Shown here: one piece after another, positions 1-38,226 of the stretch | Layout: each line of letters opens with the position of its first letter | How positions within the stretch are numbered: position 1 is the first letter of the stretch | Source of the DNA: Gemmatimonadota bacterium | GTDB taxonomy: Bacteria; 4572-55; J002 | Length of the DNA stretch: 38,226 nucleotides | Reading direction: 5' to 3' | Assembly: GCA_003697105.1 (NCBI GenBank) | Contig: RFFQ01000136.1 | Coordinates: 1 to 38,226, forward strand | The notes under the pieces: model-generated | Told to the model about the DNA's origin: nothing | Database searches by the model: none | The model's input: only the letters and a program-made list of their open reading frames with translations | Translations under genes and position numbers: made by a program

Positions 1-116
1 CAGATTTGAGGCTAGCCAAAAAAATATTTTTTCGCAGACTGTTGTAATACTTTCTATGACGCACCGTAGATTATTACAGATATACATTCGTTAGGGCTGA
101 TTTTCTGAATAACTTA

Positions 117-145
117 TTGACAACCCGATAAAAATCAACTATGCA
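117..145 (+). promoter_or_regulatory. possible sigma70 promoter for the GH108 gene
   Basis: A perfect TTGACA at 117-122 is followed after 17 bases by TATGCA at 140-145, which matches the -10 consensus at only three positions. It lies about 75 bases upstream of the muramidase start in an AT-rich stretch. The -35 is good and the -10 is weak, so this is tentative. Confidence 0.3.
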
Positions 146-153
146 GTAATTGG

Positions 154-170
154 TTTTTTTTAGGGGGGGG
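154..170. repeat. homopolymer pair T8-A-G8
   Basis: Eight T residues (154-161), one A, then eight G residues (163-170) sit between the possible promoter and the ribosome-binding site of the muramidase gene. Runs this long are prone to slippage, but this one is outside the coding frame, so any effect would be on expression. A sequencing or assembly error in run length is also possible. Confidence 0.85.
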
Positions 171-217
171 TATGTAAATTCACTTTTTTCTAAACTCAAA
201 TCGGGGAGACGTAACTC

Positions 218-748
218 ATGGCTAATTTTGACGCTTTCATCAAAACATTGCTGAAACACGAAGGTGGTTTCGTGGATCATCCCAACGATCCCGGTGGCGC
301 CACCAACAAAGGGATTACCATGAATACCTTCAAGCAACACGCCCAGAGTCTGCTCGGCGTGGAACCGACGCTCGACAATCTAAAAGCATTAACAGACGAA
401 CAAGCGGCGAAGATTTACAAAAAAATGTATTGGGACCGGATTAAAGGCGATGATATGCAATTGCAGGAATTAGCAGAAATCGTTTTTGACTTTTATGTCA
501 ATGCCGGAGCAAATGCTTCCAAACTACTGCAACGGGTGATCTGTGATATGGGACAGCAGATTGCGGTCGATGGTGGGATTGGACCCGCTACCCTGCGTGC
601 CCTCAACCAGCTTGACCAAAAAGAGGTGTATCGCCGTTACAAAAAAGGGCGGCTGGAATACTATCAGAATCTGTGCGAAAAAAATCCAAAATTGAAGGTC
701 TTTTTGAAAGGCTGGACAAATCGCGTGAATTCGTTCCCCGATCTCTAA
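218..748 (+). CDS. GH108 family N-acetylmuramidase (lysozyme-like)
   Basis: This 176-residue protein matches the family of glycoside hydrolase 108 muramidases (also called secretion activator or ZliS-like), which cut the glycan backbone of peptidoglycan. The diagnostic segment is at residues 14-34: HEGG with the likely catalytic Glu15, then DPGGATNKGIT. The C-terminal half (about 85-170) fits the peptidoglycan-binding domain usually fused to it, with NAGAN and DGGIGPATLRAL. There is no signal peptide, as is common for phage endolysins and for members exported by a holin or an unconventional route. The start is supported by GGGGAGA at 203-209. No holin, spanin or other phage gene is nearby, so it may be a domesticated phage lysin or a cell-wall remodelling enzyme. 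The family call is firm; the biological role is open. Confidence 0.88.
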   Translation: MANFDAFIKTLLKHEGGFVDHPNDPGGATNKGITMNTFKQHAQSLLGVEPTLDNLKALTDEQAAKIYKKMYWDRIKGDDMQLQELAEIVFDFYVNAGANASKLLQRVICDMGQQIAVDGGIGPATLRALNQLDQKEVYRRYKKGRLEYYQNLCEKNPKLKVFLKGWTNRVNSFPDL

Positions 749-772
749 AAACAAGTGAGATTCCCCCCAACC

Positions 773-810
773 AAAAAGCCCGGCTTCCGGTACGGAAAGT
801 CGGGCTTTTT
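773..810. terminator. bidirectional rho-independent terminator
   Basis: AAAAAGCCCG at 773-782 pairs with CGGGCTTTTT at 801-810, with further pairing inside the loop arm (CTTCCG with CGGAAAG). The A-run and T-run at the two ends make it work for both strands. It lies between the convergent muramidase and selD genes and probably serves both. Confidence 0.85.
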
Positions 811-829
811 CTTGGGAAAGAAGTCAAAA

Positions 830-1909
830 TTATGAATGGCGCACAATCAGGGATGTGTCTTCCCGTTCAACCGCACGACCGACCACTGCCCGCGTACCAA
901 CCCCGTTATCCGCAAGGGCTTCCAGCAGCCGGTCAAGTTTCGCCTCGCTGACGGCAATGAGCAGACCGCCGGACGTTTGCGGGTCGTGCAAGATGGGGAT
1001 TATCTCCGGGTTGACTGTGGGGTCAACCGCAAATTCAGCCGCCACATACGCCGCATTTTTCTTCAATCCGCCCGCCACATTGCCCGCGTTTGCCAGATCG
1101 ACCGCTTCTGGGAAATACGGGAGTTGATCGGCATAAATTTCAACCGTCAAATTTTCCCCATCAACCATCTGATAGAGATGCCCCGAAAATCCAAATCCGG
1201 TAACATCTGTCGCCGCCCGAACGCCAACCGCTTGCATCGCTTGGGCGGCACCGGCGTTGAGTGTTCTCATCACATCAACTGCCTGTTTTAGCAGGTCATC
1301 ACTCAGGTTTTCTTTTTTCAGGGCAGTGGTCAAAATCCCGATCCCCAGCGGCTTCGTCAACACAAACAGGTCACCGATGCGTACCCCTCGGTTGCTTATC
1401 GCTTGGCGTGGCGACACCGTTCCGGTAACCGAGAGTCCGTAAAACAATTCCGGTGCTTTGACGGAATGCCCACCTATCAATGCGACGTTTGCCCGTTTCA
1501 GGGTGGCGATCCCGCCTTGTAAAATTTCACCGAGCACCTCGTAACTCAGGACGGTATCGGAAAACCCAATGATATTGAGCGCGGTCAGAGGCTGTCCGCC
1601 CATAGCATAAACATCACTGAGCGAGTTCGCCGCCGCAATCTCTCCATAATGGAAGGGATCATCCACCACCGGCGTAAAATAATCGACGGTCTGAATCAAC
1701 CCCAGATCATCGCTAAGTTTATAAATTCCAGCATCGGCGTGGGTATCAAATCCAACCAAAATATTGGGATCGGTAAATTTCGGTAAATTCTTGAGAATGT
1801 CGTCCAGGACCCCTGGCGCAATTTTCGACGCTCAGCCCGCACACGCGACCAACTGGGTCAATTTCTGGATTTCGCGTTTACTCCGATTAACGGTCACATC
1901 TTGGAGCAT
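830..1909 (-). CDS. selD: selenide, water dikinase SelD with selenocysteine at residue 26
   Basis: SelD makes selenophosphate from selenide and ATP, the Se donor for selenocysteine and selenouridine synthesis. An uninterrupted frame covers only the region downstream of 1759, but the same frame continues upstream through one TGA (1832-1834) to an ATG at 1907-1909, giving 359 residues, close to the family norm of about 345-350. The residues around the TGA read VACAG-U-ASKIAPGVL. This aligns with the E. coli SelD active site, where Cys17 is followed three residues later by Lys20, so U26 takes the Cys17 place and K29 the Lys20 place. The body carries the expected AIRS/PurM-like features (DTHADAG, LSDVYAMGG, ALIGGHSVKAPE, DVTGFGFSGH, DPQTSGG). 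The start has GAGG five bases upstream and a good promoter at 1968-1996. Automatic callers would truncate this gene. Confidence is very high for the family and high for Sec. Confidence 0.95.
1799..1834 (-). promoter_or_regulatory. candidate bacterial SECIS element with its UGA codon
   Basis: Reading the minus strand, the UGA (1834-1832) is followed by a lower stem GUCG (1829-1826) with CGAC (1802-1799). The upper stem is CCAGG (1816-1812) with CCUGG (1808-1804), closed by a GGU loop; if the last pair is open the loop reads GGGUC. The apical loop starts about 20 bases after the UGA, within the spacing known for bacterial SECIS elements, and contains the GGUC-type loop seen in E. coli fdhF. The pairing is by eye only. 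Confidence 0.7.
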
Positions 1910-1967
1910 AAATACCTCAGGATGAAGTTTCACAATTTTATATTTCAGAGCAACAGTTTCACGCTTC

Positions 1968-1996
1968 AGAATACATCATTGATCTGAGGGCGTCAA
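1968..1996 (-). promoter_or_regulatory. sigma70-like promoter of selD
   Basis: On the minus strand TTGACG (1996-1991), a 17-base spacer and TATTCT (1973-1968) form a good promoter. The predicted transcription start near 1961 leaves a leader of about 50 bases before the selD ATG at 1909. It implies selD is transcribed separately from the two-component operon upstream of it. Confidence 0.65.
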
Positions 1997-2044
1997 GGGT
2001 TGATTTTGGGAGATGGAGACTCGCGGAAGGCGATTTTAATTCTT

Positions 2045-2515
2045 TTAATTCCGGTGAGACGTACTTTTGAGGGTGTTGATGGTCTTTTTAATTTTGAGGA
2101 GGTGCTGATGATGGGCAACCGCTTTTTTGACGAGGTCTAGCAATGCCGCGGAATCACCGTTTTTGTCCACATAACCAAACGGTTTGTACTGGCGCCGGAG
2201 GGCAGAGGATTCCATAATATCCTGAAAAGCGGAGTAGAAGATGATCGGTAGGTCGTGGTAAACTCGTTTAATTTCGTCATAGACTTGAAAACCGTTTTTT
2301 CCCGGCATTTTAATATCGAGGATTACGGTATCAAACTGGTCGGTCAATTTTGCTAAGCCCTCATCGCCAGAAGCACATGCCACGACATCGTAGTCATCAC
2401 GTAAGCTAATTTTAAGGGCGTTCCGCAAAGTAAAATCATCATCAATGATCATTACTTTGGGCTTGGGAGTACTGGAATCTTCCCGGCGAGAACGTCGAAT
2501 ACGGTGAATTGCCAT
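2045..2515 (-). CDS. receiver-only response regulator
   Basis: This 156-residue protein has one CheY-like receiver domain (about residues 20-138). The acidic cluster DDD is at 25-27, the phosphoacceptor Asp67 is in ILDIKMPG, Ser95 is in FYSAF and Lys118 is in YVDKN. There is a basic N-terminal tail (RIRRSRRE) and a short basic C-terminal helix, but no DNA-binding or enzymatic output domain. Its ATG shares one base with the stop codon of the upstream histidine kinase (TGATG), so the two are translationally coupled and almost certainly a cognate pair. Output must go through protein contact or a phosphorelay. It is the last gene of the seven-gene operon. Confidence 0.92.
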   Translation of the reverse strand: MAIHRIRRSRREDSSTPKPKVMIIDDDFTLRNALKISLRDDYDVVACASGDEGLAKLTDQFDTVILDIKMPGKNGFQVYDEIKRVYHDLPIIFYSAFQDIMESSALRRQYKPFGYVDKNGDSAALLDLVKKAVAHHQHLLKIKKTINTLKSTSHRN

Positions 2516-4545
2516 CAGTTATCACCTGTAGTAGATTTAGGTTCCGGAAATGCGAGCGTAAAGCAAGTCCCTTTGCCTTCCTCACTTTGAACATCGATGG
2601 AGCCGTCGTACATGGTCACCAGTTTAGAAACGACATTTAGCCCTAAACCGGTACCGGTCGTGGGTTTGGTGGAATAAAAGGGTTCAAAAATTTTCTTAAT
2701 TTTATCCGGCGGGATTCCCATCGCGTTATCCCGAATTTCCAATGTTTGCATGCCATTGGATTGGGTGAGTTTAACGTCGATAGTTCGCGGACGCTCATCC
2801 CGCACTTCGAGTAAGGCATCGCGAGCATTCAACACGAGGTTATTAACAATGGAATGAAAGTGATTATCACTGCCGGTAATCGGCGTGGTCTCGGTAATCT
2901 GAGCCGAGAGGGTGATCTGTTGTTCGGCGAACGGGTTGGTGTGTTCGTTCACAATAGCCTGCACCACGTCGCTGAGTCGAACCTGTTCATCGCCGGTAAC
3001 GGTCTGGCGTAGGCGTGCATAGGATAAGATTTCGTTGGTCACTTTCATTCCGCGGTCCACCGATTGGGAGACCACACGAATCACCTCATTCAGGGTAGCG
3101 GCATCGTCGGCAATGTAGCCGAAGCATTCTAAAATATCCGCTTTGGACTCTTCGGGGAGATGGTCTTTAATCAAATGGTATAAATCTTCGGCGGTTTCAG
3201 CAGTTTCTTCAGGTAAAGTCACATCGTCTTTATAGACTTTATCGATCAACAGTTTCGCGCCGGTGAGGGCATTCCGCATTTCATGGGCGAATCCGCCAGC
3301 CATTTGGGTTTCGAGCGCCTCTTTTTCTAGTTTAACAATTTCCGCATGAGCCTCTTCCAACTGGCGCGTTCGCTCTTTGACCCGTTCTTCGAGTTCTTCA
3401 TTCAGTTTGCGAATCTCTTCTTCCGCTTGTTTTCGTTCGGTCAAGTCGTAGATTGCGGCTAAGCGGCAAGGCTCGTTGTTAAAGGTCAAGGGCTGGATCG
3501 AAACGGCGGCCCAAAAGGGTGTCCCATCGATTTTTTTACCCTCAATTTCATATCCGTCAACGGATTGATGCTCCTCCAGATGTTTGCGTAATGGCTCGTG
3601 AAACCGTTCGTCATAAAATTCAAAGGTGCGATGTCCGATGAGTTTTTCAATTGGCAATCCGAACAATTCGCTGGCGGGGTCATTGGCGAACAAGATGGTA
3701 CCATCTTCAATCCGGCTCACTAAAATTGGAACCGGCGTGGTTTCGGTAATCAATCGAAATCGTTTTTCACTGGCTTCCAGATTGACGGTTAATTTACGCA
3801 AGTTCACCCGCATTTTTTCGACATCAGAGACCAGTTGACCGACTTCATCTTCACTGGAAGCATGGATGGAATTTTCCAGATTTCCCGAGGCAATTATCCG
3901 CACCTGATGTGCCAATTCCTCAATAGGGTGGGACATCTGACGACCCAACAGATAAGCCCCGCCGGTGCCCAAAATGATAAACACCAACACCAAGCCTAAT
4001 GAGAAGTACCATAAATCCGCAATGGCGCGGTCGAGGGGGGCCGTATCCAACACGATATAGATAAACCCCAGTGGTTCCGAGGAACGTTGGTCGGCTTCCG
4101 TATTTTCACTATACAGCAAACGGACACTCTCCAGCACCTGACGGCGCCGGTCTCGCCGGATGAGGTTTTCGTGCTTTGCCAGTTGTTCCAGAACAAATGG
4201 ATTTTCCAAGCGGGAAAATTGGGTGTGGCGGTCGGGGTCAGACGTGGCGATGATCATCCCGTTAGCGTAGGCAACAATCAGCAACTGGATATCCCGGTCT
4301 TTGGCGGCAACCTCATTGATGAGGGTTTGAAGATTGGAAAAGGCACTTTCCTGAATCCCTCGGGAGGAAATAATCGAAAAATTCCGATTGATTAAGTCCG
4401 CTTTATCTTCCAAGGCACGGATGAGCAAATGCTCGGAGCGTTTAATAAATACAAACGAGAGCGAAAGCATTGAAATGACAATAATCAAGACAATACCGAT
4501 CATAAATTTATACTTGATGCTCAAATTCTGGAGATTGAAACGCAT
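2515..4545 (-). CDS. membrane PAS sensor histidine kinase
   Basis: This 676-residue kinase has an N-terminal membrane segment (about 13-34), a periplasmic sensor region (about 35-178) and a second membrane segment (about 180-202). These are followed by HAMP (about 202-256), a PAS domain (about 262-375) and a coiled coil (376-415). The kinase core follows: H-box FAHEMRNALTG with His421, N-box NNLVLNARDAL (568-578), G1 DNAMGIPP (606-613) and G2 GTGLGL (631-636). The dimerisation region holds an insert of roughly 60 residues between the H-box helix and its partner helix, rich in acidic residues. The start ATG at 4543-4545 has GAGG upstream. It follows two periplasmic binding protein genes and precedes its receiver partner, so its periplasmic domain may read the state of those binding proteins. 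The ligand is unknown. Confidence 0.93.
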   Translation of the reverse strand: MRFNLQNLSIKYKFMIGIVLIIVISMLSLSFVFIKRSEHLLIRALEDKADLINRNFSIISSRGIQESAFSNLQTLINEVAAKDRDIQLLIVAYANGMIIATSDPDRHTQFSRLENPFVLEQLAKHENLIRRDRRRQVLESVRLLYSENTEADQRSSEPLGFIYIVLDTAPLDRAIADLWYFSLGLVLVFIILGTGGAYLLGRQMSHPIEELAHQVRIIASGNLENSIHASSEDEVGQLVSDVEKMRVNLRKLTVNLEASEKRFRLITETTPVPILVSRIEDGTILFANDPASELFGLPIEKLIGHRTFEFYDERFHEPLRKHLEEHQSVDGYEIEGKKIDGTPFWAAVSIQPLTFNNEPCRLAAIYDLTERKQAEEEIRKLNEELEERVKERTRQLEEAHAEIVKLEKEALETQMAGGFAHEMRNALTGAKLLIDKVYKDDVTLPEETAETAEDLYHLIKDHLPEESKADILECFGYIADDAATLNEVIRVVSQSVDRGMKVTNEILSYARLRQTVTGDEQVRLSDVVQAIVNEHTNPFAEQQITLSAQITETTPITGSDNHFHSIVNNLVLNARDALLEVRDERPRTIDVKLTQSNGMQTLEIRDNAMGIPPDKIKKIFEPFYSTKPTTGTGLGLNVVSKLVTMYDGSIDVQSEEGKGTCFTLAFPEPKSTTGDN

Positions 4546-4562
4546 GAATGCCTCAGCGGGTA

Positions 4563-5519
4563 TTATTTGTGGTCGGAAAGGTCTTCTGGGAAAATTTTAT
4601 CCACGTCATCAAAAATGCTTTCGTCGAGCTGATTCTCATAGAGTTGCTGAGCCACATTCCGGTTGATAACCGTGTAGGTACCAATCGGTGGGGCAATAGA
4701 GATTTGGGCTGGTTGAACATGGTCTTGTCCGATCCGTTTTGCCACCAAAGCCAGTTGGGAACCTAAACTATGATAATCAATGGAAATAGAGAAAAAAGCA
4801 CCCGGTTTGAGAAACGCTTCTGAAAACGCAAGGATGGGCTTTTGTGTCTGTTGAGAAAAACGGATCAAGTCTTGAATCGCGGTGGTATTCCGGTTGTACA
4901 GTTTGGTATCTGCCAACATCCATAACCCGTCGATACGCTTTTGCTGTTTTTTAAGTTTTGCAGTTAGCGTATTGGGATCGTTAATGGCAATTTTAATCAA
5001 TTGGATTCCCATCTGGCTTGCGTGGGCTTGGGCTTCTTCCACAATTTCAGAGGAGACTTCCGGATGGTAGGGCACACCGATAGAATGTATCTGCGGTGAA
5101 ATCAGCCGAAATTGGGTAAACAGGCTCATCGGCGGAATTTCCATCGAGATACCGGTAACATTCTCTTGCCGGAGTTCCGGGTAGCGCTTGTAATTAATCA
5201 CCATAGAAAAGATGATCGGGCGTTCCTGCTCAACCCGAATCGTAGTTTTCGCCGCCAGTAAACCCAAACAGATAATCACATCTGGCTGGTGAAGCTCGAT
5301 AAATTGCTTTACTTTGCGCGAGTCAGCGTTGCCTTCGAGGTCCAAAATGGCTGGATTCGCCTCTGGGAAGCTGTTCTGAAATCCGGTAATCACCTCATCA
5401 ATTTGCCGGAGACTTTTACTTTTGATGATAGCGTAGGTCTCCGTAGCTTCAGCCTGCCCCGCAACGGATAAGACCCCCATTACAATACATAGGATAATCA
5501 GATAATTTCGAGTACTCAT
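4563..5519 (-). CDS. ABC_sub_bind-type periplasmic substrate-binding protein
   Basis: This 318-residue protein starts with a cleavable signal peptide (hydrophobic core YLIILCIVMGVLSVAG, likely cut after AEA near residue 25). The mature part resembles the ABC_sub_bind family (PF04392) of two-lobed periplasmic binding proteins, with segments such as DVIICLGLLAAK, NVTGISMEIPP, SIGVPYHPE and FSEAFLKPGAFFSISIDY. Members usually feed an ABC permease, but no permease or ATPase gene is present. GGAGG lies four bases before the ATG. It sits 10 bases after the other binding-protein gene and 17 bases before the histidine kinase, which points to a sensory role. The ligand is not deducible by eye. Confidence 0.82.
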   Translation of the reverse strand: MSTRNYLIILCIVMGVLSVAGQAEATETYAIIKSKSLRQIDEVITGFQNSFPEANPAILDLEGNADSRKVKQFIELHQPDVIICLGLLAAKTTIRVEQERPIIFSMVINYKRYPELRQENVTGISMEIPPMSLFTQFRLISPQIHSIGVPYHPEVSSEIVEEAQAHASQMGIQLIKIAINDPNTLTAKLKKQQKRIDGLWMLADTKLYNRNTTAIQDLIRFSQQTQKPILAFSEAFLKPGAFFSISIDYHSLGSQLALVAKRIGQDHVQPAQISIAPPIGTYTVINRNVAQQLYENQLDESIFDDVDKIFPEDLSDHK

Positions 5520-5529
5520 TCTGCCTCCG

Positions 5530-6309
5530 CTAGGATTCTACATTAAATCCGGTAATACCAAAATACCGTAAAACGACTTTCGTCGCCCCTTGGTAAGGCA
5601 TATCTTTAAATACGGAAATAAACCGGTCAACATTTTGGGTTTGCGGAAAAACAACGACCTTGGGGTAAGCAATTGGTTTCAGCTCTTGAAGAATATGCAA
5701 TTGGTCAACAACGTTGGGGTTTATTTGCCGTAATTTTTCCAAGCTACTGGGGGTGACAATCGCGCCATCCACTTGGTCAAAACCGAGCGCCATAATGGCA
5801 TCAATATCTTTCGAGACAGACATCACCCGGACATCTTGGGCGCGGAGTTCCTCCGGCAACTGGGCATTCAGATATTCTTGCGATACCGCACCGGCAGAAA
5901 CCGTCGCCAAACTTTTATTTTTCAGATTTTGCACCAATGAGATCGATTTGGAAACCACAAGCACTTTTGTAAACACCGGGGTCTGTTCGTAGTGACCGGC
6001 AAGGATAGATTTCCAATTATAGTGAGATTTCATCGATTCATAATAGTAGGAAGCGACAATCGCCACATCAGGTTTCAGTTGGTCAACGGCGCGTTGAAAA
6101 TCATCTGGATTAGCAAACACGTAAACATCCGCCGTAATGTGCTGGGATTCCAGATAATCGATTAGGTTTTGGCGCACTTTATCTACATTGCTGACGCCGG
6201 CTTCGGGATTATAGATGAAGATCGTCTCCGCTCCCAACAGGGGAGTCCATAAAAGCAAAACACCAAGCAACCAATATTGAAAGTGACTTACACTTGATTT
6301 ATAACGCAT
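5530..6309 (-). CDS. PhnD-like periplasmic binding protein
   Basis: This 259-residue protein has a signal peptide (YWLLGVLLLWTPLLGA, likely cleavage before ETIF near residue 28). Its body resembles the phosphate/phosphonate-type (PhnD, PF12974) solute-binding proteins: an early strand FIYNPEAG, DVAIVASYYYES, KSLATVSAGAVSQEYL and DAIMALGFDQVDGAIVTPSS. It is a little shorter than typical PhnD proteins (about 280-340 residues). GGGAG precedes the ATG. It is the first gene after the three receptor genes and follows an 86-base gap with a hairpin. No ABC permease or ATPase is present, so it may act as a signalling ligand carrier rather than a transporter part. The actual ligand may differ from phosphonate. 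Confidence 0.78.
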   Translation of the reverse strand: MRYKSSVSHFQYWLLGVLLLWTPLLGAETIFIYNPEAGVSNVDKVRQNLIDYLESQHITADVYVFANPDDFQRAVDQLKPDVAIVASYYYESMKSHYNWKSILAGHYEQTPVFTKVLVVSKSISLVQNLKNKSLATVSAGAVSQEYLNAQLPEELRAQDVRVMSVSKDIDAIMALGFDQVDGAIVTPSSLEKLRQINPNVVDQLHILQELKPIAYPKVVVFPQTQNVDRFISVFKDMPYQGATKVVLRYFGITGFNVES

Positions 6310-6365
6310 AACACTCCCATATTTTCCGTCACCATGAGGTACCGGGTTTTAAGAAATAGATTCTG

Positions 6366-6391
6366 GGTCGCCCACGGGTTTATGGGCGACC
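6366..6391 (-). other. intercistronic hairpin inside the receptor/sensor operon
   Basis: GGTCGCCCA at 6366-6374 pairs perfectly with TGGGCGACC at 6383-6391 around an 8-base loop, four bases after the stop codon of the TonB receptor gene on the minus strand. The minus-strand sequence after it is not a T-run, so it is not a standard terminator. It may stabilise the 3' end of the receptor message, attenuate read-through, or mark a processing site. Confidence 0.7.
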
Positions 6392-6395
6392 ATCA

Positions 6396-8630
6396 TTAGT
6401 AGTTCATATGCAACGAGACCAACACGGCACGCCCGGGTTGGGGTAATAACGAGTTATAATAGCTTTGGGAACCCCCCACCCATGTTCCGTCAGATTCAAA
6501 ATAACCGGGCGTAGTACCCGCTCCGGCATCCCGAATACCGGGATGGTCATACTCAGTATCAAATAAATTATAGACATCAACTGAGAGTCCCAAGCCACTC
6601 CCGACGACATTGAGCCATTCCAGATGCACATCGGTAGTGAAAAAGCCATCCACTGCAGGAATGGGGTTGGAATCAACCGTTTCCCGTTCGCCAATAAAGC
6701 GTCCTCGAACGGTACCCCAGACGTTGGAACCAATGGAACTGGTAATTCCAAACCACAATTTATCCATTGCTAAATCGCCAATGGCACCCTCACCCACATG
6801 AATTCCATCTTCAAATTTAGCTTCTTCCGCCTTAAAAATATGAGAATAATAGAGCCAGGCTTTAAGTTGGCGCGCCTCAGTATTTACCAACTGGTAATGA
6901 AAATGATAATCCATTCCGGTGACCGTGCGGTCTCCCAGATTTTTCGCACCATCCGGTGTATTCACGATTGTTTTCGTATTGTTCACCTGCCAAAAACTAA
7001 TCAAATTTTTGGAATTTCGCCAGTAATAACTAGCACTGATTTCAACCGTTTTGGATTCCTCCGGTTTTAGGTTCGGGTCACTCCCGGAGCCCGTCCAACC
7101 ACCGTACAATAAACGCGGAACCGGTTCCTGAAACGCCTCACCATAAAGCACTTTCAGACCCAATTTACCGAGTTTTGCCGTGTAGCCAGAGCGGATGGTA
7201 GTGGCACTGCCATATTTGGAATTATCATCCAGACGAACTCCCAAATGCAATTGATGTACCCCATCTTGTCCCCATAGGTTCTCCAGGCGGTAACGGCTTT
7301 GTACATAAACCCCTATATCCTCGGTGAAAATTCGGTTTTGTGCCTGAAACACCGCCGGTGGCGGCTCAGGATACTGATACGTAGCGGCATCAATCTCACC
7401 AACCGGTTCGTAGCCACCGGGCGTTCCGGCGGCACTTTCCCCATTAATGTCATAGGCTTTTTGCAAATATTTCTGCTCGTACTTCATTCCCGTATTGAAC
7501 GAAAACATCTTATTCACTTTCACATCAAAGTCTTGATTAAAAGAAATACTCGCATTCAATATCTGCCAATAGGAGAACGCCGCCACATAATTTTCGCCAT
7601 CAAAATAAGCATCGACAAAATAGGAATCATTCGAAACATCACTGCGGCGGAAACGCAACATAGAGGTGGAAAATAAATGTTCATTCAAACGGTGTTGATG
7701 GCGAACAAAAAAGCTGTAATCGGGGCGTTTCCAGACCGCTTTATTCTGGACTTTATCCGCCGGAAAAACCAAACCGTACCCGCCATCGGTCACAAAATAC
7801 TGCAACCCCATTTCCGTATCCCCCATATAAAGGCGGGCATCCAATCCGCGATGCCGGCGTGGTGAGGAAAATTCACCGGCAATATTGGGATTATCGACAA
7901 AGCCGCCCCAGATGTTCCGATCCGCATAATATTTATCCTGCAAAAACTCGTAGCGTTGGGCGGCATCTTTATCCAAATCCCCGTTATCTAAATGCACGGC
8001 AAGGCTGAGCCGCAGGTCATCTTTTTTATAAAAATAATGCAGATCGGCAATCTGGGTATCATGGGGACCTCGTGTCAACCGGCTGGAAAAATGCGACCCA
8101 TTTTCCGCCATATCTTTTTGGGTGATGATATTAATGACACCCATAAAGGCATTGGCACCATAGACGGAAGACGCCGGACCATAGACCACTTCAATGCGAT
8201 CCACATACGAAAGAGGGATAGTTAATAGAGGAGTATCCCCGGTATTGTAGTATAGATGGTTCAAAATGACACCATCAACCATTACTAAAAACGGTTCGCC
8301 GATGGTGTTGCGATAACCGCGCCAATAATTTTTAAACTGGGTATCCCCATAAGGTCGGATCACCTCCATACCGGGGAGATCATCCAAAATATGGGAAACT
8401 TCGGTATATCCTCGTTGTTGTAAATCCTCTTGAGTCAGCACAATGACGGTAGCCGGTGCTTCAGAGAGTTTTTCAGCGGTATTCGAGGCGGTTAAAATTT
8501 CCACATCGAGCAAATTTTCAAGCTCATAAAAGCTGAGTTCATCTTGGGCATCATTCAAATCTTCACCGGAACTCAGCCCACATAGCACCGTTATCATGAC
8601 AACCACGATACACCCAAATAAACGACTCAT
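6396..8630 (-). CDS. TonB-dependent outer-membrane receptor (third in operon)
   Basis: This 744-residue protein has a signal peptide (about 1-22), then ELSFYELENLLD and a TonB-box-like EILTAS. The plug domain spans about 53-170 (ATVIVLTQEDLQQRGY, LDDLPGMEV, DRIEVVYGPASSVYGANA, GVINIITQ), followed by a long beta-barrel. The C-terminus ends in an aromatic residue (LHMNY), as expected for BamA recognition. AGGAGG lies upstream of the ATG, and 13 bases separate it from the preceding receptor gene. Such receptors import scarce ligands (siderophores, cobalamin, metals, glycans) using TonB energy. Nothing in the sequence fixes the substrate. It differs strongly from the two other receptors outside the N-terminal motif and plug, so the three may bind different ligands. 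Confidence 0.95.
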   Translation of the reverse strand: MSRLFGCIVVVMITVLCGLSSGEDLNDAQDELSFYELENLLDVEILTASNTAEKLSEAPATVIVLTQEDLQQRGYTEVSHILDDLPGMEVIRPYGDTQFKNYWRGYRNTIGEPFLVMVDGVILNHLYYNTGDTPLLTIPLSYVDRIEVVYGPASSVYGANAFMGVINIITQKDMAENGSHFSSRLTRGPHDTQIADLHYFYKKDDLRLSLAVHLDNGDLDKDAAQRYEFLQDKYYADRNIWGGFVDNPNIAGEFSSPRRHRGLDARLYMGDTEMGLQYFVTDGGYGLVFPADKVQNKAVWKRPDYSFFVRHQHRLNEHLFSTSMLRFRRSDVSNDSYFVDAYFDGENYVAAFSYWQILNASISFNQDFDVKVNKMFSFNTGMKYEQKYLQKAYDINGESAAGTPGGYEPVGEIDAATYQYPEPPPAVFQAQNRIFTEDIGVYVQSRYRLENLWGQDGVHQLHLGVRLDDNSKYGSATTIRSGYTAKLGKLGLKVLYGEAFQEPVPRLLYGGWTGSGSDPNLKPEESKTVEISASYYWRNSKNLISFWQVNNTKTIVNTPDGAKNLGDRTVTGMDYHFHYQLVNTEARQLKAWLYYSHIFKAEEAKFEDGIHVGEGAIGDLAMDKLWFGITSSIGSNVWGTVRGRFIGERETVDSNPIPAVDGFFTTDVHLEWLNVVGSGLGLSVDVYNLFDTEYDHPGIRDAGAGTTPGYFESDGTWVGGSQSYYNSLLPQPGRAVLVSLHMNY

Positions 8631-8643
8631 GGCTATCCCCCTC

Positions 8644-10677
8644 CTAATCTAAGGTGATAGAATATGACACTTTTACTGAAAATTCCCGAGACATATCTGG
8701 GAGTGGTGCGTGAAAACCATCATAAGGTTGAAGATAAACATTTTTTTCATCTAGGAGGTTGTAAATGCCCAATCCGACGTCCAAACCATCATATAGCAAA
8801 TCCGACGCCTGTAAATAGAGATGAAATAGCATTATGGGTTCATATTTTTTCAACATAGGAGATTCGTATTGGTCGGGGGCATAGCCATATCGTTTGCTCA
8901 TGGCAACAACGGAAGGATTAAGAGAGATGTGGTCATTGAGCTTCAGATGGGTACTTGCTGTAAATTTGTGCGCGGGGAAGGCTAAATGTAATTGATCTTC
9001 TCCCGGCACCTGATAATCCGGCACTTTATCATAAGCAACTTGATAAAATGAATAGGTTAGATTCGCATAACCCCGGTTGTTACGGTATTTATACTCAACT
9101 TCGATGCCTTGCGTACCGCTCTCCTCAAAATTGAGATAATATTCGATGTCAAACACCTCATCATATACATACACAATCGGGTCTTTAATTTTCGTATGGT
9201 AAACATTGGCAACCACAGCATTGTTATCCGATAATTGATACCCCAATTCCACCTCGTACACTGATGTATTTTCGGTATCGATCTTTTTGTGGATTGCGCC
9301 TTCTGCAATCCCGATCTGATTCGTGCGAACATGTTCAATAGCGGGGGCGCGAAAAGCAGCGCTCACCAGTGCTTTGATATGAAATCGCTTGCGCGTATGA
9401 GTTAAAGCGATTCGGGGTACAAAGGAATTGCCATACGCATCGTGATCATCGTATCGCGCACCAAGCGTCAGGTTAAACCAATCCCGATTGATCAGTAATT
9501 GGCTCAACAGCGCAATATTGTTGTAATCAACCTCTTTTTTGCCGTCATAATAGTTTTCTGGGAGGGTTTTATCGCCGACGACCGCTTTTTCATTAAAAAA
9601 CTCACCGCCCACGATCAGATTGGTTTGTGGATTAATATCGTACGATGCTACCAACTTAGTTTTGATCTGGTCAACATGGGTATCCAAAAAAAGATAATCA
9701 TCCGGTGCAACTTCATCATTAAACCATGAATATTGACGCTTGAAATCAATTTGAGGTGTCAACGTCAGATGTTCGCCCCAATGGTAGGTGTATTTTATTT
9801 CTCCAAAATAGGAATCAAAATCGATAAAAGGGGGTTGGGGGTACACTATATCATCTACGACGGCTTCATCAAAAGCATCTCGTTGGGTGGTGTGGTACTT
9901 GTCCATCACCCAGCGCGCGCTAAATCCTTTATAACCCAAACTCAGACTCACATTCATCGGGTTTAAATCAGAATTATGCGTCATGTCATAGGTTTGCTCG
10001 TAAAAATCGGTGTAGGTGCGGTCACTACGGATGCCCTCACCGCCAAAGATCGATGCACTCAGGTGCAAATGGTCAAAAACACGACCATACGCTAAACTCA
10101 CCTGCCGCCGGGCAGTCGTATTGGTTGTACTGCCATACACACCCGTTAAAAACAGCCCGTTTAAGTCCGTTGCGCGTTTGGTGGTAATGTTGATCACGGC
10201 GAGTTCCGCATAGCCACCGTACAACGGAGACCCGGGACCCCGGATAATTTCAATCGATTGAATGAAATCAACGGGAAAATGGTGTCCAAACTGAAGCGTA
10301 GAATATAAGCGTTCGTTGTATTCTAATCCATCGATCAGGAGCAACACCTTGCCTTCGTTTGCCCAATTTCCGCGCATTCCCACGCCAACCACGCCCTGTA
10401 CATCCACACCAAAATCAAACCCGGGCACCAAGCGCAAGACATCAATCAGATCACGAGCACCCGAATGTTGAATTTGTTCCGCCGTAATGCGGGTCACAAT
10501 TCCGGGAGATTCGCGTAAAGTCAACGGTTTAATCGAAGCAACCGTGACGACCTCATCCAACAGATTTTCAAGCTCGTAAAAACTCAATTCTTCCTCGGCA
10601 CTAGACTGTGCCCACACGAGGTGCCACGGCAAGAGTAAGCTCACCAGAACCCCCATTAAACACCATAGTTTAGGCAT
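8644..10677 (-). CDS. TonB-dependent outer-membrane receptor (second in operon)
   Basis: This 677-residue protein has a signal peptide ending near WAQ (residue 24), the shared segment EEELSFYELENLLD, a TonB-box-like VVTVAS (about 43-48) and a plug domain. Plug motifs include ITAEQIQHSGARDLID, LRLVPGFDF, VLLLIDGLEYNE, IEIIRGPGSPLYGG and AVINITTKR. The barrel is rich in alternating polar and aromatic strands. The C-terminal residues are SYSITLD, so it lacks the usual terminal aromatic residue. AAGGGGG precedes the ATG at 10675-10677. The gene lies 15 bases after the first receptor gene and 13 bases before the third. The substrate is unknown. Confidence 0.95.
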   Translation of the reverse strand: MPKLWCLMGVLVSLLLPWHLVWAQSSAEEELSFYELENLLDEVVTVASIKPLTLRESPGIVTRITAEQIQHSGARDLIDVLRLVPGFDFGVDVQGVVGVGMRGNWANEGKVLLLIDGLEYNERLYSTLQFGHHFPVDFIQSIEIIRGPGSPLYGGYAELAVINITTKRATDLNGLFLTGVYGSTTNTTARRQVSLAYGRVFDHLHLSASIFGGEGIRSDRTYTDFYEQTYDMTHNSDLNPMNVSLSLGYKGFSARWVMDKYHTTQRDAFDEAVVDDIVYPQPPFIDFDSYFGEIKYTYHWGEHLTLTPQIDFKRQYSWFNDEVAPDDYLFLDTHVDQIKTKLVASYDINPQTNLIVGGEFFNEKAVVGDKTLPENYYDGKKEVDYNNIALLSQLLINRDWFNLTLGARYDDHDAYGNSFVPRIALTHTRKRFHIKALVSAAFRAPAIEHVRTNQIGIAEGAIHKKIDTENTSVYEVELGYQLSDNNAVVANVYHTKIKDPIVYVYDEVFDIEYYLNFEESGTQGIEVEYKYRNNRGYANLTYSFYQVAYDKVPDYQVPGEDQLHLAFPAHKFTASTHLKLNDHISLNPSVVAMSKRYGYAPDQYESPMLKKYEPIMLFHLYLQASDLLYDGLDVGLGIYNLLDEKNVYLQPYDGFHAPLPDMSREFSVKVSYSITLD

Positions 10678-10692
10678 GGAAACCCCCTTTCA

Positions 10693-12909
10693 TCAAAAGT
10701 GGTATCGAAATCGTGCCCAAAAACTGGTCTCTTCTAAAGCAGGCGTGCCATCTGATAAATCGGGACCCTCTGCATTACTGTTCATCGGGTATAAATTATC
10801 CTGATTTAGCAAGTTTTTAATATTGACCGACACGTCGATTTGCGGGGTAAATTCATAAATGGCACCCACATTAACAATATGATTCCCATCCACCGCTTGA
10901 TCGCGCGGAGAATACCATTGATAATAATAGAGATAATTCATGGCGATGGTAGATTGAGGTGTTGGCGTGGCAATCACATTCAGGCGTGTCACATTTTCGG
11001 GGAAAGCTTTAAAGTTGAGGTCATTTGTGAGGTACATACTGGCGCGTTGTTGGTCAGGGGCATCGCTAATTTTCACCAAAGCATGGCTCAGATTCAGGCT
11101 ATATTTTTCCTGCGTGTAGGTCAAGCTAGCTTCCACGCCGTATTGTTTAATTTTCCCATCGTTATTTTTGAAGAACCAGTACCCGTTCCAATCCCCGGGA
11201 ACATCCGAACCAATTGTAACCATTGGGAAGACCTCCGGATCGCGCCAGATCACCCCCACATCAATCACGTTTTCAATGACATTATAAAACCCAACCGCAT
11301 CAAGAACCACATTCGGGGCGGGTTTGTAATTTGCCGCTAGCTCAAAACTACTCATACTTTCGGGTTCGGTTTCTGTTTGATCCGGCTCATACGCCCCGGT
11401 TGGATTGCCATTCGCATCATAGATGGGAATTTGCGCCGCATGAATTTGATCAAAATTTTCACCCGATAACAAACCATCATTCCGGTAACCGCCCCCATAA
11501 TGGACGCCTGCCGCCCCACGAAAACCGGTCTGCCACGAAAAACGGAGCCGCAAATCATCGGTGGGGACATATAATACTCCCAAACGCGGTGACAGATGAC
11601 TCCCCCAGAAAGGATGCTGGTCATACCGGAACGCCCCGAATATATCCAATTGCGGTGCCATCTGGTAAAAATCTTCAACAACTAGACTCAACACATCAAT
11701 TTCATCAGGATACCCCCACGTCCGTTGCACATTTGCCTGTGGTAGGGCTTCCAACGTTGCTTCATTTAACACATTGATAATAAAATTATCGCCGTTGATG
11801 TTTTCCTGACCAAATTCAAAGCGCCGGTATTCCGCCCCAATTGCCAACTGATGGTGCTCAAAAAGATGATTTAGATTCAAAATAGAAGTAATCCCGTAGC
11901 GGTTTTCGCGAGTGCCCCCAGCCGTTAATCCCATCACCGAAGAGAGGAAAAAATCATCACGAGCCAGCAGTGCCCGCGTTCGCAAGGTGATATGTTCCGA
12001 AAATGAATAATGATGCTCTAGCCCTAGCATCGTCAACACTTCCCGGGTCCGGTTGCGGTCACGATAAAAGTTGTATAGGTCTTTTTGTTGGTCAACATAA
12101 AGCAAATTGAGTTTAAGCTGCCCGGATTCTATTGCGCCAAATGCCGTGGTGTTATCCGTCCGTTTAAGGCGAGTGCCAATATCTGCCACAGTACCGCCAG
12201 TTATTCCTTCATTTGTTTTATTGAGTGCCCAGCCTTCTTCTCGCAACTCTTGCCCATCATAGCGCGAACTGGAAAGATAGAAATAGCTGGAGAGCGCATC
12301 CGTCTGGATGGACGTCTCCAGCGCACCAAGGGCGAGACGATCTAAACCACCAGAGCCGGTGATAGCGGATTGAGCCATATTTTGCGAGGCACTACCCGAC
12401 TTCGTCACAATATTAATAACACCCAACAACGCACCCTGACCTAACGTTACGGAACCGGGACCTCGAATCACTTGAACGTGGTCAATCCACTCATAATTGA
12501 TTGTGTTCAAAATCGCATCGGGAGGTCCCCAAAACCATTCGGTATTCAGGTAATGTCCATTCATCAACAGCATCACTTTGGAATTGTTATCCGGGGCTAA
12601 TCCTCGAAAACCGGCAATGATGTCATCTTGGTCTTCAACAAGAAAAAACCCGGGAACATACATCATGATCGCTTCACTGAGGGTGCGGGCGCCACTGAGC
12701 TCGAGTTGGCGGTGGGAGATGGTGGTGATGGAGACCGGTTGCCGCTCCTTTGCGGTTACAACATTCGAGGCAACGGTGATATTGGAAACATTTAGCAGAT
12801 GTTCCAACTCGTAAAAGAGGAGTTCTTCTTCTGCAGAGTCTTGGGCAAAAAGGGAAGAAGGATACATACCTAAGCTAAGAAGCACACACATCACACCCAA
12901 CATACGCAT
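10693..12909 (-). CDS. TonB-dependent outer-membrane receptor (first in operon)
   Basis: This 738-residue protein opens the operon. It has a signal peptide ending near FAQ (residue 23), the shared EEELLFYELEHLLN, a TonB-box-like NITVAS and a plug domain (ITTISHRQLELSGA, AGFRGLAP, VMLLMNGHYLNTEW, HVQVIRGPGSVTLGQGA, GVINIVTKSG). A beta-barrel follows and ends in the aromatic FRYHF. An ideal AAGGAGG lies seven bases before the ATG at 12907-12909; an ATG two codons later is possible but less well placed. A promoter overlapping an inverted repeat lies about 70-110 bases upstream. The transported ligand cannot be inferred. Confidence 0.95.
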   Translation of the reverse strand: MRMLGVMCVLLSLGMYPSSLFAQDSAEEELLFYELEHLLNVSNITVASNVVTAKERQPVSITTISHRQLELSGARTLSEAIMMYVPGFFLVEDQDDIIAGFRGLAPDNNSKVMLLMNGHYLNTEWFWGPPDAILNTINYEWIDHVQVIRGPGSVTLGQGALLGVINIVTKSGSASQNMAQSAITGSGGLDRLALGALETSIQTDALSSYFYLSSSRYDGQELREEGWALNKTNEGITGGTVADIGTRLKRTDNTTAFGAIESGQLKLNLLYVDQQKDLYNFYRDRNRTREVLTMLGLEHHYSFSEHITLRTRALLARDDFFLSSVMGLTAGGTRENRYGITSILNLNHLFEHHQLAIGAEYRRFEFGQENINGDNFIINVLNEATLEALPQANVQRTWGYPDEIDVLSLVVEDFYQMAPQLDIFGAFRYDQHPFWGSHLSPRLGVLYVPTDDLRLRFSWQTGFRGAAGVHYGGGYRNDGLLSGENFDQIHAAQIPIYDANGNPTGAYEPDQTETEPESMSSFELAANYKPAPNVVLDAVGFYNVIENVIDVGVIWRDPEVFPMVTIGSDVPGDWNGYWFFKNNDGKIKQYGVEASLTYTQEKYSLNLSHALVKISDAPDQQRASMYLTNDLNFKAFPENVTRLNVIATPTPQSTIAMNYLYYYQWYSPRDQAVDGNHIVNVGAIYEFTPQIDVSVNIKNLLNQDNLYPMNSNAEGPDLSDGTPALEETSFWARFRYHF

Positions 12910-12977
12910 GTTAATGCCTCCTTTCGTGGTGGTGTAGTCGCGGGGTCAATCCATCTCATATCACTCCATATCGATGG

Positions 12978-12995
12978 GGTATGTAGCACCATACC
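12978..12995. promoter_or_regulatory. inverted repeat overlapping the receptor operon -10 (candidate operator)
   Basis: GGTATG (12978-12983) and CATACC (12990-12995) form a perfect 6-base inverted repeat with a 6-base spacer, covering the predicted -10 box of the receptor operon. This position suits a repressor. No known operator (for example a Fur box) is recognised, so the binding protein is unknown. Confidence 0.45.
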
Positions 12996-13017
12996 ACACA
13001 CCAAAAAGGGTTGTCAA
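12988..13017 (-). promoter_or_regulatory. sigma70-like promoter of the receptor/sensor operon
   Basis: On the minus strand a perfect TTGACA (13017-13012) is followed after 18 bases by TATGGT (12993-12988). Transcription would begin near 12981, giving a leader of about 70 bases before the first receptor gene. It is the only convincing promoter that I see for the seven-gene run. Confidence 0.6.
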
Positions 13018-13150
13018 TCCTTTTTATTAAAAAAGAGTTCTAAAATCATTTGACCCACTCTGCCGGAATAAATGGTTGCTGATCCGGTAAAATCGGTTTA
13101 TTTTATCCAATATTCACTATATTATGGTACGTTGATGGGGAGGACACATC

Positions 13151-13591
13151 ATGAAATCCATTTGGAAGGACATTATCCGGTTTAATATGGATAAAACCCC
13201 TGGGATAGAAGGGCTTTACGAACCCAAACCGTCCACCGGTGTTAAAATTTACGCCGGAAGCGGAGAGGCGTGGGCGGGTATTCCGGCGGATAATTCGGAC
13301 GACGTCCGGCTCGATATTTCCAACGAGGACTATCTGATCATTCACACCGAAGAAGTCGGTCTGCGAAGCATCCACCACGTGGACTGGCAACGCATTGTTG
13401 ATATCGTCTTTTTGATCAAAACGGAGATAGTCAAAACCCAGATTGTCGAAGAAACCCCCGAGGAGATCATCATTGATTGGCATCACCAAAAATTACGGCT
13501 ACCGCGGGAGTTCATCAACATCAAATCCCGGCAGGAGGATAAAGTGGTACTCACCTTACCGGAATGGGTGTACCAACAAATATTCAAGTAA
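13151..13591 (+). CDS. conserved-looking hypothetical protein, beta-rich
   Basis: I do not recognise this 146-residue protein. It has no signal peptide or membrane segment, so it is probably cytoplasmic. The middle (about 55-115) is a string of short hydrophobic strands separated by charged turns (DVRLDISNEDYLIIHT, VDIVFLIKTEIV, EEIIIDWHHQKLRLP), and it ends in LTLPEWVYQQIFK. GGGGAGG lies seven bases before the ATG. It is 14 bases upstream of the AsmA-family gene on the same strand, so the two are likely co-transcribed and may share a role in the cell envelope. It has normal codon use and no sign of being a shadow of another frame. Confidence 0.75.
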   Translation: MKSIWKDIIRFNMDKTPGIEGLYEPKPSTGVKIYAGSGEAWAGIPADNSDDVRLDISNEDYLIIHTEEVGLRSIHHVDWQRIVDIVFLIKTEIVKTQIVEETPEEIIIDWHHQKLRLPREFINIKSRQEDKVVLTLPEWVYQQIFK

Positions 13592-13605
13592 GTTAGGGAG
13601 GCTAT

Positions 13606-16215
13606 ATGAAAAAGGGTCTTAAAATTGCCGGCATCATCGTCGGGGTAGGGCTGTTGCTGTTCGTAGCACTTATCGCCGTAATTTACATCCTCTTTCCCCC
13701 CGCCAAAGTGATGCACCGGATCGAAACCGAAGTGGAAAACGCTACCCAGCGCGACGTCACCATCGGATCGGCAAGATTGAGTTTTAAAGGAGGGGTGGGC
13801 TTCCAACTGGAAAATTTTACCATTTCGAGCCCGGCAAACTTTGAAGATGCAGGTGATATGATCCAACTGGGTAAATTGGATATCAAGGTCAATTTAGGAC
13901 AGTTACTGGCAAAACAGCTCGTCATAAACGACATCCAGATTAATGATGTTACCCTTAACCTTCGGGTCAAAGCGGATTCCACCACCAATTTCACCTTTGG
14001 TAAAGAGACTCCTACCGGTACGGAGGGGGAAGATAAACCCCCTACCACGCCAGAAACCGCCACGTTACCGGCAACGTTCGCCGTCCCCCTGAAGATTCAC
14101 AACGCCAACATCACTTACGTGGATGAAACCACTGCCAAGAGTGTACGCCTTCAGCAGATCGACAGCCAAATCACCCTCAAGGCGGATCACCCAACGCAAA
14201 CCATCGATCTGGCAATGACCCTCACAATTCCGGCAGGGGACATCTTGCAAAATGGGGCATCCATTGCCCCATTTGATCTGTTCCCCATGAATGTGGAGAT
14301 CGAAAACCAAATAAAACTGGCCGATCAACAGTACGACCTGACTAAACTCACCATCAATATCGGGCAGATTGCCTTGCATGCCACATCAAACGGCGCATGG
14401 CGCGAAAACCAGTTTGAATTAACCGATTTGACAGCCAACTACGGCAATACTCGCCTCGGATTCAGTGCCAACCTGACCAACCTGAAACAAAACACCGGCA
14501 CGTACACCCTCCAGTTGTACAGCGATTTAGGCGAACTCAAGCGGCAATTACCCCTCAAGCTACCACTGGCAAAAGTGGAAGGCACGATCAACGGGCAGTT
14601 TACGGGTACAATCCCCACCGGTACGACCCTGCCCCTCGCCGCCGTGTTACCTGCCGGCAACCTCAATCTCAATCAGATTACCCTCCAAGTCGATGAAAAA
14701 CTCCCCGCAATTGAGCAGATCAGCGGCACCTTGCACCTGGCAGATCAACACCTTCAGTTGGAAAATTTCACGGCACAAATTGGTGAGTCCCAACTGGGAT
14801 TCCAACTTTCCTCCAACCTTGCCCCCCTCCACAAACTGGAGGATTGGGAGCAGTTGGTCCTCCAATATGCCTTGATCGGTGACATCGATCTGGCACAGGT
14901 CAAAGCCCAAGCCCCGCCAGAGTTCCCGCTGGACACACTCGCCGGACGTATTAAATTAAACCTGAGTGACCGGATCCATCCCAAGCGCGATCTACAGGAT
15001 GTCTCCCAGCTCGTACCAAAAGGGAGTGTGATTGTCGAGAATGTCCGCGCCAGCTTTCCCCCACAAGATAGCTTGCCCCCCATCACCGATCTGGACGCCA
15101 CCCTCGACCTTGCCGGAGAGGGGCGGATACGTATCCGCCAAATTCATGCAAACGTCAACCAGAACCCAATGGACATCACCGGAAGCGCAGATTTACGGCA
15201 GTTCAAAACGATAGAAGACCTAGATAAAATTCAGATCGAAATTGCGTTTAATAGCCCCCAACTCGATCTCCAAAGCCTGCTCCCCCCACCTAATCCCGAA
15301 AAAAAAGACGTAGTGATACCCCCGTTACCCACCATTCACGGTACAGCCAACATCAACACCCTGATCGTGGATAAGATTCCGGTAAAGAATATCAACGCAC
15401 GGATTGCGGTCCAAAATCAAATTATTGAAATAGAAGATTTAGACCTAAATGTGTTTGGTGGCTCGGTTGATCTGCAAAGCCGCTTTAATTTGGCGGATAC
15501 CACTTACCAGATGACCACCCGCGTGGAACGCATGCAAGCAAACGACTTTTTTACCACCCTGTTTGAGCCGGTGCGCAATGTGGTGTACGGCACCCTCAAT
15601 TTCAATGCGGATGTAAGCGGGCGAACGTTCGATCCCGATTCGATCAAGCAAAATTTGGTTAGCCATGGCCGGTTGGAAATACAGAATGGGCAGGTGATGA
15701 ATCTGGACATGCTAAAAGAAGCCTCGCGGGTCGTGAGCGTGTTTAACTTTGATACCATCGATTTTACCGATGCCTTCACGAATTTTACGGTGGAAGATGG
15801 CAAGTATTCCTTCGGGCAATTGGACATCCATAGTAACGATGCGGATTACTATGTCACCGGTTATTGTACCCTAGATGGCGCGTTAAATTACAAAGTACGG
15901 GTGTTACTCTCCAAAGCCCGCACCGAACCGATCAATATCCCGCAAAAAGACCTGTTCCTGAGTGAAGATGGACGTTTCATCATTGATCTGAATATTGGCG
16001 GCATGTTCACCCGCCCCAAAGTCACGTGGGATAAAACCGGTACGATGGAACGAGCAAAACAAAAGGTCAAAGATAAGGCTACGGAAGAAGCTGGTAAATT
16101 GTTGGATAACGTGGAAGATAAGATCGATGAACAATTGCAGGATAAACTAGGGTCTTCTGCTGATTCCTTGAAAGAACAGGGTAAAAACATGTTGAAAGGG
16201 TTGTTTGGGCGATAA
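13606..16215 (+). CDS. AsmA family protein
   Basis: This 869-residue protein has one N-terminal membrane segment (about residues 8-30) followed by a long repetitive beta-rich periplasmic domain, the layout of AsmA/TamB-like proteins. These are now viewed as bridge-like phospholipid carriers between inner and outer membranes. The N-terminal region (residues about 35-115: RDVTIGSARLSF, LGKLDIKVNLGQLLAKQL, INDIQINDVTLNLRV) is typical of AsmA. The C-terminal region (about 640-810: GSVDLQSRFNLADTTYQM, FNADVSGR, ILNGQ-like EIQNGQVMNLDML, FTVEDGKYSF) fits the AsmA C-terminal domain. The tail is charged and helical (ERAKQKVKDKATEEAGKLL). AGGGAGG lies just before the ATG. The family is clear; the precise subfamily is not. 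Confidence 0.9.
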   Translation: MKKGLKIAGIIVGVGLLLFVALIAVIYILFPPAKVMHRIETEVENATQRDVTIGSARLSFKGGVGFQLENFTISSPANFEDAGDMIQLGKLDIKVNLGQLLAKQLVINDIQINDVTLNLRVKADSTTNFTFGKETPTGTEGEDKPPTTPETATLPATFAVPLKIHNANITYVDETTAKSVRLQQIDSQITLKADHPTQTIDLAMTLTIPAGDILQNGASIAPFDLFPMNVEIENQIKLADQQYDLTKLTINIGQIALHATSNGAWRENQFELTDLTANYGNTRLGFSANLTNLKQNTGTYTLQLYSDLGELKRQLPLKLPLAKVEGTINGQFTGTIPTGTTLPLAAVLPAGNLNLNQITLQVDEKLPAIEQISGTLHLADQHLQLENFTAQIGESQLGFQLSSNLAPLHKLEDWEQLVLQYALIGDIDLAQVKAQAPPEFPLDTLAGRIKLNLSDRIHPKRDLQDVSQLVPKGSVIVENVRASFPPQDSLPPITDLDATLDLAGEGRIRIRQIHANVNQNPMDITGSADLRQFKTIEDLDKIQIEIAFNSPQLDLQSLLPPPNPEKKDVVIPPLPTIHGTANINTLIVDKIPVKNINARIAVQNQIIEIEDLDLNVFGGSVDLQSRFNLADTTYQMTTRVERMQANDFFTTLFEPVRNVVYGTLNFNADVSGRTFDPDSIKQNLVSHGRLEIQNGQVMNLDMLKEASRVVSVFNFDTIDFTDAFTNFTVEDGKYSFGQLDIHSNDADYYVTGYCTLDGALNYKVRVLLSKARTEPINIPQKDLFLSEDGRFIIDLNIGGMFTRPKVTWDKTGTMERAKQKVKDKATEEAGKLLDNVEDKIDEQLQDKLGSSADSLKEQGKNMLKGLFGR

Positions 16216-16314
16216 TCGACCGAAAAACGGCAGTGAACCATCCATTCAAACCCTTTAGGGTAGTTAAATTTTATTCTCCTCAACTCCGAAAATTTGGCGA
16301 ACCTAGGGGAAATA

Positions 16315-17019
16315 TCATGTCTCCTGGGTTACTCCCCCCATGAGACGGCGCAAGTCATCATCATGTCCAAACAGTACCAAGATGTCGCCTTCTTCGAGGG
16401 TATCTTGCGGGCGGGGGACGTCACAGACTTTCTCCCGCACAACCAGTTTACCCCATAGATTGCGTTCCGTGACCTGTCGTTTGATGGTGATAATATTGAT
16501 CTGATAGCGCTCCCGCAGTTGTAATTCCACAATGGATTTTCCGACAAAATCCGGCGGAGTTACCAGTTGAACAATACTGTGCTGGTCACCCAATTCCATC
16601 TGCTCTTGAATGATCCCACTAATCAGATGATTTGCCACCCGATACCCCACCTCTTCTTCCGGTAAGATGACCTGATCACAGCCCACCTGTTCCAAAATAT
16701 CCTTTTGTAGATGAGTTGCTGCACGAGAAACTACTTTACGCACCCCTAACTGTTTCAGTTGCACCACCGTTAAAAGGCATTCCTCAAATTCTTTCCCGAT
16801 CCCGACAACGGCGGCATCAACCGTGGCTATATCCTGTGCTAACAGCGCTTTAGGGTTGGTCGCATCTAACTGGACGGCGACCATGACCTGATCTTTGATG
16901 CGTTCAATCAACTCAAAATTTTTATCAACCGCAATGACTTCCGCACCCATCTGACTTAGTGATTCGGCAACTCGCCAGCCAAATAAGCCCAAACCGATAA
17001 CGGCAAACCGTTTTTTCAT
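16315..17019 (-). CDS. ktrA: KtrA/TrkA-type K+ uptake regulatory (RCK) subunit
   Basis: This 234-residue cytosolic protein has a Rossmann RCK_N domain (about 3-125) with the nucleotide-binding GLGLFG at 9-14 and an acidic Asp32 at the end of the second strand (VIAVDKN). A TrkA_C domain (about 145-230) follows. Its length matches KtrA (about 220 residues), not the double-length TrkA of enterics. KtrA rings bind ATP/ADP or NAD(H) and gate the membrane subunit, while the TrkA_C domain can bind c-di-AMP in some lineages. Its ATG overlaps the stop of the upstream transporter gene (ATGA), as expected for partners made in a fixed ratio. It is the last gene of the phosphatase-propeller-Ktr operon. 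Confidence 0.93.
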   Translation of the reverse strand: MKKRFAVIGLGLFGWRVAESLSQMGAEVIAVDKNFELIERIKDQVMVAVQLDATNPKALLAQDIATVDAAVVGIGKEFEECLLTVVQLKQLGVRKVVSRAATHLQKDILEQVGCDQVILPEEEVGYRVANHLISGIIQEQMELGDQHSIVQLVTPPDFVGKSIVELQLRERYQINIITIKRQVTERNLWGKLVVREKVCDVPRPQDTLEEGDILVLFGHDDDLRRLMGGVTQET

Positions 17020-18788
17020 CCGATTTGTACTCCTTCTGAAGGATATTGGTAGGTTTCAATAACATGTTTTTGTCCGATAGCCAGCGCCAGGGTAAATGGG
17101 CCCACCCGCCCCAAAAACATCGTCAGCGTGATCAACAATTTTCCAAAGGTACTTAACTGTGCCGTGATACCGGTACTTAAGCCGACGGTTCCCACGGCGG
17201 AAACCGTCTCAAACATCAGTTGGATGGGGCGAATGTGGTGTTCGGTGACCGTCAGCAGGAACGAGACAGACATCACAATGGCGAGATACATGGTGATCAC
17301 TACCAATGCCTGATATAGAACGGTGCTGGGGATCGTCCGCCGGAACAGTTCTAAGCGGGTTTTGCCTTGCGAGGCAGAAATCACCGTTGCGATCAAAATG
17401 CCAATGGTGGTCACTTTGATTCCGCCGGCAGTTGAACCCGGTGCCCCGCCAATAAACATCAACATCATGCCCAATACGAGTGTGGAATCGTGTAAATGGG
17501 CAAAATCAACCGTATTAAATCCAGCCGTCCGAAAGGTGACCGATTGAAAGACGGAGGCTATTATTTTCTCGCCAGTGGAAAGATTTGCCAAGGAGTAATG
17601 ATACTCCAATGCAAAAAAGAGACACGCACCCGAGACCAACAGGATGGCGGAAATGAGCAAGACCAAGCGGGTTTGCACCTTCAATTGGGGGGTCGTGTAG
17701 GACGGTGAACGAAAGAACACTTCACCCAAATTGCGTAACGTACCAAACCCCAACCCCCCGGTAATAATTAACAGGCACACAACCCCGTTGACCGGCACAT
17801 GCGAAACCGTGGACATCAAGCTATCGGAAAACGTGGAAAACCCGGCATTGCAAAACGCTGAAATAGCATGGAACATCGCCACATACAGCGCTTCAGTCGG
17901 TGGTAACACCGCTACCCAACTCCAATAGAGAAAAAACGTCCCCGCCAGCTCTATCGCGAATGTGGTAAGGATGATCATCCGCAACATACTGCCTAACATC
18001 GAAAGATTTTCAACACTTATCACATCTCTGAGGAGAACCCGCTCCCGCCCACTTAGGCGAAGCCCGAAAATAAGCGTGAAAAAAGAGGTGATGGTCATAA
18101 TGCCTAACCCGCCGATCTGGATCAGCCCCAAAATAATCAACTGTCCAAAACGGGTAAACGCGGTTGCCGTATCCACCACGATTAATCCGGTGACACAGAC
18201 CGCGGAGGTTGCCGTGAAAAACGCATCTATCAAGCGAATTGAACCGGTAGTGGCTTTGGGCAACATCAATAACCCCGTACCAATTAAAATGAGCCCCCCA
18301 AAACCCGTCAACATGAATTGCGCCGGCGACACTCCGATTTGAGTAATCCGTTGGTTGAGTTTGATAAACCCAAAAATGAGATTACCCACAATGTAAAATT
18401 GAATCACCACTAGGTATAGTTTGGTCAAATATACCGGTTTGAACAGGAGATACAGTTCCGGGAAGATCGGTTTGTATAGCAACAAATCAATCATCACAAA
18501 TTGGATAACCAACAGAGCTCCTAGAACATATTTCACTAAATTTGTGCGGACATAATGCCAGCGCTGACGCCGGACGATTAACTGCACCAGCAGGTCCGTC
18601 AGGAAAATCATCCCAACCAGTACATCGATGAATTCAAGAGTGAGCCGCGTTACCGGTGATAAATAAAATCCGTAATCCAACAAGAGAGAAATGAGCGCCA
18701 CCAATGCCGCTAAAATAAGCACCTGACGCGAAATACGGATGGTGCGCTCTTCAATATGGGCGGGAATAACTGAGTTTAAGGGGATCAT
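17016..18788 (-). CDS. ktrB: KtrB/TrkH-type K+ transporter with N-terminal membrane extension
   Basis: This 590-residue transporter has four M1-P-M2 repeats. The selectivity-filter segments are visible as SAVCVTGL (195-202), AFCNAGF (311-317), VTFRTAGF (417-424) and AVGTVGL (531-537), and the conserved GGAPGSTAGGIKVTT is at 447-461. The family is usually about 440-490 residues. Here the conserved core starts near residue 150 and is preceded by about four extra membrane segments with the loop RRQRWHYVRTN at 73-83. It overlaps the genes on both sides by ATGA, linking it tightly to KtrA and to the propeller lipoprotein. The transported ion may be K+ with Na+ coupling, as in KtrAB. The extension is unexplained. 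Confidence 0.93.
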   Translation of the reverse strand: MIPLNSVIPAHIEERTIRISRQVLILAALVALISLLLDYGFYLSPVTRLTLEFIDVLVGMIFLTDLLVQLIVRRQRWHYVRTNLVKYVLGALLVIQFVMIDLLLYKPIFPELYLLFKPVYLTKLYLVVIQFYIVGNLIFGFIKLNQRITQIGVSPAQFMLTGFGGLILIGTGLLMLPKATTGSIRLIDAFFTATSAVCVTGLIVVDTATAFTRFGQLIILGLIQIGGLGIMTITSFFTLIFGLRLSGRERVLLRDVISVENLSMLGSMLRMIILTTFAIELAGTFFLYWSWVAVLPPTEALYVAMFHAISAFCNAGFSTFSDSLMSTVSHVPVNGVVCLLIITGGLGFGTLRNLGEVFFRSPSYTTPQLKVQTRLVLLISAILLVSGACLFFALEYHYSLANLSTGEKIIASVFQSVTFRTAGFNTVDFAHLHDSTLVLGMMLMFIGGAPGSTAGGIKVTTIGILIATVISASQGKTRLELFRRTIPSTVLYQALVVITMYLAIVMSVSFLLTVTEHHIRPIQLMFETVSAVGTVGLSTGITAQLSTFGKLLITLTMFLGRVGPFTLALAIGQKHVIETYQYPSEGVQIG

Positions 18789-19735
18789 AGCGTCGAGGCA
18801 GGGATTTGACTTTTAACAACCGTCCCATCCGCCGTGCCGAAGATGAGAAAATCAGCACCATCCACTGCTAAAGCGGTGATATGCGGTTCATTACTGGATT
18901 CTCCGGTGCTAATCTCCGACCACGTCGTACCCTCATCATGGGAGATACGTAAACCTGTTGTACCCCCGGCAACAATACGGTGCGAATCGAGCACCAAAAA
19001 CGCATAGACGGCAATTCCGGCATGGACATGCTCCCACGTATCTCCCCCATCCGAGGAGCGATGGATACCTTGTGAAGAGCCGGCTAAAACGATGCCGGTC
19101 GCCGGGGAACAAAAGGCATTCGCCTCAATATGTGTCAAATATGTCCAGCCAGTACAAACCCCCTCCGTACAATCATTTCCTGAACGAAAAATACCATGAC
19201 CGGGGGAACTGAACAGCACTTGATTTTGCGAATTAATCCACATCGCACGCACCGAAATATCGCTTAACCCGATAGGAGCGGCAGGCACCCATGTATAACC
19301 CGTATCGGTACTCTGAAAAATATCCCCGCTCGCCGTACCAGCCAGCAGATGTCCGGCAGAATTAAGCACCAACGCCGTCACCGCCGTAAATTGAGCAGAA
19401 CCTGCCTCCCGCCACGTCTTATACGGCGGCACCGCCGCATATAAACCCGTCTGCGTACCCACAAACAGGTCCGGACCCGGTATCTGCATCACCGCACGAA
19501 CATCCCACAGCGAATCTCCCCAAACCTCCCATGCCGGAGCCTCTGGGTGATAAAAAAGACCTTCCGCGGTACCAACCAGTAATGCCCCATCATTCAAGAT
19601 GGTCAACGTCTGTACCGGCGGTAGTTCGGTGGTAAGCGGTTCCCATAAACGGGATTCGTCACGGGCATCACAGCCCGTGAGTAGCCCCAGTATCACACAT
19701 AGCCGGATCAAGACATCACATCGTATTCGCCTCAT
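18785..19735 (-). CDS. Asp-box beta-propeller lipoprotein
   Basis: This is a 316-residue lipoprotein when started at the ATG at 19733-19735, which has AGGAG seven bases upstream (19743-19747). An in-frame TTG further upstream gives six more residues but has no such site. The lipobox GLLTGC puts the lipidated Cys at residue 22, with Asp at +2, which in E. coli retains lipoproteins in the inner membrane. Three Asp-box (BNR) motifs are visible: STDTGYTW (142-149), SSDGGDTW (227-234) and SHDEGTTW (265-272). Repeated blades such as ALLVGTAEGLFYH and HLLAGTASGDIFQ indicate a sialidase/Ycf48-like propeller, probably a binding platform rather than an enzyme. Its stop overlaps the ktrB start (ATGA), so it is coupled to the K+ transporter. 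Confidence 0.85.
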   Translation of the reverse strand: MRRIRCDVLIRLCVILGLLTGCDARDESRLWEPLTTELPPVQTLTILNDGALLVGTAEGLFYHPEAPAWEVWGDSLWDVRAVMQIPGPDLFVGTQTGLYAAVPPYKTWREAGSAQFTAVTALVLNSAGHLLAGTASGDIFQSTDTGYTWVPAAPIGLSDISVRAMWINSQNQVLFSSPGHGIFRSGNDCTEGVCTGWTYLTHIEANAFCSPATGIVLAGSSQGIHRSSDGGDTWEHVHAGIAVYAFLVLDSHRIVAGGTTGLRISHDEGTTWSEISTGESSNEPHITALAVDGADFLIFGTADGTVVKSQIPASTL

Positions 19736-19745
19736 ATAACAGCTC

Positions 19746-22019
19746 CTATTCAATTTTAATCACGACGACGGTCACATCATCAAAGGGATCGGTATCCCCG
19801 ATGAAAGCTTCCACATCATCCAAAATATACTGCAATATGTCATCCGCGGTAGCGGAGGCATCATGGGTTTCTAAGAGGGAGATAAGACGGTGAATCGAAT
19901 AAGGTTCCCGTTGAGGATTCATGGCATCCTCTAGCCCGTCGGTAGTGAGAACAATCACATCCCCAGCCTTTAGGGTAAACGTTGTCTGATCATAATCGCG
20001 GGTTTTCAAGTTGCTGAAGGGCAGGCGAAATTGGGTAGCGGGAAGTTCCTGACAGACACCATCGCGGATGAGCAAGGGATACGGTACACCGGCAAGGGCA
20101 TAAGTCAACTGATGATCATTTGTATCAACCAAAAAATAACCCGCCGCCACAAACATCCCCTTTTGCAAATCGGGCGCAATCCAGCGACGGGTTGCATTCA
20201 CCACATCCACCGGAATCATTTTTTCGGAAGCTTGTGCCCGGAACACACTGCGGGTAGTCGCCATGATCAAGGCGCCGGGGATTCCTTTTCCGGCAACATC
20301 GCCAATAATCACCCCCAGCCGCTGGGTATTGTCGGAAAAGGTCACAAAGTCATAAAAATCACCCCCGACTTGGGTCGCGGCAATAGACGCCCCTGCCACC
20401 TGACATCCGGCAATGTGAGGGCTATGCGAGGGTAGAAGCCCTACTTGAATTTGATGGGCAATTTCCAGTTCCTGTTGCAAACGCATCTGTACTGCCACTT
20501 CCGCATGAAGACGAGCATATCCTAAAGCCAGCGCCGCCTGACGTCCCAGTTGGTGCAACAAGTCAAGATCATCCGCAATAAAATTTCGACCCTGATGAGT
20601 AGCACCTAAGTTGAGCATTCCCACCACGTTGGAATTGGCGATCAAGGGTACGCAAAGCGTTATATCCTGGGGGCGGAGGTGCTTCACTTCCTCAGGATGC
20701 ACACCGCAAAAATTAAGTTTGCGTAATTCCACGATCCGCGTGGGATAATCAACATCAATTAACCAATTGATAAACGCCTCATTGGGTTGGAAAAACGCCC
20801 CATCATCACTCACAAATTCCCGCGAATAGGGGCTCCGTAACCACAACCGCACATGCGACAGTTGCAACGCTTGGCGGAGTTGATCCACTAACATCGCTTG
20901 GAGGGTATCGATTTCAATGGCGCCCTGTAATTTTTCCGTCAATTGAGCAATCGCCTGCTGGTAGGCGATCCGGTGACGGTAGATCGTCCGATTGACCAGA
21001 TTTTGTGCCTCTTGGCGTAAAGGATTAAATAGATAGACCAATATCACCGTGGTAATAATTGGTACCAGTTCGTGATCCGAGCCGGTAAAACGGGTAACTA
21101 GCCACGCCATGCTGGTGGAAATTCCCAAAAAGAGCAAGATGATCAGTCCGGTCAGAACGCCATACACCAAACTGCGCTTGATGATCAAATCCACATCCAT
21201 CAAGCGGTATTTGAAAATGGCAAACGCAAACGAAACCGGCAATGCCACCATGCCCAAATAACCGATGTTCCAAATCGGGTCCAAATCAAAGAAAAGGTCC
21301 ATCAAAAACAGCAGACCACTGGTACCAAAACCGATTCCTGCCCCCCACATCACCCAGCGGAGTTGGCTGCGGATTTCCATATCCGGTTGGCGCTTATAAT
21401 TCCACGCAATAAAATAAATACCCGACCAAATCCCCAGTCCGGTCAAAATCCAGATTACCCAACCGGTGACATACGTGTGCCAATAGTAACTTGAGCCAAA
21501 GACAGACCCCAAAATCTGGGTATCAAAAATAGCATTACTGCCTAAAATAATCGTCACCCCAACAAACAGGGCATCGATTATCCCCAAACCGGTTAAGATG
21601 CGTTTAGCGTTTTTGAGATAGGCTGGGGTGATGGGAGGAGACGGAAATCGATAAAACAACACGGCAAACAGAAAGGCAGATAGCACCAACCCCACCCGTT
21701 GTATCACGTAGATATAAAATTGCCATAGCGGTGGGTGTGCCGTAAACGGGAGCGGAAAGATAATCACCGGCAAATGAAAGAGAGAAAACACAAAGCAGAA
21801 GAGAAAAAAAAGCCGTGAAGCGTTTTCATCTGGACGGAACCATAGGACAAGCGTACCGATGCAGAACGTCATCACCGCCACCGTGGTAAAACTACTCCGG
21901 ATCAACGTTTGTCCAATGGATGATACTTCCACGACACTGTAAATCCCAACCCCCGTATACACCGTGAAGAGGGTGATTATCGTGATCAGAATCAACCGTA
22001 TGGGATGAAAAACGTTCAT
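19746..22019 (-). CDS. membrane GAF-SpoIIE (PP2C-type) serine phosphatase
   Basis: This 757-residue protein has about eight or nine N-terminal membrane segments (roughly 8-330) ending in YRLMDVDLIIKRSLVYG, a layout also seen in some sensor kinases. A linker (FNPLRQEAQNLVNRTIYRHR) leads to a GAF domain (about 375-505) and a C-terminal SpoIIE/RsbU-type phosphatase domain (about 530-757). Metal-binding and core motifs of the PP2C fold are visible: GGDFYDF, GDVAGKGIPGALIMA, TTDGLEDAMN and DPFDDVTVVV. Such enzymes dephosphorylate Ser/Thr residues, classically on anti-sigma-factor antagonists, but no anti-sigma or antagonist gene is nearby. The start has only a weak upstream GGA. The gene is 10 bases upstream of the propeller lipoprotein and heads the operon with ktrBA. 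Confidence 0.92.
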   Translation of the reverse strand: MNVFHPIRLILITIITLFTVYTGVGIYSVVEVSSIGQTLIRSSFTTVAVMTFCIGTLVLWFRPDENASRLFFLFCFVFSLFHLPVIIFPLPFTAHPPLWQFYIYVIQRVGLVLSAFLFAVLFYRFPSPPITPAYLKNAKRILTGLGIIDALFVGVTIILGSNAIFDTQILGSVFGSSYYWHTYVTGWVIWILTGLGIWSGIYFIAWNYKRQPDMEIRSQLRWVMWGAGIGFGTSGLLFLMDLFFDLDPIWNIGYLGMVALPVSFAFAIFKYRLMDVDLIIKRSLVYGVLTGLIILLFLGISTSMAWLVTRFTGSDHELVPIITTVILVYLFNPLRQEAQNLVNRTIYRHRIAYQQAIAQLTEKLQGAIEIDTLQAMLVDQLRQALQLSHVRLWLRSPYSREFVSDDGAFFQPNEAFINWLIDVDYPTRIVELRKLNFCGVHPEEVKHLRPQDITLCVPLIANSNVVGMLNLGATHQGRNFIADDLDLLHQLGRQAALALGYARLHAEVAVQMRLQQELEIAHQIQVGLLPSHSPHIAGCQVAGASIAATQVGGDFYDFVTFSDNTQRLGVIIGDVAGKGIPGALIMATTRSVFRAQASEKMIPVDVVNATRRWIAPDLQKGMFVAAGYFLVDTNDHQLTYALAGVPYPLLIRDGVCQELPATQFRLPFSNLKTRDYDQTTFTLKAGDVIVLTTDGLEDAMNPQREPYSIHRLISLLETHDASATADDILQYILDDVEAFIGDTDPFDDVTVVVIKIE

Positions 22020-22103
22020 AACGTGGTATCCAAATGGAGTATATAATCGGAATGCCGAAACTTATGATAAAATGGTGGTAGATTCAACCTTTTTTTGGCG
22101 GCA

Positions 22104-22134
22104 TAAAAAAACCGCGAATCGGCAGATTCACGGT
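22104..22134 (-). terminator. rho-independent terminator of the metacaspase operon
   Basis: On the minus strand a 10-base stem (ACCGTGAATC with GATTCGCGGT, one G-U pair) closes a 4-base loop and is followed by seven T residues. It lies about 25 bases after the stop of the receiver-kinase gene and before the phosphatase operon, so it separates two operons on the same strand. Confidence 0.88.
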
Positions 22135-22158
22135 AACATCGTCGGATGAAATACAGCG

Positions 22159-23265
22159 TCAATCCATTTTCCGCCGGAGCCAGATGGTGACACAGGTTTG
22201 ACCTTCTGCGGGGTTGGAAATCTGCAATTTGCCCTCGTGCAATTCAAGCAACCGCTTGGCAATAGTTAAACCTAAACCAGAGCCTTGTTGTTCGTGCTGA
22301 CCTCGTTTGAATTGCATGAATGCTCCAATGTTGGCAATCTGATCCGGTGTCATACCCACACCTTGATTTGTGATTTGGCAGATGTACCACTCGTCTTCCA
22401 ACCACGACTGAATGATCACGTTTGTACCCTCACTGGAAAAATCAAAGGCATTTTTGACCAGTTCTTCCATGACTTTAGTCATACCTTCTTCACTGATCAT
22501 CACCCCACCATTGACCAGTCGGAGTTCCAAATCATGGGGGCGCTTAAATTGGGTGGCTTTCCGCTGAGCGATATATTGAATAATTGTTGCCGCATTGGAA
22601 ACACTCAATTTACAGAGTTCCCGGCGCTTTTCCGGGTCACTAAACATCAATTCCACTTTGGCATATAACTCATAATTTTGGATTAAGCGATACAGCCGTT
22701 GCGCACCCTTGCGGATCATCCCTGCAACTTTTTTGACCTTTTGATCATCTTCTGGGTTCTGCAATTCTCCGGCTAATAAAAAATCGGTTCCGGTAATGAT
22801 TGCCGTCAAAGGAGTGCGTAATTCATGGGGGAGGGCATAGCCAATATTATCGCGCAGGGTTTTTAATTTTTTTTCATTCAAGATATTTAGCGCTTCTTGC
22901 TTTTGGAACCGGGCATGTATCGATTGCAACAATTCCTTGAAACGAAAGGGTTTTGTCAGATAATCATCTCCGCCCATACTCATTCCCTTGCGAATATCCG
23001 CTTTGCTATCTTTGGCGGTCAGAAAAATAAAGGGAATTGCCGCCGTAACAACATTCCGGCGGAGATAATCCCGAAACTTGTAACCGTTCATTTTCGGCAT
23101 CATCACATCACAGATAACCAAATCCGGTAACTGTCGATTGACATATTCAATTGCCTCATCACCATCACAAGCCGTAATGACCTCAAAACCTTCTCGCTCA
23201 AGCCCCTTGCGCAACACTTCCCGGATGGTGGCATCATCATCAACAACAAGAATCGATTTCGACAT
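22159..23265 (-). CDS. soluble receiver-histidine kinase fusion
   Basis: This 368-residue protein has an N-terminal receiver domain (about 4-120; Asp10-11, phosphoacceptor Asp53 in ICDVMMP, Thr83, Lys105) joined to a histidine kinase. The kinase shows the H-box LPHELRTPLTA with His147, the N-box ELVKNAFDFS (268-277), a G1-like NQGVGMTP (300-307) and the G2 box GSGLGLTIAKRL (328-339). No membrane segment or PAS domain is present, so it is cytoplasmic and probably takes its input through the receiver. The start has AAGAGG four bases upstream. It is the last gene of the operon headed by the metacaspase lipoprotein and is followed by a strong terminator. A phosphorelay with the separate receiver protein of the same operon is plausible. 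Confidence 0.93.
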   Translation of the reverse strand: MSKSILVVDDDATIREVLRKGLEREGFEVITACDGDEAIEYVNRQLPDLVICDVMMPKMNGYKFRDYLRRNVVTAAIPFIFLTAKDSKADIRKGMSMGGDDYLTKPFRFKELLQSIHARFQKQEALNILNEKKLKTLRDNIGYALPHELRTPLTAIITGTDFLLAGELQNPEDDQKVKKVAGMIRKGAQRLYRLIQNYELYAKVELMFSDPEKRRELCKLSVSNAATIIQYIAQRKATQFKRPHDLELRLVNGGVMISEEGMTKVMEELVKNAFDFSSEGTNVIIQSWLEDEWYICQITNQGVGMTPDQIANIGAFMQFKRGQHEQQGSGLGLTIAKRLLELHEGKLQISNPAEGQTCVTIWLRRKMD

Positions 23266-23273
23266 AGCGCCTC

Positions 23274-24017
23274 TTACTCAACTTGGGTGACCGTATAAGA
23301 CGCAACGGCTTCAAATGATTTTCCATTCACCAAATCATCCAGTGAATAGCGCCAATGTGCCATATTCCCGAAAACCTCACTGGCGTTACCCCCCTGAATT
23401 TTGTGCGGTAAAATCAAATCAAAAGAATATTCAAACCCATCCATCATCTGGATCACCATCTGTCGAAGGGTTTCGTGCATCTGCTGGTTGGTTGGAGACA
23501 GACCGGAATCCGGTGTGGCATGGCTCAGGCGGTCATTGCCAAACCGTACCTGTTCGCGGTAAGTAAACGTTTGCCCGGCGTGTTCATACATTACCTGAAA
23601 TAATGCCGGTTGGTTTTCAACCATCTCGCCGGATTCTTTATCACAGGCTTCCAAACGGGTCAAGGCGGTAATCATGGAATCAACCGTTGTAAAGGTTTGG
23701 GAAAGCGTATAAACCGCATTCTTCCCCCGGACTTCCGAAGAAAATCGCCAACCCAAATCATGATAACATTGGGAGTCCAAATTGCCTAAAATATCGGTGG
23801 TGTGTGAGTCTGGTGTCCCGGCGGAATCGTCCGCCGCCAACTGTTGTGCCATTGCTTGTAACTGGTAAACCGTCTGCTCCGGAATGATCAGTTGGATTTC
23901 CCGATAGACGGACTGATCGGGATAAATATGTGTCCGAACATGCAGTTGGTAACACCCATTGGCGATCACCAACAACCCCATCCAAAACAGGACAAATACA
24001 GAACGAATTCCCCGCAT
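23274..24017 (-). CDS. lipoprotein of unknown function
   Basis: This 247-residue protein has a signal peptide with the lipobox VIANGC (lipidated Cys22) and Tyr at +2, which in E. coli would direct it to the outer membrane. I do not recognise the mature domain. It starts with beta-type segments (LHVRTHIYPDQSVYREIQLIIP) and includes a helical, polar stretch (about 50-70, VYQLQAMAQQLAADDSAG). It ends with IQGGNASEVFGNMAHWRYSL and a strand VASYTVTQVE. The pattern loosely resembles small periplasmic lipoproteins that ask for a folded beta domain, but no motif can be named. It begins four bases after the receiver gene and ends eight bases before the receiver-kinase gene, so it belongs to the metacaspase operon and may be a sensor or partner in the envelope. 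Confidence 0.82.
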   Translation of the reverse strand: MRGIRSVFVLFWMGLLVIANGCYQLHVRTHIYPDQSVYREIQLIIPEQTVYQLQAMAQQLAADDSAGTPDSHTTDILGNLDSQCYHDLGWRFSSEVRGKNAVYTLSQTFTTVDSMITALTRLEACDKESGEMVENQPALFQVMYEHAGQTFTYREQVRFGNDRLSHATPDSGLSPTNQQMHETLRQMVIQMMDGFEYSFDLILPHKIQGGNASEVFGNMAHWRYSLDDLVNGKSFEAVASYTVTQVE

Positions 24018-24021
24018 AGGC

Positions 24022-24396
24022 TCACTCTGGTGATGATTTCAACTGTTTGTGGAGCGCCGCGATTAGCACCCGCCCCGAAACCGGTTTTACCAGATAATCA
24101 TCAGCGGTCAGTGCGAACCCTTTGCGGATGTCCTGACGGGTGGCTTTCGCAGTCAGAAAAATAAACGGCACCGTAGCCATCGGTTCATAGGCGCGAATTT
24201 CTCGCAAGACCGCATAGCCATCGGCGCGCGGGAGCATAATATCACAGATAATGGCATCGGGGCAATGTTCTTTTGCCATTTTGATCCCCTCTTCGCCATC
24301 CATTGCTTTCAAGACCTCAAATCCGGCAAGACGCAGTTGTTCCTCCAGCACCCGCAGGGTAAACACTGCATCTTCAATCACTAACACACGTGGCAT
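24022..24396 (-). CDS. receiver-only response regulator
   Basis: This 124-residue protein is a lone CheY-like receiver domain with all key residues: Glu8-Asp9, phosphoacceptor Asp52 in ICDIMLP, Thr82 in FLTAK and Lys104 in LVKPV. There is no output domain. It is similar to the receiver half of the kinase two genes downstream (shared PFIFLTAK, IRKG, DDYL.KP), suggesting that they arose by duplication. The ribosome-binding site is weak, and the start lies 11 bases after the metacaspase stop, so translation is probably coupled. It could pass phosphoryl groups to or from the receiver-kinase. Confidence 0.92.
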   Translation of the reverse strand: MPRVLVIEDAVFTLRVLEEQLRLAGFEVLKAMDGEEGIKMAKEHCPDAIICDIMLPRADGYAVLREIRAYEPMATVPFIFLTAKATRQDIRKGFALTADDYLVKPVSGRVLIAALHKQLKSSPE

Positions 24397-24407
24397 GAGC
24401 TGACTAT

Positions 24408-26333
24408 TTACTCCATATGTTGCAACAAAAAAATCTGATCCGGTTTTACATATTCACTTTTTAAGATGGGGCGATGACCAAACCGGTTGTAGAATCCGGG
24501 ATAAATTTGGTTATAGACTTCTTGTAATGAGATGCGCCCATCATGATTTTGATCCGATTTGGCAGATTGTAAGGCGCGCAGAATCCGTGCCGTGAGCGCA
24601 CCGTGCCCGGTCGTGGGGTCTTCGCGGGAGAGTTCGCTGGCGCGGCTGGCGGCAAGGAGCGCACAATTGGGGATCGGCAAGTTCGGTTCTAAGGGGTCAA
24701 TATGCTCTGGGTCAATCTCTTCCGCCCCCGGTTTTGCCGCTCCACTGCTGTAACAGGAGTCAAAAATCAACACTTTGGGGTTCTCCTGAGGGAGCCAATC
24801 CATGATCCAACGGGCAAAATCATCATCCACAATCGCCGTTGGTACCCGCCGGTCAAAATTGGGATTCCAATCATAGGGTAAAAGTGCCTCATCAAACCCA
24901 TCTTCCTCATCGGCATCATTGGGCGAATCTGGAACACGCCCCCCATGCCCGCTAAAATAAATCACCCCCACATTTTTGGGGTCGGATTCCAATTTTTCCG
25001 CTAACCAATACGTAATAGCGGCCTGAATTTCAGAGCGGGTCGCCGCTGCATTGGTCAGCAACCGAAAATTTTCCTCAGGAATATTGCCTTGTTGGCGCAG
25101 GGTTTCATAAAGTTCGATGGCGTCCCGGTCACTGTAATCCAAATCCACAAAATTAAAACGCGCATCATCATTTTGATAATTGGCAATACCGATCAGCACA
25201 AAAAAGACGTTGGTGGTGGGGGCTTCTGCCATTAACATGGATTCAAACTGTTCGGGACCGGTGGACCAAAAGTAATACCGTTCAGAGGTCGTCCGTCCCA
25301 GGGCATCCACCACCCGAAGGTCGATCTGGTTTTTGCCGCTTTCAAATTCAAAGGCAGGCAGAAAGAGGTCATACGTACCGGTGGCAGACTGATTCAGTTG
25401 GCGTAAAATACCCGTTTTGGTCTCGGCGGGAATGATCACCTGCTGGTCATTGCGGTACACCGTAAAATCAGAGATACTATAGGGGTTTAAGATGGTAAAA
25501 TGCAGGTCGGCATACCCCCCATCGATATTTTCACAGATGCTCGGTGAGCGCAGTTCTAGGATGGGCTGCTCATTTTGGGCTTTCAACCAGTCGCGATTGC
25601 GCTCTTGCAACCGGAACAAGCGACGTTCAGCGACACAGAGCGAGGTATCTGGATAGACAACCATTTCGCCGAGCCGCTCCCGATAATTTTTCCATTGCAC
25701 CATGGCATCGTAGTCAGAACCGAGACGCTCCTGTGCCTCGGCTAATTGGAACCGGAATTTTTCCTCCTGACATTCCTGCAATGCCCAGCGATAGTGCGCA
25801 ACGGCAGAATCCCACCGGCGCAGTGCGGAAATGGCTTTACCCCGAAATTGGATGGCATCCATATCACACCGGTGGAGTTGCAACAACGTTTCTGCTGTAC
25901 GAATAACATCATGATATTGGCGCTGGGTATAATAGGTGATCATTAATTCCCGTAAGGCGGGGTAATTTTGGGGGTCGATCCGGAGGCATTCATTCAAAAG
26001 CCGGATCGCCTGCTCGTAATTGGTGGGATGGGGCGGGTCAATATATTGGGTGAGCATAAACGCATAATCTAAGTAATACTGGGGTACATACGGATTCACA
26101 CGAATCGCCTTCTCAAACTGCCGGGCGGCAATCACGTATTGCCCCGTATCGCGGTATATCACCCCGAGCAAATGATTGTAGTAATCATCATTGGGATTTT
26201 TGGCGAGTTCCCGTTGAATTTTCCGTTGCGCCGCCTGATAATGCTTTTTATGAACCAGTTCCACAACGCTGGGTGCACAACTACTCAATAGTAGAGCCAG
26301 TACCACTCCCAAAAGCAGAAATCGAACCTTCAC
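24408..26333 (-). CDS. TPR-metacaspase lipoprotein with EF-hand loop
   Basis: The start is the GTG at 26331-26333, giving 641 residues. A longer in-frame start exists at 26537, but the promoter at 26374-26402 lies inside that extension. The lipobox LLSSC puts the lipidated Cys at 19, with Ala at +2 (outer-membrane type). TPR-like repeats run from about 25 to 220, then a beta-rich linker (about 255-350), then a caspase-fold (C14) peptidase domain (about 373-590). The catalytic His463 is in YFSGHGG and Cys527 in FDSCYSS. Between them DEEDGFDEALLPYD (475-488) matches the acidic segment of metacaspases. Near the C-terminus DQNHDGRISLQE (594-605) is a textbook EF-hand Ca2+-binding loop. Metacaspases cut after Arg/Lys and many need Ca2+. 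The protein heads an operon with two-component genes. Confidence 0.92.
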   Translation of the reverse strand: MKVRFLLLGVVLALLLSSCAPSVVELVHKKHYQAAQRKIQRELAKNPNDDYYNHLLGVIYRDTGQYVIAARQFEKAIRVNPYVPQYYLDYAFMLTQYIDPPHPTNYEQAIRLLNECLRIDPQNYPALRELMITYYTQRQYHDVIRTAETLLQLHRCDMDAIQFRGKAISALRRWDSAVAHYRWALQECQEEKFRFQLAEAQERLGSDYDAMVQWKNYRERLGEMVVYPDTSLCVAERRLFRLQERNRDWLKAQNEQPILELRSPSICENIDGGYADLHFTILNPYSISDFTVYRNDQQVIIPAETKTGILRQLNQSATGTYDLFLPAFEFESGKNQIDLRVVDALGRTTSERYYFWSTGPEQFESMLMAEAPTTNVFFVLIGIANYQNDDARFNFVDLDYSDRDAIELYETLRQQGNIPEENFRLLTNAAATRSEIQAAITYWLAEKLESDPKNVGVIYFSGHGGRVPDSPNDADEEDGFDEALLPYDWNPNFDRRVPTAIVDDDFARWIMDWLPQENPKVLIFDSCYSSGAAKPGAEEIDPEHIDPLEPNLPIPNCALLAASRASELSREDPTTGHGALTARILRALQSAKSDQNHDGRISLQEVYNQIYPGFYNRFGHRPILKSEYVKPDQIFLLQHME

Positions 26334-26373
26334 CGTGTGATTACCTCGCCTGAAAGAAGAAAAAAGTAGTTCG

Positions 26374-26402
26374 ATCATAGCCGACTTTATCCGGTTCGTC
26401 AA
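26374..26402 (-). promoter_or_regulatory. sigma70 promoter of the metacaspase operon
   Basis: On the minus strand TTGACG (26402-26397), a 17-base spacer and TATGAT (26379-26374) form a near-consensus promoter. Transcription would start near 26367, about 34 bases before the GTG at 26333. This position decides the start codon of the metacaspase gene. Confidence 0.75.
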
Positions 26403-26465
26403 GCAGATTTTTGCCCGCTGCAACACACGATACGCCTGTTTCCATCGCCGGTTCCGAAAATTTCC

Positions 26466-26494
26466 TTGAAATGCGCTCCGGTTTCGGTTATGAT
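26466..26494 (+). promoter_or_regulatory. sigma70 promoter of glyS
   Basis: TTGAAA (26466-26471), a 17-base spacer and TATGAT (26489-26494) form a strong plus-strand promoter, with a leader of about 85 bases before glyS. It is divergent from the metacaspase promoter, the two -35 boxes being about 64 bases apart. Confidence 0.72.
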
Positions 26495-26586
26495 ACCCCC
26501 CAATGAAGACAACAAGATGATTATCGTACGGGGTCACTTGATCTCACTTTTTTAATTCTCATGATGAGGAAGGAGTTTCACAACCG

Positions 26587-28662
26587 ATGTCCCAAGATTT
26601 GCTGTTGGAAGTTGGCACCGAAGAGATTCCCGCCGGATATTTGCCGCCGGCATTGGCTCAGCTCCACGAACGGATCAAAGCAGTATTGCAGTCGGAACGA
26701 TTAGCGTATGCGGATATTTGCACGTTTGCGACCCCGCGCCGGATCGTACTCCATGTGGCGAAAGTTGCGGAAAAACAGGAAGACATCGTTCAGGAAATCC
26801 AAGGTCCGGCAAAACGAGTGGCGTTTGATGACGCGGGGCAACCCACCAAAGCCGCCATTGGCTTTGCCAAAGGCAAGGGAGTTACCGTGGAGGATCTGGA
26901 AATCAAAGAGACCGAAAAAGGCGAATATGTCACCTTACAGCAGAAAATTTCCGGTAAAACCACCCTTGAAATTATGACCCACGCCCTCCCTGAGGTCCTT
27001 TTAAACCTCAACTTTCCCAAAACAATGCGCTGGGATGACTCTGGGATTACGTTCACCCGCCCCATCCGCTGGCTGATGTGCCTTTTCGGAGAAACCGTGG
27101 TCCCGTTGAAATTGGGACGCCTCACCGCCGGAAATATTACATATGGACACCGGTTTATGTCGCCGGAGCCAAAAACCATTGAAAATGTCGATTACTATTG
27201 GGCTGTGATGAAGGAATCCTATGTCATCCTTAACCCGAAAGAACGACGGCATCGCATCCACAAAATGCTGGATGAAGCGGCGGAACGTCATCAGGGAAAA
27301 CTCGTCCCCAATGAAGACCTCATTGATACCGTCACCTATTTGGTAGAATTCCCCAGTGTCGTGACCGGTAAATTCGACCCCAAATTTTTGAACCTCCCCG
27401 ATAAGATCATCATTGCCGCCCTCGATGAACATCAAAAATGTTTTGCGGTCACGGATGAACACGGGAAACTCAAACCCCTATTTTTGAACATTATCGGTAG
27501 CAACCCAGAGTATAAATCTCGGGTAATTGCCGGAAATGAGCGCGTGCTCGCGGCACGATTGGAAGACGCTAACTTCTTCTTTACCGAAGATACCAAAACC
27601 CCACTCGCCACCAAAGTGGAACGATTGAAAGGGGTTACGTTCCAAGCAGATTTAGGCTCCGTCTATGAGAAAATGGAACGCATTCAATCCCTCGGACAAA
27701 CCATCGCGGAACGGTGTGATGCCAATCCAGAATGGGTCTCACGAGCCGCCCTGCTCTGCAAAGCCGACCTTGTCACCCTGATGGTGGGGGAAAAAGAGTA
27801 CGCAAAATTGCAAGGCTACATCGGGATGGAGTACGCCCTTAAAGATGGCGAAAATCCCGTCGTAGCAAAAGCCATCAACGAACATTACATGCCGCGCTTT
27901 GCCGATGATACCCTGCCGGAAACCCTGCCCGGCGCCATTATCAGTATCGCCGATAAAATCGATACCATTGTGGGCTGTTTCGGCGTGGGGTTGGTCCCTA
28001 GCGGATCGCAAGACCCCTACGCCCTTCGCCGTCAGGCAACCGGTGTGATTCGCATCTTGCTCGACCGGGAATTTGAAATCCGCTTGAGTGACCTCGTTCA
28101 ATGGGCAAGTACCCTCCTCCACCCTAAATTTAAAGCCAAAGCCGACACCGTTCAGGCGCAGGTGATCGACTTTCTCCAGCAACGGTTGGAAACCATTTTG
28201 ACCAACCTTGGCTTTGCTTATGACGAAGTCGATGCCACCCTCGCCTCGGATTTTAACACCGTCCATGATGCCCTCAAGCGAGTTCGAGCCGTCTCAGAAT
28301 TTCGGCAACATCCTGATTTTGAGGCACTGATCACCGGTTTTAAGCGGGTGGTCAATATCTTGAAAAATGCGGAGGTGGCCAACAATCCAGATGAAAATCT
28401 ATTTACCGAAGAATCGGAACGACGGTTGTTTAAAGCACTGGTCGCGGTGGAAAAAAATATTGGTAATCTGGTAAAAACGAAGGATTATCCCCAGATTTTG
28501 AAGCAATTGGTCATGCTCCGCACGCCGATTGATACACTCTTTGATGAAGTCATGGTGATGGCGGAAGATGAAGCGGTGCGAGAGAACCGGTTGCGACTGC
28601 TGGCGCGTGTCCGGCAGGTTTTTACCCAAGTGGCGGATTTTTCCAGAATTGTCATTAGCTAA
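26587..28662 (+). CDS. glyS: glycyl-tRNA synthetase beta subunit
   Basis: This 691-residue protein matches the bacterial GlyRS beta subunit (about 690 residues) end to end. It starts with LLLEVGTEEIPAGYLPPAL, the family's opening signature, and continues with FATPRRIVLHV, FPKTMRW, FTRPIRWLMCLFG and VLAARLEDANFFFTED. It also has ALLCKADLVTLMVGE, QDPYALRRQATGVIRILLD and a C-terminal anticodon-binding region (about 560-690). The beta subunit recognises tRNA-Gly and works only with the alpha subunit GlyQ. The gene has AAGGAG 11 bases before the ATG and its own promoter. The alpha-subunit gene, usually just upstream, is absent here, so glyQ must lie elsewhere. A hairpin terminator follows. Confidence 0.97.
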   Translation: MSQDLLLEVGTEEIPAGYLPPALAQLHERIKAVLQSERLAYADICTFATPRRIVLHVAKVAEKQEDIVQEIQGPAKRVAFDDAGQPTKAAIGFAKGKGVTVEDLEIKETEKGEYVTLQQKISGKTTLEIMTHALPEVLLNLNFPKTMRWDDSGITFTRPIRWLMCLFGETVVPLKLGRLTAGNITYGHRFMSPEPKTIENVDYYWAVMKESYVILNPKERRHRIHKMLDEAAERHQGKLVPNEDLIDTVTYLVEFPSVVTGKFDPKFLNLPDKIIIAALDEHQKCFAVTDEHGKLKPLFLNIIGSNPEYKSRVIAGNERVLAARLEDANFFFTEDTKTPLATKVERLKGVTFQADLGSVYEKMERIQSLGQTIAERCDANPEWVSRAALLCKADLVTLMVGEKEYAKLQGYIGMEYALKDGENPVVAKAINEHYMPRFADDTLPETLPGAIISIADKIDTIVGCFGVGLVPSGSQDPYALRRQATGVIRILLDREFEIRLSDLVQWASTLLHPKFKAKADTVQAQVIDFLQQRLETILTNLGFAYDEVDATLASDFNTVHDALKRVRAVSEFRQHPDFEALITGFKRVVNILKNAEVANNPDENLFTEESERRLFKALVAVEKNIGNLVKTKDYPQILKQLVMLRTPIDTLFDEVMVMAEDEAVRENRLRLLARVRQVFTQVADFSRIVIS

Positions 28663-28668
28663 CACCCT

Positions 28669-28700
28669 CAGGCGGCGGATTTCCGTCGCCTGATTCTTTT
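28669..28700 (+). terminator. rho-independent terminator of glyS
   Basis: CAGGCGGCGG (28669-28678) pairs with CCGTCGCCTG (28683-28692) with one G-U pair, and is followed by ATTCTTTT. It starts seven bases after the glyS stop. The T-rich tail reaches into the stop codon of the convergent hydrolase gene. For the opposite strand it lacks a T-run. Confidence 0.75.
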
Positions 28701-29535
28701 AGTTCAGATGTTGGTCAAAAAACATTATCGTTTCCTGAATCGCCCGCTCCAGATGGTCTGTTGTGCCTCCCCACGGATGCGTTGCCCCAAAAGTATGTCC
28801 CGCCCCGTCAATGGGGATTAAGGTCGAATGCCGCGCGTGCCGGTGAAGTGCCTCTGCCTCCGCAAACGGCACGGTTTCATCCGCTGTACCATGAATAATA
28901 CCATAGGGAATCTCCAGCGATGCCGCCGCATCTAAAATATCAAACCGGTCTGGATCGCGGAGATAATCGTCCACCAGTTCAACACCCATCTGCAATATTT
29001 GACCGGTACGAGCATTCTTAACTTCCAGATAACCCTGTTTGCGCCACATGTCGATCACCTGAGGGTCACTTTGATAGCGGTCAAAGGTGGAAACAGCAGA
29101 CCAGGTGACCAAACAGGAGACTTCTGGGAGGTGCGAGGCACCTAAAATGGCAATTCCACCCCCACGACTGTGCCCCATCAATGCCAATCGGGATAAATCG
29201 AGCGGGTCACCGGTAAACTCCTGTTCCAAGGCATCGACGACGGTGTACAGGTCATCAATTTCTACCGAAAACGTGTTTTCCCGAAATTTATCCAATTCAG
29301 TAAAATTCAACAAATCATCACCAATCCCATTTCGGGAAAAATTGTAATGAATGGCGCAGTAGCCGGCTTCCGCTAAACGGCGCCCCAAATAGGGGTGAAA
29401 GCCCCAATCTTTGAACCCCTTAAACCCGTGACTGATGACAACCACCGGCAGTGGCGTGGTGGTTTCTTGGTATCGAATATCCCCGCGAATCGGTTCGTTG
29501 CGGGCACTGGTTAGCGTAAAACGGCGTTCTATCAT
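28699..29535 (-). CDS. alpha/beta hydrolase (S33 / dienelactone hydrolase-like)
   Basis: This 278-residue soluble enzyme has the alpha/beta-hydrolase layout: an oxyanion-hole strand VVVISHGFKGFKDWGF (31-46), the nucleophile elbow MGHSRGGG with Ser123, Asp219 in IIHGTADETVPF and His247 in DGAGHTFG. The order and spacing fit a complete catalytic triad. The family includes esterases, peptidases and dienelactone hydrolases; the substrate cannot be told. No signal peptide is present, so it is cytoplasmic. AAGGA lies seven bases before the ATG. It is divergent from the GT9 gene and convergent with glyS, and seems to be a single-gene unit. Confidence 0.9.
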   Translation of the reverse strand: MIERRFTLTSARNEPIRGDIRYQETTTPLPVVVISHGFKGFKDWGFHPYLGRRLAEAGYCAIHYNFSRNGIGDDLLNFTELDKFRENTFSVEIDDLYTVVDALEQEFTGDPLDLSRLALMGHSRGGGIAILGASHLPEVSCLVTWSAVSTFDRYQSDPQVIDMWRKQGYLEVKNARTGQILQMGVELVDDYLRDPDRFDILDAAASLEIPYGIIHGTADETVPFAEAEALHRHARHSTLIPIDGAGHTFGATHPWGGTTDHLERAIQETIMFFDQHLN

Positions 29536-29580
29536 GTTCCAATCCTTTCTTGATACAAACGTGAAAAATTGACGGGTTCA

Positions 29581-29613
29581 GCGGCGAATCGTTAGGCAAA
29601 CGCCTCGATCCGC
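29581..29613. repeat. nested inverted repeat between divergent genes
   Basis: Three arms nest: GCGG (29581) with CCGC (29613), ATCG with CGAT, and AGGC with GCCT around an AAAC loop, with a few unpaired bases on the left side. It lies in the 132-base gap between the divergent hydrolase and GT9 genes. It could be an operator or a leader structure; I see no clear promoter beside it. Confidence 0.4.
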
Positions 29614-29667
29614 TCTGTATTCCCCTGTCGAACTATTGCCATAAGTTAGGAGTGAATCGTTATCCAG

Positions 29668-30735
29668 ATGTGGAGATCGATTAGAAAACGGAGCTTATTG
29701 TATTGGCAAGGCTTCAAAACTCGGCTGTATCCCCCCCAACACGTGCCCAACAAGCGATTGCTATTGGTGCAACTCGCACCGTTGGGCGATACATGCTGTT
29801 TGATTCCCTTTGCGGTACAACTGGCAGAGCAGGGTTATGCGGTGGATGCCGTCTGCCAACCGGGGTTAGAGGCGGTCTGGAGCTACATGTTGCCCCACGT
29901 GCGACTATTTCCCATCCAACCCAACCGCTGGGAGCCGCACTACGTGCAAACGGCGACTGCCGAAATGGCACGCCACCCCTACGAAGCCGTTTTTATCACC
30001 ACCATGACCCCTTTTGCGGCGTTCATCAGCAGTTATGCCCGTTCGGCACATCGAGTGGGACTCATTGAAAATCGGTTTTATAAAGGCGCTCGCCTGATCT
30101 TCACGGTAGTACACCGGACGAACCCGCAGGAACATATCAACCGGCGCTTTGAGCATCTGTTGCGTTGTTATCTGCCGGAATTCCGGCGCCACAAACCGCA
30201 CTCCCCAACTGCCGGTGACGGCTACGTCCTCTTACATCCAGGCGGCAAATGGAAGCCCCGCCGTTGGATGCCTGACCGGTTTTTAGCCGTCGCCAGATGG
30301 CTTGCGGAGCAGAATATCCCAACCAAAATTGTGGTGCATCAGAGCGAAACCGATTTGCTCCACTTTTTTGCAACCGTTCAACGGCACTCGAATCTCGAAA
30401 TATGCCAAACAACCCACTTAAACGAACTCATCGATCTCGTGCAAAAATGCACTCTTTTTATCGGTAATGATTCGGGACCTGCCCATCTGGCAAATCTATT
30501 TAATAAAATCACCCTTGTATTGTGGGGTCCGGGGAATTATGAGCGCATCCATCCCCAAGGAGAGAACGTCATCGTGCTGATGAAACCGGTAGAGTGCCGT
30601 CCCTGCCGGCAATACCTTCACGCCGACCGGTGCGAAAGGGGAGAAAATGTGTGTTTACAACAGATTACGGTAAATGATGTTCTCAATACCCTCCAACAGT
30701 TTCTCCCGACCGTTCTTTCCGGATCAAGGCGGTAA
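29668..30735 (+). CDS. GT9 family glycosyltransferase (heptosyltransferase-like)
   Basis: This 355-residue enzyme belongs to glycosyltransferase family 9, which adds ADP-heptose to the LPS core or related sugars. It has two Rossmann-type halves (GT-B fold): the N-terminal LLLVQLAPLGDTCCLIPF (31-48) and a C-terminal donor-binding region with the family signature FIGNDSGPAHLA. The tail carries four cysteines (310, 313, 322, 329) in the C-x2-C / C-x6-C arrangement common in this family. It lacks membrane segments and would act at the cytoplasmic face. The ATG has only a distant TAGGAG (15 bases), so initiation may be weak. The last 53 bases overlap the end of lnt on the other strand. The acceptor sugar is unknown. 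Confidence 0.92.
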   Translation: MWRSIRKRSLLYWQGFKTRLYPPQHVPNKRLLLVQLAPLGDTCCLIPFAVQLAEQGYAVDAVCQPGLEAVWSYMLPHVRLFPIQPNRWEPHYVQTATAEMARHPYEAVFITTMTPFAAFISSYARSAHRVGLIENRFYKGARLIFTVVHRTNPQEHINRRFEHLLRCYLPEFRRHKPHSPTAGDGYVLLHPGGKWKPRRWMPDRFLAVARWLAEQNIPTKIVVHQSETDLLHFFATVQRHSNLEICQTTHLNELIDLVQKCTLFIGNDSGPAHLANLFNKITLVLWGPGNYERIHPQGENVIVLMKPVECRPCRQYLHADRCERGENVCLQQITVNDVLNTLQQFLPTVLSGSRR

Positions 30736-32251
30736 GTAGCATCCCCGCCAAGACGATCAAGCCGAGTTGTACCAGCAGATCGCCATAGCGCGTATAAAAT
30801 GTAGTCTGGGTACGGAGCGGAATATCCGCCACCAATGTCGTGACCTCATAAAATGGCGTCTTTTTCAGGACACGGCCAAAGGGATCGGCAAATAGCGACA
30901 CCCCAGAATTTGCACACCGTGCCAAACTGACCCGGTTCTCAATACAACGCATCCGGTGCATGTTGGCATGTTGGTACGGTGCGGGGCTCGGTCCAAACCA
31001 CGTGTCATTGGTAATGGTGACCAGAAAGTCCGCACCATGACGAAGCATCTCTCGCGAGAGATTTGGGAAAACCGTCTCATAACAAATACCCGCCCCAAAC
31101 TTGCCTTTTGGAGTTTCAAATATCGTAAATTCCGTGCCTTTGGAGAAATTCGCTTGCCCCAAATCATATTTTTGTAAAAAGGGGAATCGCTCTTGATACG
31201 GCATTCGTTCCGCAAACGGCACCAGACGCATCTTAGCGTAAAATGGAGACATTCGCCCCTGCTCATCAAACAGAAATGCCGCATTATAAACAAAGCGGCG
31301 GCGATTTTCATCAAACACGGTGTGCGGTGCCCCCACAAAAAGGGGTGTCCGGTGGTCCCGGGCAAACTGGGCTAATTTGTGGCGATATAAAGGCTTATAA
31401 TAAAGGTGTGCAGGGACAGAAGTCTCTGCCCACAAAATCAAATCTGGGTGTTGAGGTAACAAGGTGGCGCTCATCTCCAACTGCTCATTAATCACAAATT
31501 CTTCAAATTCATCCGCCCATTTCAGTTTCATGGGATAACTCGGTTGCACTAACCCGACCCGAATGTGGGGTGTATCCGCCGGCAAACCCCGCTGGATCGT
31601 CCACACACCGTGGAGCCACGCAGTGCCAATCACCACCCCGATTAAACTCAGATGAATCCCCCACTTGCGGTAGTTAGCCGCCATTTGCGCATCAAACAGC
31701 AACACATTGACCAGCATGATCCAAAACGTTGCGCCAATAATACCGGTAATAGCGATGAATTGGAGCAATGTGGGGAAATAGGTTAAGGCATACCCCAGAT
31801 TTCCCCAGGGGATCGCCAATTCGGTCTGGTTGAGCCAATAATCCATGCCCAACCAAAGAAACGGGACAGTCAGTTGCAACGAGAATCCCCGTCGTCGCAT
31901 CCACACCGCTAGCACCCCCATCAGGGCGTAATACCCCGCCAGAACCGCGACCGCGCCAACCATACCGGCAATTAATATCGGACGGACAATGGCAATCCAG
32001 TAGAGCAACCCCAAATTAAAAAAGACCCCAAAAAGATACGTGACCCGGAATGTACGAGCCAGCGGTTTGGGACGCCCATCGGTGGCGATCTCATCCAGCA
32101 CCCGCAACAACGGCACAAACGCCACAAAAATCAGCACCCCGACCCCGGCAAGGGGCATGAATGCCAAAGCGCCTATCACTCCGGCAAGAATCGCAAAAAA
32201 TTGATGTTTGGAAAGGGAAAAAGTACGGTCTGTTTCAATCCGGAATCGCAT
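30683..32251 (-). CDS. lnt: apolipoprotein N-acyltransferase
   Basis: This 522-residue enzyme adds the third acyl chain to the N-terminal Cys of lipoproteins in the inner membrane, the last step of lipoprotein maturation in diderms. The first ~215 residues hold about six or seven membrane segments. The nitrilase-like domain follows with a complete catalytic triad: Glu276 in LWAETSVP, Lys340 in YAKMRLVPFAER and Cys390 in GAGICYETVFP. A final membrane segment closes the protein. E. coli Lnt uses Glu267, Lys335 and Cys387, so spacing is conserved. The start at 32249-32251 lacks a good ribosome-binding site. Its presence agrees with at least three lipoproteins encoded in this window. Confidence 0.96.
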   Translation of the reverse strand: MRFRIETDRTFSLSKHQFFAILAGVIGALAFMPLAGVGVLIFVAFVPLLRVLDEIATDGRPKPLARTFRVTYLFGVFFNLGLLYWIAIVRPILIAGMVGAVAVLAGYYALMGVLAVWMRRRGFSLQLTVPFLWLGMDYWLNQTELAIPWGNLGYALTYFPTLLQFIAITGIIGATFWIMLVNVLLFDAQMAANYRKWGIHLSLIGVVIGTAWLHGVWTIQRGLPADTPHIRVGLVQPSYPMKLKWADEFEEFVINEQLEMSATLLPQHPDLILWAETSVPAHLYYKPLYRHKLAQFARDHRTPLFVGAPHTVFDENRRRFVYNAAFLFDEQGRMSPFYAKMRLVPFAERMPYQERFPFLQKYDLGQANFSKGTEFTIFETPKGKFGAGICYETVFPNLSREMLRHGADFLVTITNDTWFGPSPAPYQHANMHRMRCIENRVSLARCANSGVSLFADPFGRVLKKTPFYEVTTLVADIPLRTQTTFYTRYGDLLVQLGLIVLAGMLLTALIRKERSGETVGGY

Positions 32252-32315
32252 AAAGGCGTATCTATATGAGGGAAAAATGCTGGCGCATCACCGTTTTTTT
32301 GAATTTAGTGTGAAT

Positions 32316-32343
32316 CGGAGCCAAAGCCAACTTTGGCGATCCG
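32316..32343 (-). other. hairpin downstream of the amidotransferase gene
   Basis: GCCAAAG (32320-32326) and CTTTGGC (32331-32337) pair perfectly around CCAA, extended by CGGA with TCCG past a two-base bulge. It lies 15 bases after the amidotransferase stop on the minus strand. The T-run on that strand comes only 15 bases after the stem, so it may be a weak terminator or a 3' stabiliser. Confidence 0.5.
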
Positions 32344-32358
32344 AGGGTTAGCCGTGTT

Positions 32359-33213
32359 TTATTGCAGAGAAATCAAATTCATCTTACCGGCGGCGGAGAC
32401 CACCACCATGTGGTTGGGAGGGACAACTTCCCAATCTGCCCGAAAGGTCAGTGGTTCGGAGGCAATGATGATAGCGTGTGGTTCGCCTTGGGGGGGCACC
32501 ATCTGGCAGATGCCCTCCTTACACTCAAACCGGTGCCCGCAGGAATAATACAGCGATGCCGGCGGTACTGCGGGGTCAGTGGTGTAGCGCGTCACCATCA
32601 CAGTGTTGCCATCACTGACCGCAAAATTCAACAGGCTACCCTGCACGATGCCCGCCTCCGCATTCCATTGCTCTAGTTGCCGGATCGTGGTGATCATCGC
32701 CGTTTGGAGTTGGTCCGGCGGATAAGTACCTCGCGGGTCCTCCAGTTGGTTCATAAACAGCCCAAAGGCGTGTTCAGAATCGGTTGTCCCGTAGATGTGA
32801 TGGTAGATGTCATCGCGGAGCGATGCCCGCAGACGGCGTTTGATACGGGGAAAGTCTGCCAGCACACCGTTGTGCATCCACAAAAAGCGCCCCATCTGGA
32901 AGGGATGGCAGTTGAGTTCCGTCACGGGTAAACCGGGAGATGCCGCCCGCACATGGGCAAAAATTAGTTTTGCCCGAATTTTCTCCGCCAACCGTTTTAA
33001 GTTCTGATTGCTCCACGCGGGCGAGACACTGGTGATAAAGCAAGGAATATCATCAATTTCCGGTACATACCAACCCACACCGACGCCATCGGCATTCATG
33101 GGATGAGATAATTCTTCCGCATGGTAACTTTGATGAATCAGAGAGTGCGCCGGATGGGTGACCATATCTGCCATCAATGTCTCATTGCCGTAATATACCA
33201 AAAAGCGGCACAT
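32359..33213 (-). CDS. class II glutamine amidotransferase (EgtC-like)
   Basis: Ntn-type glutamine amidotransferases release ammonia from glutamine using an N-terminal Cys exposed by Met removal. The start is therefore set at the ATG at 33211-33213, giving MCRFLVYYG with Cys2 and 284 residues; GGAG lies eight bases upstream. A longer frame reaches 33252 but lies inside a terminator hairpin. Other expected elements are HPMNADGVGVGWY, FAHVRAASPG, NCHPF and WMHNGVLADF. The overall pattern resembles EgtC and YafJ-type stand-alone glutaminases. No other ergothioneine or purine gene is nearby, so the pathway is unknown. It appears to be a single gene between lnt and YceI. Confidence 0.9.
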   Translation of the reverse strand: MCRFLVYYGNETLMADMVTHPAHSLIHQSYHAEELSHPMNADGVGVGWYVPEIDDIPCFITSVSPAWSNQNLKRLAEKIRAKLIFAHVRAASPGLPVTELNCHPFQMGRFLWMHNGVLADFPRIKRRLRASLRDDIYHHIYGTTDSEHAFGLFMNQLEDPRGTYPPDQLQTAMITTIRQLEQWNAEAGIVQGSLLNFAVSDGNTVMVTRYTTDPAVPPASLYYSCGHRFECKEGICQMVPPQGEPHAIIIASEPLTFRADWEVVPPNHMVVVSAAGKMNLISLQ

Positions 33214-33227
33214 ATCCCTATCTCCAC

Positions 33228-33257
33228 AAAAAAAGGTAGGTGAATGATTCACCTACC
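33228..33257 (-). terminator. rho-independent terminator of the YceI gene
   Basis: On the minus strand a perfect 10-base stem (GGTAGGTGAA with TTCACCTACC, 33257-33235) with a 3-base loop is followed by seven T residues (33234-33228). It lies about 44 bases after the yceI-like stop and 15 bases before the start of the amidotransferase, which sits directly downstream. Confidence 0.92.
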
Positions 33258-33300
33258 CATCATATCATATCCTAAACCGGATGGCAACGTTTTTTTGGCA

Positions 33301-33903
33301 CTATTTGCCGGCGTCATCCTGTGCCATAATGTATTCCGCGGTGAGTTCAATTTCCACCTCATCACCCACCACCAGACCGCCATTATCCAGCGTTTTACTC
33401 CAACTAACACCATAATCTTGGCGGTTGATGGTCAACCCGCCACTGATGCCAATGCGGGTATTCCCCCACGGATCGGTGAGTTTACCCAGCACTTCAAACG
33501 GGATTTCCACTTCTTTTGTGACGTCGCGGATGGTCAAATCACCAATGGCGAGATACCCCTTCCCTTGCTTCTTGATCTGTTTGCTGACAAAGGTGATCGT
33601 CGGATAGGTCTCCGCGTCGAGAAAATCAGCACTGCGTAAATGCTCATCCCGTTTGGGTTCGTCCGTATCGATACTCGCCACTTGGATGGTCGTTTTCACC
33701 GATGATTTGGACGGGTCCGTATCATCCCAAATCAACGTGGATTCATACTCCTTAAACTCCCCTTTGGTTTTGCTGATGACCATGTGCTTCACCGCAAACC
33801 CAATGTGAGAATGTGCGGGATCAATGGTGTAGGTATCGGCGGCAAATGTGACACCGGAAAACACGAACGCGATCAGGGTCGCGAAAGCGAAAATGTGTTT
33901 CAT
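33301..33903 (-). CDS. YceI family periplasmic protein
   Basis: This 200-residue protein has a clear signal peptide (FAFATLIAFVFSGVTFA, cleavage near residue 21-22) and a YceI lipocalin-like barrel. Recognisable parts are YTIDPAHSHIGFAVKHM, RDEHLRSADFLDAETYP, GDLTIRDVTKEVEIPFE, NRQDYGVSW and GDEVEIELTAEY. YceI proteins bind isoprenoid chains such as polyprenyl or quinone-like lipids in the periplasm. An ideal AAGGAGG lies seven bases before the ATG. It is 158 bases downstream of the pirin gene on the same strand and ends in a strong terminator. I find no convincing promoter in that gap, so read-through from the MarR operon is possible. Confidence 0.95.
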   Translation of the reverse strand: MKHIFAFATLIAFVFSGVTFAADTYTIDPAHSHIGFAVKHMVISKTKGEFKEYESTLIWDDTDPSKSSVKTTIQVASIDTDEPKRDEHLRSADFLDAETYPTITFVSKQIKKQGKGYLAIGDLTIRDVTKEVEIPFEVLGKLTDPWGNTRIGISGGLTINRQDYGVSWSKTLDNGGLVVGDEVEIELTAEYIMAQDDAGK

Positions 33904-34061
33904 CGTAAAACCTCCTTACTAAAGAAAGTGGAAAAAATAAACAAACAAATTGTGATAAAGAGGGAGGAACCGGTTGTAACACCCCTTTTTTTAATCATTA
34001 CCGTGAGACAATCACGATGGTATTGCGAAAGTGTGATGATTGTAATACGGGTTGCAGATTA

Positions 34062-34760
34062 TCAATTCAAATCAAATAACAGAAATTCTGCCGGAGCGGT
34101 TGCTGTTACGGTGAGCGTTGATTCCTGACAAATTGCCGCCCCGTCACCGGCGTTCAGCGAGTCGCCGTTGAGTTCAATGGCACCGTGGATCAGTTGCAAC
34201 CAACCATAGCGCCCTTCAGCGAAGGTGTGAGACAGTGTCTGCTGGGGGGCTAAGCATGAAGCATACACATTCACATCCTGATGGATATGTAGCGAGCCAT
34301 CTCGTCCCCCGCGAGAGGCGATCAAACAGAGTCGATCCGTTTTCATTTCTGGGTCAAACCGTTGTTGGTCATAGCGAGGGGTTAATCCGCGGGTTTCGGG
34401 CAAAATCCAAATTTGCAACAAGTGCGTTTTTTCGGTGTGGGAGGGGTTGTATTCACTATGGGTAATACCCCTACCGGCGCTCATGACCTGTACCTCATGC
34501 GGTTTGAGCGTTTCGAGATGGTTCATGCTATCGCGGTGGGCAAGTTCACCCGAAATCAGGTAGGTGATAATCTCCATATTATTATGCGGATGCGTACCAA
34601 ACCCCTCGCCGGGATCGATCCAGTCTTCATTCATCACCCGCAATTGACGAAATCCCATATGGTCTGGGTGGTAATAATTGGCAAAAGAAAAGGTGTAGCG
34701 CGTATCCAACCAGCCGTAGTTGGCGTGACCTCGTTCGCCAGAGGGTCTGAGAGTTATCAT
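34062..34760 (-). CDS. pirin family protein (YhhW/quercetinase-like)
   Basis: This 232-residue double-cupin protein carries the pirin metal site: His57 and His59 in THPHNNMEIITYLISG, then His101 and Glu103 in GITHSEYNPS. Pirins bind Fe or another metal; some (YhhW) oxidise quercetin, others act as redox-sensitive regulators. The length and the opening RYTFSFANYYHPDHMGF match bacterial pirins. AAGGAGA precedes the ATG by four bases. It lies nine bases after the cupin gene and is the last gene of the MarR - FMN reductase - cupin - pirin operon. Confidence 0.95.
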   Translation of the reverse strand: MITLRPSGERGHANYGWLDTRYTFSFANYYHPDHMGFRQLRVMNEDWIDPGEGFGTHPHNNMEIITYLISGELAHRDSMNHLETLKPHEVQVMSAGRGITHSEYNPSHTEKTHLLQIWILPETRGLTPRYDQQRFDPEMKTDRLCLIASRGGRDGSLHIHQDVNVYASCLAPQQTLSHTFAEGRYGWLQLIHGAIELNGDSLNAGDGAAICQESTLTVTATAPAEFLLFDLN

Positions 34761-34769
34761 GACATCTCC

Positions 34770-35126
34770 TTATTGCTCATCTAACGTGATAAAAATAGAG
34801 CGGCGCGGGTTGCCCCCCATGGCTTTCGTTTTGTGCCCTTTGCCGGTGGTATCTTCTACGAGGAGGATGTCACCGGCGCGGAAGGTACGCACCTCGCCCC
34901 GGCTGGTTTCGATCTCAATCGCGCCATCCAGCATAATGATGTATTGTCGCTGGGGGGCGTTGTGCCAGTCGTAGTTGTAATCAGCGTCATTTTCCCGAAA
35001 AATAATACCCGTTGCCGGATGTGGTTTCGAGAGCCGTCCGATGTCTCCGGCATCATCCAGCGGAATTTCGATCACCTCAAAGCGGGAATCGCCGTTATCA
35101 TCACTGTATAAGCGAGTAATGGTCAT
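34770..35126 (-). CDS. small cupin domain protein
   Basis: This is a 118-residue single-cupin protein when started at the ATG at 35124-35126, which has GGAG eight bases upstream and overlaps the stop of the FMN reductase gene by four bases (ATGA). A longer GTG start at 35144 would add six residues without a site. Cupin strands are seen in DWHNAPQRQYIIMLDGAIEI and GDILLVEDTTGKGHKT. The usual metal ligands are only partly present (His in DWHN, His in GKGHKT), so metal binding is uncertain. It probably acts with the neighbouring reductase and pirin on a shared aromatic or quinone compound; this is inferred from position only. Confidence 0.85.
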   Translation of the reverse strand: MTITRLYSDDNGDSRFEVIEIPLDDAGDIGRLSKPHPATGIIFRENDADYNYDWHNAPQRQYIIMLDGAIEIETSRGEVRTFRAGDILLVEDTTGKGHKTKAMGGNPRRSIFITLDEQ

Positions 35127-35674
35127 TTGAAGCGCTCCACCCATTGGGCAAAATGGTGCATAAATTTGCCCAGAAAATCGCGAGTAAGTCCATCGATGAG
35201 GTTACCATCTTTATCGAATTTTTCTTGAGCTTTCGCGATGAGAATTTCAGGTTTATTCATCACCATCATGTTTTGGCTCGCGGTCAAGACTTGTCGCAGA
35301 TGGTTTTGTGCCCTTACCGTACCATACTGCCCCATCGTCGCCCCGATAATTGCCGCCGGTTTTCCGTGCAACGGTCGTGGCGGCCGGGAAGCCCAGTCAA
35401 TCGCATTTTTCAAGACACCCGGAATCGAGTAATTATACTCGGGTGTAGCAAACAGCACCGCATCCGCTTGGTCAATCGCTTTCTTCAAGTGTTTCACTGC
35501 CGGGGGGTCGCCTTCAGATTCCACATCCCCATTGTAAAGTGGAATATCATTGAGGTCAAAGATGTTCATCAAGAGATGATCTGGCGCGACATCTTGTACC
35601 GCGCGCAACAGCATTTTGTTGTACGACTTTTGCCGAAGACTACCGGCGATACCCAAGATTCTCAAATTATTCAT
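35123..35674 (-). CDS. NAD(P)H-dependent FMN reductase / quinone reductase
   Basis: This 183-residue flavodoxin-like protein belongs to the SsuE/ChrR/azoreductase group. The FMN-binding loop GSLRQKSYN is close to the N-terminus, and the second signature FATPEYNYSIPGVLKNAIDW marks the dimer and flavin site. GKPAAIIGATMGQYGTVRAQ is also typical. It would reduce quinones, chromate or azo compounds with NAD(P)H. The start is the ATG at 35672-35674, nine bases after a perfect AGGAGG (35684-35689). A GTG three codons upstream sits directly on that site. The first bases overlap the end of the MarR gene, and the stop overlaps the cupin start. Confidence 0.94.
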   Translation of the reverse strand: MNNLRILGIAGSLRQKSYNKMLLRAVQDVAPDHLLMNIFDLNDIPLYNGDVESEGDPPAVKHLKKAIDQADAVLFATPEYNYSIPGVLKNAIDWASRPPRPLHGKPAAIIGATMGQYGTVRAQNHLRQVLTASQNMMVMNKPEILIAKAQEKFDKDGNLIDGLTRDFLGKFMHHFAQWVERFK

Positions 35675-36131
35675 TGCCTTCACCCTCCTGTCTTTTCCCT
35701 AGTTTACGGCAAAGCTGGCCCAGGGTCTCTTGTTCTTCTGCGCTCAGGGCGCTCATTTCTGCCATAATTGCCGCCACATGCCCGGGGAAAATCTCCTGAA
35801 TCAGAGCTTCTCCCTTTTCTGTCAGATGGATTTCATACTTGCGGCGGTCTTGCACACTGCGGCGCCGCTCGACCAACCCGTTTTTTTCCAGATTATCGAT
35901 CACCATTGTGATGTTCCCACCGCTCTTTAACAGTTTTTGGGAAAGCTCCGTTTGGCACATGGAACCCAAATGATACAATGCCTCTAGCACCCCAAACTGA
36001 GACCCGGAAAGCCCCCCGGTCGTGTTGGATTGATTCAAACGCGCATGAAGTGATTCGTTGGCGCGGGTGAATTTGATAAACGTATTTAGTGCCCGTATTT
36101 CATCTTCTGTACCGTGATAATGGGTACCCAT
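35667..36131 (-). CDS. MarR family transcriptional regulator
   Basis: This 154-residue regulator has the MarR winged helix (about 45-112): LSGSQFGVLEALYHLG, recognition helix LLKSGGNITMVIDNLEKNGLV and the wing RRSVQDRRKYEIHLTEKG with Asp95-Arg96-Arg97. Two cysteines (59 and 141) could allow redox control but are not a known motif. MarR proteins usually repress their own operon and let go when a phenol, quinone or oxidant binds. It is the first gene of an operon with FMN reductase, cupin and pirin genes, and an imperfect palindrome lies just downstream of its predicted promoter. AAGGGA precedes the ATG. Confidence 0.95.
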   Translation of the reverse strand: MGTHYHGTEDEIRALNTFIKFTRANESLHARLNQSNTTGGLSGSQFGVLEALYHLGSMCQTELSQKLLKSGGNITMVIDNLEKNGLVERRRSVQDRRKYEIHLTEKGEALIQEIFPGHVAAIMAEMSALSAEEQETLGQLCRKLGKRQEGEGNE

Positions 36132-36182
36132 GTGTTCCCTTTTTTAATGGTTTTGAACCGTCGTGTAGTGTTTATGTTTCAT

Positions 36183-36227
36183 GTTATATAATTTAATGTT
36201 TAATTATTTAACTACGGGTTATATAAT
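36183..36227. promoter_or_regulatory. candidate MarR operator region
   Basis: GTTTAATTATTTAAC at 36198-36212 is an imperfect palindrome (six of seven base pairs symmetric). It is flanked by two direct copies of GTTATATAAT at 36183-36192 and 36218-36227, spaced 35 bases apart. The second copy covers the -10 box of the MarR promoter and the palindrome covers the predicted transcription start, the usual place for autorepression. Confidence 0.5.
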
Positions 36228-36248
36228 CCATAAAAAGAACACTGTCAA
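36220..36248 (-). promoter_or_regulatory. sigma70-like promoter of the MarR operon
   Basis: On the minus strand a perfect TTGACA (36248-36243) is followed after 17 bases by TATATA (36225-36220). The leader to the MarR ATG at 36131 would be about 80 bases. Confidence 0.6.
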
Positions 36249-36266
36249 GAGAAAAATGAAAATACA

Positions 36267-36295
36267 TTGACAAAAAGAGATGCGTGTGTTAGAAT
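36267..36295 (+). promoter_or_regulatory. sigma70 promoter of the TPR-HTH gene
   Basis: A perfect TTGACA (36267-36272), a 17-base spacer and TAGAAT (36290-36295) form a strong promoter about 26 bases upstream of the ATG at 36321. Its -35 box is only 18 bases from the -35 box of the divergent MarR promoter, so the two may be co-regulated. Confidence 0.75.
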
Positions 36296-36320
36296 CGCCG
36301 AAAATTAGGGAGAAAACCTC

Positions 36321-38075
36321 ATGCCCCAAATCAACCCATCAAAAGTCCTCTCCCCCAAGAATCCTCTATCCCGAATCGAGTGGTTATGTAAACAGGGAGA
36401 AACTCTTCTTTATGCCGACCCAGAGACCGCACTCGCCTACGGCATGGATGCTTTAAACCTCGTTGAGCAGCATCAAAATATGTTAGGAAAGGCCAGAGCC
36501 CTAGCGCTAATCGGGGGTGTCCACATTGTACAGGGTAATTTCAATTCTGTCCTAGACTATCTGAATCAAGCTTTACAGCTATATTCAAACCTGAAGAATA
36601 CACTAGGAATGGCGGGTTGTTACAATCGAATCGCGTCACTCTATTTTATACAGGGCCATTACGAAGCAAGTTTGACCATGTACCAGCGTGCCCAACGTCT
36701 GTATGAACAAGATCGGGGCGAACCGTTGTCATACGCGAGGGTGTTGGGAAATATAGGAATTCTGTATGTGCGGCACGGCGACTATTCTACCGCGTTGGAA
36801 TATCACTTAAAGGCTTTAAGCATTTATCAACGCTTTGATAACCAAGCGGGAATTGCGAGTATATTTCATCATTTAGCCGCCCTGTATTATGAACAAGGCA
36901 ACCTGCAAATGGCGCAAGAGTACAATTTTCGGGCACTTTCGATAGAAGAACAGCAGGGGAATTTGCTTCGAGTCGCTTATCTGCTGACCAATATTGCAAC
37001 CACTTACGTTGATCTAAAAAAAAATGATCAGGCGATTACGTATGAAACCAAGGCAATCGATATCAAAAATAGGCTCAATAACCCGCACATGCTTGCAGAT
37101 TCTTACACAACGCTAGGTTTGGCGTATGAGGGATTACAGGAGTACACCAAAAGCTTGGATTATCATCTACAAGCACTGACAATCCGTCAAGAGGTTGGGG
37201 ATAACAACGGTCAGTTGATCTCGATACTAAACATCGGCAATATATATAATCAATTAGGCCACTATACCTCTTCGATTGATATTCTGAAAAAGGGTGTAGA
37301 ATTGAGTGAACAACAGGGTCAACCTCGCTTAAAATCAGATGCGCTTGCCCGTTTGGCATGGGCATATCTGAAGTTGAACCAGCTTGAAATCGCCCTAGAC
37401 ACCGGCTTAGCGGCGCTGACCATTGCCCAAGAGATTCAGGCAACAAAACAAATTCAGTACGCTGCGGAATGGCTCTGCCAGATTTATGAACAACAGGGAG
37501 ATTACCAGCATGCCGTTGAGTATCTTCGACTTGCCAAACAAACCAGTGAAGCACGGTTGAATACCGAAAATACCCGCCAACTCAACCAGATGCAAATGCA
37601 GTACGAAGCCCAGAAAAAAGAACAGGAACTCAGCCATCTCCACCAGGAATTGATTCTGCACAAAAAAGAACTCAAAACCATTGCCTTTACCGTAATTCAT
37701 CAACATGAACTACTGTTTGAAACAAAGAAAAAATTAACGGACATCCTTGCTAACCCCTCTTCCAAGAAAAAGTTACGCGAATTTATGCATTGGTTTGAAA
37801 ATCAGATTGACCCCGACAGAACGTGGGTCCAGTTTCAGCGATATTTCAAGCAAGATCAACATGATTTTTTAAACCGTTTAACCGAAGAATTTCCGAGCCT
37901 CACAGAACAACAACTCAAAATTTGTGTACTGATTCGTTCTGAATTTCATACGAAAGAAATTGCCCGCCTCCTATACATCACTGAGCAAAGTGTTCGTAAG
38001 CACCGCCAACGTATCCGCCGCAAACTCCATTTAGAAAAAAAACGGTCCCTCTCGGTGTTTTTAGTATCCTACTGA
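36321..38075 (+). CDS. TPR protein with C-terminal LuxR-like HTH
   Basis: This 584-residue protein has about nine tetratricopeptide repeats (about residues 55-410), most with the pattern A-x-Y-x-x-x-G-x-Y-x-x-A. A coiled coil follows (about 412-475, rich in Gln, Glu and Lys), then a linker and a helix-turn-helix at about 526-575 (LTEQQLKICVLIR, TKEIARLLYITEQSVRKHR). The HTH resembles the LuxR/GerE type. There is no signal peptide or membrane segment. Proteins with this TPR - coiled coil - HTH layout are known as regulators in Bacteroidetes and related phyla, often with a membrane segment that is missing here. AGGGAGA lies before the ATG. The target genes are unknown; the divergent MarR operon is one candidate. 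Confidence 0.9.
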   Translation: MPQINPSKVLSPKNPLSRIEWLCKQGETLLYADPETALAYGMDALNLVEQHQNMLGKARALALIGGVHIVQGNFNSVLDYLNQALQLYSNLKNTLGMAGCYNRIASLYFIQGHYEASLTMYQRAQRLYEQDRGEPLSYARVLGNIGILYVRHGDYSTALEYHLKALSIYQRFDNQAGIASIFHHLAALYYEQGNLQMAQEYNFRALSIEEQQGNLLRVAYLLTNIATTYVDLKKNDQAITYETKAIDIKNRLNNPHMLADSYTTLGLAYEGLQEYTKSLDYHLQALTIRQEVGDNNGQLISILNIGNIYNQLGHYTSSIDILKKGVELSEQQGQPRLKSDALARLAWAYLKLNQLEIALDTGLAALTIAQEIQATKQIQYAAEWLCQIYEQQGDYQHAVEYLRLAKQTSEARLNTENTRQLNQMQMQYEAQKKEQELSHLHQELILHKKELKTIAFTVIHQHELLFETKKKLTDILANPSSKKKLREFMHWFENQIDPDRTWVQFQRYFKQDQHDFLNRLTEEFPSLTEQQLKICVLIRSEFHTKEIARLLYITEQSVRKHRQRIRRKLHLEKKRSLSVFLVSY

Positions 38076-38226
38076 TTCCTCTCACTAACATTGAACCCCT
38101 AAATTTTCGCCCGCATAAACAAAAAATATCGCCTAGCAAAGTTATAATAAAGGGCTTTACCTCGGGGTGTCACTTTTTGACCGCTTACCCAAATTCACAC
38201 TATAGATATATTTATGAAATATTCAC

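Follow-up and report, generated by a model that had tools for sequence, protein, structure and literature searches.

Gram-negative bacteria must sense molecules that are too large for porins, and we know of few routes that lead from the cell surface to cytoplasmic signaling. Sensing driven by binding proteins and trans-envelope signaling by TonB receptors are both known already. Solute-binding proteins are able to switch on several receptor types, among them kinases, chemoreceptors, c-di-GMP enzymes, and Ser/Thr kinases (PMC9602780), and AioX and ArrX are the first components of kinase systems, AioX binding arsenite through Cys106 (PMC5908839). Across the envelope, YfiB sequesters YfiR (PMC4655355), and the periplasmic detector domain of GacS/BarA is available as a solved structure (PMC5595915). 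The locus described here places TonB-type receptors, two periplasmic binding proteins, and a two-component pair in one putative operon.

The operon comprises seven minus-strand open reading frames at positions 2045 to 12909 of the window (the whole 38,226-nucleotide stretch of DNA that was analyzed, contig C12 of the host assembly). The first-pass annotation had described this layout, and all of the open reading frames were recovered where it placed them (Table 1), with intergenic gaps of 15, 13, 86, 10, and 17 bases and a 1-base overlap between the kinase and regulator genes. It had also placed a single good promoter ahead of them. A site is indeed present upstream of TBR1 (TTGACA-18-TATGGT, with TG ahead of the second hexamer and 10 of 12 matches), but sites of this kind do not become rarer when the DNA is shuffled (29 found versus 21.1 expected), and one transcript for the whole operon is therefore only plausible from the sequence. 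The 86-base gap folds at −31.8 kcal/mol (z −3.0), and 1 of 200 shuffles was equally good. Its 10-bp hairpin, which the first-pass annotation did not mention, lacks a T run and is unique in the window; a scan for terminators gave nothing above chance. Our guess is that the hairpin may act in message processing or adjust how much receptor message there is relative to binding-protein message (stoichiometry).

Table 1. Features of the operon and its upstream region, in window coordinates
Feature	Position	Strand	Evidence
TBR1, TonB-type outer-membrane receptor, 738 aa	10693..12909	-	Plug 7.3e-12, barrel 1.4e-24
TBR2, TonB-type receptor, 677 aa	8644..10677	-	Plug 6.1e-16
TBR3, TonB-type receptor, 744 aa	6396..8630	-	Plug 5.2e-19, barrel 2.1e-13
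Perfect 10-bp GC-rich hairpin, TBR3/PhnD-like gap	6366..6391	-	Fold of gap
PhnD-like periplasmic binding protein, 259 aa	5530..6309	-	Phosphonate-bd 2.3e-10 (Pfam)
ASB, ABC_sub_bind periplasmic binding protein, 318 aa	4563..5519	-	PF04392 1.9e-25
HK, histidine kinase, 676 aa	2515..4545	-	Pfam HATPase_c/PAS/HAMP
RR, receiver-only response regulator, 156 aa	2045..2515	-	Response_reg 2.3e-18, without output domain
Sigma-70-type promoter-like site	12988..13017	-	Just upstream of TBR1

On its borders the operon has selD, a gene encoding a GH108 muramidase, and further, unrelated genes; no arsenic enzyme genes adjoin it. The selD gene (selenophosphate synthetase; 830-1909, minus strand) contains an in-frame TGA at 1832-1834 that is read as selenocysteine in VACAGU, and the program's list of open reading frames holds only the 309-aa part after this codon. 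Next to it lies the phage-type muramidase gene (Glyco_hydro_108 plus PG_binding_3; 218-748, plus strand).

Taken as a whole, the operon probably encodes a trans-envelope sensing pathway and is an instance of a recurrent module with a swappable output. The TonB-type receptors would take up a ligand from the cell surface, in a TonB-driven step, and release it in the periplasm. There, judging from its family, ASB would bind the ligand with the PhnD-like protein as a putative obligate partner; the capture itself may be the work of ASB alone or of both proteins. The loaded binding protein is then proposed to dock on the PAS/Cache-like periplasmic domain of HK, a step with comparative support in which the contact itself is predicted. 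HK would signal to the receiver-only RR by phosphotransfer, as suggested by the protein families and the overlap of the two genes. Both binding proteins would thus be signaling subunits and not parts of an ABC importer. In the module at large, the receptor and the binding protein would stay, and the output would swap among a kinase, a chemoreceptor, c-di-GMP enzymes, a SpoIIE phosphatase, and a Ser/Thr kinase.

The assignment of three genes to TonB receptors, made in the first pass, is borne out by Pfam, with a Plug domain in all three products and the barrel model matched by TBR1 and TBR3; TBR2 gave no match to the barrel model at E 0.01. Segments resembling a TonB box were recognized by eye in each protein (SNITVAS, before the plug, in TBR1; EVVTVAS in TBR2; VEILTAS in TBR3), and the host genome encodes four TonB_C proteins together with 22 plug proteins. 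No STN domain (PF07660) was matched in the receptors and no FecR or FecI gene in the operon, and TBR3 reached no NCBIfam equivalog. The closest relative of TBR2 in its own genome is the ASB-linked receptor of contig C44. TBR1 has a close paralogue, with an N-terminal extension, on contig C57; a 2023-aa TIR plus WD40 protein, this paralogue, and a Reg_prop histidine kinase are encoded there in a row.

An acidic stretch of the form EEELxFYELExLL precedes the TonB-box-like segment in all three receptors. This feature would fit a different path, in which the receptors feed no ligand and an outside ligand instead changes their periplasmic face, so that the receptor holds, releases, or presents the binding protein in a YfiB/YfiR-like manner and the binding protein switches the kinase. 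Such a path is also favored by an operon on host contig C24 (L263, 5454-10213) that shares the architecture of the window operon, with a YfiR-family protein replacing the binding proteins (TonB-type receptor, YfiR/DUF4154, CHASE8 histidine kinase, and receiver), and by several genomes that keep a lone plug protein, which adjoins ASB (G071, G237, G284, G292, and G309). However, related acidic stretches occur in other receptors of the host genome, including ones unlinked to binding proteins, and TonB-box-like segments and TonB proteins are both present. Moreover, the binding proteins retain whole two-lobed PBP domains, and this points to ligand binding. Signaling by receptors that deliver no ligand would suit the data as well but is unlikely in our judgment.

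The PhnD-like protein carries a signal peptide (by eye), contains no cysteine, and gave a model with a pLDDT of 87. By sequence, its nearest solved relatives are BstB, ArrX, PhnD, and AioX; a comparison of folds gives BstB, ArrX, and AioX. The STSG anion-binding loop (NGDPNSTSG, 3p7i) aligns with a TSLGSETQ-type segment in the profile and with ATVSAGAVSQ in the window protein. Identity as a phosphonate binder (PhnD function) is unlikely because the STSG loop of E. coli PhnD is missing, and AioX-type arsenite sensing is likewise unlikely given the lack of cysteine.

A profile of the PhnD partners of ASB was run on 386 genomes and returned ten strong members (E below 1e-79), followed by a gap to 1e-24. 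All ten lie near an ASB gene; the profile was built from these same ten proteins, and the search thus adds only the absence of further members. The arrangements around the pair vary. Receptor-PhnD-ASB-chemoreceptor is found twice in G205, PhnD-ASB-SpoIIE in G238, and a PhnD-hybrid kinase unit divergent from ASB-receptor in G189. G019 has PhnD-ASB followed by a truncated sensor, a fragment that carries the family sensor domain (2.7e-9). PhnD-ASB-receptor-lipoprotein occurs in G133 and G270, and PhnD-ASB alone in G099 and G365. Directly after PhnD-ASB-receptor, lipoproteins with a 5'-nucleotidase C-terminal domain are encoded at L107 (8455-9549) and L109 (4694-7162), a possible lead to the ligand.

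A profile made from 14 ASB proteins was run on the 386 genomes and found matches in 106, yielding 133 usable loci with 149 ASB genes, whose neighbors were annotated with profiles built for this analysis. Only one sampled genome (G001) is a relative within the host's class; the other genomes share only its domain. The ASB genes divide according to the presence of a permease. Of the 22 with a permease in the same directon, none has a receptor and one has a sensor. Of the 127 without a permease, a receptor accompanies 43 and a sensor domain lies near 63; the directon of 84 of these 127 holds no receptor. Plug proteins were counted in 80 surveyed genomes, a receptor neighbor being one within four genes of ASB. 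From this plug density, 1.8 of the 116 testable non-permease ASB genes would be expected to have such a neighbor versus the 43 observed, with a maximum of 11 over 200,000 simulations. These 43 genes are spread over 32 of 65 genomes, and the five genomes named above, whose lone plug protein lies beside ASB, count for the sensing pathway as well. Some permease-linked ASB genes stem from organisms without an outer membrane; in plug-bearing genomes alone, a receptor stands beside 0 of 9 permease-linked ASB genes versus 43 of 116 others (p 0.03).

The same division is seen in the ASB tree, where a 27-row clade (support 98) takes in almost all of the permease-linked genes. A separate nine-row clade (support 88) contains the window ASB; it includes every PhnD-linked ASB long enough to be placed plus L090, where a PhnD gene lies 5 kb from ASB. 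The nearest NCBIfam model for the window protein, TrpX, scored 63.8 bits, below its cut-off of 390. Searches of plasmids gave only remote matches.

The host assembly (4.18 Mb) contains four ASB genes, and in each case a gene for a membrane sensor comes next, at most 17 bases away, namely, a histidine kinase in the window and on C187 and a methyl-accepting chemotaxis protein on C44 and C143. On C44 a TonB-type receptor precedes ASB. No ABC permease is encoded in the operon, and no BPD_transp_2 permease (PF02653; the permease family of ASB importers, as checked for locus L039) exceeded the cut-off in the host genome. None of the four ASB proteins can therefore belong to a normal PF04392 importer with that permease.

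These results bear on several statements of the first-pass annotation. Its observation that the binding proteins come without an ABC permease holds in the operon and, for PF02653 above the cut-off, across the genome, and homologues linked to permeases prove to be a separate clade, with 127 of the 149 ASB genes free of a permease. The same gene classes are found together across distant families, which is the conservation of gene order that it had put forward as a check. As to whether the full set stays together, linkage to receptors and sensors recurs, but the set varies, and 4 of the 10 PhnD/ASB pairs (L076, L078, L107, and L109) have no recognized adjoining sensor. The chain from receptor to binding protein to kinase is supported in part: a common sensor domain favors its step from binding protein to kinase, whereas import of the ligand by the receptors and contact of the PhnD-like protein with the kinase are putative.

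Of 117 testable ASB genes, 50 (from 43 genomes) have a gene for a signaling protein immediately downstream, at a median gap of 4.5 bases and often with a 4-base overlap. Pfam identified these outputs as histidine kinases, hybrid kinases, chemoreceptors, HD-GYP proteins, and SpoIIE proteins, and a diguanylate cyclase (GGDEF) output was found with a profile built for this analysis. No open reading frame in the survey combines ASB with a sensor output domain. Import with local regulation hardly accounts for such an exchange of outputs, whereas a binding protein that serves as the sensor's input subunit would account for it readily. At six loci (L029, L031, L033, L034, L119, and L178), a Ser/Thr kinase fused to an FGE-sulfatase-type domain is encoded upstream of ASB, and at some of these only, a TonB-type receptor lies between the kinase and ASB.

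HK consists of a transmembrane segment (residues 16-34), a PAS/Cache-like periplasmic domain, a second transmembrane segment (residues 174-192), HAMP, PAS, a weak HisKA, and HATPase, and most ASB-linked sensors likewise have two transmembrane segments flanking a periplasmic loop of about 120-180 residues. At E below 1e-3, 38 of 55 such loops are linked across differing outputs, the window HK loop standing single; at a looser E of 0.01, 46 loops are joined, and the evidence used is not this linkage but a profile search. The profile was made from 35 loops, with the host genome left out, and run on the 24 HAMP-containing sensors of the host. The chemoreceptors of C143 and C44 ranked first (5e-18 and 6e-18), followed by a kinase of C114 (1e-8) and the window HK (5e-7), with the remaining twenty above 1e-3. 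All three ASB-linked HAMP sensors thus fall in the top 4 of 24, for which the chance is 0.002. The C114 kinase is among these top-scoring sensors yet is not linked to ASB; its gene (L254, 5950-7458) has no binding protein nearby and lies beside ferredoxin and membrane redox genes.

The window HK domain is a divergent member of this group, with 12-20 percent identity and a best pairwise match at E 0.0097, and an iterated search with it alone returned no relatives. Its model has a pLDDT of 87, and the best PDB matches are the sensor domains of WalK, DctB, and CitA. The family profile matches the periplasmic domain of GacS (PDB 5o7j) at 1.6e-9. By these comparisons, the predicted periplasmic domains of ASB-linked sensors, that of the window HK among them, fall into a single family that is PAS/Cache-like and related to GacS. 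A sensor domain common to ASB-linked kinases and chemoreceptors supports the proposal that the binding protein would act on the kinase. Against it stand the divergence of the window HK domain, the C114 kinase without linkage to ASB, and the fact that PAS/Cache domains are common.

The operon could instead serve ordinary nutrient import, with the permeases encoded elsewhere and the two-component pair merely regulating the operon. ABC importers are the best-known setting of both binding-protein families, operons that carry their own regulators are common, and L107 and L109 pair a receptor with binding proteins without a sensor. Still, the host genome has no BPD_transp_2 over the cut-off, the ASBs that do accompany permeases branch apart, and simple regulation of an operon would hardly call for the exchange among chemoreceptor, SpoIIE, HD-GYP, and GGDEF outputs or for a sensor domain common to ASB-linked sensors. 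PhnE-type permeases may be encoded elsewhere, and we hold plain import to be quite improbable. That abundant families came to adjoin by chance, as the 22 plug proteins and many sensors of the host genome might invite one to suppose, is most improbable given 43 receptor neighbors versus 1.8 expected, an order and tight gaps that repeat across many families, and a PhnD/ASB pair that is never far apart.

Beyond the window, the prospects are even that the sensing pathway represents a widespread, undescribed class of three-layer sensor, built from a TonB-type receptor, a PF04392 (plus PF12974) binding protein, and a GacS-like PAS/Cache membrane sensor, with the output (histidine kinase, chemoreceptor, GGDEF, HD-GYP, or SpoIIE) freely exchanged. 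Ser/Thr kinases occur in gene clusters related to this class. If true, cells could respond directly, through chemotaxis, c-di-GMP, or phosphorylation, to ligands whose size bars them from porins. If these receptor and binding-protein sets act as sensors, the names "ABC transporter substrate-binding protein" and "TonB-dependent receptor" would be wrong for many genes, and outer-membrane receptors would have a testable general link to chemotaxis, c-di-GMP, and two-component outputs.

The first-pass annotation was aware of no description of the full set, and this agrees with our search of part of the literature, which found no paper that joins TonB-receptor signaling with binding-protein sensing or describes this set. 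Several known systems share parts of it. In the AioX-AioS-AioR and ArrX systems, as here, a PF12974 protein is encoded near a histidine kinase and a regulator without a permease (PMC5908839). In the window, the ASB gene sits between the PF12974 gene and the kinase gene; unlike the AioX systems, the window has no cysteine in this protein and no adjoining arsenite oxidase genes, and it has ASB as a second binding protein and three outer-membrane receptors. In LuxP-LuxQ, MBP-Tar, GlnH-GlnX, and other such pairs, a membrane receptor has a binding protein dock on its sensor domain (PMC9602780), as is proposed here. The window differs from them in its sensor domain and in having two binding proteins together, and no description of an ASB family linked to outer-membrane receptors was found in the literature consulted; the LuxQ model matched only the kinase core of HK, at 74 bits versus a cut-off of 1200. 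With GacS, the likeness is the match of the sensor-domain family profile, whereas GacS is a hybrid kinase. No binding-protein partner for GacS was found among the titles and abstracts searched, and the match raises the question of whether binding proteins give GacS-like domains their input.

Other systems resemble the operon in the order of its layers. YfiB-YfiR-YfiN likewise has outer-membrane, periplasmic, and inner-membrane parts in series (PMC4655355), but unlike the window parts, YfiB is a lipoprotein and not a TonB-type barrel, and YfiR is not a binding protein; by Pfam, both a DUF4154 YfiR and an OmpA-like YfiB are absent from the window operon. In FecA-FecR-FecI, too, a TonB-type receptor heads a signaling path, whereas the window operon has neither an STN domain nor a sigma/anti-sigma pair and has binding proteins and a histidine kinase instead. 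Compared with the TrpX-type PF04392 importer, the nearest in model terms, the window ASB comes without a permease or ATPase and from a separate clade.

Follow-up and report, generated by a model that had tools for sequence, protein, structure and literature searches.

A probable four-gene operon pairing a TPR-caspase lipoprotein and an LppM-like lipoprotein with two soluble two-component proteins in a Gemmatimonadota bacterium

Described metacaspase systems and the locus

Prokaryotic metacaspases and orthocaspases (MEROPS C14, PF00656) display a p20 fold with a His-Cys dyad and acidic pocket Asp residues. To our knowledge, very little has been learnt about what exported caspase homologues do in bacteria. 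A survey of 671 prokaryotic metacaspases reports TPRs in about 6-7% of them and possible export in a fraction (PMC3501461). It also lists 23 metacaspase operons, out of 217, in which sensor, regulatory or signalling domains are encoded. Metacaspase operons with signalling genes are thus already known, as are TPR-C14 envelope proteins in other bacteria. The genomes compared here include a Nitrospira C14 lipoprotein (L200) and exported TPR-C14 proteins in metagenome-assembled genomes labelled Melainabacteria/Cyanobacteria (L274, L241). In a Brevinematales genome of this kind (a spirochaete, L238), a TPR lipoprotein, a REC-HD protein and a C14 lipoprotein are encoded in one same-strand run. In genome G048 (L091), genes for a histidine kinase and a receiver are followed, after a gap of 8 bp, by that of a C14 protein with a receiver-like N-terminus.

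The window, that is, the whole stretch of 38,226 nucleotides analysed here, harbors a C14 protein sharing the fold, the dyad and the acidic pocket of this family. The TPR partner domain is common to both, and some family members are exported too. Whereas the best studied metacaspases and orthocaspases are cytoplasmic, the window protein carries an N-terminal lipobox followed by TPRs, and a C-terminal caspase domain with an EF-hand-like loop. Its gene belongs to the following set of features:

22159-26333, minus strand: probable operon of four genes, read from 26333 to 22159, with gaps of 11, 4 and 8 bp
26374..26402, minus strand: predicted sigma-70-like promoter, TTGACG-17-TATGAT (consensus scan, 10/12 positions)
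24408..26333, minus strand: gene 1, TPR-caspase (C14) lipoprotein, 641 aa, GTG start (Pfam, alignment, AlphaFold2 model)
24022..24396, minus strand: gene 2, stand-alone receiver (CheY-like), 124 aa (Response_reg, E=3.9e-25)
23274..24017, minus strand: gene 3, probable LppM-like lipoprotein, 247 aa, weak lipobox VIANG|C (profile A1 overlap with Pfam LppM)
22159..23265, minus strand: gene 4, soluble REC-HisKA-HATPase kinase, 368 aa (Pfam, paralogue alignment)
22111..22134, minus strand: predicted intrinsic terminator with a 10-pair stem and then seven T (terminator scan)
19746..22019, minus strand: neighbour outside the operon, membrane-GAF-SpoIIE phosphatase with about 8 hydrophobic segments

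The operon resembles those of the published survey in that a caspase gene is co-located with sensor or regulatory genes, although the main text of that work names no case with this gene set (PMC3501461). It shares with L238 a caspase lipoprotein, TPRs (on a lipoprotein there) and a receiver protein encoded in one strand run. However, the L238 receiver is fused to an HD domain, its TPRs belong to a separate gene, and neither a REC-kinase nor an LppM-like gene is found there; the two loci were probably assembled independently. With L091, the operon shares a caspase gene and two-component genes in one operon-like run, but the L091 caspase has no recognised signal sequence and no lipoproteins accompany it. 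Together, L200, L274, L241 and L238 show that the ingredients combine independently. The original prediction presented an envelope protease beside a kinase and receivers as unusual; neither C14 proteins anchored in the envelope nor C14 operons that include signalling genes are so in themselves, as judged from L200, L238, L274 and the survey (PMC3501461).

All four genes are present on the minus strand as predicted, with Pfam domains in genes 1, 2 and 4. Their order (caspase, receiver, lipoprotein, kinase) interleaves the two exported with the two signalling products. The promoter is among the three best-scoring sites in 8 kb, its downstream end lying 40 bp from the GTG start codon of the caspase gene. 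The terminator (22134-22111) has the top score of the region; as 17 terminator-like matches were seen against 10.0 expected, it is the only one that stands out. These signals, near-consensus and strong as originally described, and the short gaps argue that the four genes are probably read as one transcription unit. The GC and GC3 contents of the operon genes are close to those of the flanks, only the kinase gene being somewhat lower, and a recent import is thus not indicated. No match to Rfam families was found in the window.

The four proteins

The caspase gene likely starts at GTG 26333, which yields the signal sequence MKVRFLLLGVVLALLLSSC; the mechanical ORF start lies at 26537. The protein is composed of TPRs (residues about 30-220), a linker (about 260-365) and a caspase p20 domain (about 375-540). 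Pfam identifies Peptidase_C14 (E=1.3e-13), preceded by TPRs; the C14 domain scores 51.7 bits against a cut-off of 21.4, and 54.1 bits in the genome search. The catalytic His lies within YFSGHGG and the Cys within FDSCYSSG. An alignment of 11 bacterial C14 domains (A2) shows no variation in the Gly-His-Gly and Asp-x-Cys motifs or at the Asp of the Asp-Ala motif. The acidic S1 pocket for Arg/Lys is formed by the Asp two residues before the Cys and the Asp of the Asp-Ala motif; both are present in the window caspase, and the corresponding positions, D35 and D156 of A2, are invariant. The specificity-pocket Cys of the trypanosome enzyme appears, in our reading of the alignment, to be a Ser here, so that proteolytic activity is likely without being certain.

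Among proteins of solved structure, those most similar in sequence are Arabidopsis metacaspase-4 (E=2.4e-9) and yeast-type metacaspases. Residues 229-641 were modelled with AlphaFold2 on the basis of 41 sequences; the caspase part of the model is mostly above a pLDDT of 90, and its closest PDB structures are metacaspase 9, metacaspase 4, Yca1 and the bacterial GSU0716. The linker is uncharacterised and has no defined fold in this model; to assign it an Ig-like domain would be a guess. Near the C-terminus, an EF-hand-like loop (DQNHDGRISLQE) may bind calcium. As 31 of 122 C14 proteins show a comparable pattern, it is a common feature. Calcium is required by eukaryotic metacaspases. An orthocaspase from Microcystis is active without it (PMC5756287).

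A hydrophobic segment followed by LLSS|C, a good lipobox, together with the TPRs, the C14 domain and the intact His and Cys, agrees with the original description of gene 1 as a TPR-metacaspase lipoprotein. The protein is probably tethered to the membrane, the Ala at +2 pointing to the outer membrane. No relative was found in a scan of the genome's contigs with the whole protein.

C14 proteases are found in bacterial conflict systems, and the caspase domain, though not the rest of the protein, gives a weak match to a PADLOC caspase profile (E=1.4e-9). A cell-death or anti-phage module, in which the protease would kill the cell upon a phosphorelay signal, is nevertheless very improbable: the match is generic to the fold and the four proteins give only generic domain matches, the protease is exported, and its neighbours are housekeeping genes (the divergent glyS upstream, and trkH/trkA-like). 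Nor did the vicinity show a recognisable NTPase, death-like domain, gasdermin or further effector. Anti-phage defence was rejected, as neither a PADLOC system nor a defence neighbourhood was found around these housekeeping genes.

The product of gene 3 had been left as a lipoprotein of unknown kind. Alone, it has no credible match in Pfam, and sequence searches of 98 genomes and of the PDB gave no significant match either. A loose genome search, however, retrieved small lipoproteins with a common motif, LP-K-I...N...W. One of these relatives (L165) matches Pfam LppM with E=0.0014 and 19.4 bits, under the 27-bit cut-off. A profile made of three sequences (A1) matches further lipoproteins, most of them 214-253 residues long. 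Among the ORFs matched by A1, two (in G115 and G212) are also matched, above cut-off, by PF21946. As both profiles pick the same ORFs, gene 3 probably encodes, at the sequence level, a divergent LppM-like lipoprotein; this assignment is new, and falls short of formal Pfam membership. It has in common with LppM (PF21946, Mycobacterium tuberculosis Rv2171) a similar size and, probably, a lipoprotein nature, and the relatives of gene 3 share with LppM a C-terminal motif, LPxKI..NA..W. In contrast with LppM, the window protein alone does not reach the Pfam model and has no C-terminal membrane segment. A single-sequence structure model (mean pLDDT 46.6) is too poor for fold comparison. In M. tuberculosis, LppM folds as a pseudo-beta-barrel and binds phosphatidylinositol mannoside (PMC6151718); lipid contact is hence a lead for the function of gene 3, and nothing more.

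The stand-alone receiver possesses the phospho-acceptor Asp and the other receiver residues. The kinase comprises Response_reg (3.4e-30), HisKA (2.2e-8) and HATPase_c (1.9e-20) domains, and its His, Asp and ATP-binding residues are intact and conserved with its paralogues (alignment A5). Apart from the kinase itself, neither receiver protein contains an output domain of the DNA-binding or enzyme type, and neither has a hydrophobic segment, in line with the predicted cytoplasmic location of the signalling half. Placement of both lipoproteins in the envelope fits gene 1; for gene 3 it is probable only, the Asn at -2 of VIANG|C being atypical, though relatives of gene 3 have clear lipoboxes. Each of the two exported proteins has a single N-terminal hydrophobic segment and no other, so that the operon indeed encodes no membrane-spanning link.

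The only membrane-spanning candidate next door is the GAF-SpoIIE protein encoded directly downstream. This multi-pass membrane protein with a signalling output might complete a transmembrane unit, in which the caspase or the LppM-like lipoprotein would sense envelope damage and a membrane protein, possibly this one, would pass it on to the receiver and REC-kinase relay. A GAF-SpoIIE gene and a lone receiver are likewise found close to the second caspase locus of the genome (contig C19). Such a unit is improbable, however, given that a terminator separates the operon from the SpoIIE gene, that the C19 SpoIIE protein has no membrane part and is encoded on the opposite strand, and that with about 13 SpoIIE genes in the genome the nearness may be due to chance; most other surveyed C14 genes, moreover, have no such gene nearby. 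SpoIIE phosphatases were also considered as a marker of both caspase loci, and discarded as weak owing to their number and differing architectures. The broader proposal of a lineage-specific two-compartment system, in which the metacaspase and the LppM-like lipoprotein would be coupled across the membrane to the soluble REC-kinase relay for two-component-controlled envelope proteolysis, is held to be just as doubtful.

Linkage of caspase and two-component genes

Two sets of C14 genes were surveyed, the rates being rough since ORFs were picked mechanically and a few loci are common to both sets. The first comprised 122 C14 genes, including that of the window, drawn from some 75 genomes. Of the 121 others, 8 have a receiver, kinase or SpoIIE gene anywhere in the retrieved stretch, and 5 have one within three genes. 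The second set consisted of 97 C14 genes from named genomes; a gene of these kinds lies within about 7 kb of 24 of them, Rhodobacterales accounting for many of these cases. If the genes must follow one another on the same strand with no gap above 100 bp, a receiver or kinase gene accompanies two C14 genes besides the window's in the first set (L056, L091) and six in the second (five Rhodobacterales, one Brevinematales), that is, 8 of 218 other C14 genes, in four lineages. In Rhodobacterales, the genes for a response regulator and a kinase that lie near caspases were rejected as the same arrangement, as they appear to reflect the synteny of one lineage, with an intervening ORF. Profile A1 found no LppM-like gene near any of the 218, and the four-gene set of the window was not found beside them; within the class, the comparison covers one other genome. 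A conserved linkage of the metacaspase to receivers and the second lipoprotein, which the original prediction had proposed to look for, is thus not seen. At the range of these surveys, the metacaspase gene has largely moved independently of the two-component genes, the outcome named beforehand as refuting.

The genome encodes eight close paralogues of this type, the kinase included; the seven others are 42-48% identical to it. These lie beside housekeeping or other two-component genes, or stand alone, and none has a caspase gene beside it. One of them is cut by a contig end. The genome is rich in two-component genes: its 4.18 Mb contain about 150 matches to receivers or kinases.

Given the rarity of the linkage in the 218 neighbourhoods and the kinase paralogues devoid of caspases, a phosphorelay of the caspase's own, as first proposed, is an inference from co-transcription. 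The same two results, and the abundance of receiver and kinase genes, favour a chance operon, in which a generic receiver and a REC-kinase of an expanding family would share only a promoter with an envelope caspase and serve other pathways. Two-component and lipoprotein genes interleaved with gaps of 4-11 bp would, however, need more than one insertion event, and unrelated genes tend not to stay together in one operon. A chance operon is a serious competitor, albeit an unlikely one, and is ranked below a common function in the envelope.

A tentative envelope operon

The preferred reading, held with a probability of about 0.45, is that of a locally assembled operon for envelope maintenance or envelope stress, in which an envelope pair and a relay pair would serve a common response, one that probably concerns the envelope. 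Co-expression of the four genes is its best supported step; a pathway shared by the two pairs is likely, judging from gene content and arrangement. By sequence, the single probable transcript codes for two lipoproteins that are exported and for two phospho-signalling proteins that are soluble. The TPR-caspase, presumably membrane-tethered, would act as an Arg/Lys-specific cysteine protease whose TPRs would bind a substrate or a partner. The LppM-like lipoprotein could be its envelope partner, or a reader of the envelope lipid state. Within the cell, the stand-alone receiver and the REC-kinase would be relay parts fed by the genome's other kinases. As they would be made together with the envelope pair, signalling would be adjusted upon induction of this pair, and direct contact across the membrane would not be needed to couple them to the lipoproteins. 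Against an envelope operon count the membership of the kinase in a family expanded genome-wide with a linkage not conserved elsewhere, and the absence of an output domain beyond the kinase in the receiver proteins. The replacement of the pocket Cys by Ser and the calcium-independent orthocaspase (PMC5756287) also count against it.

The locus is a further example of known parts, with a dedicated signalling link to the caspase that is unproven and deduced from co-transcription. New here are the probable LppM-like identity of gene 3, the kinase paralogue family and the survey of caspase linkage. The present value of the locus is that of one well-defined example of a link that is not conserved among the surveyed C14 genes. 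If the operon works as a unit, it would provide a small system in which phosphorelay-linked proteolysis in the envelope can be tested, and the LppM-like lipoprotein would gain a genetic partner.

Caspase loci in this and other genomes

The second caspase (C14) locus of the same genome holds an exported C14-PEGA protein gene followed by a TPR lipoprotein gene, and these two are convergent with a GAF-SpoIIE gene, one for a large secreted protein, and one for a stand-alone receiver. TPR and caspase are encoded by separate genes at this locus, whereas they form one fused protein in the window. In G048, an operon-like run has genes for a histidine kinase of 1118 aa, then a receiver, then a C14 protein whose N-terminus is receiver-like (gap 8 bp). 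In a Brevinematales run, a C14 lipoprotein gene shares its strand with genes for a TPR lipoprotein, a REC-HD protein, and an outer-membrane-like protein, and with an AAA-type regulator-like gene.

L052 (contig C19) 1919-10382: locus with the second exported caspase gene
L091 (G048) 716-6064: operon-like gene run
L238 727-7657: same-strand gene run, Brevinematales

Common to Rhodobacterales genomes (loci L217, L247, L251, L254, L255, L261, L265, and L268) are a response regulator and a membrane kinase located ~1.5 kb from a C14 gene, an arrangement that may reflect conserved synteny.

Other genes of the window

Window 2045-12909, minus: long same-strand gene cluster
Window 36321-38075, plus: TPR protein whose C-terminal domain is of the LuxR DNA-binding type

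The cluster harbors three TonB-dependent receptor-like genes in tandem and two substrate-binding proteins, one of the ABC_sub_bind type and one of the phosphonate-binding type. Its two-component genes encode a receiver and a membrane histidine kinase.

A SelD-like gene with a possible selenocysteine codon

Window 830-1909, minus: selenide water dikinase (SelD-like) gene

Codon 26 of this gene is an in-frame TGA, within the motif ACAG-U-ASK. When the TGA is read as selenocysteine, the frame reaches upstream of the listed TTG start of the ORF, and these sequence features suggest that the organism uses selenocysteine.
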